46,733 nt of DNA from Phycisphaeraceae bacterium (GCA_020848195.1 JADLAP010000128.1:1-46733), one strand, 5' to 3'; shown: positions 1 through 46,733, counted from the first letter of the stretch. The notes: generated by a model from the sequence alone, not told the origin. Made by a program: numbers and translations.

Positions 1-2
1 CG

Positions 3-2504
3 CAGGAGGTGCCATTTCGCGTCGGATACGCCGAGGATCGCAGGGCGGCTGTGCCGAAGATTTACTTTTCCGGCGAACACAAACTCGGTCCGTGGCTCGA
101 TGCGACCATGACCCCGTACAACCCGATCCGCAATCTGCTGATCGGGCGGGTGAGGATCGGCAACATGCCGCTCAAGGACAAGGCGTCGCGGGCGGAGCTG
201 AGCGTCCGGCGTCCGGGCGAGGCCGCTCCCATGTTCACCGCTCCGCTCCCGGCATTCGACGCGGCCGGGGTGAGCGAAACACGGGTTCAACTGCCTGCCC
301 TTGTGCCGGGCCTGTATGAAGTGACTGCCACGGTGTATGACGCGGGCGGCAATCCTATCGGGCGATCCCGCGACTACTTCATGCGATACGATCACGCCAA
401 GGAGTTGCCGTGGCTGGGCAACAGCCTTGGTGTCAGCGATAAAGTGCTTCCTCCGTGGACGCCGTTGGCGATGAAACGCGATGGTGACGGGGTCGATCTG
501 CACTGCTGGGGGCGTGTCTACCGGGTGAATGGCGGCGGCTTGCTCACCAACGCGACTGCCACCGGCGAAGCGCTGCTGGCCGGCCCGGAGCGGATCGAGA
601 TTGTCGAGAACGGCAAAGAAGTCGTGCTGAAGCCTGACGCCAAGCTGCTCGATCTGACCGAGGCGCAGCACGCCATGACCTTCAATGGTGTTCTCAAGGG
701 CGAGGGCTGGACCGTGACCACGCGGTCCAGGCTCGAATACGACGGCAACATCGAGTGCCGAATCCGTCTGGAGCCGCAGGGCGAGCGGCAGGTGGATCGC
801 ATCCGTCTGCGCATCCCGTTGACGCCGGCACAGGCCACCCATCTCCACGCCGCGGCCGGATACAACATGCGCGCAGCCACGTCGAACATCGCACTCAAGC
901 CCGATATGGGCCGGCTGTGGGACAGCGGACAGTCGGCGGCCAGCGACTACAACGGTCTCGGCTTGCTCGTAGGCAATTTCAAGCCGTTCGTCTGGGTGGG
1001 CAACGCCTGCCGCGGGCTGGCCTTCATGGCCGACAACGATCAGGGCTGGGTGCCGGACGAGACGAAAGCGGTGTCCGCCATCGAGGTTGAACGGACGGCG
1101 AATGACGTGTCGCTCATCCTCAATCTGGTGGCGCGGCCGTTCAAATTCGACAAGCCCCGCGAAGTAGTCTTCAACCTTCAAGCGACGCCCGTGCGCCCAT
1201 TGCCGGACAACTTCCGCGAGAGGCGTCTACATATTCTGGGAACCATGGCGTTCTGCCACGCCGACGATGGCGTCAAGGCGAATGACGGCAGCTTTCTGCT
1301 ACAACCCTACCGTATTTCGTACAGCAATCCGTTTCCACTGGATTGGGACAAGAGCTGTGAATTCACGCAACTCTACTACCCGGAGAATCCAAGGAACCCG
1401 TGGCGATACGAGCGGATGGTGGCCACTCCCTACCAATGCCTCAATGCGTGGCTGGACCCCGCGGAGGTTGACGATCCGCGCGTTCCCGGCCTGCAGGGCG
1501 CTAATCTGTATGGGTACATCTGCCCGGATACCACTGCCGCTGTGGATATCTGGGATGGCAACCTCACAAAGACTGATCTCGAATACCGCCTGTGGCGCTA
1601 TCAACGATGGATTACCGAGTCCGGGCTGCGCGGGATGTACTTCGACAATGTCTTCCCCACGCTGGGCGTCAATGTTGACGCGGGGCAGGGCTATGTGCTC
1701 GACTTACGCGACCGGCCCAATCTTCACGGAAAGATACAGCCCGGCTATTGCCTGAGCGGGATGCGCGAATTCTTCAAGCGGCTGCGGCATGTCTTCGCTG
1801 AGGTTGGTGTGGTCAACCCCTTTATCTGGACGCATGTGACCGACACATTCACCATCAACGCGCTGTCGTTCACCGATTTCATGATGGATGGCGAGGAGGA
1901 TCCGCAGGTGACCCCCGAGACGCCGTCATTCTCAGACCATTGGAAGCCCGAGCGAATGCAGGCGGTGCTCCCTTCGGAGAAGTGGGGCGTGCCGGTGCTC
2001 TTCATGGATAGGGTTGCCGGCGACTGGAAGCCGATGCATCTCAGTGTGGAGACCCGCCATGCGTTCCGCGACATGATCGGGTGGGAGATGCTGCATGACA
2101 GCGAGGGGTGTACCTATCACGTCGGTTGGCCGGGCGGACTCGCCCTGGCGCGGAAAGCCGATTTTCTGACCTACTGGGATCCGAAAGTGTCGTCCGCGTT
2201 GAAGTCCGACCGTCCGGACATTCTGGTCAGCGCGTGGCGGCAGGATCAAGGACTGATGCTTCTTCCGTTCAACAACAGCGCGGAAGATGTCAGGAATTGC
2301 GTCGTGAAGGTCGATCTTCGCGCGCTCGGGGCAGCTCCGACGGCGGGAACCTCGCCATTGGTCATTGATGTCGAAGCCGGCGCTCCGGAGACCGAACTCC
2401 GTGGCGCTGGGAAAGGCGCGTTCGACTACATAGTGACCGGCGATATCGTCACGATCACCATCGACATCAAGCCGCGAAACTATCGAATCCTCAGTGTGCG
2501 ATAG
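3..2504 (+). CDS. Giant secreted glycoside-hydrolase-like protein (DUF6067-like), 5' end outside the window
   Basis: The reading frame is open to the left edge, so the gene is 5'-truncated by the window and not by mutation. The first visible residues align with about residue 390 of the paralogue at 9845-13576 (shared PFR.GY and YNPIRN motifs), so an N-terminal signal peptide, a CBM9-like domain and a linker are probably upstream. The visible part covers the middle beta-rich region (CWGRVYRVNG, DNDQGWVPDE), a likely TIM barrel and a C-terminal beta domain (VSAWRQDQ, FNNS). Candidate catalytic acids are the Asp of YFDN (codon at 1644) and the Glu of MDGEED (codon at 1893); both motifs are conserved in the three downstream paralogues. 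It is probably exported and acts on polysaccharide. The catalytic role is inference; family membership is recognised by eye only. Confidence 0.75.
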   Translation, partial: QEVPFRVGYAEDRRAAVPKIYFSGEHKLGPWLDATMTPYNPIRNLLIGRVRIGNMPLKDKASRAELSVRRPGEAAPMFTAPLPAFDAAGVSETRVQLPALVPGLYEVTATVYDAGGNPIGRSRDYFMRYDHAKELPWLGNSLGVSDKVLPPWTPLAMKRDGDGVDLHCWGRVYRVNGGGLLTNATATGEALLAGPERIEIVENGKEVVLKPDAKLLDLTEAQHAMTFNGVLKGEGWTVTTRSRLEYDGNIECRIRLEPQGERQVDRIRLRIPLTPAQATHLHAAAGYNMRAATSNIALKPDMGRLWDSGQSAASDYNGLGLLVGNFKPFVWVGNACRGLAFMADNDQGWVPDETKAVSAIEVERTANDVSLILNLVARPFKFDKPREVVFNLQATPVRPLPDNFRERRLHILGTMAFCHADDGVKANDGSFLLQPYRISYSNPFPLDWDKSCEFTQLYYPENPRNPWRYERMVATPYQCLNAWLDPAEVDDPRVPGLQGANLYGYICPDTTAAVDIWDGNLTKTDLEYRLWRYQRWITESGLRGMYFDNVFPTLGVNVDAGQGYVLDLRDRPNLHGKIQPGYCLSGMREFFKRLRHVFAEVGVVNPFIWTHVTDTFTINALSFTDFMMDGEEDPQVTPETPSFSDHWKPERMQAVLPSEKWGVPVLFMDRVAGDWKPMHLSVETRHAFRDMIGWEMLHDSEGCTYHVGWPGGLALARKADFLTYWDPKVSSALKSDRPDILVSAWRQDQGLMLLPFNNSAEDVRNCVVKVDLRALGAAPTAGTSPLVIDVEAGAPETELRGAGKGAFDYIVTGDIVTITIDIKPRNYRILSVR

Positions 2505-2659
2505 AAACAGATCACGAAAGGTGGCGGCGTTGCCCGTCATGACAACCGGTTTTGAAAATAGCTCAATCCACGAAAGACTCCGAGAGCCGTAGGTCCATCA
2601 ACTATTATCGCCTGTTGGGGATATAGCAGAGTCGTGATTGACTGAAAGGAAATGACCAC

Positions 2660-5600
2660 ATGAGTAGACCATCCGTATTCGCATTCATCGTCGCCATCGT
2701 ATCTGTGACGGCCTCCCAGCCCGGCCATGCCGAGATTCCGCACGACAAAATGCCGGCATTCTGTATCCCGAAAATGACAACTCCACCCACCGTCGATGGG
2801 AGGATTGAACCGAGTGAATGGCGCGAGGCGGTGGCTGTCAGCGGAGTCGCGGAATTCCCGGCCAATGAACTCATTCCTCGACCGACTACCTACTGGCTGG
2901 CCTGGGATGACGGGCACCTGTACCTGGCCTGCCGGGCGTGGATGAAGCCCGGAGCCGGCAAACCGAAGGTGGGCGGTCGCAGTCCGCATACGGCGAGTTG
3001 CTTCGATGCGGGGATGGAACTGCATTTCCAGCCACTTGGCAAGAATGTGGACGCCAACATGGCAACCACCTCGTTCAAGTTCAATGTGAATGCGTTGGGA
3101 TTTGACGGCACACTCACCCGTGTGGCTGTGGGGCAGATGATGGCCAACTGGTTGCCGGATTTCCGAACGAAAACCCGCCTGACAGAACCGGGTAGCGCTC
3201 CCCTCGGCGGACGCTGGCTGGAGATGGAATGGGCCGGGAGCATCCGGGATTTCGAGCTTACCGGGCCGAACCGCGCCGGAGATACATGGCGGATGTTGCT
3301 GGGTTTCAACCAACTGGCCTCAGGTTGGTCGCAGGCGATGATCCCGGTCAATTCGAGTTTCTTCGATCCCGGCGGGTATCCGCTGGTGACGCTGGTGGAG
3401 AATACTCCCGCCGTGCAGGTCACGATGGAACAGCTTCCCTGGGCTTTGGACGGGGTCGCGGCGGTGACGTTCCGAGCCTACAACCCGACACAGTCTCCGG
3501 TCACCCTTTCCCTTCTTGCCCACTATGCGGACAAGGAAGGCGACCTGGTGAAGCGGGAAGTGCCGCTTGCCGTGGCGGAAGGGAAGACGGCGGAATTCGT
3601 GCTGAATGAAAAGTTCCCACGCTCGGCGAAGGACGGCACGATCTACTACCGGGTGATGCAGGGAGAGAAAGAACTGTTCCGCTATTACACGCTGTTCAAA
3701 GTCGGCTATGACGAGGAGTGGGTGAAAAGCCCTCAGTCCGCACCCGACGCTAAACCTTCCTTCTCGCTGTCCGCGACGTTCAATCCCGTGCGCAGTACGC
3801 TCCAGGTGACCGGGGACAGTTACTATCTTGACGATCCGAGCATGGCCCGCGAGATGCGCTATCGCGTTCTTAAGGCGGGCCAGGATAAACCCGTCCTCGA
3901 AGGGAGCATTGGCGAGGCAAGCACGTACTACTTTTCACGGCTTCTGGAGTTGCCCATCCTGACGCCTGGCGATTACGCGTTGGAAGCGACGCTGGGTCTT
4001 AAAGGCGACACGGTGATCGGTCCGCAGACGGTGAAGTTCAGCAAACTGGATGAGGCAAAGGCGTTTTCGGAATGGTGGGGCAAGAGCCGGGGCAACATTG
4101 AACGGGTGATTCCGCCCTTCAGCCCCATGACGCGCACCGGGGCGGTGGTCACCGCCTGGGGGCGGGCGTACAGCTTGAATGCGCTCGGATTGCCGGCCGA
4201 CATAGCTTCCCAGGAGAAGCCCGTACTGGCTGCGCCGGCCCGCATCGTGGTGGTGAGAGACGGCAAGCAGGAGATCGTGCCGCTGAATCACCTCCCCACA
4301 TTCACCGAGACCAGGGAGTGGCGGGTGAACTTTGAAGGCACTGCCCAAGGCGCAGGATTGGTCTTCCACAGCCAAGGCTGGGTCGAACAGGATGGCTTGG
4401 TGTATGTGGATCTCAGCTACGCTCCCGCCGGCGACGCGCCGGTGCAGGTGGACGGCTTGTACATCGAATTTCCCTTTTCAAACAAGGAAGCCGAAGGGCT
4501 GATTTGCCTTGGCCCTGGCGGAAATTTCGCTCCGCGCACAGTGAAACTGCTGCCGACGGACAAGCAAGGTCCGCTATGGTCCACCTTGGACATTGGGCGT
4601 ATGGGCTCGGGTATGACAGTAGGCTCTTTCTATTCCTGTGTATGGCTCGGCAACGAACAACGGGGCTTGTTGTGGTGGGGCGACAACGACCAGGGCTGGG
4701 TTCCGAGGGACGAGGTCCCGGCCCACGCCGTGCTGCGCCAGGGCAACGAGGTGGTGCTGCGCAACAACATCATCGGCGCACCCTTCACCGTGAACACCTC
4801 GCGCACGATCAGCTTCGGATACATGGCCTCGCCTTTCCGTCCGCTCGTGAAAGGCTGGCGTGCCTCCATCTTTTCGTACTACGGGCAGTCACACACGACT
4901 TTCAAGGACCCCGTGACGGGCAAGGAAGATACATATACGCACATGCTGGCTCCGCCGTTCAAGGATTCATCCCAATGGGGACCGTACTGGGCCGCACAAA
5001 AGCCGCGGTCGGACGAACGCCTTCGTCAGTACCAGTCGCTTATTCCCGGCTATGCGGGCCGGATGGACACCGAACGGGCTGTCCAGTACAGCACATGTCT
5101 GGTGGGATACGGCGCGAAATCGCTCCAGGATGATGTGTTCAGCTACTTCGCTCCGGAATGGAAGCCGGCAGGCCGCGAGACTTACAGCGATTCACTCATC
5201 AACTACTACACCTACATCATTGACCGCGCCTGTCGAGAGGGTGGATTGAAGACGATCTACTGGGATATCTTCTTCATTCCCGGTCCTCACCATTCCGTGC
5301 AGGCCGGCGCAGCGTATGTGCTGCCGGACGGTCGTGTGCAGCCTGGCTTCACCGGCTTCAATGCTCGCCGCTTCTTCATGCATACCTATTCGATTTTCGA
5401 CGAAAACGGAGCCGGACCGGGGGCACAGGTGGTCCACGGTACCAACAACTATCTGTTGCTCGCCATGCCTTGGGCCGACGCCCTGCTCGACGGCGAATAC
5501 CACCAGCTTTCAGACTCTTCAGTCATGGATTGGGTGGACGGCTATCCCGCACAGAGCATGCGCGTCATGTCCTGCTCCCACACGTTCGGGACGCAGATCA

Positions 5601-6133
5601 CCTGGATGGACCTGATGAATTTCTCGGACAAGGCTCGCTGGGAGCGTTGTTTGCGAGGCCAGATCGACTACATCCGCTTGTTCGACTCCTGGGTGACTCA
5701 CAACTGGCATAAACTGATCCACCCCCACGGGCCGCAGATCAAGTGGGGTACGGCGGCGCTGGAGTGGGGCATCAACGACGAGAAGACCGAGTACATCCCA
5801 TTCTGGCGGAATCCGTATGTGCAGTGCGCGGATAAGGACATTCTCGTTTCGTTGTGGCGATTGCCGGATCGTGTGTTGATGGTCGTGTTCAACTACGACG
5901 GTAAAAACGCCAAGGATGTCACACTTAAGGTAGACATGGATGCCTTGGGTCTGGTGCCGAAGCTGCCCTGGCAGGAGTTTGTCGGCTTGCGGGTCGTGGA
6001 GGATACCGGCGAATACGGTCGGCAAAGCATGCCGAAAGATCCCGATCCGACCATGGATATTCACAATCAAACGGTCGCCATCAAGACGATTCAGCCGCAC
6101 ACGGCACGGATCATCGGGATTCGAAAATATTGA
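2660..6133 (+). CDS. Giant secreted glycoside-hydrolase-like protein (DUF6067-like), subtype B
   Basis: This 1157-aa protein has an N-terminal signal peptide (about residues 1-24, ending GHA-E). An N-terminal CBM9/DOMON-like beta-sandwich follows (about 30-250; PTVDGRIEPSEW, YLAWDDGHLYLACRA), then Ig-like linkers (about 250-480). The middle domain shares WGRAYSLNALGLPA with the next gene, and the C-terminal half looks like a TIM barrel. The likely active-site acids are Asp869 in TIYWDIFF and Glu946 in LLDGEYH. The protein ends in a beta domain (VSLWRLPDRVLMVVFNYDG). AAAGGA at 2645-2650 lies upstream of the chosen ATG. It is the second of four tandem homologues and is closest to the next gene at 6280. 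The likely role is extracellular or periplasmic glycan cleavage; neither substrate nor CAZy family can be read from the sequence. Confidence 0.82.
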   Translation: MSRPSVFAFIVAIVSVTASQPGHAEIPHDKMPAFCIPKMTTPPTVDGRIEPSEWREAVAVSGVAEFPANELIPRPTTYWLAWDDGHLYLACRAWMKPGAGKPKVGGRSPHTASCFDAGMELHFQPLGKNVDANMATTSFKFNVNALGFDGTLTRVAVGQMMANWLPDFRTKTRLTEPGSAPLGGRWLEMEWAGSIRDFELTGPNRAGDTWRMLLGFNQLASGWSQAMIPVNSSFFDPGGYPLVTLVENTPAVQVTMEQLPWALDGVAAVTFRAYNPTQSPVTLSLLAHYADKEGDLVKREVPLAVAEGKTAEFVLNEKFPRSAKDGTIYYRVMQGEKELFRYYTLFKVGYDEEWVKSPQSAPDAKPSFSLSATFNPVRSTLQVTGDSYYLDDPSMAREMRYRVLKAGQDKPVLEGSIGEASTYYFSRLLELPILTPGDYALEATLGLKGDTVIGPQTVKFSKLDEAKAFSEWWGKSRGNIERVIPPFSPMTRTGAVVTAWGRAYSLNALGLPADIASQEKPVLAAPARIVVVRDGKQEIVPLNHLPTFTETREWRVNFEGTAQGAGLVFHSQGWVEQDGLVYVDLSYAPAGDAPVQVDGLYIEFPFSNKEAEGLICLGPGGNFAPRTVKLLPTDKQGPLWSTLDIGRMGSGMTVGSFYSCVWLGNEQRGLLWWGDNDQGWVPRDEVPAHAVLRQGNEVVLRNNIIGAPFTVNTSRTISFGYMASPFRPLVKGWRASIFSYYGQSHTTFKDPVTGKEDTYTHMLAPPFKDSSQWGPYWAAQKPRSDERLRQYQSLIPGYAGRMDTERAVQYSTCLVGYGAKSLQDDVFSYFAPEWKPAGRETYSDSLINYYTYIIDRACREGGLKTIYWDIFFIPGPHHSVQAGAAYVLPDGRVQPGFTGFNARRFFMHTYSIFDENGAGPGAQVVHGTNNYLLLAMPWADALLDGEYHQLSDSSVMDWVDGYPAQSMRVMSCSHTFGTQITWMDLMNFSDKARWERCLRGQIDYIRLFDSWVTHNWHKLIHPHGPQIKWGTAALEWGINDEKTEYIPFWRNPYVQCADKDILVSLWRLPDRVLMVVFNYDGKNAKDVTLKVDMDALGLVPKLPWQEFVGLRVVEDTGEYGRQSMPKDPDPTMDIHNQTVAIKTIQPHTARIIGIRKY

Positions 6134-6279
6134 TCACAAATGAAGTCAGGGTGCTTCACCTGACGGTGTGTGACATCGGTGCGTGCGTTAAGCCCATGCA
6201 TCTGTTGGCGATGCGCGGCGCCGGCCGTGCACCACATGGAAACCATCGCCTGAACATCACGGATTACAAGGAGACAGAT

Positions 6280-9200
6280 ATGAGTACTGTTAAAATGATG
6301 GCTACAGTTCGGAAGTTGTTGCGTATGACGTTCCTGTGTGGGTTGGCGATCGGCATGTGGGCCTTCGCTACCGCCGGCCCGGCTATGGCTGGTCTGCCCC
6401 TGGACAAAGTAACTGGATTCGCCATTCCGCGGATGAGCGCGCCGCCTCAAATTGACGGCTCGATTGATCCAGTCGAGTGGCGGGAAGCGACTGCGATTGC
6501 AGGCGTGGTGGACCAGGGCACTGACATTCTTCTTCCGCGTCCGACCACGTTCTATCTGGCTTGGGATTCGGAGCATCTCTACCTCGCATGCCGTACGTAT
6601 ATGCCGTCGGGATATAAGCCCCACATCCATGATGGTCGTTCACAGGGCTTGGCCAACTGCTTTGACGACGGATTGGAACTGCTGCTTCATCCGCGCGGGC
6701 AGAACGTGAACTCAGGCAACCGGGAAAATGCGTTCAGAATGAACCTGAACGCGCTCGGTTATGACGGTGAACTGACGCGGCTGGCGGTGGGGCAGTTGAT
6801 CAAGAACTGGCAGCCGGCCTTCACGTGCAAAACACGCGTCACGCCGCCGGGCAGCGCACCGAACGGCGGTTCTTGGTGGGAGTTGGAAGCGAGCGCGTCG
6901 CTGGCTGATTTCGAACTCACCGGCCCGCACAAGGCCGGTGATCAGTGGCGGTTCATGCTCGGCATCAATCACTTTCCGGGGTGGATGCAGGCTCGCATAC
7001 CGTGCCATGGTGGCTACTTCGTGTCCGATGGCAAGAACGTCGGCACGCTTGTCGAGAACACGCCCGCGGTGCAGCTCACGATGGATTCGCTGCACAACCT
7101 CGCATCAGACGGCACAGCCTCGATGACGGTCAAGGCGTACAACCCGGCAAGGCAGGAAGTCAAGCTCGCCATAAACATCAACGTTGCCGGCAAGATCGTG
7201 AAAAACGAGACGCTCCTCGTACCGGCGGGCGGTGAAGCACGGTACAACCTCAACGAAAAGTTGCCAACCGACGTGACTTCCGGTCTGGTTGATCTGCGCG
7301 TAACGCATAATGACACGTCACTGCTGACATACTCGGCATCCTTCAAGGTGGGAGAAAGCCCACAGACGATTGCAACACCGCCCGCGCGCGATCCGAACAA
7401 ATTCGGCTTTGTATCCACATTTAATCCGCTCCGTGAACTTCTCGTGGTGAAAGGTGATGCGTATTACCTCCCGGATCCGCGGCAGGCGAAGGCGCTGACC
7501 TATACGGTCACTGCCGAAGGTGCGACGAAACCGTATGTGAGCGGCACGATCGAGAACATGGCGGAATTCTACTTTACGGAAGTACGAAAGCTCGATGCCA
7601 TCAAGCCAGGCAAGTACAAGGTCGAAGCGTGGTTGGAGTTGAAAGATGGCCAGAGACTAGGCCCGGACTCTGCGGCTATCGAGAAAAAGGACGAAGCGAA
7701 AGCCTTCCCGCAGTGGTGGGGCAAGAAGTTCGGCGACATCGAGCGCGTGCTGTCGCCTTTCACTGCCATCATCCGGAAAGGCAATACCTTCAGTTGCTGG
7801 GGGCGAGAGTACACGCTTAACGCGCTCGGCCTGCCGGCGGGTCTTCGTTCACAGGGAGAAGCATTGATCGCCGCGCCGGCACGGATCGTGGTAGTCGTCA
7901 ACGGCAAGGAAGAGGTGGTCAAACTTGGTGCACCGACGATCACGGAGGCGACGGATTGGCGTATTCGATTTGAAGGAAAGGCGGCAGGTGCGGGGTTGGT
8001 ATTCTCCGCGAAAGGCTGGCTGGAACAGGACGGCCTTGTCTATGTAGACCTCACTTACCGGCCACAAGGCGATCAGCCCGTACAGGTGTCAGCCTTGCGA
8101 CTGGAGTTCCCGGTGGCGGAGATGGATGCCGACGGCCTGTTGTGCGTCGGCCCCGGCAACAACTATGCGGCGGAAATGGCTATACAGTTACCCAAAGACA
8201 AGCAGGGCCACCTCTGGTCCACGCTTGATCTGGGGCGTGCAGGCAGCAGGATGCGGCTCGGTTCCTTCTATCCGACGGTCTGGATCGGCAGTGACCGGCG
8301 CGGCTTTCTATGGTGGGCGGACACGGACCGCGGCTGGTTTCCGGATGACAATGTGCCGGCGCATGAAGTATTGCGTGCAGGCGGCGAAGTGGTGCTGCGC
8401 AACAACATCATCGGCAAGCCGGTGGCGTTGACAGAGGCGCGGACGATTTCGCTGAGCTACATGGCGTCGCCGTTCAAGCCGCTACCGAAGGGCTGGCGTA
8501 GCTTCGCGGCGACTTCGGATGGTACGTTTGGACCACCGTTTCGCGGTGTGCGCAAAGACTCGAAGACGGGACAGCCATTTGTCATCCCGCCAGGCGGCAA
8601 TGTGAATTACATCCATCCCGAGTCGCGGTATCCGGAGGAATGGCCTGCCCTTTGGGCGGAGCAGAAACAGGGCGCGGACGCGTGGTACCGTCGGTTCCGC
8701 TACACCGATCCATGGACTTCGCGGCACGGCGTCAATTTCACCCACATGTCCTTCCAACTCATGGGCTACGGCCACAAGTCGCTCGAAGATGACGTGTTCA
8801 ACTACTTCGGAGACGAATGGTACACAGGTAGTGGCGACACATGGAACAGCACATACATTGACTATGCAATGTACTTGTTCGATCAGGCGTTCCGCGAAGG
8901 CGGCGTGCGAAATACGTATTGGGACCTGACATTCCCCATCTTGTTCCACAGTCAGCTCAGCGGGCTGGCGTACCGTCTGCCGGATGGTAGCATCCAACCG
9001 GGCTACAACAGTTGGAACGTACGTCGATTCTTCATGCGGCTTTGGGCGCTGCAGCAGGATTACGGTCTCAACCCCGGCGCGGTCGGCAGCCACTCGACAC
9101 ATGCGTACGTGATGTGCGCACTGCCGTGGCTCGATGCGGTCCTTGATGGTGAACGGGATTGGGATCTGGACGTCAGCGATCGCGATTGGATTGACTACTA

Positions 9201-9783
9201 CCCGGTCGAGCGCATGCGCACGATGGCCTGTTCGCACAACTGGGGCGTGAGTATCACCTGGATGAGCTACCTGGCGTCACATGACGTGACGAAAGTGGTC
9301 AAAGCCAAGCGGACCAGCGCCGAGTACTTGTGGCTGTTCGATTCCTGGTGCAACCCGGAACTTTGCGCCCACAGCGCCAGCCCAGCCTATCGGTATCTGC
9401 CATTTGAGGTCTTTCGGATGCCAACGGCCGTTCTCGACTGGGGTATCAACAGCGAGCAGACGGTGTACCACTCCTTCTGGCGTAACCCATTTGTGACCGG
9501 CCAGGACAAAGATGTGCTCGTCTCGCTTTGGCAATTGCCGGATCGGATTCTTATTGAAGTCTTCAACTACAACCGGAAAGACACGAAAGACGTCACGCTG
9601 AAGATTGACCTTGATACGCTCAAGCTTATGCCGCAATTGCCGTGGCAGGAGTTCGTGGGCGTTCGGGACATCTACAAGGATGAAAAGGACGCGTCTGCGA
9701 CGCTGGATGTGGAAAGCCGAGCGATTACCGTGAAAGCTCTCGCACCGCACCGCGGGCGATTGATCGGCATCCGCAGGTACTGA
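6280..9783 (+). CDS. Giant secreted glycoside-hydrolase-like protein (DUF6067-like), subtype B
   Basis: The start is placed at ATG 6280, not at the upstream in-frame ATG at 6130. AAGGAG (6267-6272) sits eight bases before it, and the protein then begins with a proper signal peptide (positively charged start, LCGLAIGMWAFA, cleavage near PAMAG). The mature 1167-aa protein has the same layout as the preceding gene: a CBM9-like domain (QIDGSIDPVEWREA, FYLAWDSEHLYLACRT), Ig-like linkers, a middle domain (CWGREYTLNALGLPA), a barrel with Asp882 (NTYWDL) and Glu958 (VLDGERDW), and a C-terminal beta domain (FNYNRKDTKDVTLKIDLD). It is clearly a tandem duplicate of 2660-6133, and the two keep nearly the same spacing between catalytic-candidate motifs. 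Function is inferred as secreted glycan hydrolase. Confidence 0.82.
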   Translation: MSTVKMMATVRKLLRMTFLCGLAIGMWAFATAGPAMAGLPLDKVTGFAIPRMSAPPQIDGSIDPVEWREATAIAGVVDQGTDILLPRPTTFYLAWDSEHLYLACRTYMPSGYKPHIHDGRSQGLANCFDDGLELLLHPRGQNVNSGNRENAFRMNLNALGYDGELTRLAVGQLIKNWQPAFTCKTRVTPPGSAPNGGSWWELEASASLADFELTGPHKAGDQWRFMLGINHFPGWMQARIPCHGGYFVSDGKNVGTLVENTPAVQLTMDSLHNLASDGTASMTVKAYNPARQEVKLAININVAGKIVKNETLLVPAGGEARYNLNEKLPTDVTSGLVDLRVTHNDTSLLTYSASFKVGESPQTIATPPARDPNKFGFVSTFNPLRELLVVKGDAYYLPDPRQAKALTYTVTAEGATKPYVSGTIENMAEFYFTEVRKLDAIKPGKYKVEAWLELKDGQRLGPDSAAIEKKDEAKAFPQWWGKKFGDIERVLSPFTAIIRKGNTFSCWGREYTLNALGLPAGLRSQGEALIAAPARIVVVVNGKEEVVKLGAPTITEATDWRIRFEGKAAGAGLVFSAKGWLEQDGLVYVDLTYRPQGDQPVQVSALRLEFPVAEMDADGLLCVGPGNNYAAEMAIQLPKDKQGHLWSTLDLGRAGSRMRLGSFYPTVWIGSDRRGFLWWADTDRGWFPDDNVPAHEVLRAGGEVVLRNNIIGKPVALTEARTISLSYMASPFKPLPKGWRSFAATSDGTFGPPFRGVRKDSKTGQPFVIPPGGNVNYIHPESRYPEEWPALWAEQKQGADAWYRRFRYTDPWTSRHGVNFTHMSFQLMGYGHKSLEDDVFNYFGDEWYTGSGDTWNSTYIDYAMYLFDQAFREGGVRNTYWDLTFPILFHSQLSGLAYRLPDGSIQPGYNSWNVRRFFMRLWALQQDYGLNPGAVGSHSTHAYVMCALPWLDAVLDGERDWDLDVSDRDWIDYYPVERMRTMACSHNWGVSITWMSYLASHDVTKVVKAKRTSAEYLWLFDSWCNPELCAHSASPAYRYLPFEVFRMPTAVLDWGINSEQTVYHSFWRNPFVTGQDKDVLVSLWQLPDRILIEVFNYNRKDTKDVTLKIDLDTLKLMPQLPWQEFVGVRDIYKDEKDASATLDVESRAITVKALAPHRGRLIGIRRY

Positions 9784-9844
9784 CGGCAGGCTCGAAGGAC
9801 GAAAACCGAAGATGTGTGAACGTAGATATGGTGGAGATAGTTCT

Positions 9845-12800
9845 GTGAATACATTGGTACAAAAACGAATGCTTGCGCCGCTGTTCTGTCTTTGTCTGCT
9901 TGCCCAGACGATGGCCGCCGATACCCAAATGCGCATCACGGTTCCCCGGACGACGCACCCGCCCGTGCTGGACGGCAAACTGTCGGCTGGGGAGTGGGAC
10001 GACGCGGCGGCAGTCACCGGCATCATCAACCAGTTCGATGGCGTGGCCCACCCGCGTCAGGCCACGTTCTGGCTGAAGTACGACGACACGACACTGTATG
10101 TTGCGCAGCGCTCGTCCCTGCTGCCGAGCGAGAAGAACGCGCCGCCGGTGACGCTGCCCTGGCATTTCTACTGGGGCAACATGGCATACGACCGGCTGAA
10201 CGTCGCGGAAGCGATGCCGCCATTGTACTTCAAGGATAACCAGAATACGGTAACAATCGCCTTGGCGCCGAACCGCCTGAACTCAGGCGACACCCCGAGT
10301 TGGTACCGGTTCATGGCGAACATATCAAGCACGAATCTGAATCGGCGCGAGCTGTGCGAGCAGATTCGTGGCATCAAATTCAATGCGATTTCTTCTTCGG
10401 TCGATTCGCTGGACGTGCGCAAGATACCGAACACCACCGTTGCGGCGAACTCATTTAACGCCGACGGAACCGTGTGGGAGAGCGAATACGCGATCCCGCT
10501 CGATGGGATGAATGTGACCCATGCTCCGGTTGACGAGGAATGGGGTCTTCTGCTGGCGCGCGATTACCCGCAACAGGACCAGAACGCCATCGTAAAGTCG
10601 GAAAGCTACCGATTCGACTTTGTGGCGCGCAATTGGCGCAACCTCGCACCCATGAGCGCCTATCACATCGCCAGCAACTACGCACGCATCCGGCTGACAG
10701 AGCATGATCCTGTGGTGCAGGTGCTGGATATGGGCGATCTGCTGGACGGCAGAGTGAAGCCATCGCTGGCACTGCTCAATAACGCGGCACTGCCGACGAC
10801 TGTGACCGTCAAGGTGACGGTGGACGCCAAAACCCACGCCAAGACGATCGCGCTGGCCGCGGGTGAACGCAAAGTGTGGACTTCGGAGGAGATTGCCGTC
10901 ACCGACACGGCTTTGCACACGCTGGACCTTTCCGTGACGAATGCGACAGGAACCGTTTTGTACCGGCAGTCGTTGCCATTCCGCGCAGGATATGGCCGTG
11001 ACCGGACTGCCTACGTTCCCGATATGTGGATGAGCGGCGAGCCGAAGATCTGCGGCGGGATGGTGTGCGCCCTGGGTGAATACAACCCGATCCGCAACAT
11101 GCTGTGGATGAAGGTAAAGGTGGCTGGTCGCCCAGGCGAGGAGCATCGCACGGGCGCGGAGGTATCAGTGCGGCGGCAGGGGGAAGACAAGCCATTCGTA
11201 ACGTATCCAATGTCGAGTCCCGTAAAAGGGGCGGGCGATTACGAGCTGAAGACCTCGCTGCCGGAATTGAAACCGGGTGTCTATGAAATCACCGCCTGTC
11301 TTTATGGGGACAACGACAAATCGCGCGATGCGGGCGCCGCGATGATGAACGCCGCGAATCTGAACCCGACGCCTGGACCGGGACGGAAGCTGTTGGCGCG
11401 GTCCCGGTCGTTGTTCATCCGGTACGATCATGCGAAGGACCTGCCATGGATCGGAAACAAGATCGGCGTGACGGATCAAGTTTTGCCGCCATGGACGCCC
11501 ATTGAAACGAAGAACAGCGATCAGGGACTTGACCTGTCATGCTGGGGACGGACCTACAGCGTGGATGGAAGCGGCCTATTAACACAGGTACGCAATCTGG
11601 ATGAGAACATACTAAGCGGGCCAGTGCAGCTTGAGATCATGTGCGATGGGCGACCCATTACGCTGAAACCAGCCGACCGTCCGACGAATGTTCAAACGGC
11701 GAAAAACGAGGCACAGTTCGACGGATCGCTCAGCGGCGAGGATTGGAAAGTCACGGCACACGGCCAGCTCGATTACGACGGTTATCTTCAGTATCGGCTG
11801 CGGCTGGAGCCGATGGGCGTACAGAAAGTGGAGCGGATTCGTCTGATCGTCCCGCTGACCGAAAGCGAAGGGCGTTACCTGCATGCCGCGGGGTCCGCGC
11901 AGGGCAACATGCGGGCCATGCGTACCACGATGGCATTGAAGAAGGACAACGGACAGCTCTGGAACAGCGGCGAACAAGCTGGCGGACCGACTGCGAATGG
12001 TTTTGGACTGCTCGTGGGGAATTTCAAGCCATATGTGTGGGTCGGCGGGGCAAAACGTGGGATCGCCTTCATGGCCGATAGCGATGAAGGCTGGGTGCCG
12101 GACGACACCAAGACAGTTTCGGCCATCGAAGTCGTGCGCACCAAGAACAGCGTCAACCTCGTGCTCAATCTCGTAGCGCGACCGTTCACCTTCGATCATG
12201 CCCGTGAGATTACTTTCAGTCTGCAGGGGACACCGCTCAAGCCGTTGCCGGACAATTTTCGGGCCGAACGCCTGCGGATAAGCCCGACGAGCGCATTCGT
12301 GGCATATAACCCCGACGGGTGGGCGTGGAACGGGTGTCAGTTGCAACTTAACAACGAAATCTACCTGGGCGGACAAAGCTCGGCTTTGTATCCGTTGGAT
12401 TGGGAACGGAACAAGGCCTGGAACACAACGCTCGCCGCGAAGCAATGGTCGTGGATCAGCCACGTGGTCCCGATGCAGTATCAAGCATTGGACGCGGTGT
12501 TTCATACACCGGAGATCGACGATCCGCGCGTACCGGGATTGCAGGGCGCGAATTGTTACGGCTATCTGCTGCCGGAGATCACCGCGAACCGCGATATCTA
12601 CGACGGAGCAATGCAGCAGACCGAGGTGGAGTATCGAGCTTGGAGATACCAGCAGTGGATACGCGAGGCGCGCGTGCCGGGGTGGTACTTCGACAATTCG
12701 TTTTCCGGCTTTGGTGCGAATCCGGATGCCGGGATGGGCTATGTCATTGACCTGCCGGATCGCCCGGCCTTGCATGGTCAACTCCAGCCCGGCTATTCAT

Positions 12801-13576
12801 GGCGCGGGATGCGCGAGATCCTCAAACGACTGCGAGCCATCACGCTTGCGGAAGGCATCGACCCGATCATCTGCCTTCATGCGACGGACACTTACGTGAT
12901 GGGGGCATACTCAGTCGCAGATAGTCTGCTCGACGGCGAAAACGAACCAAGGGTTGGCACGGACGGGGTGTGGTTCTCGGAAAAATGGTCGCCGGAGTAC
13001 ATGCAGACCCTGAACGACGGGTTGAAGTGGGGGCTGGGAACCTACATGTTGGATATGTTTGTTCCGCTGGAACCGATGCATCTGAGCGCGCACACGCGGG
13101 CGACGTTCCGCGATCACCTCGGCTATCTCCAGCTACACGACAACGGCGCGTCCACCTACGCCATCTACATGGACTGGCGCGGCATTGATGTGAATCGCAA
13201 AGCCGACTTCCTGCCCTATTGGGATGACCAAGTCGCCGCCGCACTCACCACAGAGGCCGCGAACGTGTTCGCCAGCGCGTGGCGACAGGATAATCAACTG
13301 ATGGTGATCGTCTTCAACCGCAACGATACTTCGCAAAATCATGTAACGATCGCGGTTGATCCCGCTGCTCTGGGAATTACCGGCGGCAACGGTTTTGTTG
13401 TAAGTGATCTGCAAACCAAAAAGGCCGACGTCGATGAAGCGGCCTGGCTTGTGGAGTTGAATAACCCCGGAGTCGCCGCACTGAGTTCGCAGAACGACGG
13501 CAGGCTGCTCCACATCACACTTGATATTCGACAGCATGACTACCGACTGCTGCGCATCGAGATTGCCAAACCATGA
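9845..13576 (+). CDS. Giant secreted glycoside-hydrolase-like protein (DUF6067-like), subtype A
   Basis: GTG 9845 is preferred because GGAG (9833-9836) precedes it and the protein then starts with a compact signal peptide (LAPLFCLCLLAQTMAA). An in-frame ATG at 9812 with GAAGGA twelve bases upstream is the alternative. The 1243-aa protein has a CBM9-like N-domain (PVLDGKLSAGEWDDA), Ig-like linkers and a middle domain. A probable TIM barrel carries Asp950 in WYFDNSF and Glu1032 in LLDGENEP, followed by a C-terminal beta domain (VFASAWRQDNQLMVIVFNRN). It pairs with the truncated gene at the left edge (YNPIRN, DDPRVPGLQGAN, ALHGQLQPGY in both). Its stop codon overlaps the start of the next gene (ATGA), so it is translationally coupled to the GH36 enzyme, which supports a glycan-degrading role. 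Confidence 0.82.
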   Translation: MNTLVQKRMLAPLFCLCLLAQTMAADTQMRITVPRTTHPPVLDGKLSAGEWDDAAAVTGIINQFDGVAHPRQATFWLKYDDTTLYVAQRSSLLPSEKNAPPVTLPWHFYWGNMAYDRLNVAEAMPPLYFKDNQNTVTIALAPNRLNSGDTPSWYRFMANISSTNLNRRELCEQIRGIKFNAISSSVDSLDVRKIPNTTVAANSFNADGTVWESEYAIPLDGMNVTHAPVDEEWGLLLARDYPQQDQNAIVKSESYRFDFVARNWRNLAPMSAYHIASNYARIRLTEHDPVVQVLDMGDLLDGRVKPSLALLNNAALPTTVTVKVTVDAKTHAKTIALAAGERKVWTSEEIAVTDTALHTLDLSVTNATGTVLYRQSLPFRAGYGRDRTAYVPDMWMSGEPKICGGMVCALGEYNPIRNMLWMKVKVAGRPGEEHRTGAEVSVRRQGEDKPFVTYPMSSPVKGAGDYELKTSLPELKPGVYEITACLYGDNDKSRDAGAAMMNAANLNPTPGPGRKLLARSRSLFIRYDHAKDLPWIGNKIGVTDQVLPPWTPIETKNSDQGLDLSCWGRTYSVDGSGLLTQVRNLDENILSGPVQLEIMCDGRPITLKPADRPTNVQTAKNEAQFDGSLSGEDWKVTAHGQLDYDGYLQYRLRLEPMGVQKVERIRLIVPLTESEGRYLHAAGSAQGNMRAMRTTMALKKDNGQLWNSGEQAGGPTANGFGLLVGNFKPYVWVGGAKRGIAFMADSDEGWVPDDTKTVSAIEVVRTKNSVNLVLNLVARPFTFDHAREITFSLQGTPLKPLPDNFRAERLRISPTSAFVAYNPDGWAWNGCQLQLNNEIYLGGQSSALYPLDWERNKAWNTTLAAKQWSWISHVVPMQYQALDAVFHTPEIDDPRVPGLQGANCYGYLLPEITANRDIYDGAMQQTEVEYRAWRYQQWIREARVPGWYFDNSFSGFGANPDAGMGYVIDLPDRPALHGQLQPGYSWRGMREILKRLRAITLAEGIDPIICLHATDTYVMGAYSVADSLLDGENEPRVGTDGVWFSEKWSPEYMQTLNDGLKWGLGTYMLDMFVPLEPMHLSAHTRATFRDHLGYLQLHDNGASTYAIYMDWRGIDVNRKADFLPYWDDQVAAALTTEAANVFASAWRQDNQLMVIVFNRNDTSQNHVTIAVDPAALGITGGNGFVVSDLQTKKADVDEAAWLVELNNPGVAALSSQNDGRLLHITLDIRQHDYRLLRIEIAKP

Positions 13577-15405
13577 ACACAAGCATCCAACTCATACAGA
13601 CAGTGGGCATCGAAAGTTTGACCGCGCGTTCCGAAAACGCAACCTGCACGGCGCGGATTGTGAACGAGGAGCCAGGCGAATGGCTGGCGTTACAGGCCAT
13701 TGTCAGGAATGACAGCGACAAACCGATACGGCTTGCCGGCATCGAGTGGACTGGAAACCCCGTGCTGCCGCGGAAGAGTCCTGGCCGGTATTTCCACACC
13801 GAAAACATTCGACAGGATTTCTTCGACACAGGCACCATTTACCGAGACCGGTATTGGAAGGAATTGTCGGACGAGGCTGTGGAACTGGGCTGGTCGGAAG
13901 ATGCCGTGTTCCCCGGGGTATTCCTTGGCAGCGAAAATGAGCCGCACGGTTTATTTGTGGCGGCGGCGACACAGGAACGTTGTCATCTCATCTGGCGACT
14001 GAGCCGGACGACCTTTTCATTTCGTGAAAACCTGACAGGCCTCGACTGGATTGAATTGCCGGCCGGCGGCGAGTGGCGTGGGGAAACAATATTTCTCGCG
14101 CTCGCGCCGACCTCCGATCCTCAGTCTGCGACTGATTCATATTATGCGTATCTGCGCAAGACCGGCTTGTTCGCGCGACGCGACAAGAGCAATCCGCTGC
14201 CGCGCCAGCGTATCTGGTGCAGTTGGAATTACGGCATATGGGCCGAAACGACCGAGGCGTTGTGTTACGAGCATCTGCCCATATTCAAAAAACATTTTCC
14301 AACGGTCGGCTTTCTTCAGATCGACGACGGCTATCAACGTGTATATCAAAATGGACATCAGGCGCAGATAGATTTCGTATATGGCGCAGGCCCGGCGTTT
14401 GACCAGAAGAAATATCCGTCTTCGCCCCGAGAATTCACGAGCCGCATCAAAGCAGCCGGTCTTCGGCCTGCGATCTGGCTGGGACTATGGGCCACTGAAT
14501 CATCACCCATGCTCGCCGAACATCCCGATTGGGTTCTGCGGCTGAAGGATGGCAGCCCCTTGCGCGTCGGTCCGGACCCTACACCTGAACATCCAGATCC
14601 CCGTCGGCAATGTGTTCTAGATGTATCCGTGCCCGGTGTACGCGACTATCTCGATTTCATGTGCCGCACCGTATTTCAGGAGTGGGGATTTGAAGGCGTG
14701 AAACTTGATTTCAGTTCCTTTGCCTTCGAGTGCAAGCGATGTCGGTATCAAAATCCCGGACGCACCGCGCCCGAATACCGGCGCTGGCTCATGGAGATGT
14801 TTCGCAAGTATCTTCCCGTGGACGGGTTTTTCGGATGGTGCGTCGTATGTGGCACCGGCAATCCTTTGTACGCAGCAGGCGGAGCTGATTACTTTCGCTG
14901 CGCGGAGGACATAGGCGAAGGCCATTGGCCGATGGTCAAAAACATTGCCACGTGGTGCGCCAACACCGGCATGCTGATGCAGGAGCGGCCGATTCTGCCG
15001 AACATTGATTCCATCGGCTGGAGTCGGTATTGGACGCAGACCCAATGGCAGACGTGGCTCAACCTCGCCGCTGTCACCGGCATGGCGATCGAAGTCAGCG
15101 GGAACCTGACACAGTTGGATGACGCCACGCTTCACCGGCTCAACCGGACGCTCGAACTCTCGGACCCGGCCCGCCGCGTTCGCTGTCTCGACCTGCCTCA
15201 CGGCAAAGTCGAATCGCCGCCGCGACTCTGGCTTGCCGAGGGGAACGACGAAGCCTACCTTGCCATCTTCAACTGGAGCGACGCACCTGCCACGACCGAT
15301 TTGCCCAAGCTCGCGGAAGGCGCGGTAGACGCATGGACCGGTGCTTCGTTCCGTCCGTCAATGTTACCCCCACACGGCTCCGTATTGTTGCGTCTGGTCA
15401 AGTGA
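13573..15405 (+). CDS. Alpha-galactosidase, GH36 family
   Basis: GH36 enzymes remove terminal alpha-linked galactose from oligo- and polysaccharides with retention of configuration. The 610-aa protein shows the family landmarks in order: an N-terminal beta-supersandwich, WCSWNYGIW at the start of the barrel, FLQIDDGYQ, LRPAIWLGLW, EHPDWVLR, GVKLDFSSF and RCAEDIG. Asp379 in KLDF is the expected nucleophile and Asp446 in AEDIG the expected acid/base. No signal peptide is evident, so the enzyme is probably cytoplasmic, or periplasmic by an unrecognised route. It may finish oligosaccharides released by the giant secreted proteins. The ATGA overlap with the upstream gene indicates coupled translation. 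The length is close to that of compact GH36 members. Confidence 0.88.
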   Translation: MNTSIQLIQTVGIESLTARSENATCTARIVNEEPGEWLALQAIVRNDSDKPIRLAGIEWTGNPVLPRKSPGRYFHTENIRQDFFDTGTIYRDRYWKELSDEAVELGWSEDAVFPGVFLGSENEPHGLFVAAATQERCHLIWRLSRTTFSFRENLTGLDWIELPAGGEWRGETIFLALAPTSDPQSATDSYYAYLRKTGLFARRDKSNPLPRQRIWCSWNYGIWAETTEALCYEHLPIFKKHFPTVGFLQIDDGYQRVYQNGHQAQIDFVYGAGPAFDQKKYPSSPREFTSRIKAAGLRPAIWLGLWATESSPMLAEHPDWVLRLKDGSPLRVGPDPTPEHPDPRRQCVLDVSVPGVRDYLDFMCRTVFQEWGFEGVKLDFSSFAFECKRCRYQNPGRTAPEYRRWLMEMFRKYLPVDGFFGWCVVCGTGNPLYAAGGADYFRCAEDIGEGHWPMVKNIATWCANTGMLMQERPILPNIDSIGWSRYWTQTQWQTWLNLAAVTGMAIEVSGNLTQLDDATLHRLNRTLELSDPARRVRCLDLPHGKVESPPRLWLAEGNDEAYLAIFNWSDAPATTDLPKLAEGAVDAWTGASFRPSMLPPHGSVLLRLVK

Positions 15406-15502
15406 GTACAGGAACTCTGAAAGGACAGCCGGTCAGAATAGACAGAGCATGAATCGTCAGTCTCAAGCTCAGGAACGACTGCCACAGGGCTGAAACCTTA
15501 CT

Positions 15503-17668
15503 ATGCAAGCGGCAACTATGAAGACTATCCAGACACACAACCTTCATCGCACTCAGCCCACACAAAAGTGGATTGAAGGGATTCCGTCCGGCAACGGAAC
15601 ATTGGGGGTCATGGCATGGGGCGGTCCCAGCGATCTGGTCTTGTCGCTGGATCGTTCCGATCTTTGGTGGACGGAGAAGAGACGGCGCATCACCGCCGGC
15701 TCGTTGGTGTTGTCCTGCGGCAACGGAAGCCGTTTTGAAGAAGGGCTTGACCTCGCCAGCGCGGTTGCCTATCGCGTCACCGATCAGCGACGGTTGGAGT
15801 GGTTCGTGCATGCGGACCAACCCGTTTTGTGCTTCCGCGTCACATCGTCTCCCAGGTCTTACCGCTTTCATTGGCGGCCGCCGGAGTTGTGGAGCGGGGC
15901 TGTTGCGGAAGTTCAGCGATACTCCCGACAACTTGAGGGCAAGCCGCGTGGACGTCTTGTCAATCCTCATGCCGGATGCGCCAGTTCTGAATGCGGGGTA
16001 TTGCACGGCATGGCATTCATGCGATTTCTGATCAATAAACGTCCCCATGTGCTCATAGGTGTGCGGGCCTGTCAGCGAGGTGAGACGATTCCCATTCGAC
16101 GCCGAGAAGACGGTTATGAAATAGCCGCCCAGGCCGGTAGTGAGTTGTTGTTACTGGTCAGCATTTGGAATCTCGAACAAAATCCGGAACAGGAACTGGA
16201 ATCGGCCATCGATCAACTCGCGGAACGACATGGCCACTGGGCTTCCTTGCTGGCGGGGCACCGGACATGGTGGCGGGATTTCTGGTCACGCAGCAGCGTT
16301 CGTTTATCCAATTCCATTCTGGAACGTTTGTGGTATCGGGGCACGTATCAGTTGGGTTGCATCTGTCGCCCCAGCACGCAGCCGATCGGTCTTCAAGGTG
16401 TTTGGGGACTGGACGGCGTGCCGCCGTGGAACGGGGCGTACACCTGGGACTTGAACGTGCAGACGTGCTATTGGCCGATCTACACCGGCAACCACCTTGA
16501 GATGGGGCATTCCCTGTACGATTGGTATTTCGCCAGGTTGCCGCAGCTTCAGGAATTCGCGCGACAGTCCGGCCATCCCGGCGCGGCCTTGCCACTGCAA
16601 ACCGACAACCACTGCGCAACCTCGTTGCCGGAGGGATGCCACTTGCAGCCGGCGCACGGCGCGTGGGTCTGCCACAATTTCTGGCAACACTTCGTCTATA
16701 CGCAGGATCGGGAGTTCTTGCTGAACCGTTGCCTGCCAGTCTTCCGTGAGCACCTGAAGTTTCAACGGAGCCGCTGGCGCAAAGGCGATGACCACCGGTA
16801 TCACCTCAGCGAAGCTAGTTCTCCTGAAATCGAAACCCTGGCCACCCCGCAATGTCCGTGTCGTGACTCCGCTTATGAAATCGCATTCGGCAAGTTTCTG
16901 GCTGGAGCCTACCGGCAAACCGCACGACTGCTGGGTCTGCGCAACGACGAGTTGTCGGCGTGGGCCATGGATTTTCAGCGCAATGTCGTTCCGTATCCCA
17001 CAGCCCGGACACACAGCTCCAATCACTATTGGCCGGAAGACCCGGTGGTGCCGGATTACTTCGTCGAATGGCCGGGGTTGGAAACGCAACTTTCCCACCG
17101 GCATTTTTCGCATATGGCCATGTTGTACCCGCTGGGTGAGATCCACCGCTTCAGCCCGTATCGCACCCTGCGCACCGCCCAGAACGCGATCCACCTCATG
17201 ATCATGCGGGGAACCGGGGTGTGGGTCGGCTTCTCATTCCCATGGGCCAGTCTGCTTGCGACGCGGGCGGCCTGGCCGCGGCGGATGCCGACGCACATGC
17301 TCGAGTCCTTCGCTCGCAACGTCGTCGTTCCTTTCAACGGGCTGACCCTCAACGAAGATTATTTGCGGCTGGGAACCATCTGCCAGACGGGCAGTTGCGG
17401 ACCCTACCAGATCGAGGATTTCACCATTGAATCCAGCATGATGGCCGTCACCGCCGTGCAGGAAATGCTGGTGCACGCGGCGGGTGATCAACTGGTGTTG
17501 GCCGGCGGAGCCTCACCCGAACTTGACGCGGAGTTCCGTGGGCTGCGCAGCCCCTTCGGCGATCTGGTATCCGGCAAAATCGAGGGCGGCCAGTTCAGGG
17601 GTGGCGAACTACGCAGCGAACACACCGGCGTACGCCCGTTGGCCCCGGTTCGACAACCCCAAACATAA
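15503..17668 (+). CDS. GH95-like glycosidase (alpha-L-fucosidase/galactosidase-type)
   Basis: GH95 enzymes are inverting alpha-L-fucosidases or alpha-L-galactosidases with an (alpha/alpha)6 barrel. The 721-aa product opens with the family's N-terminal beta domain (GIPSGNGTLGVMAWG, LDRSDLWW). It then shows GLQGVWG, the asparagine-bearing TWDLNVQTCYWP (Asn318), HGAWVCHNFWQH, a general-acid candidate in SSPE (Glu442) and HRHFSHMAMLYP. Where classical members have an Asp in a FQIDGNFG-like motif, this protein reads YQIEDFTIES, so base position or specificity may differ. No signal peptide is obvious from either ATG (15503, or 15518 as alternative), and neither has a good ribosome binding site. It follows the GH36 gene by 97 bp and probably belongs to the same transcript. 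Confidence 0.72.
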   Translation: MQAATMKTIQTHNLHRTQPTQKWIEGIPSGNGTLGVMAWGGPSDLVLSLDRSDLWWTEKRRRITAGSLVLSCGNGSRFEEGLDLASAVAYRVTDQRRLEWFVHADQPVLCFRVTSSPRSYRFHWRPPELWSGAVAEVQRYSRQLEGKPRGRLVNPHAGCASSECGVLHGMAFMRFLINKRPHVLIGVRACQRGETIPIRRREDGYEIAAQAGSELLLLVSIWNLEQNPEQELESAIDQLAERHGHWASLLAGHRTWWRDFWSRSSVRLSNSILERLWYRGTYQLGCICRPSTQPIGLQGVWGLDGVPPWNGAYTWDLNVQTCYWPIYTGNHLEMGHSLYDWYFARLPQLQEFARQSGHPGAALPLQTDNHCATSLPEGCHLQPAHGAWVCHNFWQHFVYTQDREFLLNRCLPVFREHLKFQRSRWRKGDDHRYHLSEASSPEIETLATPQCPCRDSAYEIAFGKFLAGAYRQTARLLGLRNDELSAWAMDFQRNVVPYPTARTHSSNHYWPEDPVVPDYFVEWPGLETQLSHRHFSHMAMLYPLGEIHRFSPYRTLRTAQNAIHLMIMRGTGVWVGFSFPWASLLATRAAWPRRMPTHMLESFARNVVVPFNGLTLNEDYLRLGTICQTGSCGPYQIEDFTIESSMMAVTAVQEMLVHAAGDQLVLAGGASPELDAEFRGLRSPFGDLVSGKIEGGQFRGGELRSEHTGVRPLAPVRQPQT

Positions 17669-17670
17669 GT

Positions 17671-17784
17671 GGCTCTTCCGCACAATCCGTGGCTGGATGG
17701 AAACGAAGATCGCCCCACTTACCGCTGCTCCGAAAATACTTGTTTTCATCCCTCGTGGGTGAGGGAGAATTCCTCATGTTGAAC
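17671..17784 (+). repeat. Two-block interspersed repeat, complete copy
   Basis: This stretch fills the gap between convergent genes and is made of two blocks. Block 1 (17671-17719) matches the reverse complement of 41751-41799 at about 46 of 49 positions. Block 2 (17724-17784) matches the reverse complement of 44854-44914 at 53 of 61 positions. Block 2 contains a short hairpin (GAGGGA/TTCCTC-like). It has no coding pattern, and the two blocks occur separately elsewhere in the window, so this is a small non-autonomous repeat and not a gene fragment. Confidence 0.8.
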
Positions 17785-17808
17785 TTGTTTTGCAGTCCCG
17801 AACCAGGG

Positions 17809-19056
17809 CTAGCCAACTGACTTGGCGAGATACTTCGCCGCGGCCTGAACAAAAAAGATCGTGCCCAGGTCACGTATGTAATACGGCAGGCTGTCCGTGC
17901 CATCCGGCGGAAGGACTTTTTCCAGAATCACGCCGCGAAGGTTCGGGTCCGAAGTTTCCCTGAGTTGCACTTTCATACAAAAGTCCAAGGCCCGTTCGGC
18001 GTCACGTAGCCAGGCTTCATCGCCGGTTTCGTGAAAGACTTCGAGGAAGAAGATCGCGGCGCACGCGGAGCCTGAGGTCGCGTGGCCGAAGGAGTCGGTG
18101 TTGATGCAACCGGTGGCATGGTCGTAGCAGGTTCCGCGGAAATAGCCGCCATCGCGGCGCATAGCTTGGCGCGTGAACCGCGCGGAAGCCATGGCGGTGT
18201 CAAGGAATTCGTGCCGGCCTGTCTGTCGCCAGAGACCGAGCAGCGGCATGCCCCACCAGTATGTGTGTCGGGGGTGAAATGACATCTGATCCGGGTGACA
18301 TGGTGCATAGTCCACCCAGTTGCCCGCGGGCCGCTGGCAGGCGACGAGGGTTTGGGCGATGCGCACGGCAACATCGAGGAATCGGGGATCGCCGGTGAGT
18401 CGATGCAATTTCAGCCAGATGGCGTCATCGAGCAGCGGACGACCGCCGATGTTGTCGCGGGTCAGGAATGGCGGAGGCAGGATCACCTCGTGCTTTGCCG
18501 GGTGGTAGCCGTCGCGGCACAAGCCTTCGTCGGCCATGAACAGTTTGTCCAGGACAAACGTGCCGGCGGCGACCACGCGGTCGCGCATCTCCGTGGATTG
18601 GTCGTGTTCCGCCAACAGCAGCAGGCCATCCATGCACTCAAGGATGGCGGAAGTGTTGACCCATTCGCCGCTGTTTTCGAAGGCGAGGATCAGGCCATGG
18701 TCCGGCTGATCCTCGCCCCAGACCTGCTTGTCGAGAATGAAGTCCGCGCCGAGACGAGCCGCGTGAATGTACTTTGGATTGTGCAACAAGCCGGACGCCA
18801 GGACCAGCGATTTGACAGCCTGGCCGGTATGCCAGACGGGGCAGAAGAATTTCCACTTGCGTGTCGCGGCATGGTATTCGCCACGCATCGCGCCCTTCCA
18901 CGAGGCATACGTGAAATGCCACGGATCTTCGACCGTCAGAGATGTTTCTTTGACCTGTGCGACATCCGTCAGCCAGTCTGAAGCACGGCGCAAAGACTCC
19001 GCAAGGTCCAACCCAAGCTTGGTATGCCGCACCGATTCTCGCACATCAACACGCAT
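17809..19056 (-). CDS. (alpha/alpha)6-barrel glycosidase-like protein
   Basis: The 415-aa protein is built of repeated helical hairpins with aromatic- and acid-rich turns (FCPVWHTGQAVKSL, GEWVNTSAILECMDGL, DDAIWLKLHRLTGDPRFLD, WWGMPLLGLWRQTG, SFGHATSGSACAAIFFLE). This pattern is typical of six-hairpin glycosidases and related GH88/GH105/GH127-like or epimerase-like barrels, and I cannot assign the exact family. No signal peptide is seen, which suggests a cytoplasmic enzyme acting on imported oligosaccharide. It is the last gene of the minus-strand run after the esterase. AAAAGG precedes the ATG. The start region is part of a 37-bp direct repeat whose second copy lies at the end of the upstream gene. 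Confidence 0.7.
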   Translation of the reverse strand: MRVDVRESVRHTKLGLDLAESLRRASDWLTDVAQVKETSLTVEDPWHFTYASWKGAMRGEYHAATRKWKFFCPVWHTGQAVKSLVLASGLLHNPKYIHAARLGADFILDKQVWGEDQPDHGLILAFENSGEWVNTSAILECMDGLLLLAEHDQSTEMRDRVVAAGTFVLDKLFMADEGLCRDGYHPAKHEVILPPPFLTRDNIGGRPLLDDAIWLKLHRLTGDPRFLDVAVRIAQTLVACQRPAGNWVDYAPCHPDQMSFHPRHTYWWGMPLLGLWRQTGRHEFLDTAMASARFTRQAMRRDGGYFRGTCYDHATGCINTDSFGHATSGSACAAIFFLEVFHETGDEAWLRDAERALDFCMKVQLRETSDPNLRGVILEKVLPPDGTDSLPYYIRDLGTIFFVQAAAKYLAKSVG

Positions 19057-19167
19057 TCATGCACCCTTTTCGCTGTCGCATCAAAAATAAATGTACTTAT
19101 ACCCTTTTTTCGGGCTACCCATTTTTCGGGCCTCGCGCGTCAGCACGCATTTATGTGCCCTTTTCGT
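19037..19167 (-). repeat. 37-bp imperfect direct repeat plus 16-bp tandem repeat around a gene start
   Basis: Copies at 19037-19073 and 19131-19167 agree at 29 of 37 positions, and all differences are transitions. The first copy contains the ribosome binding site, ATG and first codons of the 17809-19056 gene. The second overlaps the stop codon of the esterase. Between them, TACCC(T/A)TTTTTCGGGC occurs twice head-to-tail (19100-19115, 19116-19131) with one difference. On the minus strand the duplicated copy opens an 11-codon frame that imitates the start of the true gene and then stops. Confidence 0.85.
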
Positions 19168-19993
19168 CATCTTTGACCAAGTAGGTGGCGAGAAATCTCA
19201 GCACAATCTGGCGGTAATGCGGCGTACAAAACTCAGGTCCGCCATGGCCGGCCCTATCCACCACATACAGTTCCACGGGAACGTCAGCATCCTGGCACGC
19301 ATTCCGTAAGCCGATGGACTGGCTGAGAAACACGGTCTGGTCCTGACGACCGTGGAGAATCAGGATCGGTGGACTGCCGGGCTTGAGATGCCAGGCCCCG
19401 CTGGCGAGCTTGGCCAGTTTTTCGTTGCCTTTCACCGGCTTGCCCAGCAGTTGATAGACTCGCCCGCCGGGTTCCTCGGTCTGATCCGGTTGCTCTCTGG
19501 ACCGCAGGATGAAGTCCGCCGGCCCAAAAAAGTCCACGACGCACTGCACCGACGACGACCGGTCCAGATGCCCAGCCACCTGGCCCTCAAGCTGCGGATG
19601 GCCCTCGCTGGCGCCGAGCAGAACCGCCAGGTGACCGCCCGCCGAGCAGCCCATGGCCGCGATCCGGCGGGCATCGTAGCCGTATCGGGTTGCCTGAGCC
19701 CGAAGCCAGCGCACCGCTCCCTTGCAATCGTGAATCTGCGCGGGAAAACGCGACTGGCTGCTGTAACGGTAACTGATGCCAGCCACGGCATAACCATGCT
19801 CGGTCAGCCACAACGCGAAATCGTCGGTGTGATCGCCTGTCTGCCACGCGCCCCCATGAATGTAGACCACCAGGGGCGGGTTCACCGGCTGCTCAGGAAT
19901 GTACAGATTCAGCAGCAGCTTCACGCCGTCGACTTCAGCAAATGGGACATCCTTATCGACACGAACCCTCGCTTGCCTTGATCCGATTGCCAT
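19151..19993 (-). CDS. Alpha/beta-hydrolase esterase, BD-FAE/acetyl-esterase type
   Basis: The 280-aa protein is a serine esterase of the BD-FAE/lipase-like group, which removes acetyl or feruloyl groups from plant or algal polysaccharides. YIHGGAWQTGD provides the oxyanion hole. MGCSAGGHLAV holds the nucleophile serine in a GxSxG elbow, HGRQDQTVFL supplies the catalytic Asp, and RAGHGGPEF the His. No signal peptide is visible, so it should act on imported oligosaccharides. GGGAG lies five bases before the ATG. It sits 45 bp after the lipoprotein gene and 94 bp before the helical-barrel glycosidase, all on the same strand, so co-transcription is likely. The context supports glycan de-esterification. 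Confidence 0.83.
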   Translation of the reverse strand: MAIGSRQARVRVDKDVPFAEVDGVKLLLNLYIPEQPVNPPLVVYIHGGAWQTGDHTDDFALWLTEHGYAVAGISYRYSSQSRFPAQIHDCKGAVRWLRAQATRYGYDARRIAAMGCSAGGHLAVLLGASEGHPQLEGQVAGHLDRSSSVQCVVDFFGPADFILRSREQPDQTEEPGGRVYQLLGKPVKGNEKLAKLASGAWHLKPGSPPILILHGRQDQTVFLSQSIGLRNACQDADVPVELYVVDRAGHGGPEFCTPHYRQIVLRFLATYLVKDDEKGT

Positions 19994-20038
19994 CGTCGCT
20001 CCCGTCCACGCTGCTGGCGCCAGGCTGCCGCTAAAGAG

Positions 20039-21289
20039 TCATTTGTGCGGTTGCGTGCCGGCCTGGATATCGGCAATCACTTCGTTCGGTACGCCGTATT
20101 CGTTCCATATCCACCAGCCATTGCCCGCGTCGTGGGCATCCCGCAGGAACTGGCGGATGCCCTCCGAAGTCATGCATGGTGTGTTGGCCCACGACGACTG
20201 GGCGCGGAAGCCCGGATTGGCGTAGGTAAACAACCCGAACACGACGTGGGCGTTGAGGCCCCACTCCCGCATGAGCTTGGTGGTGTAGTTGCGATACTTA
20301 GCCATCGAATGGAATTGCTCGACATAGGCGGGCAGGAATCCCGGCGCGCCCGGATAGGTGTTGGCGTCGAGGATGAGCATGGGTCGGGTGGGCTGGTTCA
20401 TGCCCTCAGCCAGAGGCCGCAGGCCCCAGAACCAGCAGCCGGGATCAATCCGGGGAGCGTACATGCCCAACTGCACGCGCGGAGCCACCTTCAGCAGAGC
20501 CTTTTTGCGTTGCTCCGACAGCTCACGCAGCTTCTGCTGCTGCCAGTCGATATAGGCCGGCAGAACGCCCTTGTTGTAGAGGTATGTCGCACGCTCGGCC
20601 GGGGGTGTTTCGGTGTCGGGCAATCCGATGTGCTTCATGAACGGGAGGAAAGCCGCGTCGCCGAAGTCGGGCCGGCCGATGTCAGGGCGGGCCCCGCTCC
20701 CGTAGGTTTCGGCTTCGAGCAGCACCCCCTGGCCCAGGCCCCGGGCGACCAGCTTCGCCAAGGCCACGTCGCGCGGGATGATGTACTGGTTCCAGTACGC
20801 CGGGTCCACCCAGGAAGGCATGTTTTCGCCCTCACCGGCCATGTTCTTGGATAACGCCAAGGTTACACCTTCCTTGAAGTAGGGCGTAAACGGAGCGCCG
20901 ATGTAGCTGACGTAGTACACCTTCAGGCCCAGAGCCTTGCAGCGGCCCGCCACCTCGGCCAGTACGTCCATCGTCTCCGCGCGATTCCACCACTCCCACC
21001 GGAACAGTTCCTGATAGGGATAGCCGATCCACAGCAGAATCGTGTCCGCGCCGGCTTCCTTCAGCCTCGTCAGGTTCTCCGTGGTCGGATCACCCACTGC
21101 ATAGTACGGCGGCTCCTGGCGATCCAGCGACACCGCCCGCATCGCCACCGCATGCAGCGGTCCGGCGTCTGCCACGGGTGAACTGCCGGCCTTGGCGGCG
21201 CAGCCCAATATCGCGATGTTCGCAACGGCCAGCAACGAAACCGCCGCGGCCCTCCGAAGCACTGACGCACAATGCTGTGATCCGATCAT
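20039..21289 (-). CDS. Lipoprotein with glycoside-hydrolase-like barrel
   Basis: The 416-aa protein begins with a lipoprotein signal sequence (AAAVSLLAVANIAILGC, lipobox cysteine at about residue 30), so it should be anchored in a membrane. The rest looks like a TIM-barrel glycosidase: LKEAGADTILLWIGYP, LGLKVYYVSYIG, GVLLEAETYGSG and NGWWIWNEYG. The Glu in LLEAETYG and the Glu in WNEYG are plausible active-site acids. AGGAAAG precedes the ATG. The gene is followed after 45 bp by the esterase gene. I do not recognise a named family; a role in surface handling of the glycan is inferred from anchor and neighbours. Confidence 0.7.
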   Translation of the reverse strand: MIGSQHCASVLRRAAAVSLLAVANIAILGCAAKAGSSPVADAGPLHAVAMRAVSLDRQEPPYYAVGDPTTENLTRLKEAGADTILLWIGYPYQELFRWEWWNRAETMDVLAEVAGRCKALGLKVYYVSYIGAPFTPYFKEGVTLALSKNMAGEGENMPSWVDPAYWNQYIIPRDVALAKLVARGLGQGVLLEAETYGSGARPDIGRPDFGDAAFLPFMKHIGLPDTETPPAERATYLYNKGVLPAYIDWQQQKLRELSEQRKKALLKVAPRVQLGMYAPRIDPGCWFWGLRPLAEGMNQPTRPMLILDANTYPGAPGFLPAYVEQFHSMAKYRNYTTKLMREWGLNAHVVFGLFTYANPGFRAQSSWANTPCMTSEGIRQFLRDAHDAGNGWWIWNEYGVPNEVIADIQAGTQPHK

Positions 21290-21322
21290 AGGCTTCTTTC
21301 CTATCTGAGAAGAACAGAAGAA

Positions 21323-21408
21323 CAGGAGAACAGGAGAGCAGTAGAGTAGGAGAGTAGGTGAGTAGGTGAAAGCCGCAAACAGGAATTCATCTGTCTCCTG
21401 TTCTCCTG
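21323..21408. repeat. AACAGGAG purine-rich repeat closed by a perfect 14-bp inverted repeat
   Basis: CAGGAGAACAGGAG (21323-21336) is exactly complementary to CTCCTGTTCTCCTG (21395-21408). The 58-nt spacer continues with degenerate AGTAGG(T/A)G units. The element lies in the 151-bp gap between the prepilin-like gene and the lipoprotein gene, so it could form an intra-operon hairpin that separates their expression. There is no U-run typical of an intrinsic terminator. Confidence 0.75.
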
Positions 21409-21440
21409 CTCCAGCAGCGAGCGATATTGTTGCACGCCGC

Positions 21441-22250
21441 TTAGTTATGCACGTTGGTTGCGAAGGGAACCCTTCCCGCGGCGTAGTCCGAGTTCCACGT
21501 GCTCTTGGGGTTGATCAGAATGGTCTGGATGTGGCCATCGGCCGCCCCGACATTGACTGTGCCGCTGCGGTGACGACCGCTGTAGAGCACCTGGGAGGAG
21601 TCGACGCCCCAGATCAGGTGGAAGAACGTGAAGCCGACGTAGAAAAGCGTGTTGCTGGACCAGGTTCCGCAGTCGGCGTCGAAGAAGATCGCGTCCTTGC
21701 TGGGGAACTTGTCCATATCCGGCCTGTACCGGGCGTAGAAGTTGCTGCCGCTGCCGGTCCATTCGCCGCTGGTCTGGTTGTACGCGTAGGACATGTTGGT
21801 CGTGCCCCATCCGGTGCTGTAGAACCCGCCGGGCTGGGTGGCGACGAGCGAGAAGTTGTTGGTGATCGTTCGAGTCTGATCGGAGGGACAGTCCCACACG
21901 ACCTTGTTGGCGATGTAGTTCTCCTTGCCCCGCGAGGGGGACAGCGCGCAAGGTATGTTGTGGTACACGTCGGCTCCGCCAAGTCCCCAGTGCGGAAAAG
22001 TGTTCTTGTAGTCCGCCGCGTAAGCCATGACGCCGAGAATGATCTGGCGCACGTTGTTGCCGCAGCGCGTGGTGTTGGCCGCCTCGCGGGCGCCTTGCAG
22101 GGCGGGCAGAAGAATGGCGATCAACAACGCGATAATTGATATGACCACGAGAAGTTCGATGAGGGTAAATCCGCGTTCGGCCACGGCGGGCTGGAGCACC
22201 GTGTTCCGGCGATTCAGGGGGACGGAGCAGGTCTGGTTGCGAGTCAGCAT
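21441..22250 (-). CDS. Prepilin-type protein with H-X(n)-DG-like C-terminus
   Basis: The start is placed at ATG 22250 and not at 22265, because AAAGGA sits just upstream of it. The 269-aa protein carries a type IV prepilin/pseudopilin leader: a basic stretch, the cleavage motif [11 protein letters not shown] and a long hydrophobic helix ([15 protein letters not shown]). The remaining part is extracellular and ends near [16 protein letters not shown]. This resembles the processing-associated H-X9-DG module of planctomycete prepilins, but here ten residues separate His and Asp. Such proteins are often encoded beside carbohydrate-active genes in planctomycetes; their function is not known. It lies 45 bp after the LacI-type regulator and is probably co-transcribed with it. 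Confidence 0.85.
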
Positions 22251-22295
22251 GATGGTTCCTTTCATCGTTGTTCGAGGCCGGGATGCGGCACCGGG

Positions 22296-23360
22296 TCAAC
22301 TGGAAATCGGACCGCAGGTTCCTCGTTCGAGGATCGTGACCGGCAGGGATATCTCGCACCGTGAAATGGATTGGCCGCGGATCTGCTTGATAAGCTCCGT
22401 GACGGACAATGCGGCCGACCGTTCCACGGATTGACACACGCTGGTCAAATGCAGCATTTCGGATCGCGGGTCGTCAATGCCGTCGCTTCCGATGACGGAC
22501 AATTCGCCGGGCACGCGCAGCCCTGCCTCGCGTGCAGCCAGGATCATCCCCGCCGCAGCCCCGTCGCCGGCCAGGAATACTGCCGTCGGCCGGTTCGCCA
22601 GTGAAAGAAAGTGATGCAGCGCCGCTTTGCCCAGTTCCATGTTGTGATTGCCATGGAACACCCAACCGCTCTCCACCGCCAACCCATGTTCCGCCATGCC
22701 CCGCCGATACCCCTCCTCACGGTCGAGGGCACAACTGAAACACGATGGACCCGTCATATGGGCAATCCGCCGATGTCCCAGACCGTACAGGTATTGCACC
22801 GCCAGGCGTCCGGTCTCGATCTGATCGGCATTGACGAATCCCATCGGCGCGGGCACGTGGCGATTCCACAAGGCAATCACCGGCCGATCCTGCGCCGCCA
22901 GACTCTCCAGCAGCGGATCATCCACGCAAGGTGAAACCAGAATCAGCCCATCGCACCGGCCGCGGCTGAGCGGATTGGCTGTCGCGCCGAAGTCCCTTTC
23001 ATCCTGAACGAGCAGGTGGTACTCCGACTGACCGATGGCTTTCGTGATTCCCGCCAGAACCGACGTGGCAAAGCTCTGGTGGGAGGTTAGCGCCTCCACC
23101 AGTCCGCGCCGGAACACCGCGATCGTGTCCGTCGCCTGCCGACGCAGGATTTGCGCCGAAGTGTTGGGAACATAGTTCAATTCTTTGGCTGCAAGGATCA
23201 CGCGTTGTCGCGTGGCCTCGGTCACCGGAACGCCGCTGGTCTTGTGATTCAGGAGCCTGGAAGTGGTAGCGACCGAAACCCCGGCTTTCTGTGCCACCAT
23301 GGCCAGCGTCACTCTGGATCGAGACTTTCCTGTCGAGTTGGAAAATGCTTGAAGACTCAT
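22296..23360 (-). CDS. LacI-family transcriptional regulator
   Basis: The 354-aa protein has the LacI helix-turn-helix at about residues 17-38 (VTLAMVAQKAGVSVATTSRLLN) and the hinge region (ELNYVPNTSAQILRRQ). A periplasmic-binding-protein-like sensor domain follows (DGLILVSPCVDD, GHRRIAHMTGPS, DREEGYRRGM, VIGSDGIDDPRSEMLHLTSV). This family usually represses sugar-use operons and releases DNA on binding a sugar. A palindromic operator touches its start codon, which points to autoregulation. The genes downstream on the same strand (prepilin, lipoprotein, esterase, glycosidase) form a likely regulon. The effector sugar cannot be deduced. AAGGG, eleven bases upstream, is the ribosome binding site and lies inside the operator spacer. 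Confidence 0.92.
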   Translation of the reverse strand: MSLQAFSNSTGKSRSRVTLAMVAQKAGVSVATTSRLLNHKTSGVPVTEATRQRVILAAKELNYVPNTSAQILRRQATDTIAVFRRGLVEALTSHQSFATSVLAGITKAIGQSEYHLLVQDERDFGATANPLSRGRCDGLILVSPCVDDPLLESLAAQDRPVIALWNRHVPAPMGFVNADQIETGRLAVQYLYGLGHRRIAHMTGPSCFSCALDREEGYRRGMAEHGLAVESGWVFHGNHNMELGKAALHHFLSLANRPTAVFLAGDGAAAGMILAAREAGLRVPGELSVIGSDGIDDPRSEMLHLTSVCQSVERSAALSVTELIKQIRGQSISRCEISLPVTILERGTCGPISS

Positions 23361-23388
23361 GTAAACGTTTACCCTTAACGTTTACATG
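23358..23388 (-). promoter_or_regulatory. LacI-type operator and possible RNA hairpin over the regulator start codon
   Basis: CATGTAAACGTT (23358-23369) and AACGTTTACATG (23377-23388) are perfect 12-bp inverted arms around a 7-bp spacer. Inside, GTAAACGTTTAC (23361-23372) is itself a perfect palindrome with the central CG typical of LacI/PurR-family operators. The arms include the start codon of the regulator, and the spacer holds its AAGGG ribosome binding site. The site could therefore act both as DNA operator and as an RNA stem hiding the start codon. Confidence 0.8.
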
Positions 23389-23487
23389 AGAATACAGGGT
23401 CGATGCGGTCATGTCAAGGGATTTGTCCAATCTGGCGGGGCGAATGCAGGACGAACACATATGACCCTTCAAGGCTGGCCGAAACCC

Positions 23488-23571
23488 AATGACCGAAGGT
23501 CGAAATCGCAATGACGAATGAAAAGACCAGGTTTTAGGCGTTTCGTCATTCGGATTTGGACCTTCGTCATT
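23488..23571. repeat. Nested AATGACGAAG hairpin repeat
   Basis: The gap 23389-23679 holds this two-stage hairpin and otherwise nothing recognised. The outer arms are 23488-23507 and 23553-23571 (AATGACCGAAGGTC against GACCTTCGTCATT, with one bulge and one mismatch). The inner arms are AATGACGAA (23510-23518) and TTCGTCATT (23542-23550), which are exact. Inner and outer arms share the same AATGAC-GAA core, so the element looks like a duplicated REP-type unit. Confidence 0.75.
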
Positions 23572-23679
23572 TCACCTCGCCCGCCTCATGACTCATGATC
23601 CATATGCATTCAGCCTGCCATAGCCCTGTCTCAGGGTGATAGAATCCGTGGTTTTCACCGCGGATGAGCACAACCGGCC

Positions 23680-25416
23680 ATGCCCTCTGTGTCCGACAAA
23701 CCGCTGATCGTGCAAAGCGATCACACCATTCTTGTGGAGGTCGATTCTCCGCGTTACGCCGAGGCCCGCGACGCGCTGCTGGGGTTTGCGGAACTGGTCA
23801 AGTCACCCGAACACGTGCACACATACCGGATCACGCCGCTATCGATCTGGAACGCGTGTGCCGCCGGCCATGAAGCCGACGCCATTGTGGCGGTACTGGA
23901 AGCATATTCGCGCTACGAGCCGCCGGCGAACGTGCTGCGCGAGGTGCGGGATTATGCGTCGCGCTACGGTCGGCTGCGGCTGGTGCGCAACGGCGACGAT
24001 GCCTTGCAACTCGAGGTTGATGACCCGACGCTGATGGACCTGATCGCCAGCCACCGGGAGACGGCACCGCTGCTGACCGATCGTGATGGACCACTTCGAT
24101 TTCGCATCAGGACCGCCGACCGCGGGCGGATCAAGCAGTCGCTGGTCAAGGCGGGCTTCCCGGCCGAGGATCTGGCCGGTTACACGCCAGGCGAACCGTT
24201 GGCGGTGCGGTTGCGCACCCGGACAACGCGTGATGAACCGTTCGCTTTGCGCGCCTACCAGCACGATGCCGCCGATGCATTCCATGTCGCCGGCGGCGAA
24301 CGCGGCGGCAGCGGCGTTGTGGTGCTGCCCTGCGGTGCTGGCAAGACCATTGTCGGCATGGCATGCATGGAGCGCGTCGGGGCATCGACGTTGATTCTCA
24401 CCACCTCCACCACGGCTGTGCGGCAGTGGATCGGCGAACTGCTGGACAAGACCCACCTGCAACCGGAGCAGGTCGGCGAATACACCGGGCAGACCAAGGA
24501 CATTCGTCCTGTCACGGTCGCCACGTACCAGATACTGACACACCGCCGATCGCAGCAGGAGGATTTCACGCACCTGGCGCTGTTCGATCAGCGCGACTGG
24601 GGTTTGATCATCTACGACGAAGTGCACTTGCTGCCCGCCCCGGTGTTTCAGGTGACAGCCAGTTTGCAGGCGCGCCGGCGATTGGGTTTGACCGCCACTC
24701 TGGTGCGCGAAGACCATCGCGAAGACGACGCGTTCGCGTTGATCGGTCCGAAGAAAGCCGACGTGCCCTGGAAGGTGCTCGAGCGCCAGGGCTGGATCGC
24801 CAAGGCACGATGCACCGAGGTGCGCCTGGCACTGCCCGATGCCATACGCACCGAGTACGCCCTGGCCGAGGTGCGCCAGCAATTTCGCATTGCCTCGGAG
24901 AATCCCGCCAAGTTGGAACTGGTCTGCCGCGTCCTGAAGCAGCATCCCGGCCAGCCGGCACTGGTGATCGGCATGTACGTTGATCAACTCAAACAACTGG
25001 CCGAGTCCCTGAACGCGCCATTGATCACCGGCTCAACCAGCCAGCACAAACGCGACCAGTTGTTTGAGGCGTTTCGCGCTGGCCGGCTGCCGGTGCTGGT
25101 CGTGTCGAAGGTCGCCAATTTCGCGATCGATCTGCCCGACGCGTCGCTGGCGATCCAGGTCTCCGGCACGTTCGGCTCGCGCCAGGAAGAGGCCCAGCGC
25201 CTCGGCAGATTGCTGCGGCCCAAGCCGGGGGCCAACCAGGCGCACTTCTACACCCTCGTCACCCGTGAAACCCGTGAGCAGGATTTCGCGCTCAACCGGC
25301 AGTTGTTCCTCTGCGAACAGGGGTATCAATACCGCATCGTCGACGCCGAGGAATCCGACGAGGCACTTTCCGGCAGTGACGAGCAGACCCTGTTCAACAG
25401 CGAGCGCGACACATGA
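23680..25416 (+). CDS. XPB/Ssl2-type DNA helicase (bacterial)
   Basis: The 578-aa protein is an SF2 helicase of the XPB (ERCC3) type, which translocates on DNA and opens it near lesions. An N-terminal domain (about 1-185) precedes the motor. The helicase motifs are: Q-motif region ALRAYQHDA (about 195); Walker A CGAGKT with Lys222; motif II DEVH at 313-316; motif III LTATL; and motif VI QRLGRLLRP from about residue 506. GSRQEEAQRLGRLLRPK is typical of XPB. The stop codon overlaps the start of the next gene (ATGA). In bacteria these helicases commonly occur beside the type of partner encoded next; a DNA repair or transcription-related role is inferred. Confidence 0.9.
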   Translation: MPSVSDKPLIVQSDHTILVEVDSPRYAEARDALLGFAELVKSPEHVHTYRITPLSIWNACAAGHEADAIVAVLEAYSRYEPPANVLREVRDYASRYGRLRLVRNGDDALQLEVDDPTLMDLIASHRETAPLLTDRDGPLRFRIRTADRGRIKQSLVKAGFPAEDLAGYTPGEPLAVRLRTRTTRDEPFALRAYQHDAADAFHVAGGERGGSGVVVLPCGAGKTIVGMACMERVGASTLILTTSTTAVRQWIGELLDKTHLQPEQVGEYTGQTKDIRPVTVATYQILTHRRSQQEDFTHLALFDQRDWGLIIYDEVHLLPAPVFQVTASLQARRRLGLTATLVREDHREDDAFALIGPKKADVPWKVLERQGWIAKARCTEVRLALPDAIRTEYALAEVRQQFRIASENPAKLELVCRVLKQHPGQPALVIGMYVDQLKQLAESLNAPLITGSTSQHKRDQLFEAFRAGRLPVLVVSKVANFAIDLPDASLAIQVSGTFGSRQEEAQRLGRLLRPKPGANQAHFYTLVTRETREQDFALNRQLFLCEQGYQYRIVDAEESDEALSGSDEQTLFNSERDT

Positions 25417-27569
25417 GACACTTGAACATCGACTGGGCTGCGTTCATCGGCAAACTGCAAACCTGGTCTTCACTGGCGCGGGAATCGCAGTCCGCACTGC
25501 TGCAACTGAAACCGAATCAGTATCTGCGCCGCGACACTTTCGACCACGACGACCTGCGGCGACTGCTGGATGAAGGGCTGCTCGCCCTGAGTGCCGACGA
25601 AAAGCGCGTTCGGCTTCATCCCGACTCCAACGAGTTCTCCAGAGGTATACGCGCCATGCGCCGCCACCGGTTCGTCGATGCCAGTGACGAACGATCCCTG
25701 GCCGCCTACGCCAGCGATCATTTCACGGTTGCCGAGCGGTTTGCCATGCTTCACGACTCTCAGGTGCATCGCGGCTACTACGGCAGCGAAAACTACCAAC
25801 TGGTCACACAGCATCGCTGGCTGAAGCATGTGGTTGAACTGCCTTCGCTCACGGCGGCGCAGGAATGGGAACAGGGACGGATGCCCGATCAGCCAACCAG
25901 TGACAGGTTCGAGGATGGATCGCCTTATTTTCAGGATCAATTGTTGTTTGATGCGACCCGGCGACTGCTGAAGGCGGCGGCAACATGGGCCGAACCTGTG
26001 CCGCTGACGGAATTGGCCGGACATGTGCCTGACGTTGAGCCCGGTCTGCTCCATCGCGCCATCATGCCTGCCGTACGTTACCTGCTGCTGTTTCCCTGGC
26101 TTGAAGGCGATGATGCGCTGCCGGTGATCTCCATCTGGCCTCAGATCAGCTACCTGCTGCACCGGCCTGAACCCAAACCGCCAGAGCCTGTCGAGCCATG
26201 CGAAACATTCCACGCGCCGATTCTGATTGAGGACATGATGACGGTGCTGGTCACGGCCGCCGCCGAACCATTGCGCGTGTTGGCCAATGGCGGCGGCCTG
26301 TACGCCAAGGACCTTGACCGCATCGCCGAATCAGCCATCGCGCTGCCCGGCTGGCTTGCCAACGCCGCTGACGCGGACGTTGCCTTGCCTGATCCGCACG
26401 ACTCACATGACTCTCGTGATTCTGTGCGAATCAGCATCAAGGGCCGACTCGCCGTCGCGGCGCAGACTTGTTTGAACCATAAGTTGCTTCAGCCATGCAA
26501 GGCCCATAAGGATCGCGTACAACTTCAGGCCACGGATGCCGCCCACCATTGGCTGGCCATGGATATGTACGAGCGAATCCGCGGGATGATCCACCCCTGG
26601 CGCGAACGCCCAAGGCAAAAGGATGGCGCCAAGGCCCGTGCCCGTACACTCTTGCTGCACGACATCCATGTCGGTTTGGACGCGTCATGGCATGATGACG
26701 ATCAGCGTTTCTCGTCGTGGACGCCATCGCGGTTGCGGTGGGCCGCAGGGCCGGACATCGAGAAGATCGACTGGCGTGCCGCTTTTGCCGATCTGCTTGC
26801 TGACGCGGATGGCGCATTCGTTCCCCTTGAAGACCTTCTGGAGTATCACAGCCGGGTCAACAACCCATTGCTCGGCCGGCGAAAACAGGGCAGCTATGGT
26901 CCCACGCCGCGATTGGATTTCTACGGCCAGCGCAACGTGAACGAAACATATCTGGAAAAAATGTGGGTTGACCAGGCCGAAGGACTGATCGCCGAGCGGC
27001 TCGTGCCGTTGGGCGCGATCGAACTTGGCTGGCTGGGCAAGAAACTGGCGATCCGCCTGCACCCGATCGGCCGGTACATGCTGGGCCTTGCCGAGGACTT
27101 CGATTACAAGGCGCAGCCGGAAGGTTCGGTCGTCATTCAGCCGAACTTCGAGGTCACGTTTCTTGGTCCCGCCCCACGCGCCGAAGCGATGATAGGCCGC
27201 CTCGCCGAACGGACCGGCTCACGTATCGGCACCATGTTCCGCATCACCCGAGCGTCGATCCTTGCCGCCGCCGCCGCTGGCGTGACTGCCGACGAGGCGC
27301 TCAGCGATCTGACCAGCGTCAGTTCCAAGCCTGTGCCCGATAATGTCCATCGCGAGGTCCGCGGCTGGTTCAGCGCCACGCGTCGCGTCCGCATGCGACA
27401 AGCATGGCTCATCGACGCACCCGATGCACACACCGCCGCGCAGATCGTCGCCGCTGTCGGCAAAAACGCCAGCCAAATGACATCCACGATGATCGAGATC
27501 ACCGCGCCGAAGCAAGACCACGCCACCTTGATCCGCAAACTCAAACAGTCGGGCATCTTCGTGCAATAA
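25413..27569 (+). CDS. Helicase-associated protein, partner of XPB
   Basis: The 718-aa protein starts inside the stop codon of the XPB gene, so the two are translated together and probably work as a pair. Its C-terminal third (about 540-660; GSVVIQPNFEVTFLGPAP, SRIGTMFRITRASILAAAAAGVTADEAL) matches the helicase-associated domain found in bacterial XPB neighbours (Helicase_C_3/XPB N-terminal-like in domain databases, by recall). The N-terminal part is helical and rich in charged residues, with winged-helix-like pieces; no nuclease motif is evident. It is large for this group. The likely role is DNA binding or regulation of the helicase; direct evidence is absent. Confidence 0.75.
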   Translation: MRHLNIDWAAFIGKLQTWSSLARESQSALLQLKPNQYLRRDTFDHDDLRRLLDEGLLALSADEKRVRLHPDSNEFSRGIRAMRRHRFVDASDERSLAAYASDHFTVAERFAMLHDSQVHRGYYGSENYQLVTQHRWLKHVVELPSLTAAQEWEQGRMPDQPTSDRFEDGSPYFQDQLLFDATRRLLKAAATWAEPVPLTELAGHVPDVEPGLLHRAIMPAVRYLLLFPWLEGDDALPVISIWPQISYLLHRPEPKPPEPVEPCETFHAPILIEDMMTVLVTAAAEPLRVLANGGGLYAKDLDRIAESAIALPGWLANAADADVALPDPHDSHDSRDSVRISIKGRLAVAAQTCLNHKLLQPCKAHKDRVQLQATDAAHHWLAMDMYERIRGMIHPWRERPRQKDGAKARARTLLLHDIHVGLDASWHDDDQRFSSWTPSRLRWAAGPDIEKIDWRAAFADLLADADGAFVPLEDLLEYHSRVNNPLLGRRKQGSYGPTPRLDFYGQRNVNETYLEKMWVDQAEGLIAERLVPLGAIELGWLGKKLAIRLHPIGRYMLGLAEDFDYKAQPEGSVVIQPNFEVTFLGPAPRAEAMIGRLAERTGSRIGTMFRITRASILAAAAAGVTADEALSDLTSVSSKPVPDNVHREVRGWFSATRRVRMRQAWLIDAPDAHTAAQIVAAVGKNASQMTSTMIEITAPKQDHATLIRKLKQSGIFVQ

Positions 27570-27745
27570 CCGCTGGCCCCACTGCCCGCGCCCTCGGTGA
27601 CCTTCTCGGTGCCTACTTTCCGGCCCTGGTGCTCCACTCGGTGCCAAATTGCAGGTCGGCGCAGGGCACGCCTGGGCGCACCTGGTCACGGCAGGGCAAA
27701 CGGCCACCTCGGCGCAAGCTTCGTGACGGGCGAACGATAGGCAAC

Positions 27746-27783
27746 AAAAAAGGCCAGCGGGACACGGTTGTCCTTCGCTGGCC
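27746..27783 (-). terminator. Intrinsic terminator of tRNA-Gly
   Basis: On the minus strand GGCCAGCG and CGCTGGCC form an 8-bp perfect stem followed by TTTTTTG. It lies about 40 bp downstream of the tRNA gene. The remaining 27570-27745 stretch, between the helicase-partner stop and this site, holds nothing I recognise. Confidence 0.85.
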
Positions 27784-27820
27784 AAGTTCCGGTCCTGCCG
27801 GGGTTTCCGGAAGGGGGCAA

Positions 27821-27893
27821 AGCGGGTGATGGGATTTGAACCCACGACAACCACGTTGGCAACGTGGTGCTCTACCAACTGAGCTACACCCGC
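27821..27893 (-). tRNA. tRNA-Gly (GCC)
   Basis: Read on the minus strand, the acceptor stem GCGGGTG pairs with CACCCGC. The D-arm is AGCTCAGTTGGTAGAGC. The anticodon arm CCACGTTGCCAACGTGG presents GCC, and GTTCAAATC is the T-loop. The discriminator base is U, and CCA is not encoded. This tRNA decodes GGC and GGU. Confidence 0.97.
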
Positions 27894-27909
27894 GCTCAAG
27901 CGAAGCGGT

Positions 27910-27937
27910 ATTGTACGGGCTTGACGATTCGTTTCAA
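27910..27937 (-). promoter_or_regulatory. Sigma-70-type promoter of tRNA-Gly
   Basis: On the minus strand TTGAAA (27937-27932) and TACAAT (27915-27910) are separated by 16 bp. The -10 box ends 17 bp before the tRNA 5' end, as expected for a stable-RNA promoter with a short leader. Confidence 0.75.
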
Positions 27938-27994
27938 GTCGTCCGCAAGGGTTCACGCCGTCCGGAAACGGCTGCGGCATTCCGTTCCTGCCGT

Positions 27995-28021
27995 TTGCGG
28001 TTCTGGCGATCATCGGATAAT
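27995..28021 (+). promoter_or_regulatory. Possible promoter of the aldolase gene
   Basis: TTGCGG (27995-28000) and GATAAT (28016-28021) lie 15 bp apart, which is short of the ideal 17. The site would give a leader of about 45 nt before the aldolase start. The -10 match is good and the spacing is the weak point. Confidence 0.4.
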
Positions 28022-28073
28022 GTTTTCCGCCTTCTGAATCGTTTGATCTCATTTTTTCCCCGGAGAATCCTCA

Positions 28074-29087
28074 ATGCCGCTGATGACCACCAAGCCGATG
28101 TTCGACCTGGCCTATGACGGCGGGTTCGGCGTCGGCGCGTTCAACGTCAACAACATGGAAATCACGCAGGGCATCATTGAAGCCTGCGCGGCCGAGAAAA
28201 GCCCCTGCATCCTGCAGATTTCCAAGGGCGCGCGCAAGTACGCCAACATGCGCTACCTCAAGGCGATCATCGACGCCTCCGTGGCCCAGTATCCCGATCT
28301 GCCGATTGCCATCCACCTCGACCACGGCGACACCGTCGAACTCGTCAACCAGTGCATCGGCGACGGCTTCACCAGCGTCATGATCGACGGCAGCCACCAT
28401 CCTTATGAAGAGAACGTCAAGCTCACGAAGCAGGCGGTGGACACGGCCCACGCGGCGGGCGTCGTCGTCGAAGCGGAACTGGGCATGCTCGGTGGCATCG
28501 AGGAAGACGTCGTCGGCATGGACGCGCACGAGTACGAGAAAAACGTCCAGAAATTCCTGACCGATCCCGAACAGTCCCGGGACTTCGTCAAGCGCACCGG
28601 CATCGACAGCCTGGCGGTGGCCATCGGCACCAGCCACGGCGCGTACAAGTTCAAGCACGAAGCGAAACTCGCCTTCGACCGCATCGAGCAGATCATGAAG
28701 ACCTGTCCGGGCACCGCGCTGGTGATGCACGGCTCGTCCAGCGTGCCGCAGGAGTTCATCGATCTGGTCAACCAGTACGGCGGCAAGATGCCCAACGCCC
28801 GCGGCGTGCCCGAAGATCAGATTCACATGGCCGTCAGCAAATACGGCGTGTGCAAGGTGAACATCGACACCGACCTGCGTCTGGCGATGACCGCGAAGAT
28901 CCGCGAAGTGTTCGCCAAGGACCCGGCGGAGTTCGACCCCCGGAAGTATCTTGGCCCGGCCCGCGACGCGATCATCGCCATGGTCCGCCGCAAGCTGCAC
29001 ATGCTCAACAGCGCGGGCAAGACCGAGAAGGTCATCGCGCACTGGAAGAAGCTGGGCAGCCCGCTGCCGAAGTTCTACGGCAAATAA
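28074..29087 (+). CDS. fba: Class II fructose-bisphosphate aldolase
   Basis: The enzyme interconverts fructose 1,6-bisphosphate with dihydroxyacetone phosphate and glyceraldehyde 3-phosphate using a divalent metal, normally zinc. The 337-aa protein shows the class II signatures in order: GAFNVNNME, IHLDHGD (metal His and catalytic Asp), SVMIDGSHHPYEEN, VEAELG, GTSHGAYKF (metal His), MHGSSSVP (metal His) and the phosphate-binding VNIDTDLR. It matches the longer CbbA/Fba type used in glycolysis and the Calvin cycle. GGAG lies eight bases before the ATG. A GC-rich hairpin (CCCCGC/GCGGGG, about 29116-29135) follows the gene but lacks a T-run. Confidence 0.95.
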   Translation: MPLMTTKPMFDLAYDGGFGVGAFNVNNMEITQGIIEACAAEKSPCILQISKGARKYANMRYLKAIIDASVAQYPDLPIAIHLDHGDTVELVNQCIGDGFTSVMIDGSHHPYEENVKLTKQAVDTAHAAGVVVEAELGMLGGIEEDVVGMDAHEYEKNVQKFLTDPEQSRDFVKRTGIDSLAVAIGTSHGAYKFKHEAKLAFDRIEQIMKTCPGTALVMHGSSSVPQEFIDLVNQYGGKMPNARGVPEDQIHMAVSKYGVCKVNIDTDLRLAMTAKIREVFAKDPAEFDPRKYLGPARDAIIAMVRRKLHMLNSAGKTEKVIAHWKKLGSPLPKFYGK

Positions 29088-29202
29088 GCCGGCCGACGTT
29101 TGATTATGCTCTTAGCCCCGCTGTTGGCGCGGGGTCTGCGTTGGAAATCCAACGAGACCCGGCGTGGACATCGGGGCTGAGTTTTTACCAAGGAACCGTG
29201 AC

Positions 29203-29925
29203 ATGGCGGTCGCGATCGACAGCAGCAACGGCGTATGGGCGCGGTCGTGGCGCATGGGCATCGGCGCGGCGAAAGCGAACGTGCTGCCCGCGACGGCACT
29301 ATGGTTCGTCGGTCTGGCGGCGGTGCTCGGATACTACATGGTTCCTTCGATGCGGCAGGTGATGGAGCAGGTGGCGACGTTGAAAATCCACTGGGGTTTG
29401 TGGTACGCGCTGGTGGCGCAGGCGGTGGTCGGCGGGGTCGTGCCTCTGGCGATCCGCGTGATACAGAACCGAGGCCGGCTGGACTTTTCGCTGGGCTATT
29501 TCCTCTTCTTCGTCGCGTTCTGGGGGGTTAAGGGCGTGGAGGTCGATCTGCTGTACCGGGGTCAGGCCCTGCTGTTCGGCGACAACAACCATGTGCTGAC
29601 GCTGGCGTGCAAGACGATCGCGGATCAGTTCGTGTACGCGCCGATCTGGGGTTTGCCGAGCATTCTGCTGCCTTACATCTGGGCGGACGCGGGGTTCAGT
29701 TGGACGACGTTTCGCCGGCGGATGCACGGGCCGTGGTATCGTCGGGAAGTGCTGCCGGTGCTGATTCTGGACTTCGTGGTGTGGGTGCCGGCGGTGATTC
29801 TGATTTACTGTCTGCCGCTGGCGCTGCAACTGCCGCTGCAGAACGTGATCATGTGCATCTGGGTGCTGGTGATGATGTTTGTGGCCAGGCCCGAAGAGGG
29901 CGCGACAAGCTGCGTCGCTGCATAA
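29203..29925 (+). CDS. Mpv17/PMP22-like integral membrane protein
   Basis: The start is placed at ATG 29203, which has AAGGAA upstream, and not at the GTG at 29164. The 240-aa protein has five or six membrane segments (ATALWFVGLAAVLGYYMV, LVAQAVVGGVVPLAI, LGYFLFFVAFWGV, VLPVLILDFVVWVPAVILIY, NVIMCIWVLVMMFVA). The stretch from CKTIADQFVYAPIWG onward follows the Mpv17 pattern: K..DQ..YAP, then a W-P segment, then Y.LPL.LQ....Q and a final IW helix. Mpv17 proteins form channels in organelle membranes of eukaryotes; their bacterial role is unknown. The resemblance is by eye and may be superficial. The gene stands alone between aldolase and the divergent apaG. Confidence 0.5.
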   Translation: MAVAIDSSNGVWARSWRMGIGAAKANVLPATALWFVGLAAVLGYYMVPSMRQVMEQVATLKIHWGLWYALVAQAVVGGVVPLAIRVIQNRGRLDFSLGYFLFFVAFWGVKGVEVDLLYRGQALLFGDNNHVLTLACKTIADQFVYAPIWGLPSILLPYIWADAGFSWTTFRRRMHGPWYRREVLPVLILDFVVWVPAVILIYCLPLALQLPLQNVIMCIWVLVMMFVARPEEGATSCVAA

Positions 29926-29963
29926 AGAAATTGCGCGGGGCGCGACACGTTGCGGCGATGCAT
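29898..29963. repeat. Two tandem copies of the CGCGACAAG motif
   Basis: GGGCGCGACAAGCTGCGTCG (from 29898) and GGGCGCGACACGTTGCGGCG (from 29938) are 26-bp units ending TGCAT, 40 bp apart, with about four differences. The first overlaps the 3' end of the membrane-protein gene and supplies its last codons. The family recurs at 35579-35602 and 36889-36915. Confidence 0.75.
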
Positions 29964-29975
29964 GAATCGCGGGCG

Positions 29976-30371
29976 CTACGCTTCCTTGTCCATGGTGAGC
30001 CAGAAGCGGCCGATGGCGACGTCGAAGGCGTTGCCGTCGTCGTGGCGCATCTGGTACTGGCCTTCCATGGTGCCCCAGTCGGTGGGCAGGACGGCGAACG
30101 ACGTGTACTTGAACGCCTGTCCGGGTTCGAGTCGCGGGGTCTGACCGACGACGCCGGGGCCTTGGACTTCGCGGCGTTTGCCGTCGCCGTCGATGATGAT
30201 CCAGTGCCGGCTGACGAGTTGGGCGGGCAGCTCGCCTTCGTTGAGGATGACGATGCGGTAGCCGAAGACGTACTTTTGATCGACGGGGCTGGACTCGCTG
30301 GGCAGGTAGAACGCGGTGGCGCCGACACGGATGCCGGAGGTGGTGACGTCGGACATTTCAGGTGCAGGCAT
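29976..30371 (-). CDS. apaG: ApaG family protein
   Basis: The start is placed at ATG 30371, which has GGAG six bases upstream; in-frame codons further upstream have no support. The 131-aa protein has the compact beta-sandwich of ApaG: VGATAFYLPSESSPVDQKYVFGYRIVI near the start region, QLVSRHWIIIDGDGKRREVQGPGVVGQ and LEPGQAFKYTSFAVLPTDWGTMEGQY. It is full length for the family. ApaG is linked to cobalt/magnesium tolerance in enterobacteria and its fold resembles fibronectin type III domains; the molecular role is unclear. It is transcribed divergently from the glycosyltransferase next to it. Confidence 0.93.
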   Translation of the reverse strand: MPAPEMSDVTTSGIRVGATAFYLPSESSPVDQKYVFGYRIVILNEGELPAQLVSRHWIIIDGDGKRREVQGPGVVGQTPRLEPGQAFKYTSFAVLPTDWGTMEGQYQMRHDDGNAFDVAIGRFWLTMDKEA

Positions 30372-30493
30372 AGTGAACTCCGCCGTGGCTATGCAGGAGT
30401 ATAAGCCGCATGGGGTGCGAGGGGGAAGGTTGGGCACTGGCTTGCCTGCGAAGGATTCGCCCGGTAGCCTCGCGGAACGTACGGGACTCCGGC

Positions 30494-31561
30494 ATGACCA
30501 CGCATGACGACGCCTGCCTGGTGGTGGTGGTGTGCGGCTGCAACAGCCTGCCGCTGGTGGATGATTGTCTGCGTTCCTTGCGGGAAGCCGACGATCCGGG
30601 GCTGCCGGTTCGCGTGGTGTTCGTCGACGACGGCGGAAGCGACGGCAGCAGCGAACACGTGCGGAGGAACTACCCCGATATCACGGTGGTGAAGCTGGCG
30701 CGGAACGTGGGCTTCGCCGGGGCGAACAACGCCGGATGGCGGGAAGCCCGGCATCGCTGGCCGGGGATGAGATATTTGTTCCTGTTGAATGTGGACACGA
30801 TCCTCGACCGCCGCGCGCTGGCGGAGTTGACGGCGAAGATGGCGCAGCGGCCGACGATCGGCGCGGCCCAGGCCAAGCTGCGTCTGCATCCCCGGACGGA
30901 CCAACTCAACTCGGCGGGCAATCGGTGCCACTACCTCGGCTACGGCTGGGTCACCGCGCTCAACGAAGTGGACCACGGCCAGTACGATCATGTGGACGCC
31001 ATCGACTACGCCTCCGGCGCAGCCGTGATGATCCGGGCTTCGCTCCTCGACGACGTCGGCCTGTTCGACGAAGCCATGTTCATGTACCACGAAGACACGG
31101 AGCTGTCGTGGAAGCTGCGACTGGCGGGACACGAGATCGTGCTGGCCGCCAAGGCGGTGGTGTACCACAAGTACACGGGCAGCGCGCCGGTGAAATACTA
31201 CTACCACCTTGAGCGCAACCGCTGGGTGCTGCTGCTGACGCATTACCGCTGGCGCACGCTGCTGCTGCTGTCGCCGGCGATGCTGCTGATGGAGATCGGC
31301 CAGGTGCTGTTCGCGCTAAGACAAGGCAAGCTGTGGGACAAGCTGCGGGTGTGGGGCTGGCTGGTACACCCGGCGAATCTGGCGTACCTGCATCGCAGAC
31401 GGAAGGAATCGCGGCGGATCCGGCGGATTTCCGATCGTCCCTTCATGGCTGATTTCGCTTGTCGGATCGAGCATCCCGGCGTCGACGGCCCGATCCTCCG
31501 CCACCTGGGCAATCCCGCGCTGGCGGCATGGTGGCGACTGGCGCGGCCGATGATCCGATAA
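30494..31561 (+). CDS. Family 2 glycosyltransferase
   Basis: This inverting GT2 enzyme probably transfers a sugar during cell-surface glycan synthesis. The ATG at 30494 is chosen because the conserved fold begins directly after it (CLVVVVCGCNSLPLVDDCLRSL). The 355-aa protein shows the nucleotide-binding VFVDDGGSDGS, LARNVGFAGANNAGW, the DxD-like FLLNVDTILD, DYASGAAVMIRASLLDDVGLFDEAMFMYHEDTEL with the acceptor-side ED motif, and a C-terminal amphipathic or membrane-associated helix region (LLLLSPAMLLMEIGQVLFA). It is similar to rhamnosyltransferase-type GT2 proteins. The acceptor is unknown. No strong ribosome binding site is seen. Confidence 0.88.
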   Translation: MTTHDDACLVVVVCGCNSLPLVDDCLRSLREADDPGLPVRVVFVDDGGSDGSSEHVRRNYPDITVVKLARNVGFAGANNAGWREARHRWPGMRYLFLLNVDTILDRRALAELTAKMAQRPTIGAAQAKLRLHPRTDQLNSAGNRCHYLGYGWVTALNEVDHGQYDHVDAIDYASGAAVMIRASLLDDVGLFDEAMFMYHEDTELSWKLRLAGHEIVLAAKAVVYHKYTGSAPVKYYYHLERNRWVLLLTHYRWRTLLLLSPAMLLMEIGQVLFALRQGKLWDKLRVWGWLVHPANLAYLHRRRKESRRIRRISDRPFMADFACRIEHPGVDGPILRHLGNPALAAWWRLARPMIR

Positions 31562-31580
31562 ACGGTTCATCCAAACAAAT

Positions 31581-31605
31581 AGCCCCCCGTCAAGGACGGG
31601 GGGCT
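31581..31605. terminator. Bidirectional intrinsic terminator
   Basis: AGCCCCCCGTC and GACGGGGGGCT form a perfect 11-bp stem with a 3-nt loop between the convergent glycosyltransferase and PII genes. On the minus strand the stem is followed by ATTTGTTTGG, so termination is better supported for the PII transcript; the plus side has only a short A/T run. Confidence 0.8.
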
Positions 31606-31631
31606 AAATGGAGAAGGTTGCGTAACCGGGA

Positions 31632-31970
31632 TTACAGCGCGTCGTTGTCGCGTTCGCCGGTGCGGACGCGGATGACCTTGGCCAGGGGATAGACGAAGAT
31701 TTTGCCGTCGCCGACGTTGCCCGTGCGGGCGGTGGCGACGATGGCGTCCAGCGTCTTGTCCAGGTCTTCGCTGCGTACCGCGATTTTCAGCATGACTTTG
31801 GGCAGAAAGCCCACGTCCATGCGGCCGCCGCGGTAGCGTTCGGTGTGGCCTTTCTGTTTGCCGAAGCCTTTCACTTCGATGGCGGTGCAGCCGAAGATGC
31901 CCAGTTCGGCCAGTTTCGCTTTCACGGCAGGCAATGCCGCGGGCTTGATGACGCATTCGATCATGTGCAT
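31632..31970 (-). CDS. PII nitrogen-regulatory protein lacking Tyr51
   Basis: PII proteins sense 2-oxoglutarate, ATP/ADP and nitrogen status and block the ammonium channel. ATG 31970 is chosen, with GGGAG eight bases upstream; this gives 112 aa and a numbering that matches E. coli GlnB. Conserved parts are IECVIKP, EVKGFGKQKGH, YRG at the T-loop, FLPKV, ARTGNVGDGKIFV and VIRVRTGERD. The T-loop reads YRGGRMDVGFLPK. Tyr46 is kept, but position 51, the tyrosine uridylylated in proteobacterial PII, is Met. Control by uridylylation is therefore unlikely, while nucleotide and 2-oxoglutarate binding may remain. It follows the amt gene by 88 bp, so it is probably the GlnK-type partner of that channel. 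Confidence 0.92.
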   Translation of the reverse strand: MHMIECVIKPAALPAVKAKLAELGIFGCTAIEVKGFGKQKGHTERYRGGRMDVGFLPKVMLKIAVRSEDLDKTLDAIVATARTGNVGDGKIFVYPLAKVIRVRTGERDNDAL

Positions 31971-32058
31971 GTTCAACACTCCCAGGGGGGGAATCCATTC
32001 AAATCAAAGGTTACGTTCAGGAACAATCCGCATGGCGATCCGTTTCACGAGTGTCGGA

Positions 32059-33612
32059 TCAGGCTTCGCGGATGTGGTAGCTCTTGATGTTGGTGATCTG
32101 GAAGTCAGGATACGCCGCCTGGTCGTGTTCGCCCAGGTCGAGGCCTTCGATCTGTTCGACGTCGGAGACGCGCAGGCCCATGGTGGTCTTGATGATGAGC
32201 CAGAAGACGATGGAGGATCCGAAGGCGATGGCGCCAGCGACGACGACGCCGATGAGCTGGGAGATCAACTGACCGGTTCCGCCTCCGGTGAACAGACCGT
32301 TGCGGAGTCCGAGCGGGACGGCGCCCTGAGCGGCGGAGTTGACGGTGGTGTCGGCGAAGAGGCCGACGCAGATCGTGCCGAAGACGCCGTTGACGAGGTG
32401 GACGGAGAGCGCGCCGACGGGGTCATCGACTCGGAGCTTGTCGAACATGATGACGGCGAAGACGACGATGACGCCGGCGATCAGGCCGATGAAGGCGGAG
32501 GACGGGACGCTGACGAAAGCGCAGGGCGCGGTGATGGCGACGAGGCCTGCGAGCGTGCCGTTGACGATCATGGTGAAGTCCGGCTTGCCCTGGAGGAGCC
32601 AGGAGGTGACGGCGGCGGCAACGGTGGCGACGGCGGCGGCGGTGTTGGTGGTCACCGCGATGTGGGCGATGGCGTCGGCGTAACCAACGGCGCCCATGGT
32701 GGAGCCGGGGTTGAAGCCGAACCAGCCGAACCAGAGGACCAGGCCGCCCGCCATGACGGAGGTCATGTTGTGGCCTGGGATGGGATTGACCGAGCCATCC
32801 TTGCCGTACTTGCCCATTCGCGGGCCAAGGACGAGCACGCCGGCGAGGGCCGCCCAGCCGCCGACGGAGTGGACGACGGTGGAGCCTGCGAAGTCGAACA
32901 TGCCTTTGCCGGCGAGCAAGCCGCCGCCCCAGATCATGTGACCGACGACGGCGTAGGTGATGCCGGTGAGCAGGAAGGAGAAGACGAGGAAGGAGTTGAA
33001 CTTGATGCGTTCGGCGACGGCTCCGGAGACGATGGTGGCCGCCGTGCCGCAGAAGACGAGCTGAAAGAAGAACTTGGCCCACAGCGGCACGCCGGTCCAG
33101 TTGATGGCGGTGTAGACGCCCTGATAGGCGTCGCCGGTGGCCGGGCTGTTGTCCGCGCCGCTGACGAAGAACAGGCCATCGGTTCCGAAAAAGCCGTTGC
33201 CGTTACCGAACATCAGGCCCCAGCCGATGACCCAGAAGCCCAGGGTGGAGATGGCGAAGACGATGAAGTTTTTGGTCAGGATGTTGACGGTGTTCTTGGC
33301 GCGGCAGAGGCCGGACTCGACCATGCCGAAGCCGAGGTTCATGAAGAAGACGAGGAAGGCGGTGAGCAGCACCCACATGGTGTCGACGGCGATTTTGATG
33401 TCGCCGGCCTGGGTTTTCAGTTCCGCCAGAGGGTCGGCCACCTCGTCGGCCGCCAGTTGACTCTGCGCCACGGTCTGCGTCACCAGCGTCGCTGCGTGGT
33501 GAAGCGCCGCGGCTGCCCCCCCCGCCCCGCTGTCGGCTTTCGCCGATGCCGCAAACAACCCGATGGCCAGCGCCAGGCCAGCCATCCACAACAGCCGAAA
33601 ACCATTCCTCAT
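32059..33612 (-). CDS. amt: Ammonium transporter (Amt family)
   Basis: Amt proteins are trimeric inner-membrane channels for ammonium. The 517-aa product has a cleavable signal peptide (LLWMAGLALAIGLFAASAKA), an extra N-terminal segment of about 70 residues, and then the eleven-helix channel (VLLTAFLVFFMNLGFGMVE, ESGLCRAKNT, FDFAGSTVVHSVGGWAAL, VLWFGWFGFNPGS, ALSVHLVNGVFGTICVG). The two pore histidines lie in VVHSVGG and SVHLVNG, and the Asp of FDFAGS is the usual substrate-site acid. The PII gene follows on the same strand. This order, amt before PII, is the reverse of the usual glnK-amtB order. A possible sigma-54 promoter lies about 98 bp upstream. Confidence 0.95.
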   Translation of the reverse strand: MRNGFRLLWMAGLALAIGLFAASAKADSGAGGAAAALHHAATLVTQTVAQSQLAADEVADPLAELKTQAGDIKIAVDTMWVLLTAFLVFFMNLGFGMVESGLCRAKNTVNILTKNFIVFAISTLGFWVIGWGLMFGNGNGFFGTDGLFFVSGADNSPATGDAYQGVYTAINWTGVPLWAKFFFQLVFCGTAATIVSGAVAERIKFNSFLVFSFLLTGITYAVVGHMIWGGGLLAGKGMFDFAGSTVVHSVGGWAALAGVLVLGPRMGKYGKDGSVNPIPGHNMTSVMAGGLVLWFGWFGFNPGSTMGAVGYADAIAHIAVTTNTAAAVATVAAAVTSWLLQGKPDFTMIVNGTLAGLVAITAPCAFVSVPSSAFIGLIAGVIVVFAVIMFDKLRVDDPVGALSVHLVNGVFGTICVGLFADTTVNSAAQGAVPLGLRNGLFTGGGTGQLISQLIGVVVAGAIAFGSSIVFWLIIKTTMGLRVSDVEQIEGLDLGEHDQAAYPDFQITNIKSYHIREA

Positions 33613-33709
33613 GTGAGGTCTCCTCGAAGAAAAACGGAAACGTGAAACCTGATTGTCATGTCAGGCCCATTCAGACAGTGGTGGGTGTTCCGCTGCCGGC
33701 CTGCTTGAA

Positions 33710-33725
33710 TACAAAGTCAATGCCA
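33710..33725 (-). promoter_or_regulatory. Possible sigma-54 promoter of amt
   Basis: On the minus strand TGGCAT-N5-TTGTA (33725-33710) fits the -24/-12 consensus TGGCAC-N5-TTGCA with two differences, one in each box. Nitrogen-regulated amt genes are often sigma-54 dependent, which raises the prior. The remainder of the gap 33726-33937 is A/T-richer and shows no gene or clear activator-binding palindrome. Confidence 0.4.
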
Positions 33726-33937
33726 CAATCGTGGGCAACAGGCCCCGCATTCGCCTGATCCATGAACAGAAATGGATTTACGTCGAAATGAAATCAGAAT
33801 TACCGAAGATGAAATGAATGCAGACGAACGAACAGGATGCCTATTAATTCAGCAAGCACACACCCCGTTTGCTTCATTGTTGTTCAAATGAGTGGCACTC
33901 GACCAAAAATGTAATCGACTTCCGGAAATGCGCTATT

Positions 33938-35578
33938 TCATCGGATCGCTTCGGGTTGGCCGCAATCCGTGCGTAACCTGCTGTTCCCGTCATCACGCAC
34001 GAAGCCCTTCTGCAGCCGGGCGATTGCTTCGTTCATGTCGCTGTCGTTGACCAGCGGGACGCCGCCTTCCGCCCAGGCCCGTTGCGCGCCTTGCGGCCCC
34101 TTGACCCGGCAAAGCTCCACCGTCCCGGCCGTCAGCCATCGCGCGAAATCCCCCAGAGGCCGCTTGCCCAGATCGTCTTCACCGCTGGGCCAGTTCATCG
34201 CAAAGACATGCAGGGCGTCGAAGCCGTGTTCCGTCACGATCAGCGCGTCAGGCCCGACCTTCGCCCGCAGATGCTTCAGATACATCACCGCCCCTTCGCC
34301 CGACAGCGGGAAGCTGCCCACCGACGAGCCGTAGGTGTCGAGGTAGAACGCGGAGGCTCCCTGCTGACGCAGATCGTCGAACCGCTCGTCCGACATCTTG
34401 ATGTGGTCCGGATCCAGCGGATTCCATTCCACCGTCTCGTCCGTCTGGATGCTTCGTTTGTAGGCGATGGCGTTGGGCCTTGCGAAAAAGCCCAGGCTCA
34501 TGTTGGTTCGACGGCAGAACTCCCGCAGCAGCGGCAACTGCTCGCGCAGCAGCGGCGGCATCACATTGAACTCCGGACGATAGTTCGCGCCACGCTTGCT
34601 GGCTCCCGTGACGCCCCAGATCAGCACCGCGCCGACGTCCCACTGGCGCATCGCCAGCAGACGCGTTTTGATCAGTTCCATCCAGCCTTCTTCCGCCAGG
34701 CCGTGCCTCATGCCGTAGGGGTTGTCCAGCGAGACCAGCTCCGCATTGGCGCAGAATGTCGCCACTTTCACGCGGAAATCGCAGCGATACGTGGCGGGAC
34801 CATACCAGTCGTTGAACCATCGCTTGTACGGCTCCAGCAGCACACGCCAGTCGGTCGCCTTCGCCACACGGATCATCATCGCGTACCGCGTTCGGCCGCC
34901 CGGTTCCACCGGCGAGTTCTTCAGCCACAGACGATTGCGATAGCGATTGCCCTTGTCCCGGCTCATCGCGTCGAAGCGGATTTCCACGGGCCGGCAACGA
35001 TGTTCGATCCAGTTCAATCCCACGCCGACCGTGTCGCTCCACGCGGCGGTCACCGGGCTGTACACGTTCGCCGCCGGGTAATAGCTGCTCATAACCGGCC
35101 CCAGGTACGTTTCGCCGCCGAAATCCCACGCCAGTTCCATCCAGTCGTCGATCTGAACATAGTCCGGCGAATCGTTCTCCACCGTCAGACGCACCGTGAT
35201 GTCCGAGCCTTGCACCCGATGATCGAAAATCAGTTTCACCTGACCGCCGAGGTAGTCGTGTTGGATGACATGCCGATCATCGCCGGTGTCGAGGACGGCG
35301 ACCTTGTCCGGCTTGCCGCCGAAGGAGCCGGTCTTGCCGCCGATCAGCGCAGCCCAATGCGGCGTGTCCTTGTTTTTCGGCCAGTTCCATTCCTGCCGCG
35401 GCGCGTTGCGGGTCAGCGTAAACAGACTGCCCGCCACGGCGGTGGTCGAGCCGGTCATGACCACCTGGTCGCCCATGCTGATCTTCACCAGCCCGCCCTC
35501 CGGCGCGAATTGCGGCGTCATCGCCATGGTCAACATCACCGCATACGCCCACACGATCATCCCACACCATCTTTCCAT
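33938..35578 (-). CDS. Secreted glycoside-hydrolase-like protein
   Basis: The 546-aa protein has a signal peptide (MIVWAYAVMLTMAMTPQFA) and an N-terminal beta-rich part (MGDQVVMTGSTTAVAGSLF, VRLTVENDSPDYVQIDDW). A probable TIM barrel follows (VGAVLIWGVTGAS, MSLGFFARPNAIA, SAFYLDTYGSSV, DALIVTEHGFDALHVF). The Asp of FYLDTYG and the Glu of VTEHGFD sit where retaining clan-D-like glycosidases carry their acids, echoing the YFD/DGE motifs of the giant proteins at the left of the window. I cannot name a CAZy family. It is last in a minus-strand run after the methyltransferase, 27 bp away with a repeat in between. Its link to the regulatory genes upstream is unclear. Confidence 0.65.
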   Translation of the reverse strand: MERWCGMIVWAYAVMLTMAMTPQFAPEGGLVKISMGDQVVMTGSTTAVAGSLFTLTRNAPRQEWNWPKNKDTPHWAALIGGKTGSFGGKPDKVAVLDTGDDRHVIQHDYLGGQVKLIFDHRVQGSDITVRLTVENDSPDYVQIDDWMELAWDFGGETYLGPVMSSYYPAANVYSPVTAAWSDTVGVGLNWIEHRCRPVEIRFDAMSRDKGNRYRNRLWLKNSPVEPGGRTRYAMMIRVAKATDWRVLLEPYKRWFNDWYGPATYRCDFRVKVATFCANAELVSLDNPYGMRHGLAEEGWMELIKTRLLAMRQWDVGAVLIWGVTGASKRGANYRPEFNVMPPLLREQLPLLREFCRRTNMSLGFFARPNAIAYKRSIQTDETVEWNPLDPDHIKMSDERFDDLRQQGASAFYLDTYGSSVGSFPLSGEGAVMYLKHLRAKVGPDALIVTEHGFDALHVFAMNWPSGEDDLGKRPLGDFARWLTAGTVELCRVKGPQGAQRAWAEGGVPLVNDSDMNEAIARLQKGFVRDDGNSRLRTDCGQPEAIR

Positions 35579-35602
35579 ATGTAGCGCCGCGACTTGTCGC
35601 GC
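35579..35602 (-). repeat. CGCGACAAGTCGCG palindromic motif, copy 3
   Basis: The minus strand reads GCGCGACAAGTCGCGGCGCT followed by ACAT. The core CGCGAC-AA-GTCGCG is a perfect inverted repeat. The unit fills almost the whole 27-bp gap between the methyltransferase stop and the start of the secreted GH-like gene. Confidence 0.75.
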
Positions 35603-35605
35603 GTT

Positions 35606-36868
35606 TCACGCCGTCGTCAGCATCACCTGATCGAACTCGCACAACATCTGAAAAAACGCCTTCACCTTGGGCGCGCCGAATCGCTGCGCCAGGTCGCCCA
35701 ATGTCCGAGGCGTGTCCACTGCCTTGTACATCTCCACATCTTCGCCATCGAGTTGAGGGAAGAACATCGGATAGGCGTGACCCGCCTGCTCCAGTTGCAC
35801 GAGCTTGCCCGGAGGCAATCCCGTGGTTTTCGCGCGGACGCCGCGGAACCGGATCGCCCGGCAGCGTTGCCATTGATCGCCGTCCCAGTCGATGGCGCAC
35901 GACGACGCCGGCCGATCGTCGCGGCAACAGATCAGCGAATGCTGGTCGATGTTTCCCCGGTACAGTTCCACCGCCGCGTGCTGATCGCGCGGCGGCATGG
36001 AGACCAGCTTCGCGCCATGTTCCGTCTGCCCCAGCGGACACGCCTTCGCCAGGTATGGCCCCTGCAGGAACCATCGCATCATCCGCATCCCGCATCGCTC
36101 CAGCCAGTCGTACACCTGCCCCACGGTGTACGCGCGATCCCGCGGGTGCAGCAGCATGTCCGCCACGCCCTCGGCGCATTGCAGGTCCGCGCACCGTTTG
36201 GCCAGCGGAGCCAAAGGATGATCCGCCGGGCATCGCTGCAGCACCTCACGCAACCCAACGATCGACGCATCGTCCAATCCCACGTTCAGCAGCCGGCAGT
36301 ATTCCTGCCACATGTACACGCCGAGCCGGCCGTATTGCCCGTACACCATGATGAACGCCGCGCCTTGGGGCCGCAGCACGTCACGCAACGCACGCAGCCC
36401 GGCATCCGGGTCCGCCAGGTGGTGCAGCACGCCCGTGCAGATCACCAGGTCAAACGCCCGGCCCAGTGATGCGACGTCCTCCACGCTCCCTTGATGCAGC
36501 GTCAGGTTGGACAAGTTGTGTTTCCGCATCAGCACCCGCGTGTGGTCGAGGCTGGCGGCACTGAGGTCGATGCCGGTGACCCGCGCCTTGGGCACGCGCA
36601 CCGCCACCTGCGCCGCCTGCGATGTGCCGCAGCCTGCGATGAGAATGTCCAGTTCCTCGCGCGGCTCCACGTGAGGCCAGTACAGCGGCCAATACGTTTC
36701 CGGATTGCCGTTGGGAACCAGCTTGCCCGAGGCATAGTCCGACACGTCCGACAGCGGCGTCGGATAGGGCCTGCGCTCGTACAGCCGCTGCACCTGCTCG
36801 CGGGTGCTGTCAGTCAATGCGTCATCTCCTACCCGTTTCATCGGCCATGTGCCGGGCTTGTCTTGCAT
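35606..36868 (-). CDS. SAM-dependent class I methyltransferase with C-terminal extension
   Basis: The 420-aa protein has an N-terminal lead (QVQRLYERRPYPTPLSDV) typical of a methyltransferase group that is often encoded with peptide or sugar genes. It then has the Rossmann motifs: ILIAGCGTSQAAQVA (motif I), VTGIDLSAASLDHTR, GSVEDVASL and FDLVICTGVLHHLADPDAGLRAL. A helical middle follows, and the C-terminal part (from about 330) includes DTPRTLGDLAQRFG, which could be a small winged-helix-like domain. The substrate is unknown. The chosen ATG has GGGGA immediately before it, which is closer than ideal; an in-frame ATG at 36841 is possible. It lies 45 bp after the response-regulator gene, with a palindromic repeat in the gap. 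Confidence 0.82.
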   Translation of the reverse strand: MQDKPGTWPMKRVGDDALTDSTREQVQRLYERRPYPTPLSDVSDYASGKLVPNGNPETYWPLYWPHVEPREELDILIAGCGTSQAAQVAVRVPKARVTGIDLSAASLDHTRVLMRKHNLSNLTLHQGSVEDVASLGRAFDLVICTGVLHHLADPDAGLRALRDVLRPQGAAFIMVYGQYGRLGVYMWQEYCRLLNVGLDDASIVGLREVLQRCPADHPLAPLAKRCADLQCAEGVADMLLHPRDRAYTVGQVYDWLERCGMRMMRWFLQGPYLAKACPLGQTEHGAKLVSMPPRDQHAAVELYRGNIDQHSLICCRDDRPASSCAIDWDGDQWQRCRAIRFRGVRAKTTGLPPGKLVQLEQAGHAYPMFFPQLDGEDVEMYKAVDTPRTLGDLAQRFGAPKVKAFFQMLCEFDQVMLTTA

Positions 36869-36888
36869 TCCCCATGACCCATGTTTGT

Positions 36889-36915
36889 ACGCAGCACCGC
36901 GACTTGTCGCGCCCT
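36889..36915 (-). repeat. CGCGACAAGTCGCG palindromic motif, copy 4
   Basis: The minus strand reads GGGCGCGACAAGTCGCGGTG and continues CTGCGTA. It has the same perfect 14-bp core as the copy at 35579-35602. It overlaps the stop codon of the response regulator and lies before the methyltransferase start. Confidence 0.75.
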
Positions 36916-37594
36916 ACGCCTCAAACCGATAACCCAACGGACGAACGGTGTGAATGTAACGCGGCGTCGTCGGGTCGTCTTCGATCTTCGCCCGCAGTGT
37001 GTTGATGCATCGGTCCACGCTGCGCAACGTCACGAAAACGTCCCGGCCCCAGACCTCGCGCAGAATGTCCCGACGCGACATCGCCCGGTCAGGACGGCCA
37101 GCCAGCAGCGCCAGCACGCCGAATTCCTTCGGGGTCAGCGGAATCTCCCGACCTTCCCGCAGCAGACGCCGGCTCGACACATCCAGCGTGAACGGCCCGA
37201 ACGCGTGCGACGTCGTCGCGCCCTGCCGCTGCCGACGCAGCATCGCGCTCACCCGCGCCAGCAATTGCTTCACGCTGAACGGCTTGGTCACGTAATCGTC
37301 CGCCCCGATGTCCAAACCAAGCAGAATGTCCTGCTCCTGCCCCTTGGCGGTCAGCATCACAATGGGACACTCCAGCCCCCGCTTGCGCAGGATGCGGCAG
37401 ATTTCGTAGCCGTTGATTTTCGGCAACATGATGTCCAGCACAATGACATCCGGCGACGATGACATCGCCAGGTCAAGACCCTGTTGACCATCGACCGCTT
37501 CGAGGACGTCATAACCCTCAAACGCAAAGTTGTCCTTCAGCCCGCGACGCAGAGCCGGATCGTCCTCCACGATCAGAATCCGCTCACTGCCCAT
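36914..37594 (-). CDS. OmpR/PhoB-family response regulator
   Basis: The start is placed at ATG 37594, which has GGAGGAAG just upstream and lies inside the end of the kinase gene (11-bp overlap), so the pair is translationally coupled. The 226-aa protein has a receiver domain with the acidic pair Asp11/Asp12 in VEDDPAL, phosphoacceptor Asp54 in VIVLDIMLPKINGYE, the Thr of MLTAKG and the Lys of VTKPF. A winged-helix DNA-binding domain follows (PLTPKEFGVLALLAG, RSVDRCINTLRAKIEDD, HTVRPLGYRFEA). It should bind DNA when phosphorylated by the neighbouring kinase. Targets are unknown; the methyltransferase and GH-like gene directly downstream are candidates for co-expression. Confidence 0.95.
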   Translation of the reverse strand: MGSERILIVEDDPALRRGLKDNFAFEGYDVLEAVDGQQGLDLAMSSSPDVIVLDIMLPKINGYEICRILRKRGLECPIVMLTAKGQEQDILLGLDIGADDYVTKPFSVKQLLARVSAMLRRQRQGATTSHAFGPFTLDVSSRRLLREGREIPLTPKEFGVLALLAGRPDRAMSRRDILREVWGRDVFVTLRSVDRCINTLRAKIEDDPTTPRYIHTVRPLGYRFEA

Positions 37595-39446
37595 GGACTT
37601 CCTCCGCACCGTGTTCCACCGGCAACATGATGGTGAACGTGCTGCCCTGACCGGGCTGGCTGCGCACCTGAACCTTGCCGCCGTGCGCTTCAATGATGAA
37701 TTTCACGATGCTCAGGCCCAGACCGCAACCTCCCGTCCGCCGGCTGAGCGTCTGATCCACCTGGTAAAACCTGTCGAACACCTTCGCCGCCGCGCGACGC
37801 GAGAGGCCCACGCCGTTGTCGCGCACCTCGATGAACACATGACCACTTACCGCCACGGCCCGCACCTGCACCTGCTTCTCCTCGCCCGTGTACTTCCATG
37901 CGTTGTCCAGCAGATTCAGCACGGCTGTCACCATCGCGTCCTTGTCGGCGTGCAATGCGGGTAGATCAGGCGCGAGTTCCACGTCCAGTTTGGCGTGCGG
38001 CGGCGTGAACCGATCGCGGACCGACGACACGGCTGTCTCGACGATCTCCGCGACGCTGACCGGCTCGAACACAAAAGCCAGCTTGCGGCGTTCCATGCGG
38101 GAAAACGCCAGAAAATGATCGATCAGCCGCGTGAGCCGCTCGTTTTCCCTCGCCATCAGCTCGAAGTATTCCGACGCCTGCTTCGCATCCGTGCAGCGTC
38201 CCTCCCGCAGCGTGTCCACCAGCACCCGCATCGACGCCAGTGGGGTTTTGAGTTCGTGGCTGACCGTGGCAATGAGGTCATTCTTGAGCCGGGTGAGCTT
38301 GATCTGCCGGCGAAGGTAGGCTGCCACCGTGGCCGCCAGCAGCAGGATGGCGATGCTGACGGAACCGCCGGCGATCAGGTACGCCGCCTCCGCCTGCTTC
38401 GCCGCCGCGTCGAAGGGATCACGGTCCAGATCGAGTGCCAGTTGCCAGCCGGGAAAACCGTCGCCGAGGGTGATGGATAGAAAGGGCGGGGGCGTTTGTG
38501 CTGTCTGCTTCATCCCCGGCCGCGAGGGCGGCACGAAACGCCGATGGCTGCCGGGCAACGCCATCGCACGCGACAGGGCCTGCTCCATCGCGGCAATGAG
38601 GTGGGCTTCCTCAAACAACAGAATGATCCGGCTATCCACGCTGCCCATCTGCCACAGCCTCGGCGTGGCTGTGGACATCATGATCCCCTGTTGCGCCGGA
38701 GATTGTTCGATCGACAGATATGCTGTCGCCTGCCGTTCCGCGTTCAGCGTTGGAAAACGACTGGCCGCAATGCCCATCTCCACCATCGATGTCATGAGAA
38801 ACAGCCGCTGCGACGCGGGAAGGTTTTCGTGGTCGTAATCGTTGATCCGCTCGATCAAGGCTTCGGCCATCGCGTCAACGCGTAAATCCCCGCGATCCAT
38901 CAGTTGCATTGCCAGCAACATCGCATTGGGCACGATAAGCCGGCCCGTTTCATCCGCCGCATCCTTCAGCGACGGGTCCATCATCTCCCCGGTCAGCAGC
39001 GCCACCGCCTGATCCTTGCGACCTGACTGCAACGCTTCGCGCACGCGGGCCTGCAACGCCATCGCGGATTCCGTTGCGTTTTGCGGGGATTTCGCCTGAT
39101 TGGGATACGCAGTCCGCCCCTGCGCGTCCCGCACGATCACGCTGTCGCGCAGTCCTGCCCGCACAAGCCTCTCGAACGCGACAGCAGGCGTCTGATCTTC
39201 CGTGCGCAACTGCATCCACGACGACGCCAGCGACGCGATCGCGTCCCGGTCCTCCCGCAATTGCCGCTGATAAATGTCCGTCAGCCGCTGCTTCACCGCC
39301 AGCCGTTCATTGCGCATCGCCGCGTTCATGAACGCCAGCACGCACACCGTCGGCATCAGCCCCATCGTCAGCACCACCGCCACGATCAGCCGGCTTCCCG
39401 CCCCAGGAAGGACTCGCCAATTCCGCGATGTGCGGCGTGTCGGCAT
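37584..39446 (-). CDS. Sensor histidine kinase
   Basis: The 620-aa membrane protein has one transmembrane helix near the N-terminus (LIVAVVLTMGLMPTVCVLAF) and a second at about 345-370 (AYLIAGGSVSIAILLLAATVAAYL). They enclose a large extracytoplasmic sensor region of roughly 300 residues with no recognised domain. The cytoplasmic part has the H box VSHELKTPLASM with His397, the N box LLDNAWKYTG, DNGVGLS and GGCGLGLSIVKF, which together form a complete HisKA/HATPase_c module. GGAAGAC lies before the ATG. It is positioned 11 bp after the secreted-protein gene and overlaps the response regulator, so signal perception may involve that secreted protein. Confidence 0.94.
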   Translation of the reverse strand: MPTRRTSRNWRVLPGAGSRLIVAVVLTMGLMPTVCVLAFMNAAMRNERLAVKQRLTDIYQRQLREDRDAIASLASSWMQLRTEDQTPAVAFERLVRAGLRDSVIVRDAQGRTAYPNQAKSPQNATESAMALQARVREALQSGRKDQAVALLTGEMMDPSLKDAADETGRLIVPNAMLLAMQLMDRGDLRVDAMAEALIERINDYDHENLPASQRLFLMTSMVEMGIAASRFPTLNAERQATAYLSIEQSPAQQGIMMSTATPRLWQMGSVDSRIILLFEEAHLIAAMEQALSRAMALPGSHRRFVPPSRPGMKQTAQTPPPFLSITLGDGFPGWQLALDLDRDPFDAAAKQAEAAYLIAGGSVSIAILLLAATVAAYLRRQIKLTRLKNDLIATVSHELKTPLASMRVLVDTLREGRCTDAKQASEYFELMARENERLTRLIDHFLAFSRMERRKLAFVFEPVSVAEIVETAVSSVRDRFTPPHAKLDVELAPDLPALHADKDAMVTAVLNLLDNAWKYTGEEKQVQVRAVAVSGHVFIEVRDNGVGLSRRAAAKVFDRFYQVDQTLSRRTGGCGLGLSIVKFIIEAHGGKVQVRSQPGQGSTFTIMLPVEHGAEEVHGQ

Positions 39447-39457
39447 GCGTGTCTTCC

Positions 39458-41353
39458 TTACGGCGTCCCCGGCTGCGTCGCGGCGACCCCGTTGATCGCC
39501 TTGGCCCGAGTCGCCATGTCCTGAGGCAACGGCGTAGGCTTGCCGTCGGCCGAGCGCGTGGCAAAGAGGATGACGTACCGCTTGGCCGACGTGCCGGATT
39601 CGGATTTGAAGTTGCGATGGCTCGGACTGTTGATGCCGACCCAGTACACCTTGCCCGGCTGCAGCTTGACCGGCATGGAACAGGTGGTGCGATTGGCATC
39701 ATAGGAAATCTTGCCATTTCCCTGAGGAAACGTCTCGCCGCCGCCGGTCCACGACCAACTCTTATCCTTCATGGGCTGATCGAACGTGACGGTCATCGTC
39801 TCCAAAGCCGGGTCCACGTCGTCCGCCAGCGAGGCCGGGGTGGTTTGCAGCACCTGAGGCGGCGCGGCCACGGCAGTTTGCCGCTGGATGTCCAGACTTT
39901 GCACCACATCGTCAAATGCCTTGCGCTGCGCCTCGAACTGATCCTTCCCCATGCGGAAGACGAACCAGTACACATTGCTCGTGCCCAGCACATAGGTGCG
40001 ATATTCGACCATGGCCCGGCCGGCGTCGTCTTCATAATCCGCGACATAGGTTGTGGCGGGCAGACGGCTGATCTGCGTATCCCGCCAACTGTCGGGCCGC
40101 ACGATGTAATGCTTGAAAAAACCCTCCAGTATTTTCACATCCGCTTCCGCCACCTGGCGTGAAAACGTCATATCGAGGGATCGCTGTCCCACCAGGAACA
40201 CCGACCACGCGCACAACTCCGGCGGCAACAACTGAACCTGCTGCTGATATGCGCCGGGCGTGGGACTCCGGTAGAACATCCAGCCAACGGGCCTGCTCAG
40301 TTTCAGGCCCGGCGCTATTTCCTGTGGCTCGGTCTGACGCGAACATTGGCCGGCTTCCACCAGTTCCATCACCGCGTTGCCTGCATCGTAACGAACCAGC
40401 CAACGATGCTCATCGGTCGAGAACCATAGCTGGTGCTCCAAGGCCACGACGCCCTGTGTGAGGATTTTCAGGCTGACTTTCCATGCTTCTCGTTCGCCCA
40501 ACGGACACGTCACGTTTTCTTTGCCCGTGACGTGAATCACACAGTCCACCACGACGCCGCCCTGCACGGAATAAATGGGGAAATTCGCTGTATAACCTTC
40601 CTTCAGCGGCAAACGACGAATCAGATACATTGCCTGTTCGTTGTCGTATGCCGGGCAGGCCAGATCGCTCGTGAGGGTCGAAACCTTGCCCTTGCGATCC
40701 ACCGTCAATCGAACCTTGTCGGATTGGTAGTCCGCTTTGAAATCCCCGAGCCTGTCGCTTTTCGTCCAGCCTAAGATCGGAGTGAAAGGGTCCGTCTCCG
40801 CATCGACGCGCGTGAACTGCGATATGTTCTGGACAGGTACGATCAGACGGGATTCCACGCGCCAAAATGGTTTTGGGTTGCCCGTCGTCAGCTTCTGTGC
40901 GGTGTAGGCGAGCATGCCCAATTCGCCACCCGTCTGACTCACCAGACGCAGCCGCATCAGCTCGCCGTCAGCCCACGGCGCGGGGCCGATGCTTAATTCG
41001 TCCGGCATCGCCTTGTGCGCTTCGGCGATGACCTCCTTCTGATCGGCAAAGCTCTGAATCAGGTGGTCCTTCGCGGCCTGGGCTTTTGCCCGATCCCCCT
41101 GCTTGAGCCGGCAGAGCATCACGCGAAGCTGGGCCTGCGCCGCATGGGCGCGGTCCTTTTCCGCCTGCTCGACGATCTTCAGGTAAATGGAAACGGCCTT
41201 CTCCAGATCGCCGGCCGTCTGTTCCTGGTACAGAGCCTGCTCGTACAGTTGCGCCAGGGAAGTCGCCGCCGCGTCCGGCTGCGCATCGGCCTTGGAAACG
41301 CCGTGAACAACCACCACGGCCAGAATTACCATAATGCCCAGGACATGTCTCAT
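39458..41353 (-). CDS. Secreted TPR/Ig-like protein upstream of a two-component system
   Basis: The 631-aa protein has a signal peptide (LGIMVILAVVVVHGVSKADA). A helical TPR-like segment follows at about 30-115 (LAQLYEQALYQEQTAGDLEKAVSIYLKIV, then AKDHLIQSFADQK). The beta-rich middle resembles outer-membrane or lipoprotein-type domains that track unfolding (YDNEQAMYLIRRLPLKEGYTANFPI, VIHVTGKENV). A C-terminal Ig-like module of the SbsA/Big_5 kind ends the protein (TPASLADDVDPALETMTVTFDQPMKD). It is exported and probably periplasmic. It lies 11 bp before the kinase gene and is likely co-transcribed with it, so it could be an input or accessory protein. I do not recognise a named family for the whole. 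Confidence 0.68.
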   Translation of the reverse strand: MRHVLGIMVILAVVVVHGVSKADAQPDAAATSLAQLYEQALYQEQTAGDLEKAVSIYLKIVEQAEKDRAHAAQAQLRVMLCRLKQGDRAKAQAAKDHLIQSFADQKEVIAEAHKAMPDELSIGPAPWADGELMRLRLVSQTGGELGMLAYTAQKLTTGNPKPFWRVESRLIVPVQNISQFTRVDAETDPFTPILGWTKSDRLGDFKADYQSDKVRLTVDRKGKVSTLTSDLACPAYDNEQAMYLIRRLPLKEGYTANFPIYSVQGGVVVDCVIHVTGKENVTCPLGEREAWKVSLKILTQGVVALEHQLWFSTDEHRWLVRYDAGNAVMELVEAGQCSRQTEPQEIAPGLKLSRPVGWMFYRSPTPGAYQQQVQLLPPELCAWSVFLVGQRSLDMTFSRQVAEADVKILEGFFKHYIVRPDSWRDTQISRLPATTYVADYEDDAGRAMVEYRTYVLGTSNVYWFVFRMGKDQFEAQRKAFDDVVQSLDIQRQTAVAAPPQVLQTTPASLADDVDPALETMTVTFDQPMKDKSWSWTGGGETFPQGNGKISYDANRTTCSMPVKLQPGKVYWVGINSPSHRNFKSESGTSAKRYVILFATRSADGKPTPLPQDMATRAKAINGVAATQPGTP

Positions 41354-41487
41354 CGCCTGCCCCTTTCAAGAAGGATACCGGAAATCATTCGACTCCAGCA
41401 TCCCATGATGCCAGACGAGTTTTACGGTTGTGTCACCAAGTGTTCCCATTTCTGTCCGATGTGACCGATGCAGCCGACGCGCGAAAC

Positions 41488-41569
41488 GAGCCGGAAGCGT
41501 CAGCGACGGTCCTTACGCGAATGACCACAAGGGTTGTCGTCGCAGGGCCATCGCTTACACTTCCGGCTC
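41488..41569. repeat. Long REP-like palindrome (AGCCGGAAGCGTCAGCGACGG)
   Basis: The left arm at 41488-41513 and right arm at 41544-41569 are complementary at 22 of 26 positions, with a 30-nt loop. The core AAGCGTCAGCGACGG recurs exactly at 44780-44794. The wider gap 41354-41907 otherwise holds the repeat block at 41751-41799 and small hairpins (GCTGGG/CCCAGC at about 41809-41826), but no gene. Confidence 0.85.
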
Positions 41570-41750
41570 GTCATGTGAATGAAACATCCCCGTCCAAACC
41601 GTACGCCACCACCGCCGCCGCGTCGCTGATCAGCTTGAATGGTCGATTCGCTTCAGCAACGATCTACCTGCCCGAAAAACCAGCGATGCTCTTGTCATTG
41701 CGGCCCTGACCCTTCCGGGCGGGCACTGGCCCCGGATGGGGCGAGCGGGG

Positions 41751-41799
41751 AGTGGGGCGATCTTTGCCTCCATCCAGCCACGGATTGTGCGGAAGAGCC
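41751..41799 (-). repeat. Interspersed repeat, block 1 only
   Basis: Reverse-complemented, this matches 17671-17719 at about 46 of 49 positions and then diverges abruptly at both ends. The partner block seen at 17724-17784 is absent here. The copy is about 24 kb from the other and in the opposite orientation. Confidence 0.85.
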
Positions 41800-41907
41800 T
41801 ACCCGCCGGCTGGGACTGCGCCCAGCAGGCGTGGCCGCTGCGCGGCAGTTGAAGGAAGTCGAGCGATCGACGTAAATATTCGGCAGCTTCATTGATGGAG
41901 GTGGCCG

Positions 41908-43587
41908 ATGATGGCGTGCGACACGTTCACCGAGTATTACGCTCCGTTGCTGGACGACACCTACGACGTGGTCGACCGGATTGTCATCAACGCCTACTTC
42001 AATCTCGCGTGCTCGCCTGGGGGGTTTCGCCAATGGTGGTACAACCTTCACGGCACGCTCGACCATCTCGATGACACCCACCTGATGCGGATGGCTGGTC
42101 GCTTTTCCCGGCGCGTGCGTGGTTGGGCAAAGAAGAACAACATCCCCGTCATCGACTGCAAGGATGGTGACCGCAAGCACCGCATCGCCCAGCAGTACAT
42201 TCCCAGCGATCCGACCTTCCGCGGCATCTTCGCGGTCATGGTTGCGCGAATGCCGTCGCCGGTCTGGCGTGTGTTGCGTTTCGACAGCGGAGGCTTTCAT
42301 CTCAAGCGAAAGGAGCCGATGCCATTCACCAATCACTATTTCTTTCACATCATGGATGCCCAATGGGGTCACGTGACCGTCATGCTCTGCGGGCACCCGC
42401 CATTCAAGGGCACGGTCATGCTCAACGGGCACGAATACACGGCGTCGCTGGCGCGGCGTCGAGGGATCGGGTTCACTAAAGATGGCAATTGCTTTGTGGA
42501 GATGACCGACTCCCGACAACTGACGGAGGCTGCAGACGCCTTGCGGTCCAAAGCCGCGATAGGGCAGCTTCGCCAGGTTTGCGAGCGGTGGATTTATCGA
42601 TGCGTCTGTTTCGGGCTGTCGTTCGACGAACAGAAGCGAACCGGCTTTCGCTACACCTATTCGGTTTACCAAGTCGAGTACAGCCGCAATTTGCTGTTCC
42701 GCAACGGCCGACAGATGGAGCGGGTGTTCGACGGAATGATTGACCGTACCCGGCGGTTGTTGGACATCCGTCGGGTGCTGAAAATCTTCGGCCGTCGTAA
42801 TCGCCGTTACAAGCGCTTCGGACCGTCGGCGCGTGAGCAGGTCGTAGTCGAGACGCCTGAGTATGACTTGACGGTCTTCAAGCTGCACTTTGGCAAGCTG
42901 ACCCTCAAGCTCTATACCAAAGGCGAGTGCGTCCTGCGCAGCGAGGCGATCTCGCACAACGTCAAGGAACTGGGTTGCGGCCGAATCATCGATCGGTTCA
43001 ACGATATCGTGAACCGACTGAGCGAACTGCTGGAGAACTTTCTCAACGCCCTGCAGTGCGTCGACACCGCATGGGTCCGAGACGGCCAACTTGACGACTT
43101 GCCCACACCGGGCCAGGTCGGTCGGACGCGTGTTGGTGGTGTGGATGTCAATCGTCCACGTACCCGCGCCGCGATGGAAGCAACCATCGCTCTGGCCCTC
43201 AAACCCGGCGGCTTCACAGCGGCCGAACACGCCGATCATGTCCGACGGTTGTTGGGGGCTGAGGGCCTGCGCTATACGTCGCGACAATCGGCATACGACC
43301 TGAAGAAGCTGCGAGGCAAAGGTCTGATCGACAAGACACACCCACGTTCGCGTTGCTACTGTGTCACATCCATCGGACTGCGAACGATGACGGGGCTGAT
43401 CGTCCTGCGCGAGAAGATCATCAAGCCCTTGCTGAGCAACCTTGGCCGATGCAGGTCCGGACCGCCGGCGCACAAATCTTCGAAACTCGATGTCTGTTAT
43501 CGCCAGCTTCAACATGGGATGCAGGACCTGTTCCGCCAACTTCACTTCGTGGAGCACGACACGATGAGCAACGTTTTGTCGATGTGA
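41908..43587 (+). CDS. Large protein of unknown function with C-terminal winged helix, possibly mobile
   Basis: The 559-aa protein has no signal peptide. It has an aromatic- and basic-rich N-terminal half (FFHIMDAQWGHVTVMLCGHPPFKGTVMLNGHEY resembles the F.QV..NGH.W pattern of a protein group I recall as multicopy in environmental bacteria). A middle part is rich in Arg/Lys (VLKIFGRRNRRYKRFGPSAREQ, then VFKLHFGKLTLKLYTKGECVLRSE). The C-terminal winged-helix-like segment (RYTSRQSAYDLKKLRGKGLIDKTHPRSRCYCVTSIGLR) ends REKIIKPLLSNL. These features suggest nucleic-acid binding. The surroundings are repeat-rich and the gene stands alone, as expected for an accessory or transposable unit, although I find no terminal inverted repeats or DDE-type motif. 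A second ATG at 41911 is equally possible. Function is unknown. Confidence 0.72.
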   Translation: MMACDTFTEYYAPLLDDTYDVVDRIVINAYFNLACSPGGFRQWWYNLHGTLDHLDDTHLMRMAGRFSRRVRGWAKKNNIPVIDCKDGDRKHRIAQQYIPSDPTFRGIFAVMVARMPSPVWRVLRFDSGGFHLKRKEPMPFTNHYFFHIMDAQWGHVTVMLCGHPPFKGTVMLNGHEYTASLARRRGIGFTKDGNCFVEMTDSRQLTEAADALRSKAAIGQLRQVCERWIYRCVCFGLSFDEQKRTGFRYTYSVYQVEYSRNLLFRNGRQMERVFDGMIDRTRRLLDIRRVLKIFGRRNRRYKRFGPSAREQVVVETPEYDLTVFKLHFGKLTLKLYTKGECVLRSEAISHNVKELGCGRIIDRFNDIVNRLSELLENFLNALQCVDTAWVRDGQLDDLPTPGQVGRTRVGGVDVNRPRTRAAMEATIALALKPGGFTAAEHADHVRRLLGAEGLRYTSRQSAYDLKKLRGKGLIDKTHPRSRCYCVTSIGLRTMTGLIVLREKIIKPLLSNLGRCRSGPPAHKSSKLDVCYRQLQHGMQDLFRQLHFVEHDTMSNVLSM

Positions 43588-43666
43588 ACGCCGTAAGGCG
43601 CTACTCTGCCAGCCATAAGGGAGTGGCTTGGTGGATGCAGAGTACAGAGCTTCAGTGTGTTAGAGG

Positions 43667-43767
43667 GCATAACGTATTTGCCGTTCACTGGCTGCGGCCG
43701 CGCCGACGACCATTCGAATCACAGTAACCGTTCCGCGTCCGCGGTCCAGTGCAGCGGCGGGTTATAT
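43667..43767 (-). other. attC-like recombination site (integron cassette type)
   Basis: Read on the minus strand, the 101-bp site runs from ATATAAC to GTTATGC. Each end matches the integron core patterns RYYYAAC and GTTRRRY at six of seven bases. Between them GCCGCTGCACTGG pairs with CCAGTGAACGGC, with one extrahelical base and one mismatch, and the pairing continues inward with GCGG-CGCG. Imperfect pairing with bulged bases on one strand is typical of attC sites. It follows the stop codon of the 43777-44358 gene by 10 bases, as in gene cassettes. No integrase lies in this window. Confidence 0.55.
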
Positions 43768-43776
43768 CGCGGCCGT

Positions 43777-44358
43777 TCAGCCGACGACCTTCGTAAGCTC
43801 ATCCGAGGCGACACAATCTGCGTACGCAGCGATCTCCCGCAAAGCCCGGCGCAACGTCGTCTTCGCCGCACGCCGCCGGAACTGAACCTTCCCGGCACTC
43901 TCGGTGACCAATTCCGTCTCGTTCCGCATGTCGCGGTCGTCGACGATGACGCCCTTGCCAACAGCGCCGACCGCCATCTTCTTCAGCCGAAGTTCGTTGA
44001 GGCCAGCATCAATGCAGTAGACGTGGTCCGGGTCATTGGGGAGATGCAGCCCTGAGATGCCGCCGATGACGAATCCGCCTGCTGGTACTCCCGGCACCGG
44101 AAATCGTTCGAGCTTGAATTGATAGGTCGCGGGCAGGATCTGTGCGTTGCCTGCCAGAAAGCGATCGATCTCCAGAGCGGACTGCTTCAACGCGGCGGTC
44201 TTGATCCGAACCAACTCCCCAAGTTCCGGCACATCGAAGCAGATACCAACCTGCTCCGGAAGATGCGCGCGCAGTGCCTCGATCATGTACCAGTCGGCAT
44301 GCGAGAACCGATGGGTGAACGTCGCTCCGTCCGCGTCATAGGTCAGGTCGAGGCCCAT
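43777..44358 (-). CDS. Small protein of unknown function in a putative gene cassette
   Basis: ATG 44358 is preferred over the in-frame TTG at 44394. GGGAG lies just upstream, and a core-site-like GTTATAT begins 18 bases before it, as at the 5' edge of an integron cassette. The 193-aa product has no signal peptide. It starts with a beta strand (MGLDLTYDADGATFTHRFSHADWYMIEALRAHLP) and continues with VGICFDVPELGELVRIKTAALKQSALEIDRFLAG and GFVIGGISGLHLPNDPDHVYCIDAGLNELRL. It ends in a basic helical tail (RRRAAKTTLRRALREIAAYADCV). I recognise no family. The flanking 12-bp sequence GTTATATCGCGG occurs inverted at both ends (43761-43772 and 44365-44376). Confidence 0.7.
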   Translation of the reverse strand: MGLDLTYDADGATFTHRFSHADWYMIEALRAHLPEQVGICFDVPELGELVRIKTAALKQSALEIDRFLAGNAQILPATYQFKLERFPVPGVPAGGFVIGGISGLHLPNDPDHVYCIDAGLNELRLKKMAVGAVGKGVIVDDRDMRNETELVTESAGKVQFRRRAAKTTLRRALREIAAYADCVASDELTKVVG

Positions 44359-44514
44359 ACGCTCCCGCGATATAACAGTTATAATGTCAATCAATCCCGC
44401 ATAGCACCCTACAATCCGGATTTCTGGCTGTCAATATTGAATCGACGTCAAACGACGACCAGGGTGCATGACATGACACCACACCCTACGCGGCGACAGA
44501 ACGTCCGGACAAGC

Positions 44515-44633
44515 ACCACGGAGGACACGAAGATCGCGAAGGGAGACTGGAAGAGCCATCACGCGGGAGCGATGGTGAATGGCTTCCGCTTGTATTTCCG
44601 CATTGACTTCGTGTCCTTCGCGGCCTTCGTGGT
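44515..44633. repeat. ACCACGAAGG-type inverted repeat element
   Basis: ACCACGGAGGACACGAAG (from 44515) faces CTTCGTGTCCTTCGCGGCC (from 44607, ending CTTCGTGGT at 44633). GGAGGACACGAAG and CTTCGTGTCCTTC pair at 12 of 13 positions. Units of CGAAG are repeated inside each arm. The gap 44377-44952 holds this element, the tandem repeat at 44795-44827 and the block at 44854-44914; I see no gene in it. Confidence 0.75.
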
Positions 44634-44772
44634 GAAGGTTCTCTTCTGGACAATCCGCGTGTGCTGCCATGCACCTTGGCGACCAGCACGAAGAACCTTG
44701 TGCGATCGTGCTGCGACGCAAGGGTGGGTTTCAGCAAGTACGCTTCAACCCGCCGTACGAACTTGCCCGTAC

Positions 44773-44827
44773 GAGTCGCAAGCGTCAGCGACGGCCCCCC
44801 GGAAGCCCCCCGGAAGCCCCCCGGAAG
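44773..44827. repeat. Shared AAGCGTCAGCGACGG core plus 3 x 11-bp tandem repeat
   Basis: Positions 44780-44794 repeat exactly the core of the palindrome at 41488-41513. Directly after it, CCCCCCGGAAG occurs three times without change (44795-44805, 44806-44816, 44817-44827). The GGAAG unit resembles the CCGGAAG of the palindrome, so the tandem copies may have grown from one arm of it. Confidence 0.85.
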
Positions 44828-44853
44828 CCCGAAAATGCCCGCTACCCGAACGA

Positions 44854-44914
44854 GTCCAACATGAGGGATTTTCCCTCACCGGCGGGGGATGAAAACGCGT
44901 ATTTTCGGAGCAGC
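44854..44914 (-). repeat. Interspersed repeat, block 2 only
   Basis: Reverse-complemented, this matches 17724-17784 at 53 of 61 positions. It contains the hairpin TGAGGG-ATTTT-CCCTCA. Block 1 is absent here. It lies just before the ATPase gene and may contribute to its leader. Confidence 0.85.
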
Positions 44915-44952
44915 GCCTTGCAAAATCACCATGAAGCGGTGAATATATCACC

Positions 44953-46182
44953 ATGATCCGGCGACACATTCAGGATTCCATCAGGCGGGCCATGGTTGAT
45001 ACGCCGGTCGTGCTGCTCAATGGGGCGCGGCAGACGGGCAAAACCACGCTGGCCCAGGAGTTGGCCACGGCGCCCGGATTCCAGTATTTCACCCTGGATG
45101 ATGCCGCCACGCTGGGGCTGGCTGCGGGCGATCCGACCGGATTCATCCGCAATCTGGCCGGTCCCGTCGTGATTGATGAAATCCAGAAGGCCCCGGCATT
45201 GTTTCCGGCCATCAAGCTGGCAGTGGACAAGGATCGTCGTCCCGGGCGCTTTCTGCTCACCGGCTCGGCCAATGTGATGACGCTGCCGCGCCTGTCCGAA
45301 TCGCTGGCCGGCCGCATGGAGATCATACCGCTGTTTCCATTTTCGGCAGGCGAACTGGCGGGCCAGCGCGAATCGTTTGTGAAGCGTCTGTTTGACGGCA
45401 GCGTTGGCCAGGCAATGGAGGTCTCCACGAGAGAGGATCTCGCCGCGCGGCTGGTCGGTGGCGGTTTCCCGGAGGCCATCCAGCGAACCACCGACGAGCG
45501 CCGGGGAGCGTGGTTTGCCTCCTACATTTCCACCATCCTGCAACGGGATGTGCGCGATCTGGCGCGGGTGGACGGCTTGTACGCCTTGCCCAACCTGCTC
45601 AAGCTGCTGGCGGCCCGAACCTCCGGATTGCTCAATCTCGCGGATGTGAGCCGTGATGCCGGCCTGCCGCATACGACCCTGACCCGCTACCTGGCCCTGC
45701 TGGAAACGGTATTCCTCGTTCATCGCCTGCCCGCGTGGTCGCCGAATCTGGGCAAACGGCTGGTGAAAGCCGCCAAGCTCCATCTGGTGGACACCGGGCT
45801 GGCATGCCACCTGATCGGCACCGACGCCCGACGGCTCAATGACGACCGTCCCCTGCTGGGGCGGATGCTGGAGACCTTCGTGGTCGGGGAACTCCGCAAG
45901 CAGCTTTCCTGGACCCATCCGCGCACCACGATCTTTCATTTCCGCACGGCGACCGGGTCGGAGGTCGATGTGGTTCTGGAAAAGCCCGATGGTTCGGTGG
46001 CCGGAGTGGAGGTCAAGGCGGGGGCCACCGCTAACCCATCGGATTTCACAGCCTTGCGGGAATTGCGCGAAGAACTGGGCAAGAAATTCATCGCCGGCGT
46101 CGTCCTTTACACGGGCGATAAGCTCATTCCGTTTGGCGACAAACTGTGGCTCGTGCCACTGCCAGTCTTGTGGAAGGAATGA
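44953..46182 (+). CDS. AAA-type ATPase with DUF4143 domain
   Basis: The 409-aa protein belongs to the widespread bacterial and archaeal AAA_14/DUF4143 group of unknown function. It has Walker A LLNGARQTGKTTLA (Lys at about 30), Walker B PVVIDEIQKAP and sensor 1 FLLTGSAN, followed by SLAGRMEIIPLFPFS. A winged-helix part is next (LADVSRDAGLPHTTLTRYLALLETVFLVHRLP). The C-terminal nuclease-like fold has TATGSEVDVVLEKPDGSVAGVEVKAG, whose D...E.K pattern fits PD-(D/E)XK enzymes. The length is normal. No ribosome binding site is apparent; TCACCATGA occurs twice upstream and at the start. These genes are often accessory and patchily distributed. Confidence 0.9.
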   Translation: MIRRHIQDSIRRAMVDTPVVLLNGARQTGKTTLAQELATAPGFQYFTLDDAATLGLAAGDPTGFIRNLAGPVVIDEIQKAPALFPAIKLAVDKDRRPGRFLLTGSANVMTLPRLSESLAGRMEIIPLFPFSAGELAGQRESFVKRLFDGSVGQAMEVSTREDLAARLVGGGFPEAIQRTTDERRGAWFASYISTILQRDVRDLARVDGLYALPNLLKLLAARTSGLLNLADVSRDAGLPHTTLTRYLALLETVFLVHRLPAWSPNLGKRLVKAAKLHLVDTGLACHLIGTDARRLNDDRPLLGRMLETFVVGELRKQLSWTHPRTTIFHFRTATGSEVDVVLEKPDGSVAGVEVKAGATANPSDFTALRELREELGKKFIAGVVLYTGDKLIPFGDKLWLVPLPVLWKE

Positions 46183-46184
46183 CC

Positions 46185-46424
46185 ATGACCATGCCACCCG
46201 CCCATTCCCGCCTCCACCCCGTCATTCACGTGCTCGTCAGTTCGACGTTCAGCGACATGAATCGCGAGCGCAATGCGCTGGCGGCGTCATGGACCGATGG
46301 CTCATCCAGGATGTCCTCGACGACATGCGCGACGCGTTGCCCGAAGAGGAAGCGGATTTCCTCGTCTATCTGCGAGCCGCGATGGACGATCCCGACCTCA
46401 AACACCTCCAACGGGGCGAATGCA
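46185..46424 (+). pseudogene. Remnant of a DUF4062-type gene
   Basis: The first 33 codons read HPVIHVLVSSTFSDMNRERNAL, the N-terminal signature of DUF4062 proteins, which are usually fused to larger effector or ATPase modules. After about 46283 this frame loses protein character. A different frame (from about 46288) then reads DRWLIQDVLDDMRDALPEEEADF and YLRAAMDDPDLKHLQRGE, which looks like a piece of real protein without its own start. The most likely explanation is an internal deletion with frameshift that joined two parts of the gene. It begins two bases after the ATPase stop, so it was probably once co-translated with it. Confidence 0.6.
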
Positions 46425-46435
46425 TAGGGCTTTTG

Positions 46436-46472
46436 CCCCTCTCCCTTTCAGGGAGAGGCTGGGTGAGGGTAC
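46436..46472. repeat. CTCTCCCTTTCAGGGAGAG hairpin repeat
   Basis: CTCTCCCT-TTC-AGGGAGAG (46439-46457) is a perfect 8-bp stem followed by GGCTGGGTGAGGGT. This resembles a REP-type sequence I know from many bacterial genomes. It directly follows the broken DUF4062 gene and may mark the rearrangement point. Confidence 0.8.
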
Positions 46473-46733
46473 GGCGCTCAATCACGTTTTGCCCGTGATG
46501 GGACGTGCTGGGATTTGGTCATTCGGGCATTCGGTCAACGTTCGATCGGCCACATGCGTTTGCCCGTGCGCGGTGGCGTCTGATCCGTCTGTTGTGAGCC
46601 TTCATGCAGGTCCAATGCAGCCAGTAAAAGGTCAAGTCAGCGATGAAAACGGTGATGGCGCCATGAAAATGCCCCGTTTTCGTAGCGATTCACGCACCGG
46701 CGACGTCTAAAACGTAACACTTGACCCAAGAAA
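46473..46733. other. Non-coding right edge with a 9-bp inverted repeat
   Basis: No gene is supported here. GGTCAAGT (46626-46633 region) and ACTTGACC (46720-46727 region) form an inverted pair about 100 bp apart. Between them ATGAAAA and CGTTTTCG motifs recur, which could be the end of an insertion sequence that continues outside the window. Confidence 0.35.

Follow-up and report, generated by a model that had tools for sequence, protein, structure and literature searches.

What are the four very large genes that stand in tandem at the edge of a contig from a Phycisphaeraceae bacterium? In the window, which is the whole 46,733-nucleotide stretch of DNA that was analyzed, four same-strand open reading frames were called at 3-2504, 2660-6133, 6130-9783, and 9812-13576. 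A first-pass annotation had read them as two subtypes of secreted, glycoside hydrolase-like proteins with a matching pair of candidate catalytic acids and no assigned activity, which may form a new glycoside hydrolase family. Here we ask what family these genes belong to, whether the two acids are plausible catalytic residues, and what the proteins might do.

Two subtypes in a four-gene array

The proposed A-B-B-A order is confirmed by BLASTP comparison of the four genes. Genes 1 and 4 (subtype A) are 45% identical and genes 2 and 3 (subtype B) are 47% identical over 1170 columns, while the cross-subtype pairs are 23-27% identical. Given that the cross-pairs have E values from 1e-44 to 1e-65, all four genes are homologous. 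The motifs quoted for the two subtypes lie where they had been placed, except that EDTGEYG occurs only in gene 2, gene 3 having just the PWQEFVG-type end. The pairing of YFD or YWD with a later DGE also holds for every gene: a six-frame scan of the window for Y[FW]D with a DGE 76-83 residues downstream returned four matches, exactly one per gene, with Asp-to-Glu distances of 83, 77, 76, and 82 residues in genes 1 to 4. The predicted size of 1150-1250 residues and the CBM9-like N-terminal domain can be shown for genes 2-4 but not for gene 1, which runs off the contig start and is visible as 833 residues lacking the N-terminus. Lastly, the most likely start of gene 3 is ATG 6280 and not TTG 6130: AAGGAG lies ahead of ATG 6280, and the protein then has a signal-peptide-like beginning and a length of 1167 residues.

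Table 1. Coordinates of genes, predicted domains, and candidate active-site residues in the window.
Feature	Coordinates	Strand	Remarks
Gene 1	3..2504	+	subtype A; 5'-truncated at contig edge; PF19543
Gene 2	2660..6133	+	subtype B, lineage B1; signal peptide by eye; PF19543
Gene 3	6280..9783	+	subtype B, lineage B2; start most likely ATG 6280, moved from TTG 6130; PF19543
Gene 4	9812..13576	+	subtype A; stop overlaps next gene's start (ATGA); PF19543
Gene 5, GH36-like, overlaps gene 4	13573..15405	+	Melibiase barrel just below Pfam cut-off
Gene 6, GH95-like catalytic domain	15503..17668	+	Pfam
Gene 2 CBM9-like N-terminal domain, residues 29-249	2744..3406	+	VIA-align Z 14.4-15.8 to 4jpq, 7nwn, 1i82
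Gene 2 super-beta-sandwich, residues 480-725	4097..4834	+	galactose-mutarotase/LacZ domain 5/PL26-like, Z 14-18; main PF19543 match
Gene 2 predicted (beta/alpha)8-type barrel, residues 738-1050	4871..5809	+	strand count from DSSP, model mc748ac5bae3a
Gene 1 Asp548 (YFD)	1644..1646	+	motif position
Gene 1 Glu631 (DGE)	1893..1895	+	motif position
Gene 2 Asp869 (YWD), proposed nucleophile, end of beta4	5264..5266	+	61/61; strand 865-869
Gene 2 Arg903, invariant	5366..5368	+	61/61
Gene 2 His926, end of beta5	5435..5437	+	60/61; strand 923-926
Gene 2 Glu946 (DGE), proposed acid/base, just past beta6	5495..5497	+	61/61; strand 941-944
Gene 3 Asp (YWD), residue 932 numbered from 6130	8923..8925	+	motif position
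Gene 3 Glu (DGE), residue 1008 numbered from 6130	9151..9153	+	motif position
Gene 4 Asp961 (YFD), model residue 571	12692..12694	+	end of strand 957-960
Gene 4 Glu1043 (DGE), model residue 653	12938..12940	+	after model strand 648-651

Membership in PF19543 and the GH123 label

The four genes do have an assigned family. With the profile of Pfam PF19543 (GH123_N; curated cut-off of 22 bits), which we take to be the family also called DUF6067, all of them reach 46-70 bits, and 28 of the 31 homologs tested match this profile as well. A search of NCBIfam brought up no relevant family for genes 1-4. The match of the four genes is confined to about positions 320-515 and 750-931 of the 969-position model, whereas a canonical member (L092) aligns from position 2 to 968 and so includes an N-terminal sandwich. 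In L092 and a second full-length member (L093), the sandwich ahead of the shared part matches Glyco_hydro_123_N_2, and L092 also weakly matches the structures 5l7r/5l7v (E 0.03). The Pfam name probably stems from this GH123-like sandwich at the start of the canonical members. Canonical PF19543 proteins have the super-beta-sandwich, the barrel, and the in-register Asp, Arg, His, and Glu in common with genes 1-4, but the window genes carry CBM9-like and further beta-sandwich domains where the canonical proteins begin with the GH123-like sandwich.

The family name and the N-terminal sandwich of canonical members would suggest true GH123 beta-N-acetylgalactosaminidases, acting by substrate-assisted catalysis through a DE motif. 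GH123 enzymes require an adjacent Asp-Glu (PMC11087588), but no conserved adjacent pair is present in these genes, where the invariant Asp and the invariant Glu are spaced by 76-83 residues, and Pfam profiles detect no GH123 catalytic domain (PF13320/DUF4091) in any of the four. The one PF13320 gene of this genome, its real GH123, is a different gene that sits elsewhere, separate from the array. We therefore regard GH123 activity as extremely improbable. The DSSM_1 protein resembles the window genes in its GH123-type annotation, its multi-domain build, and its lack of both the DE motif and DUF4091; its domain 2 is a GH123-like sandwich, its barrel was likened to that of GH66 structure 3WNM, and it was set aside as a non-beta-NGA candidate (Sumida et al. 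2024; PMC11087588). Judged by this description, DSSM_1 is probably another PF19543 member.

In the open-access literature we found no activity test of any PF19543 member and no paper on DUF6067 or DUF6259. The four genes belong to a family that is filed under the misleading name GH123_N, and are not categorically new. The suggestion of a new glycoside hydrolase family is plausible for PF19543 as a whole but not for these four genes by themselves.

A predicted barrel with two invariant acids

To place the candidate residues we used AlphaFold (AF2) models of both subtypes, one of full-length gene 2 (pLDDT 85.6, pTM 0.86) and one of gene 4 residues 391-1254 (pLDDT 77.7, pTM 0.83), in which the first barrel strands are weak (pLDDT 35-60). 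In both models, of three successive strands, the first ends with the Asp, the second with the His, and the third is followed by the Glu; from their order in DSSP, we read these strands as beta4, beta5, and beta6. Strands four and six of a (beta/alpha)8 barrel line one pocket, in which the beta4 Asp and the beta6 Glu may face each other. A CBM9 fold is supported for gene 2 by its predicted structure and for genes 3 and 4 by their homology to gene 2; the fold of this N-terminal domain agrees with CBM9, although the Pfam CBM9_1 threshold is not reached in the window genes.

We examined conservation in 61 non-redundant barrels (pairwise identity below 80%) drawn from public genomes of Planctomycetota, Lentisphaerota, Verrucomicrobiota, Gemmatimonadota, Chloroflexota, and others. 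The Asp of YxD, the Arg, and the Glu of GE are each present in all 61 and the His in 60; the residue preceding the Glu is usually Gly. No further acidic column is conserved in 90% or more of these barrels. The same four residues are in register in the canonical and intermediate PF19543 barrels (hhalign 99.9%, E 1.5e-31). Asp and Glu are therefore the sole acids kept throughout, and they lie at the ends of strands four and six of the predicted barrel, in agreement with the catalytic role first proposed for them, a role that we infer. Family, conservation, and predicted geometry together support a glycoside hydrolase with an Asp/Glu pair. Could the barrel instead have decayed, leaving non-catalytic proteins that bind carbohydrate or serve as scaffolds? 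The large binding N-domain and the lack of a known activity would fit, but full retention of Asp, Arg, and Glu in 61 divergent barrels is not expected of a decayed site, and we consider this very unlikely.

Sequence searches identified no characterized or solved homolog of the barrel; against solved structures, the best hits of a four-gene profile (E 0.84) and of a barrel profile (E 0.03) were both unrelated proteins. In fold searches, the match lists were dominated by the super-sandwich and the barrel was not isolated, and a viral structure library returned repetitive beta-rich proteins only. PL26 exo-rhamnogalacturonan lyase heads the structural matches (Z 17.5-18.1), raising the idea that the genes encode polysaccharide lyases. 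The alignment covers mostly the super-sandwich, however, which is also found in LacZ and GH38 (Z 14-17), and an invariant acid pair is atypical of lyases. We give a lyase activity little credence.

The nearest relative of the barrel is DUF6259 (PF19773), which the barrel profile matches at 86.6% (E 4.5e-6) with the beta4 YxD Asp in register, over only about 70 columns. The conserved Glu of DUF6259 is at what looks like beta5, versus beta6 in the window genes. This different strand, together with a His that is kept in 60 of 61 barrels and ends a strand of its own, is consistent with a glycoside hydrolase that is inverting or uses another catalytic pair, for instance the beta5 His with either Asp or Glu, the other acid only binding substrate. 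We consider such a mechanism unlikely but worth keeping in mind; against it, no acid other than Asp and Glu is fully invariant, and these two sit at barrel strand ends. Elsewhere in the window, a 546-residue protein encoded at 33938-35578 on the minus strand has no Pfam match at E 0.01 and contains a barrel-like FYLDTYG and, some 45 residues further on, TEHG, an arrangement similar to that of DUF6259.

Several intermediate PF19543 members have weak matches to the profiles of GH66, DUF6259, and GHL6 around beta4. Four short PF19543 proteins without CBM9 (L096, L097, L107, and L116) match both GHL6 and DUF6259, and two of them also GH66, which suggests that the PF19543, GHL6, DUF6259, and GH66 Pfam families form one barrel superfamily. 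GH66 dextranases and CITases have an Asp on beta4 and a Glu on beta6. The GH66 profile (PF13199) has no match in the window genes at E 1. Within the phylum, GH66 matches are mostly partial, and GH101 yields only two sub-threshold matches, too few for a profile comparison.

Origin of the array and a proposed function

A phylogenetic tree indicates that the array joins old lineages and not recent copies. Gene 4 groups with a Verrucomicrobia A-type copy and not with gene 1 (support 96/89). Genes 2 and 3 belong to two separate, well-supported clades that include members of other phyla, and on these placements we reject a recent tandem duplication. The PF19543-type barrel is patchy in the phylum, being found in 19 of the 294 genomes sampled, and this one genome has at least 13. 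One of these paralogs (G000:C295:140-1060) reads through a single TAG and is possibly a pseudogene or an assembly error. No match to the array was found in plasmids.

The gene neighborhood offers clues to function. The array continues as an operon, in which gene 4 overlaps the GH36-like gene 5 and the GH95-like gene 6 follows. The pairing of an A-type gene with a GH36-like gene recurs in another phylum: on a Lentisphaerae contig (L010:3-4199), an A-type gene precedes a GH36-like gene that is 47% identical to gene 5. On a Verrucomicrobia contig (L009:3567-10819), an A-type and a B-type PF19543 gene adjoin, echoing the A-B order of the window. In a further contig (L012:1-3621), a single open reading frame with DUF4838, alpha-L-fucosidase (GH29), and GDSL lipase domains lies immediately upstream of a B-type gene. 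Adjoining the array in the window is a divergent block (17809-23360, minus strand) that encodes a weak GH127-like fold, a BD-FAE-type esterase, an unassigned protein, a DUF1559 prepilin-like protein, and a LacI-type regulator; this block and the array are possibly one glycan-use locus.

Alpha-acting families such as GH31, GH36, GH97, and GH101 combine a super-sandwich, a barrel with a beta4 Asp, and a C-terminal sandwich. The layout of the window genes is like that of GH36, GH97, and GH101, but no catalytic-domain profile of these families matches them; their C-terminal end weakly matches Melibiase_C and GLGE_C in Pfam. We propose, as the probable reading, that the products of genes 1-4 are secreted glycoside hydrolases with several domains, belonging to the PF19543 barrel family. 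Each protein would comprise, in order, a CBM9-like sugar-binding domain, two beta-sandwiches, a mutarotase-like super-beta-sandwich, the (beta/alpha)8 barrel, and a C-terminal beta-sandwich. In the barrel, the nucleophile would be the Asp that ends beta4, and the Glu that follows beta6 would serve as acid/base; the beta5 His and the Arg in the helix after it would hold the active site. We consider a retaining alpha-glycosidase most likely, given that the layout and the beta4 Asp are common to alpha-acting families. Subtype A probably acts together with the product of the overlapping GH36-like gene, on a glycan of the alpha-galactoside type, a guess at substrate that we draw from the gene neighbors alone.

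For annotation, the consequence is direct. A 2026 annotation tool assigns PF19543 to GH123 (PMC13355591). Pipelines that map the family in this way will overcount beta-N-acetylgalactosaminidases and overlook a candidate enzyme type. With so conserved a set of residues, the catalytic claim can be put to a direct test. We see an even chance that the GH123 label hides an active glycoside hydrolase family, that of the PF19543 barrel, which would lack a characterized member and have its active site formed by Asp(beta4), His(beta5), and Glu(beta6); its CBM9-bearing subtypes A and B, with distinct substrates, would then be the basis of a new CAZy family or of new subfamilies.
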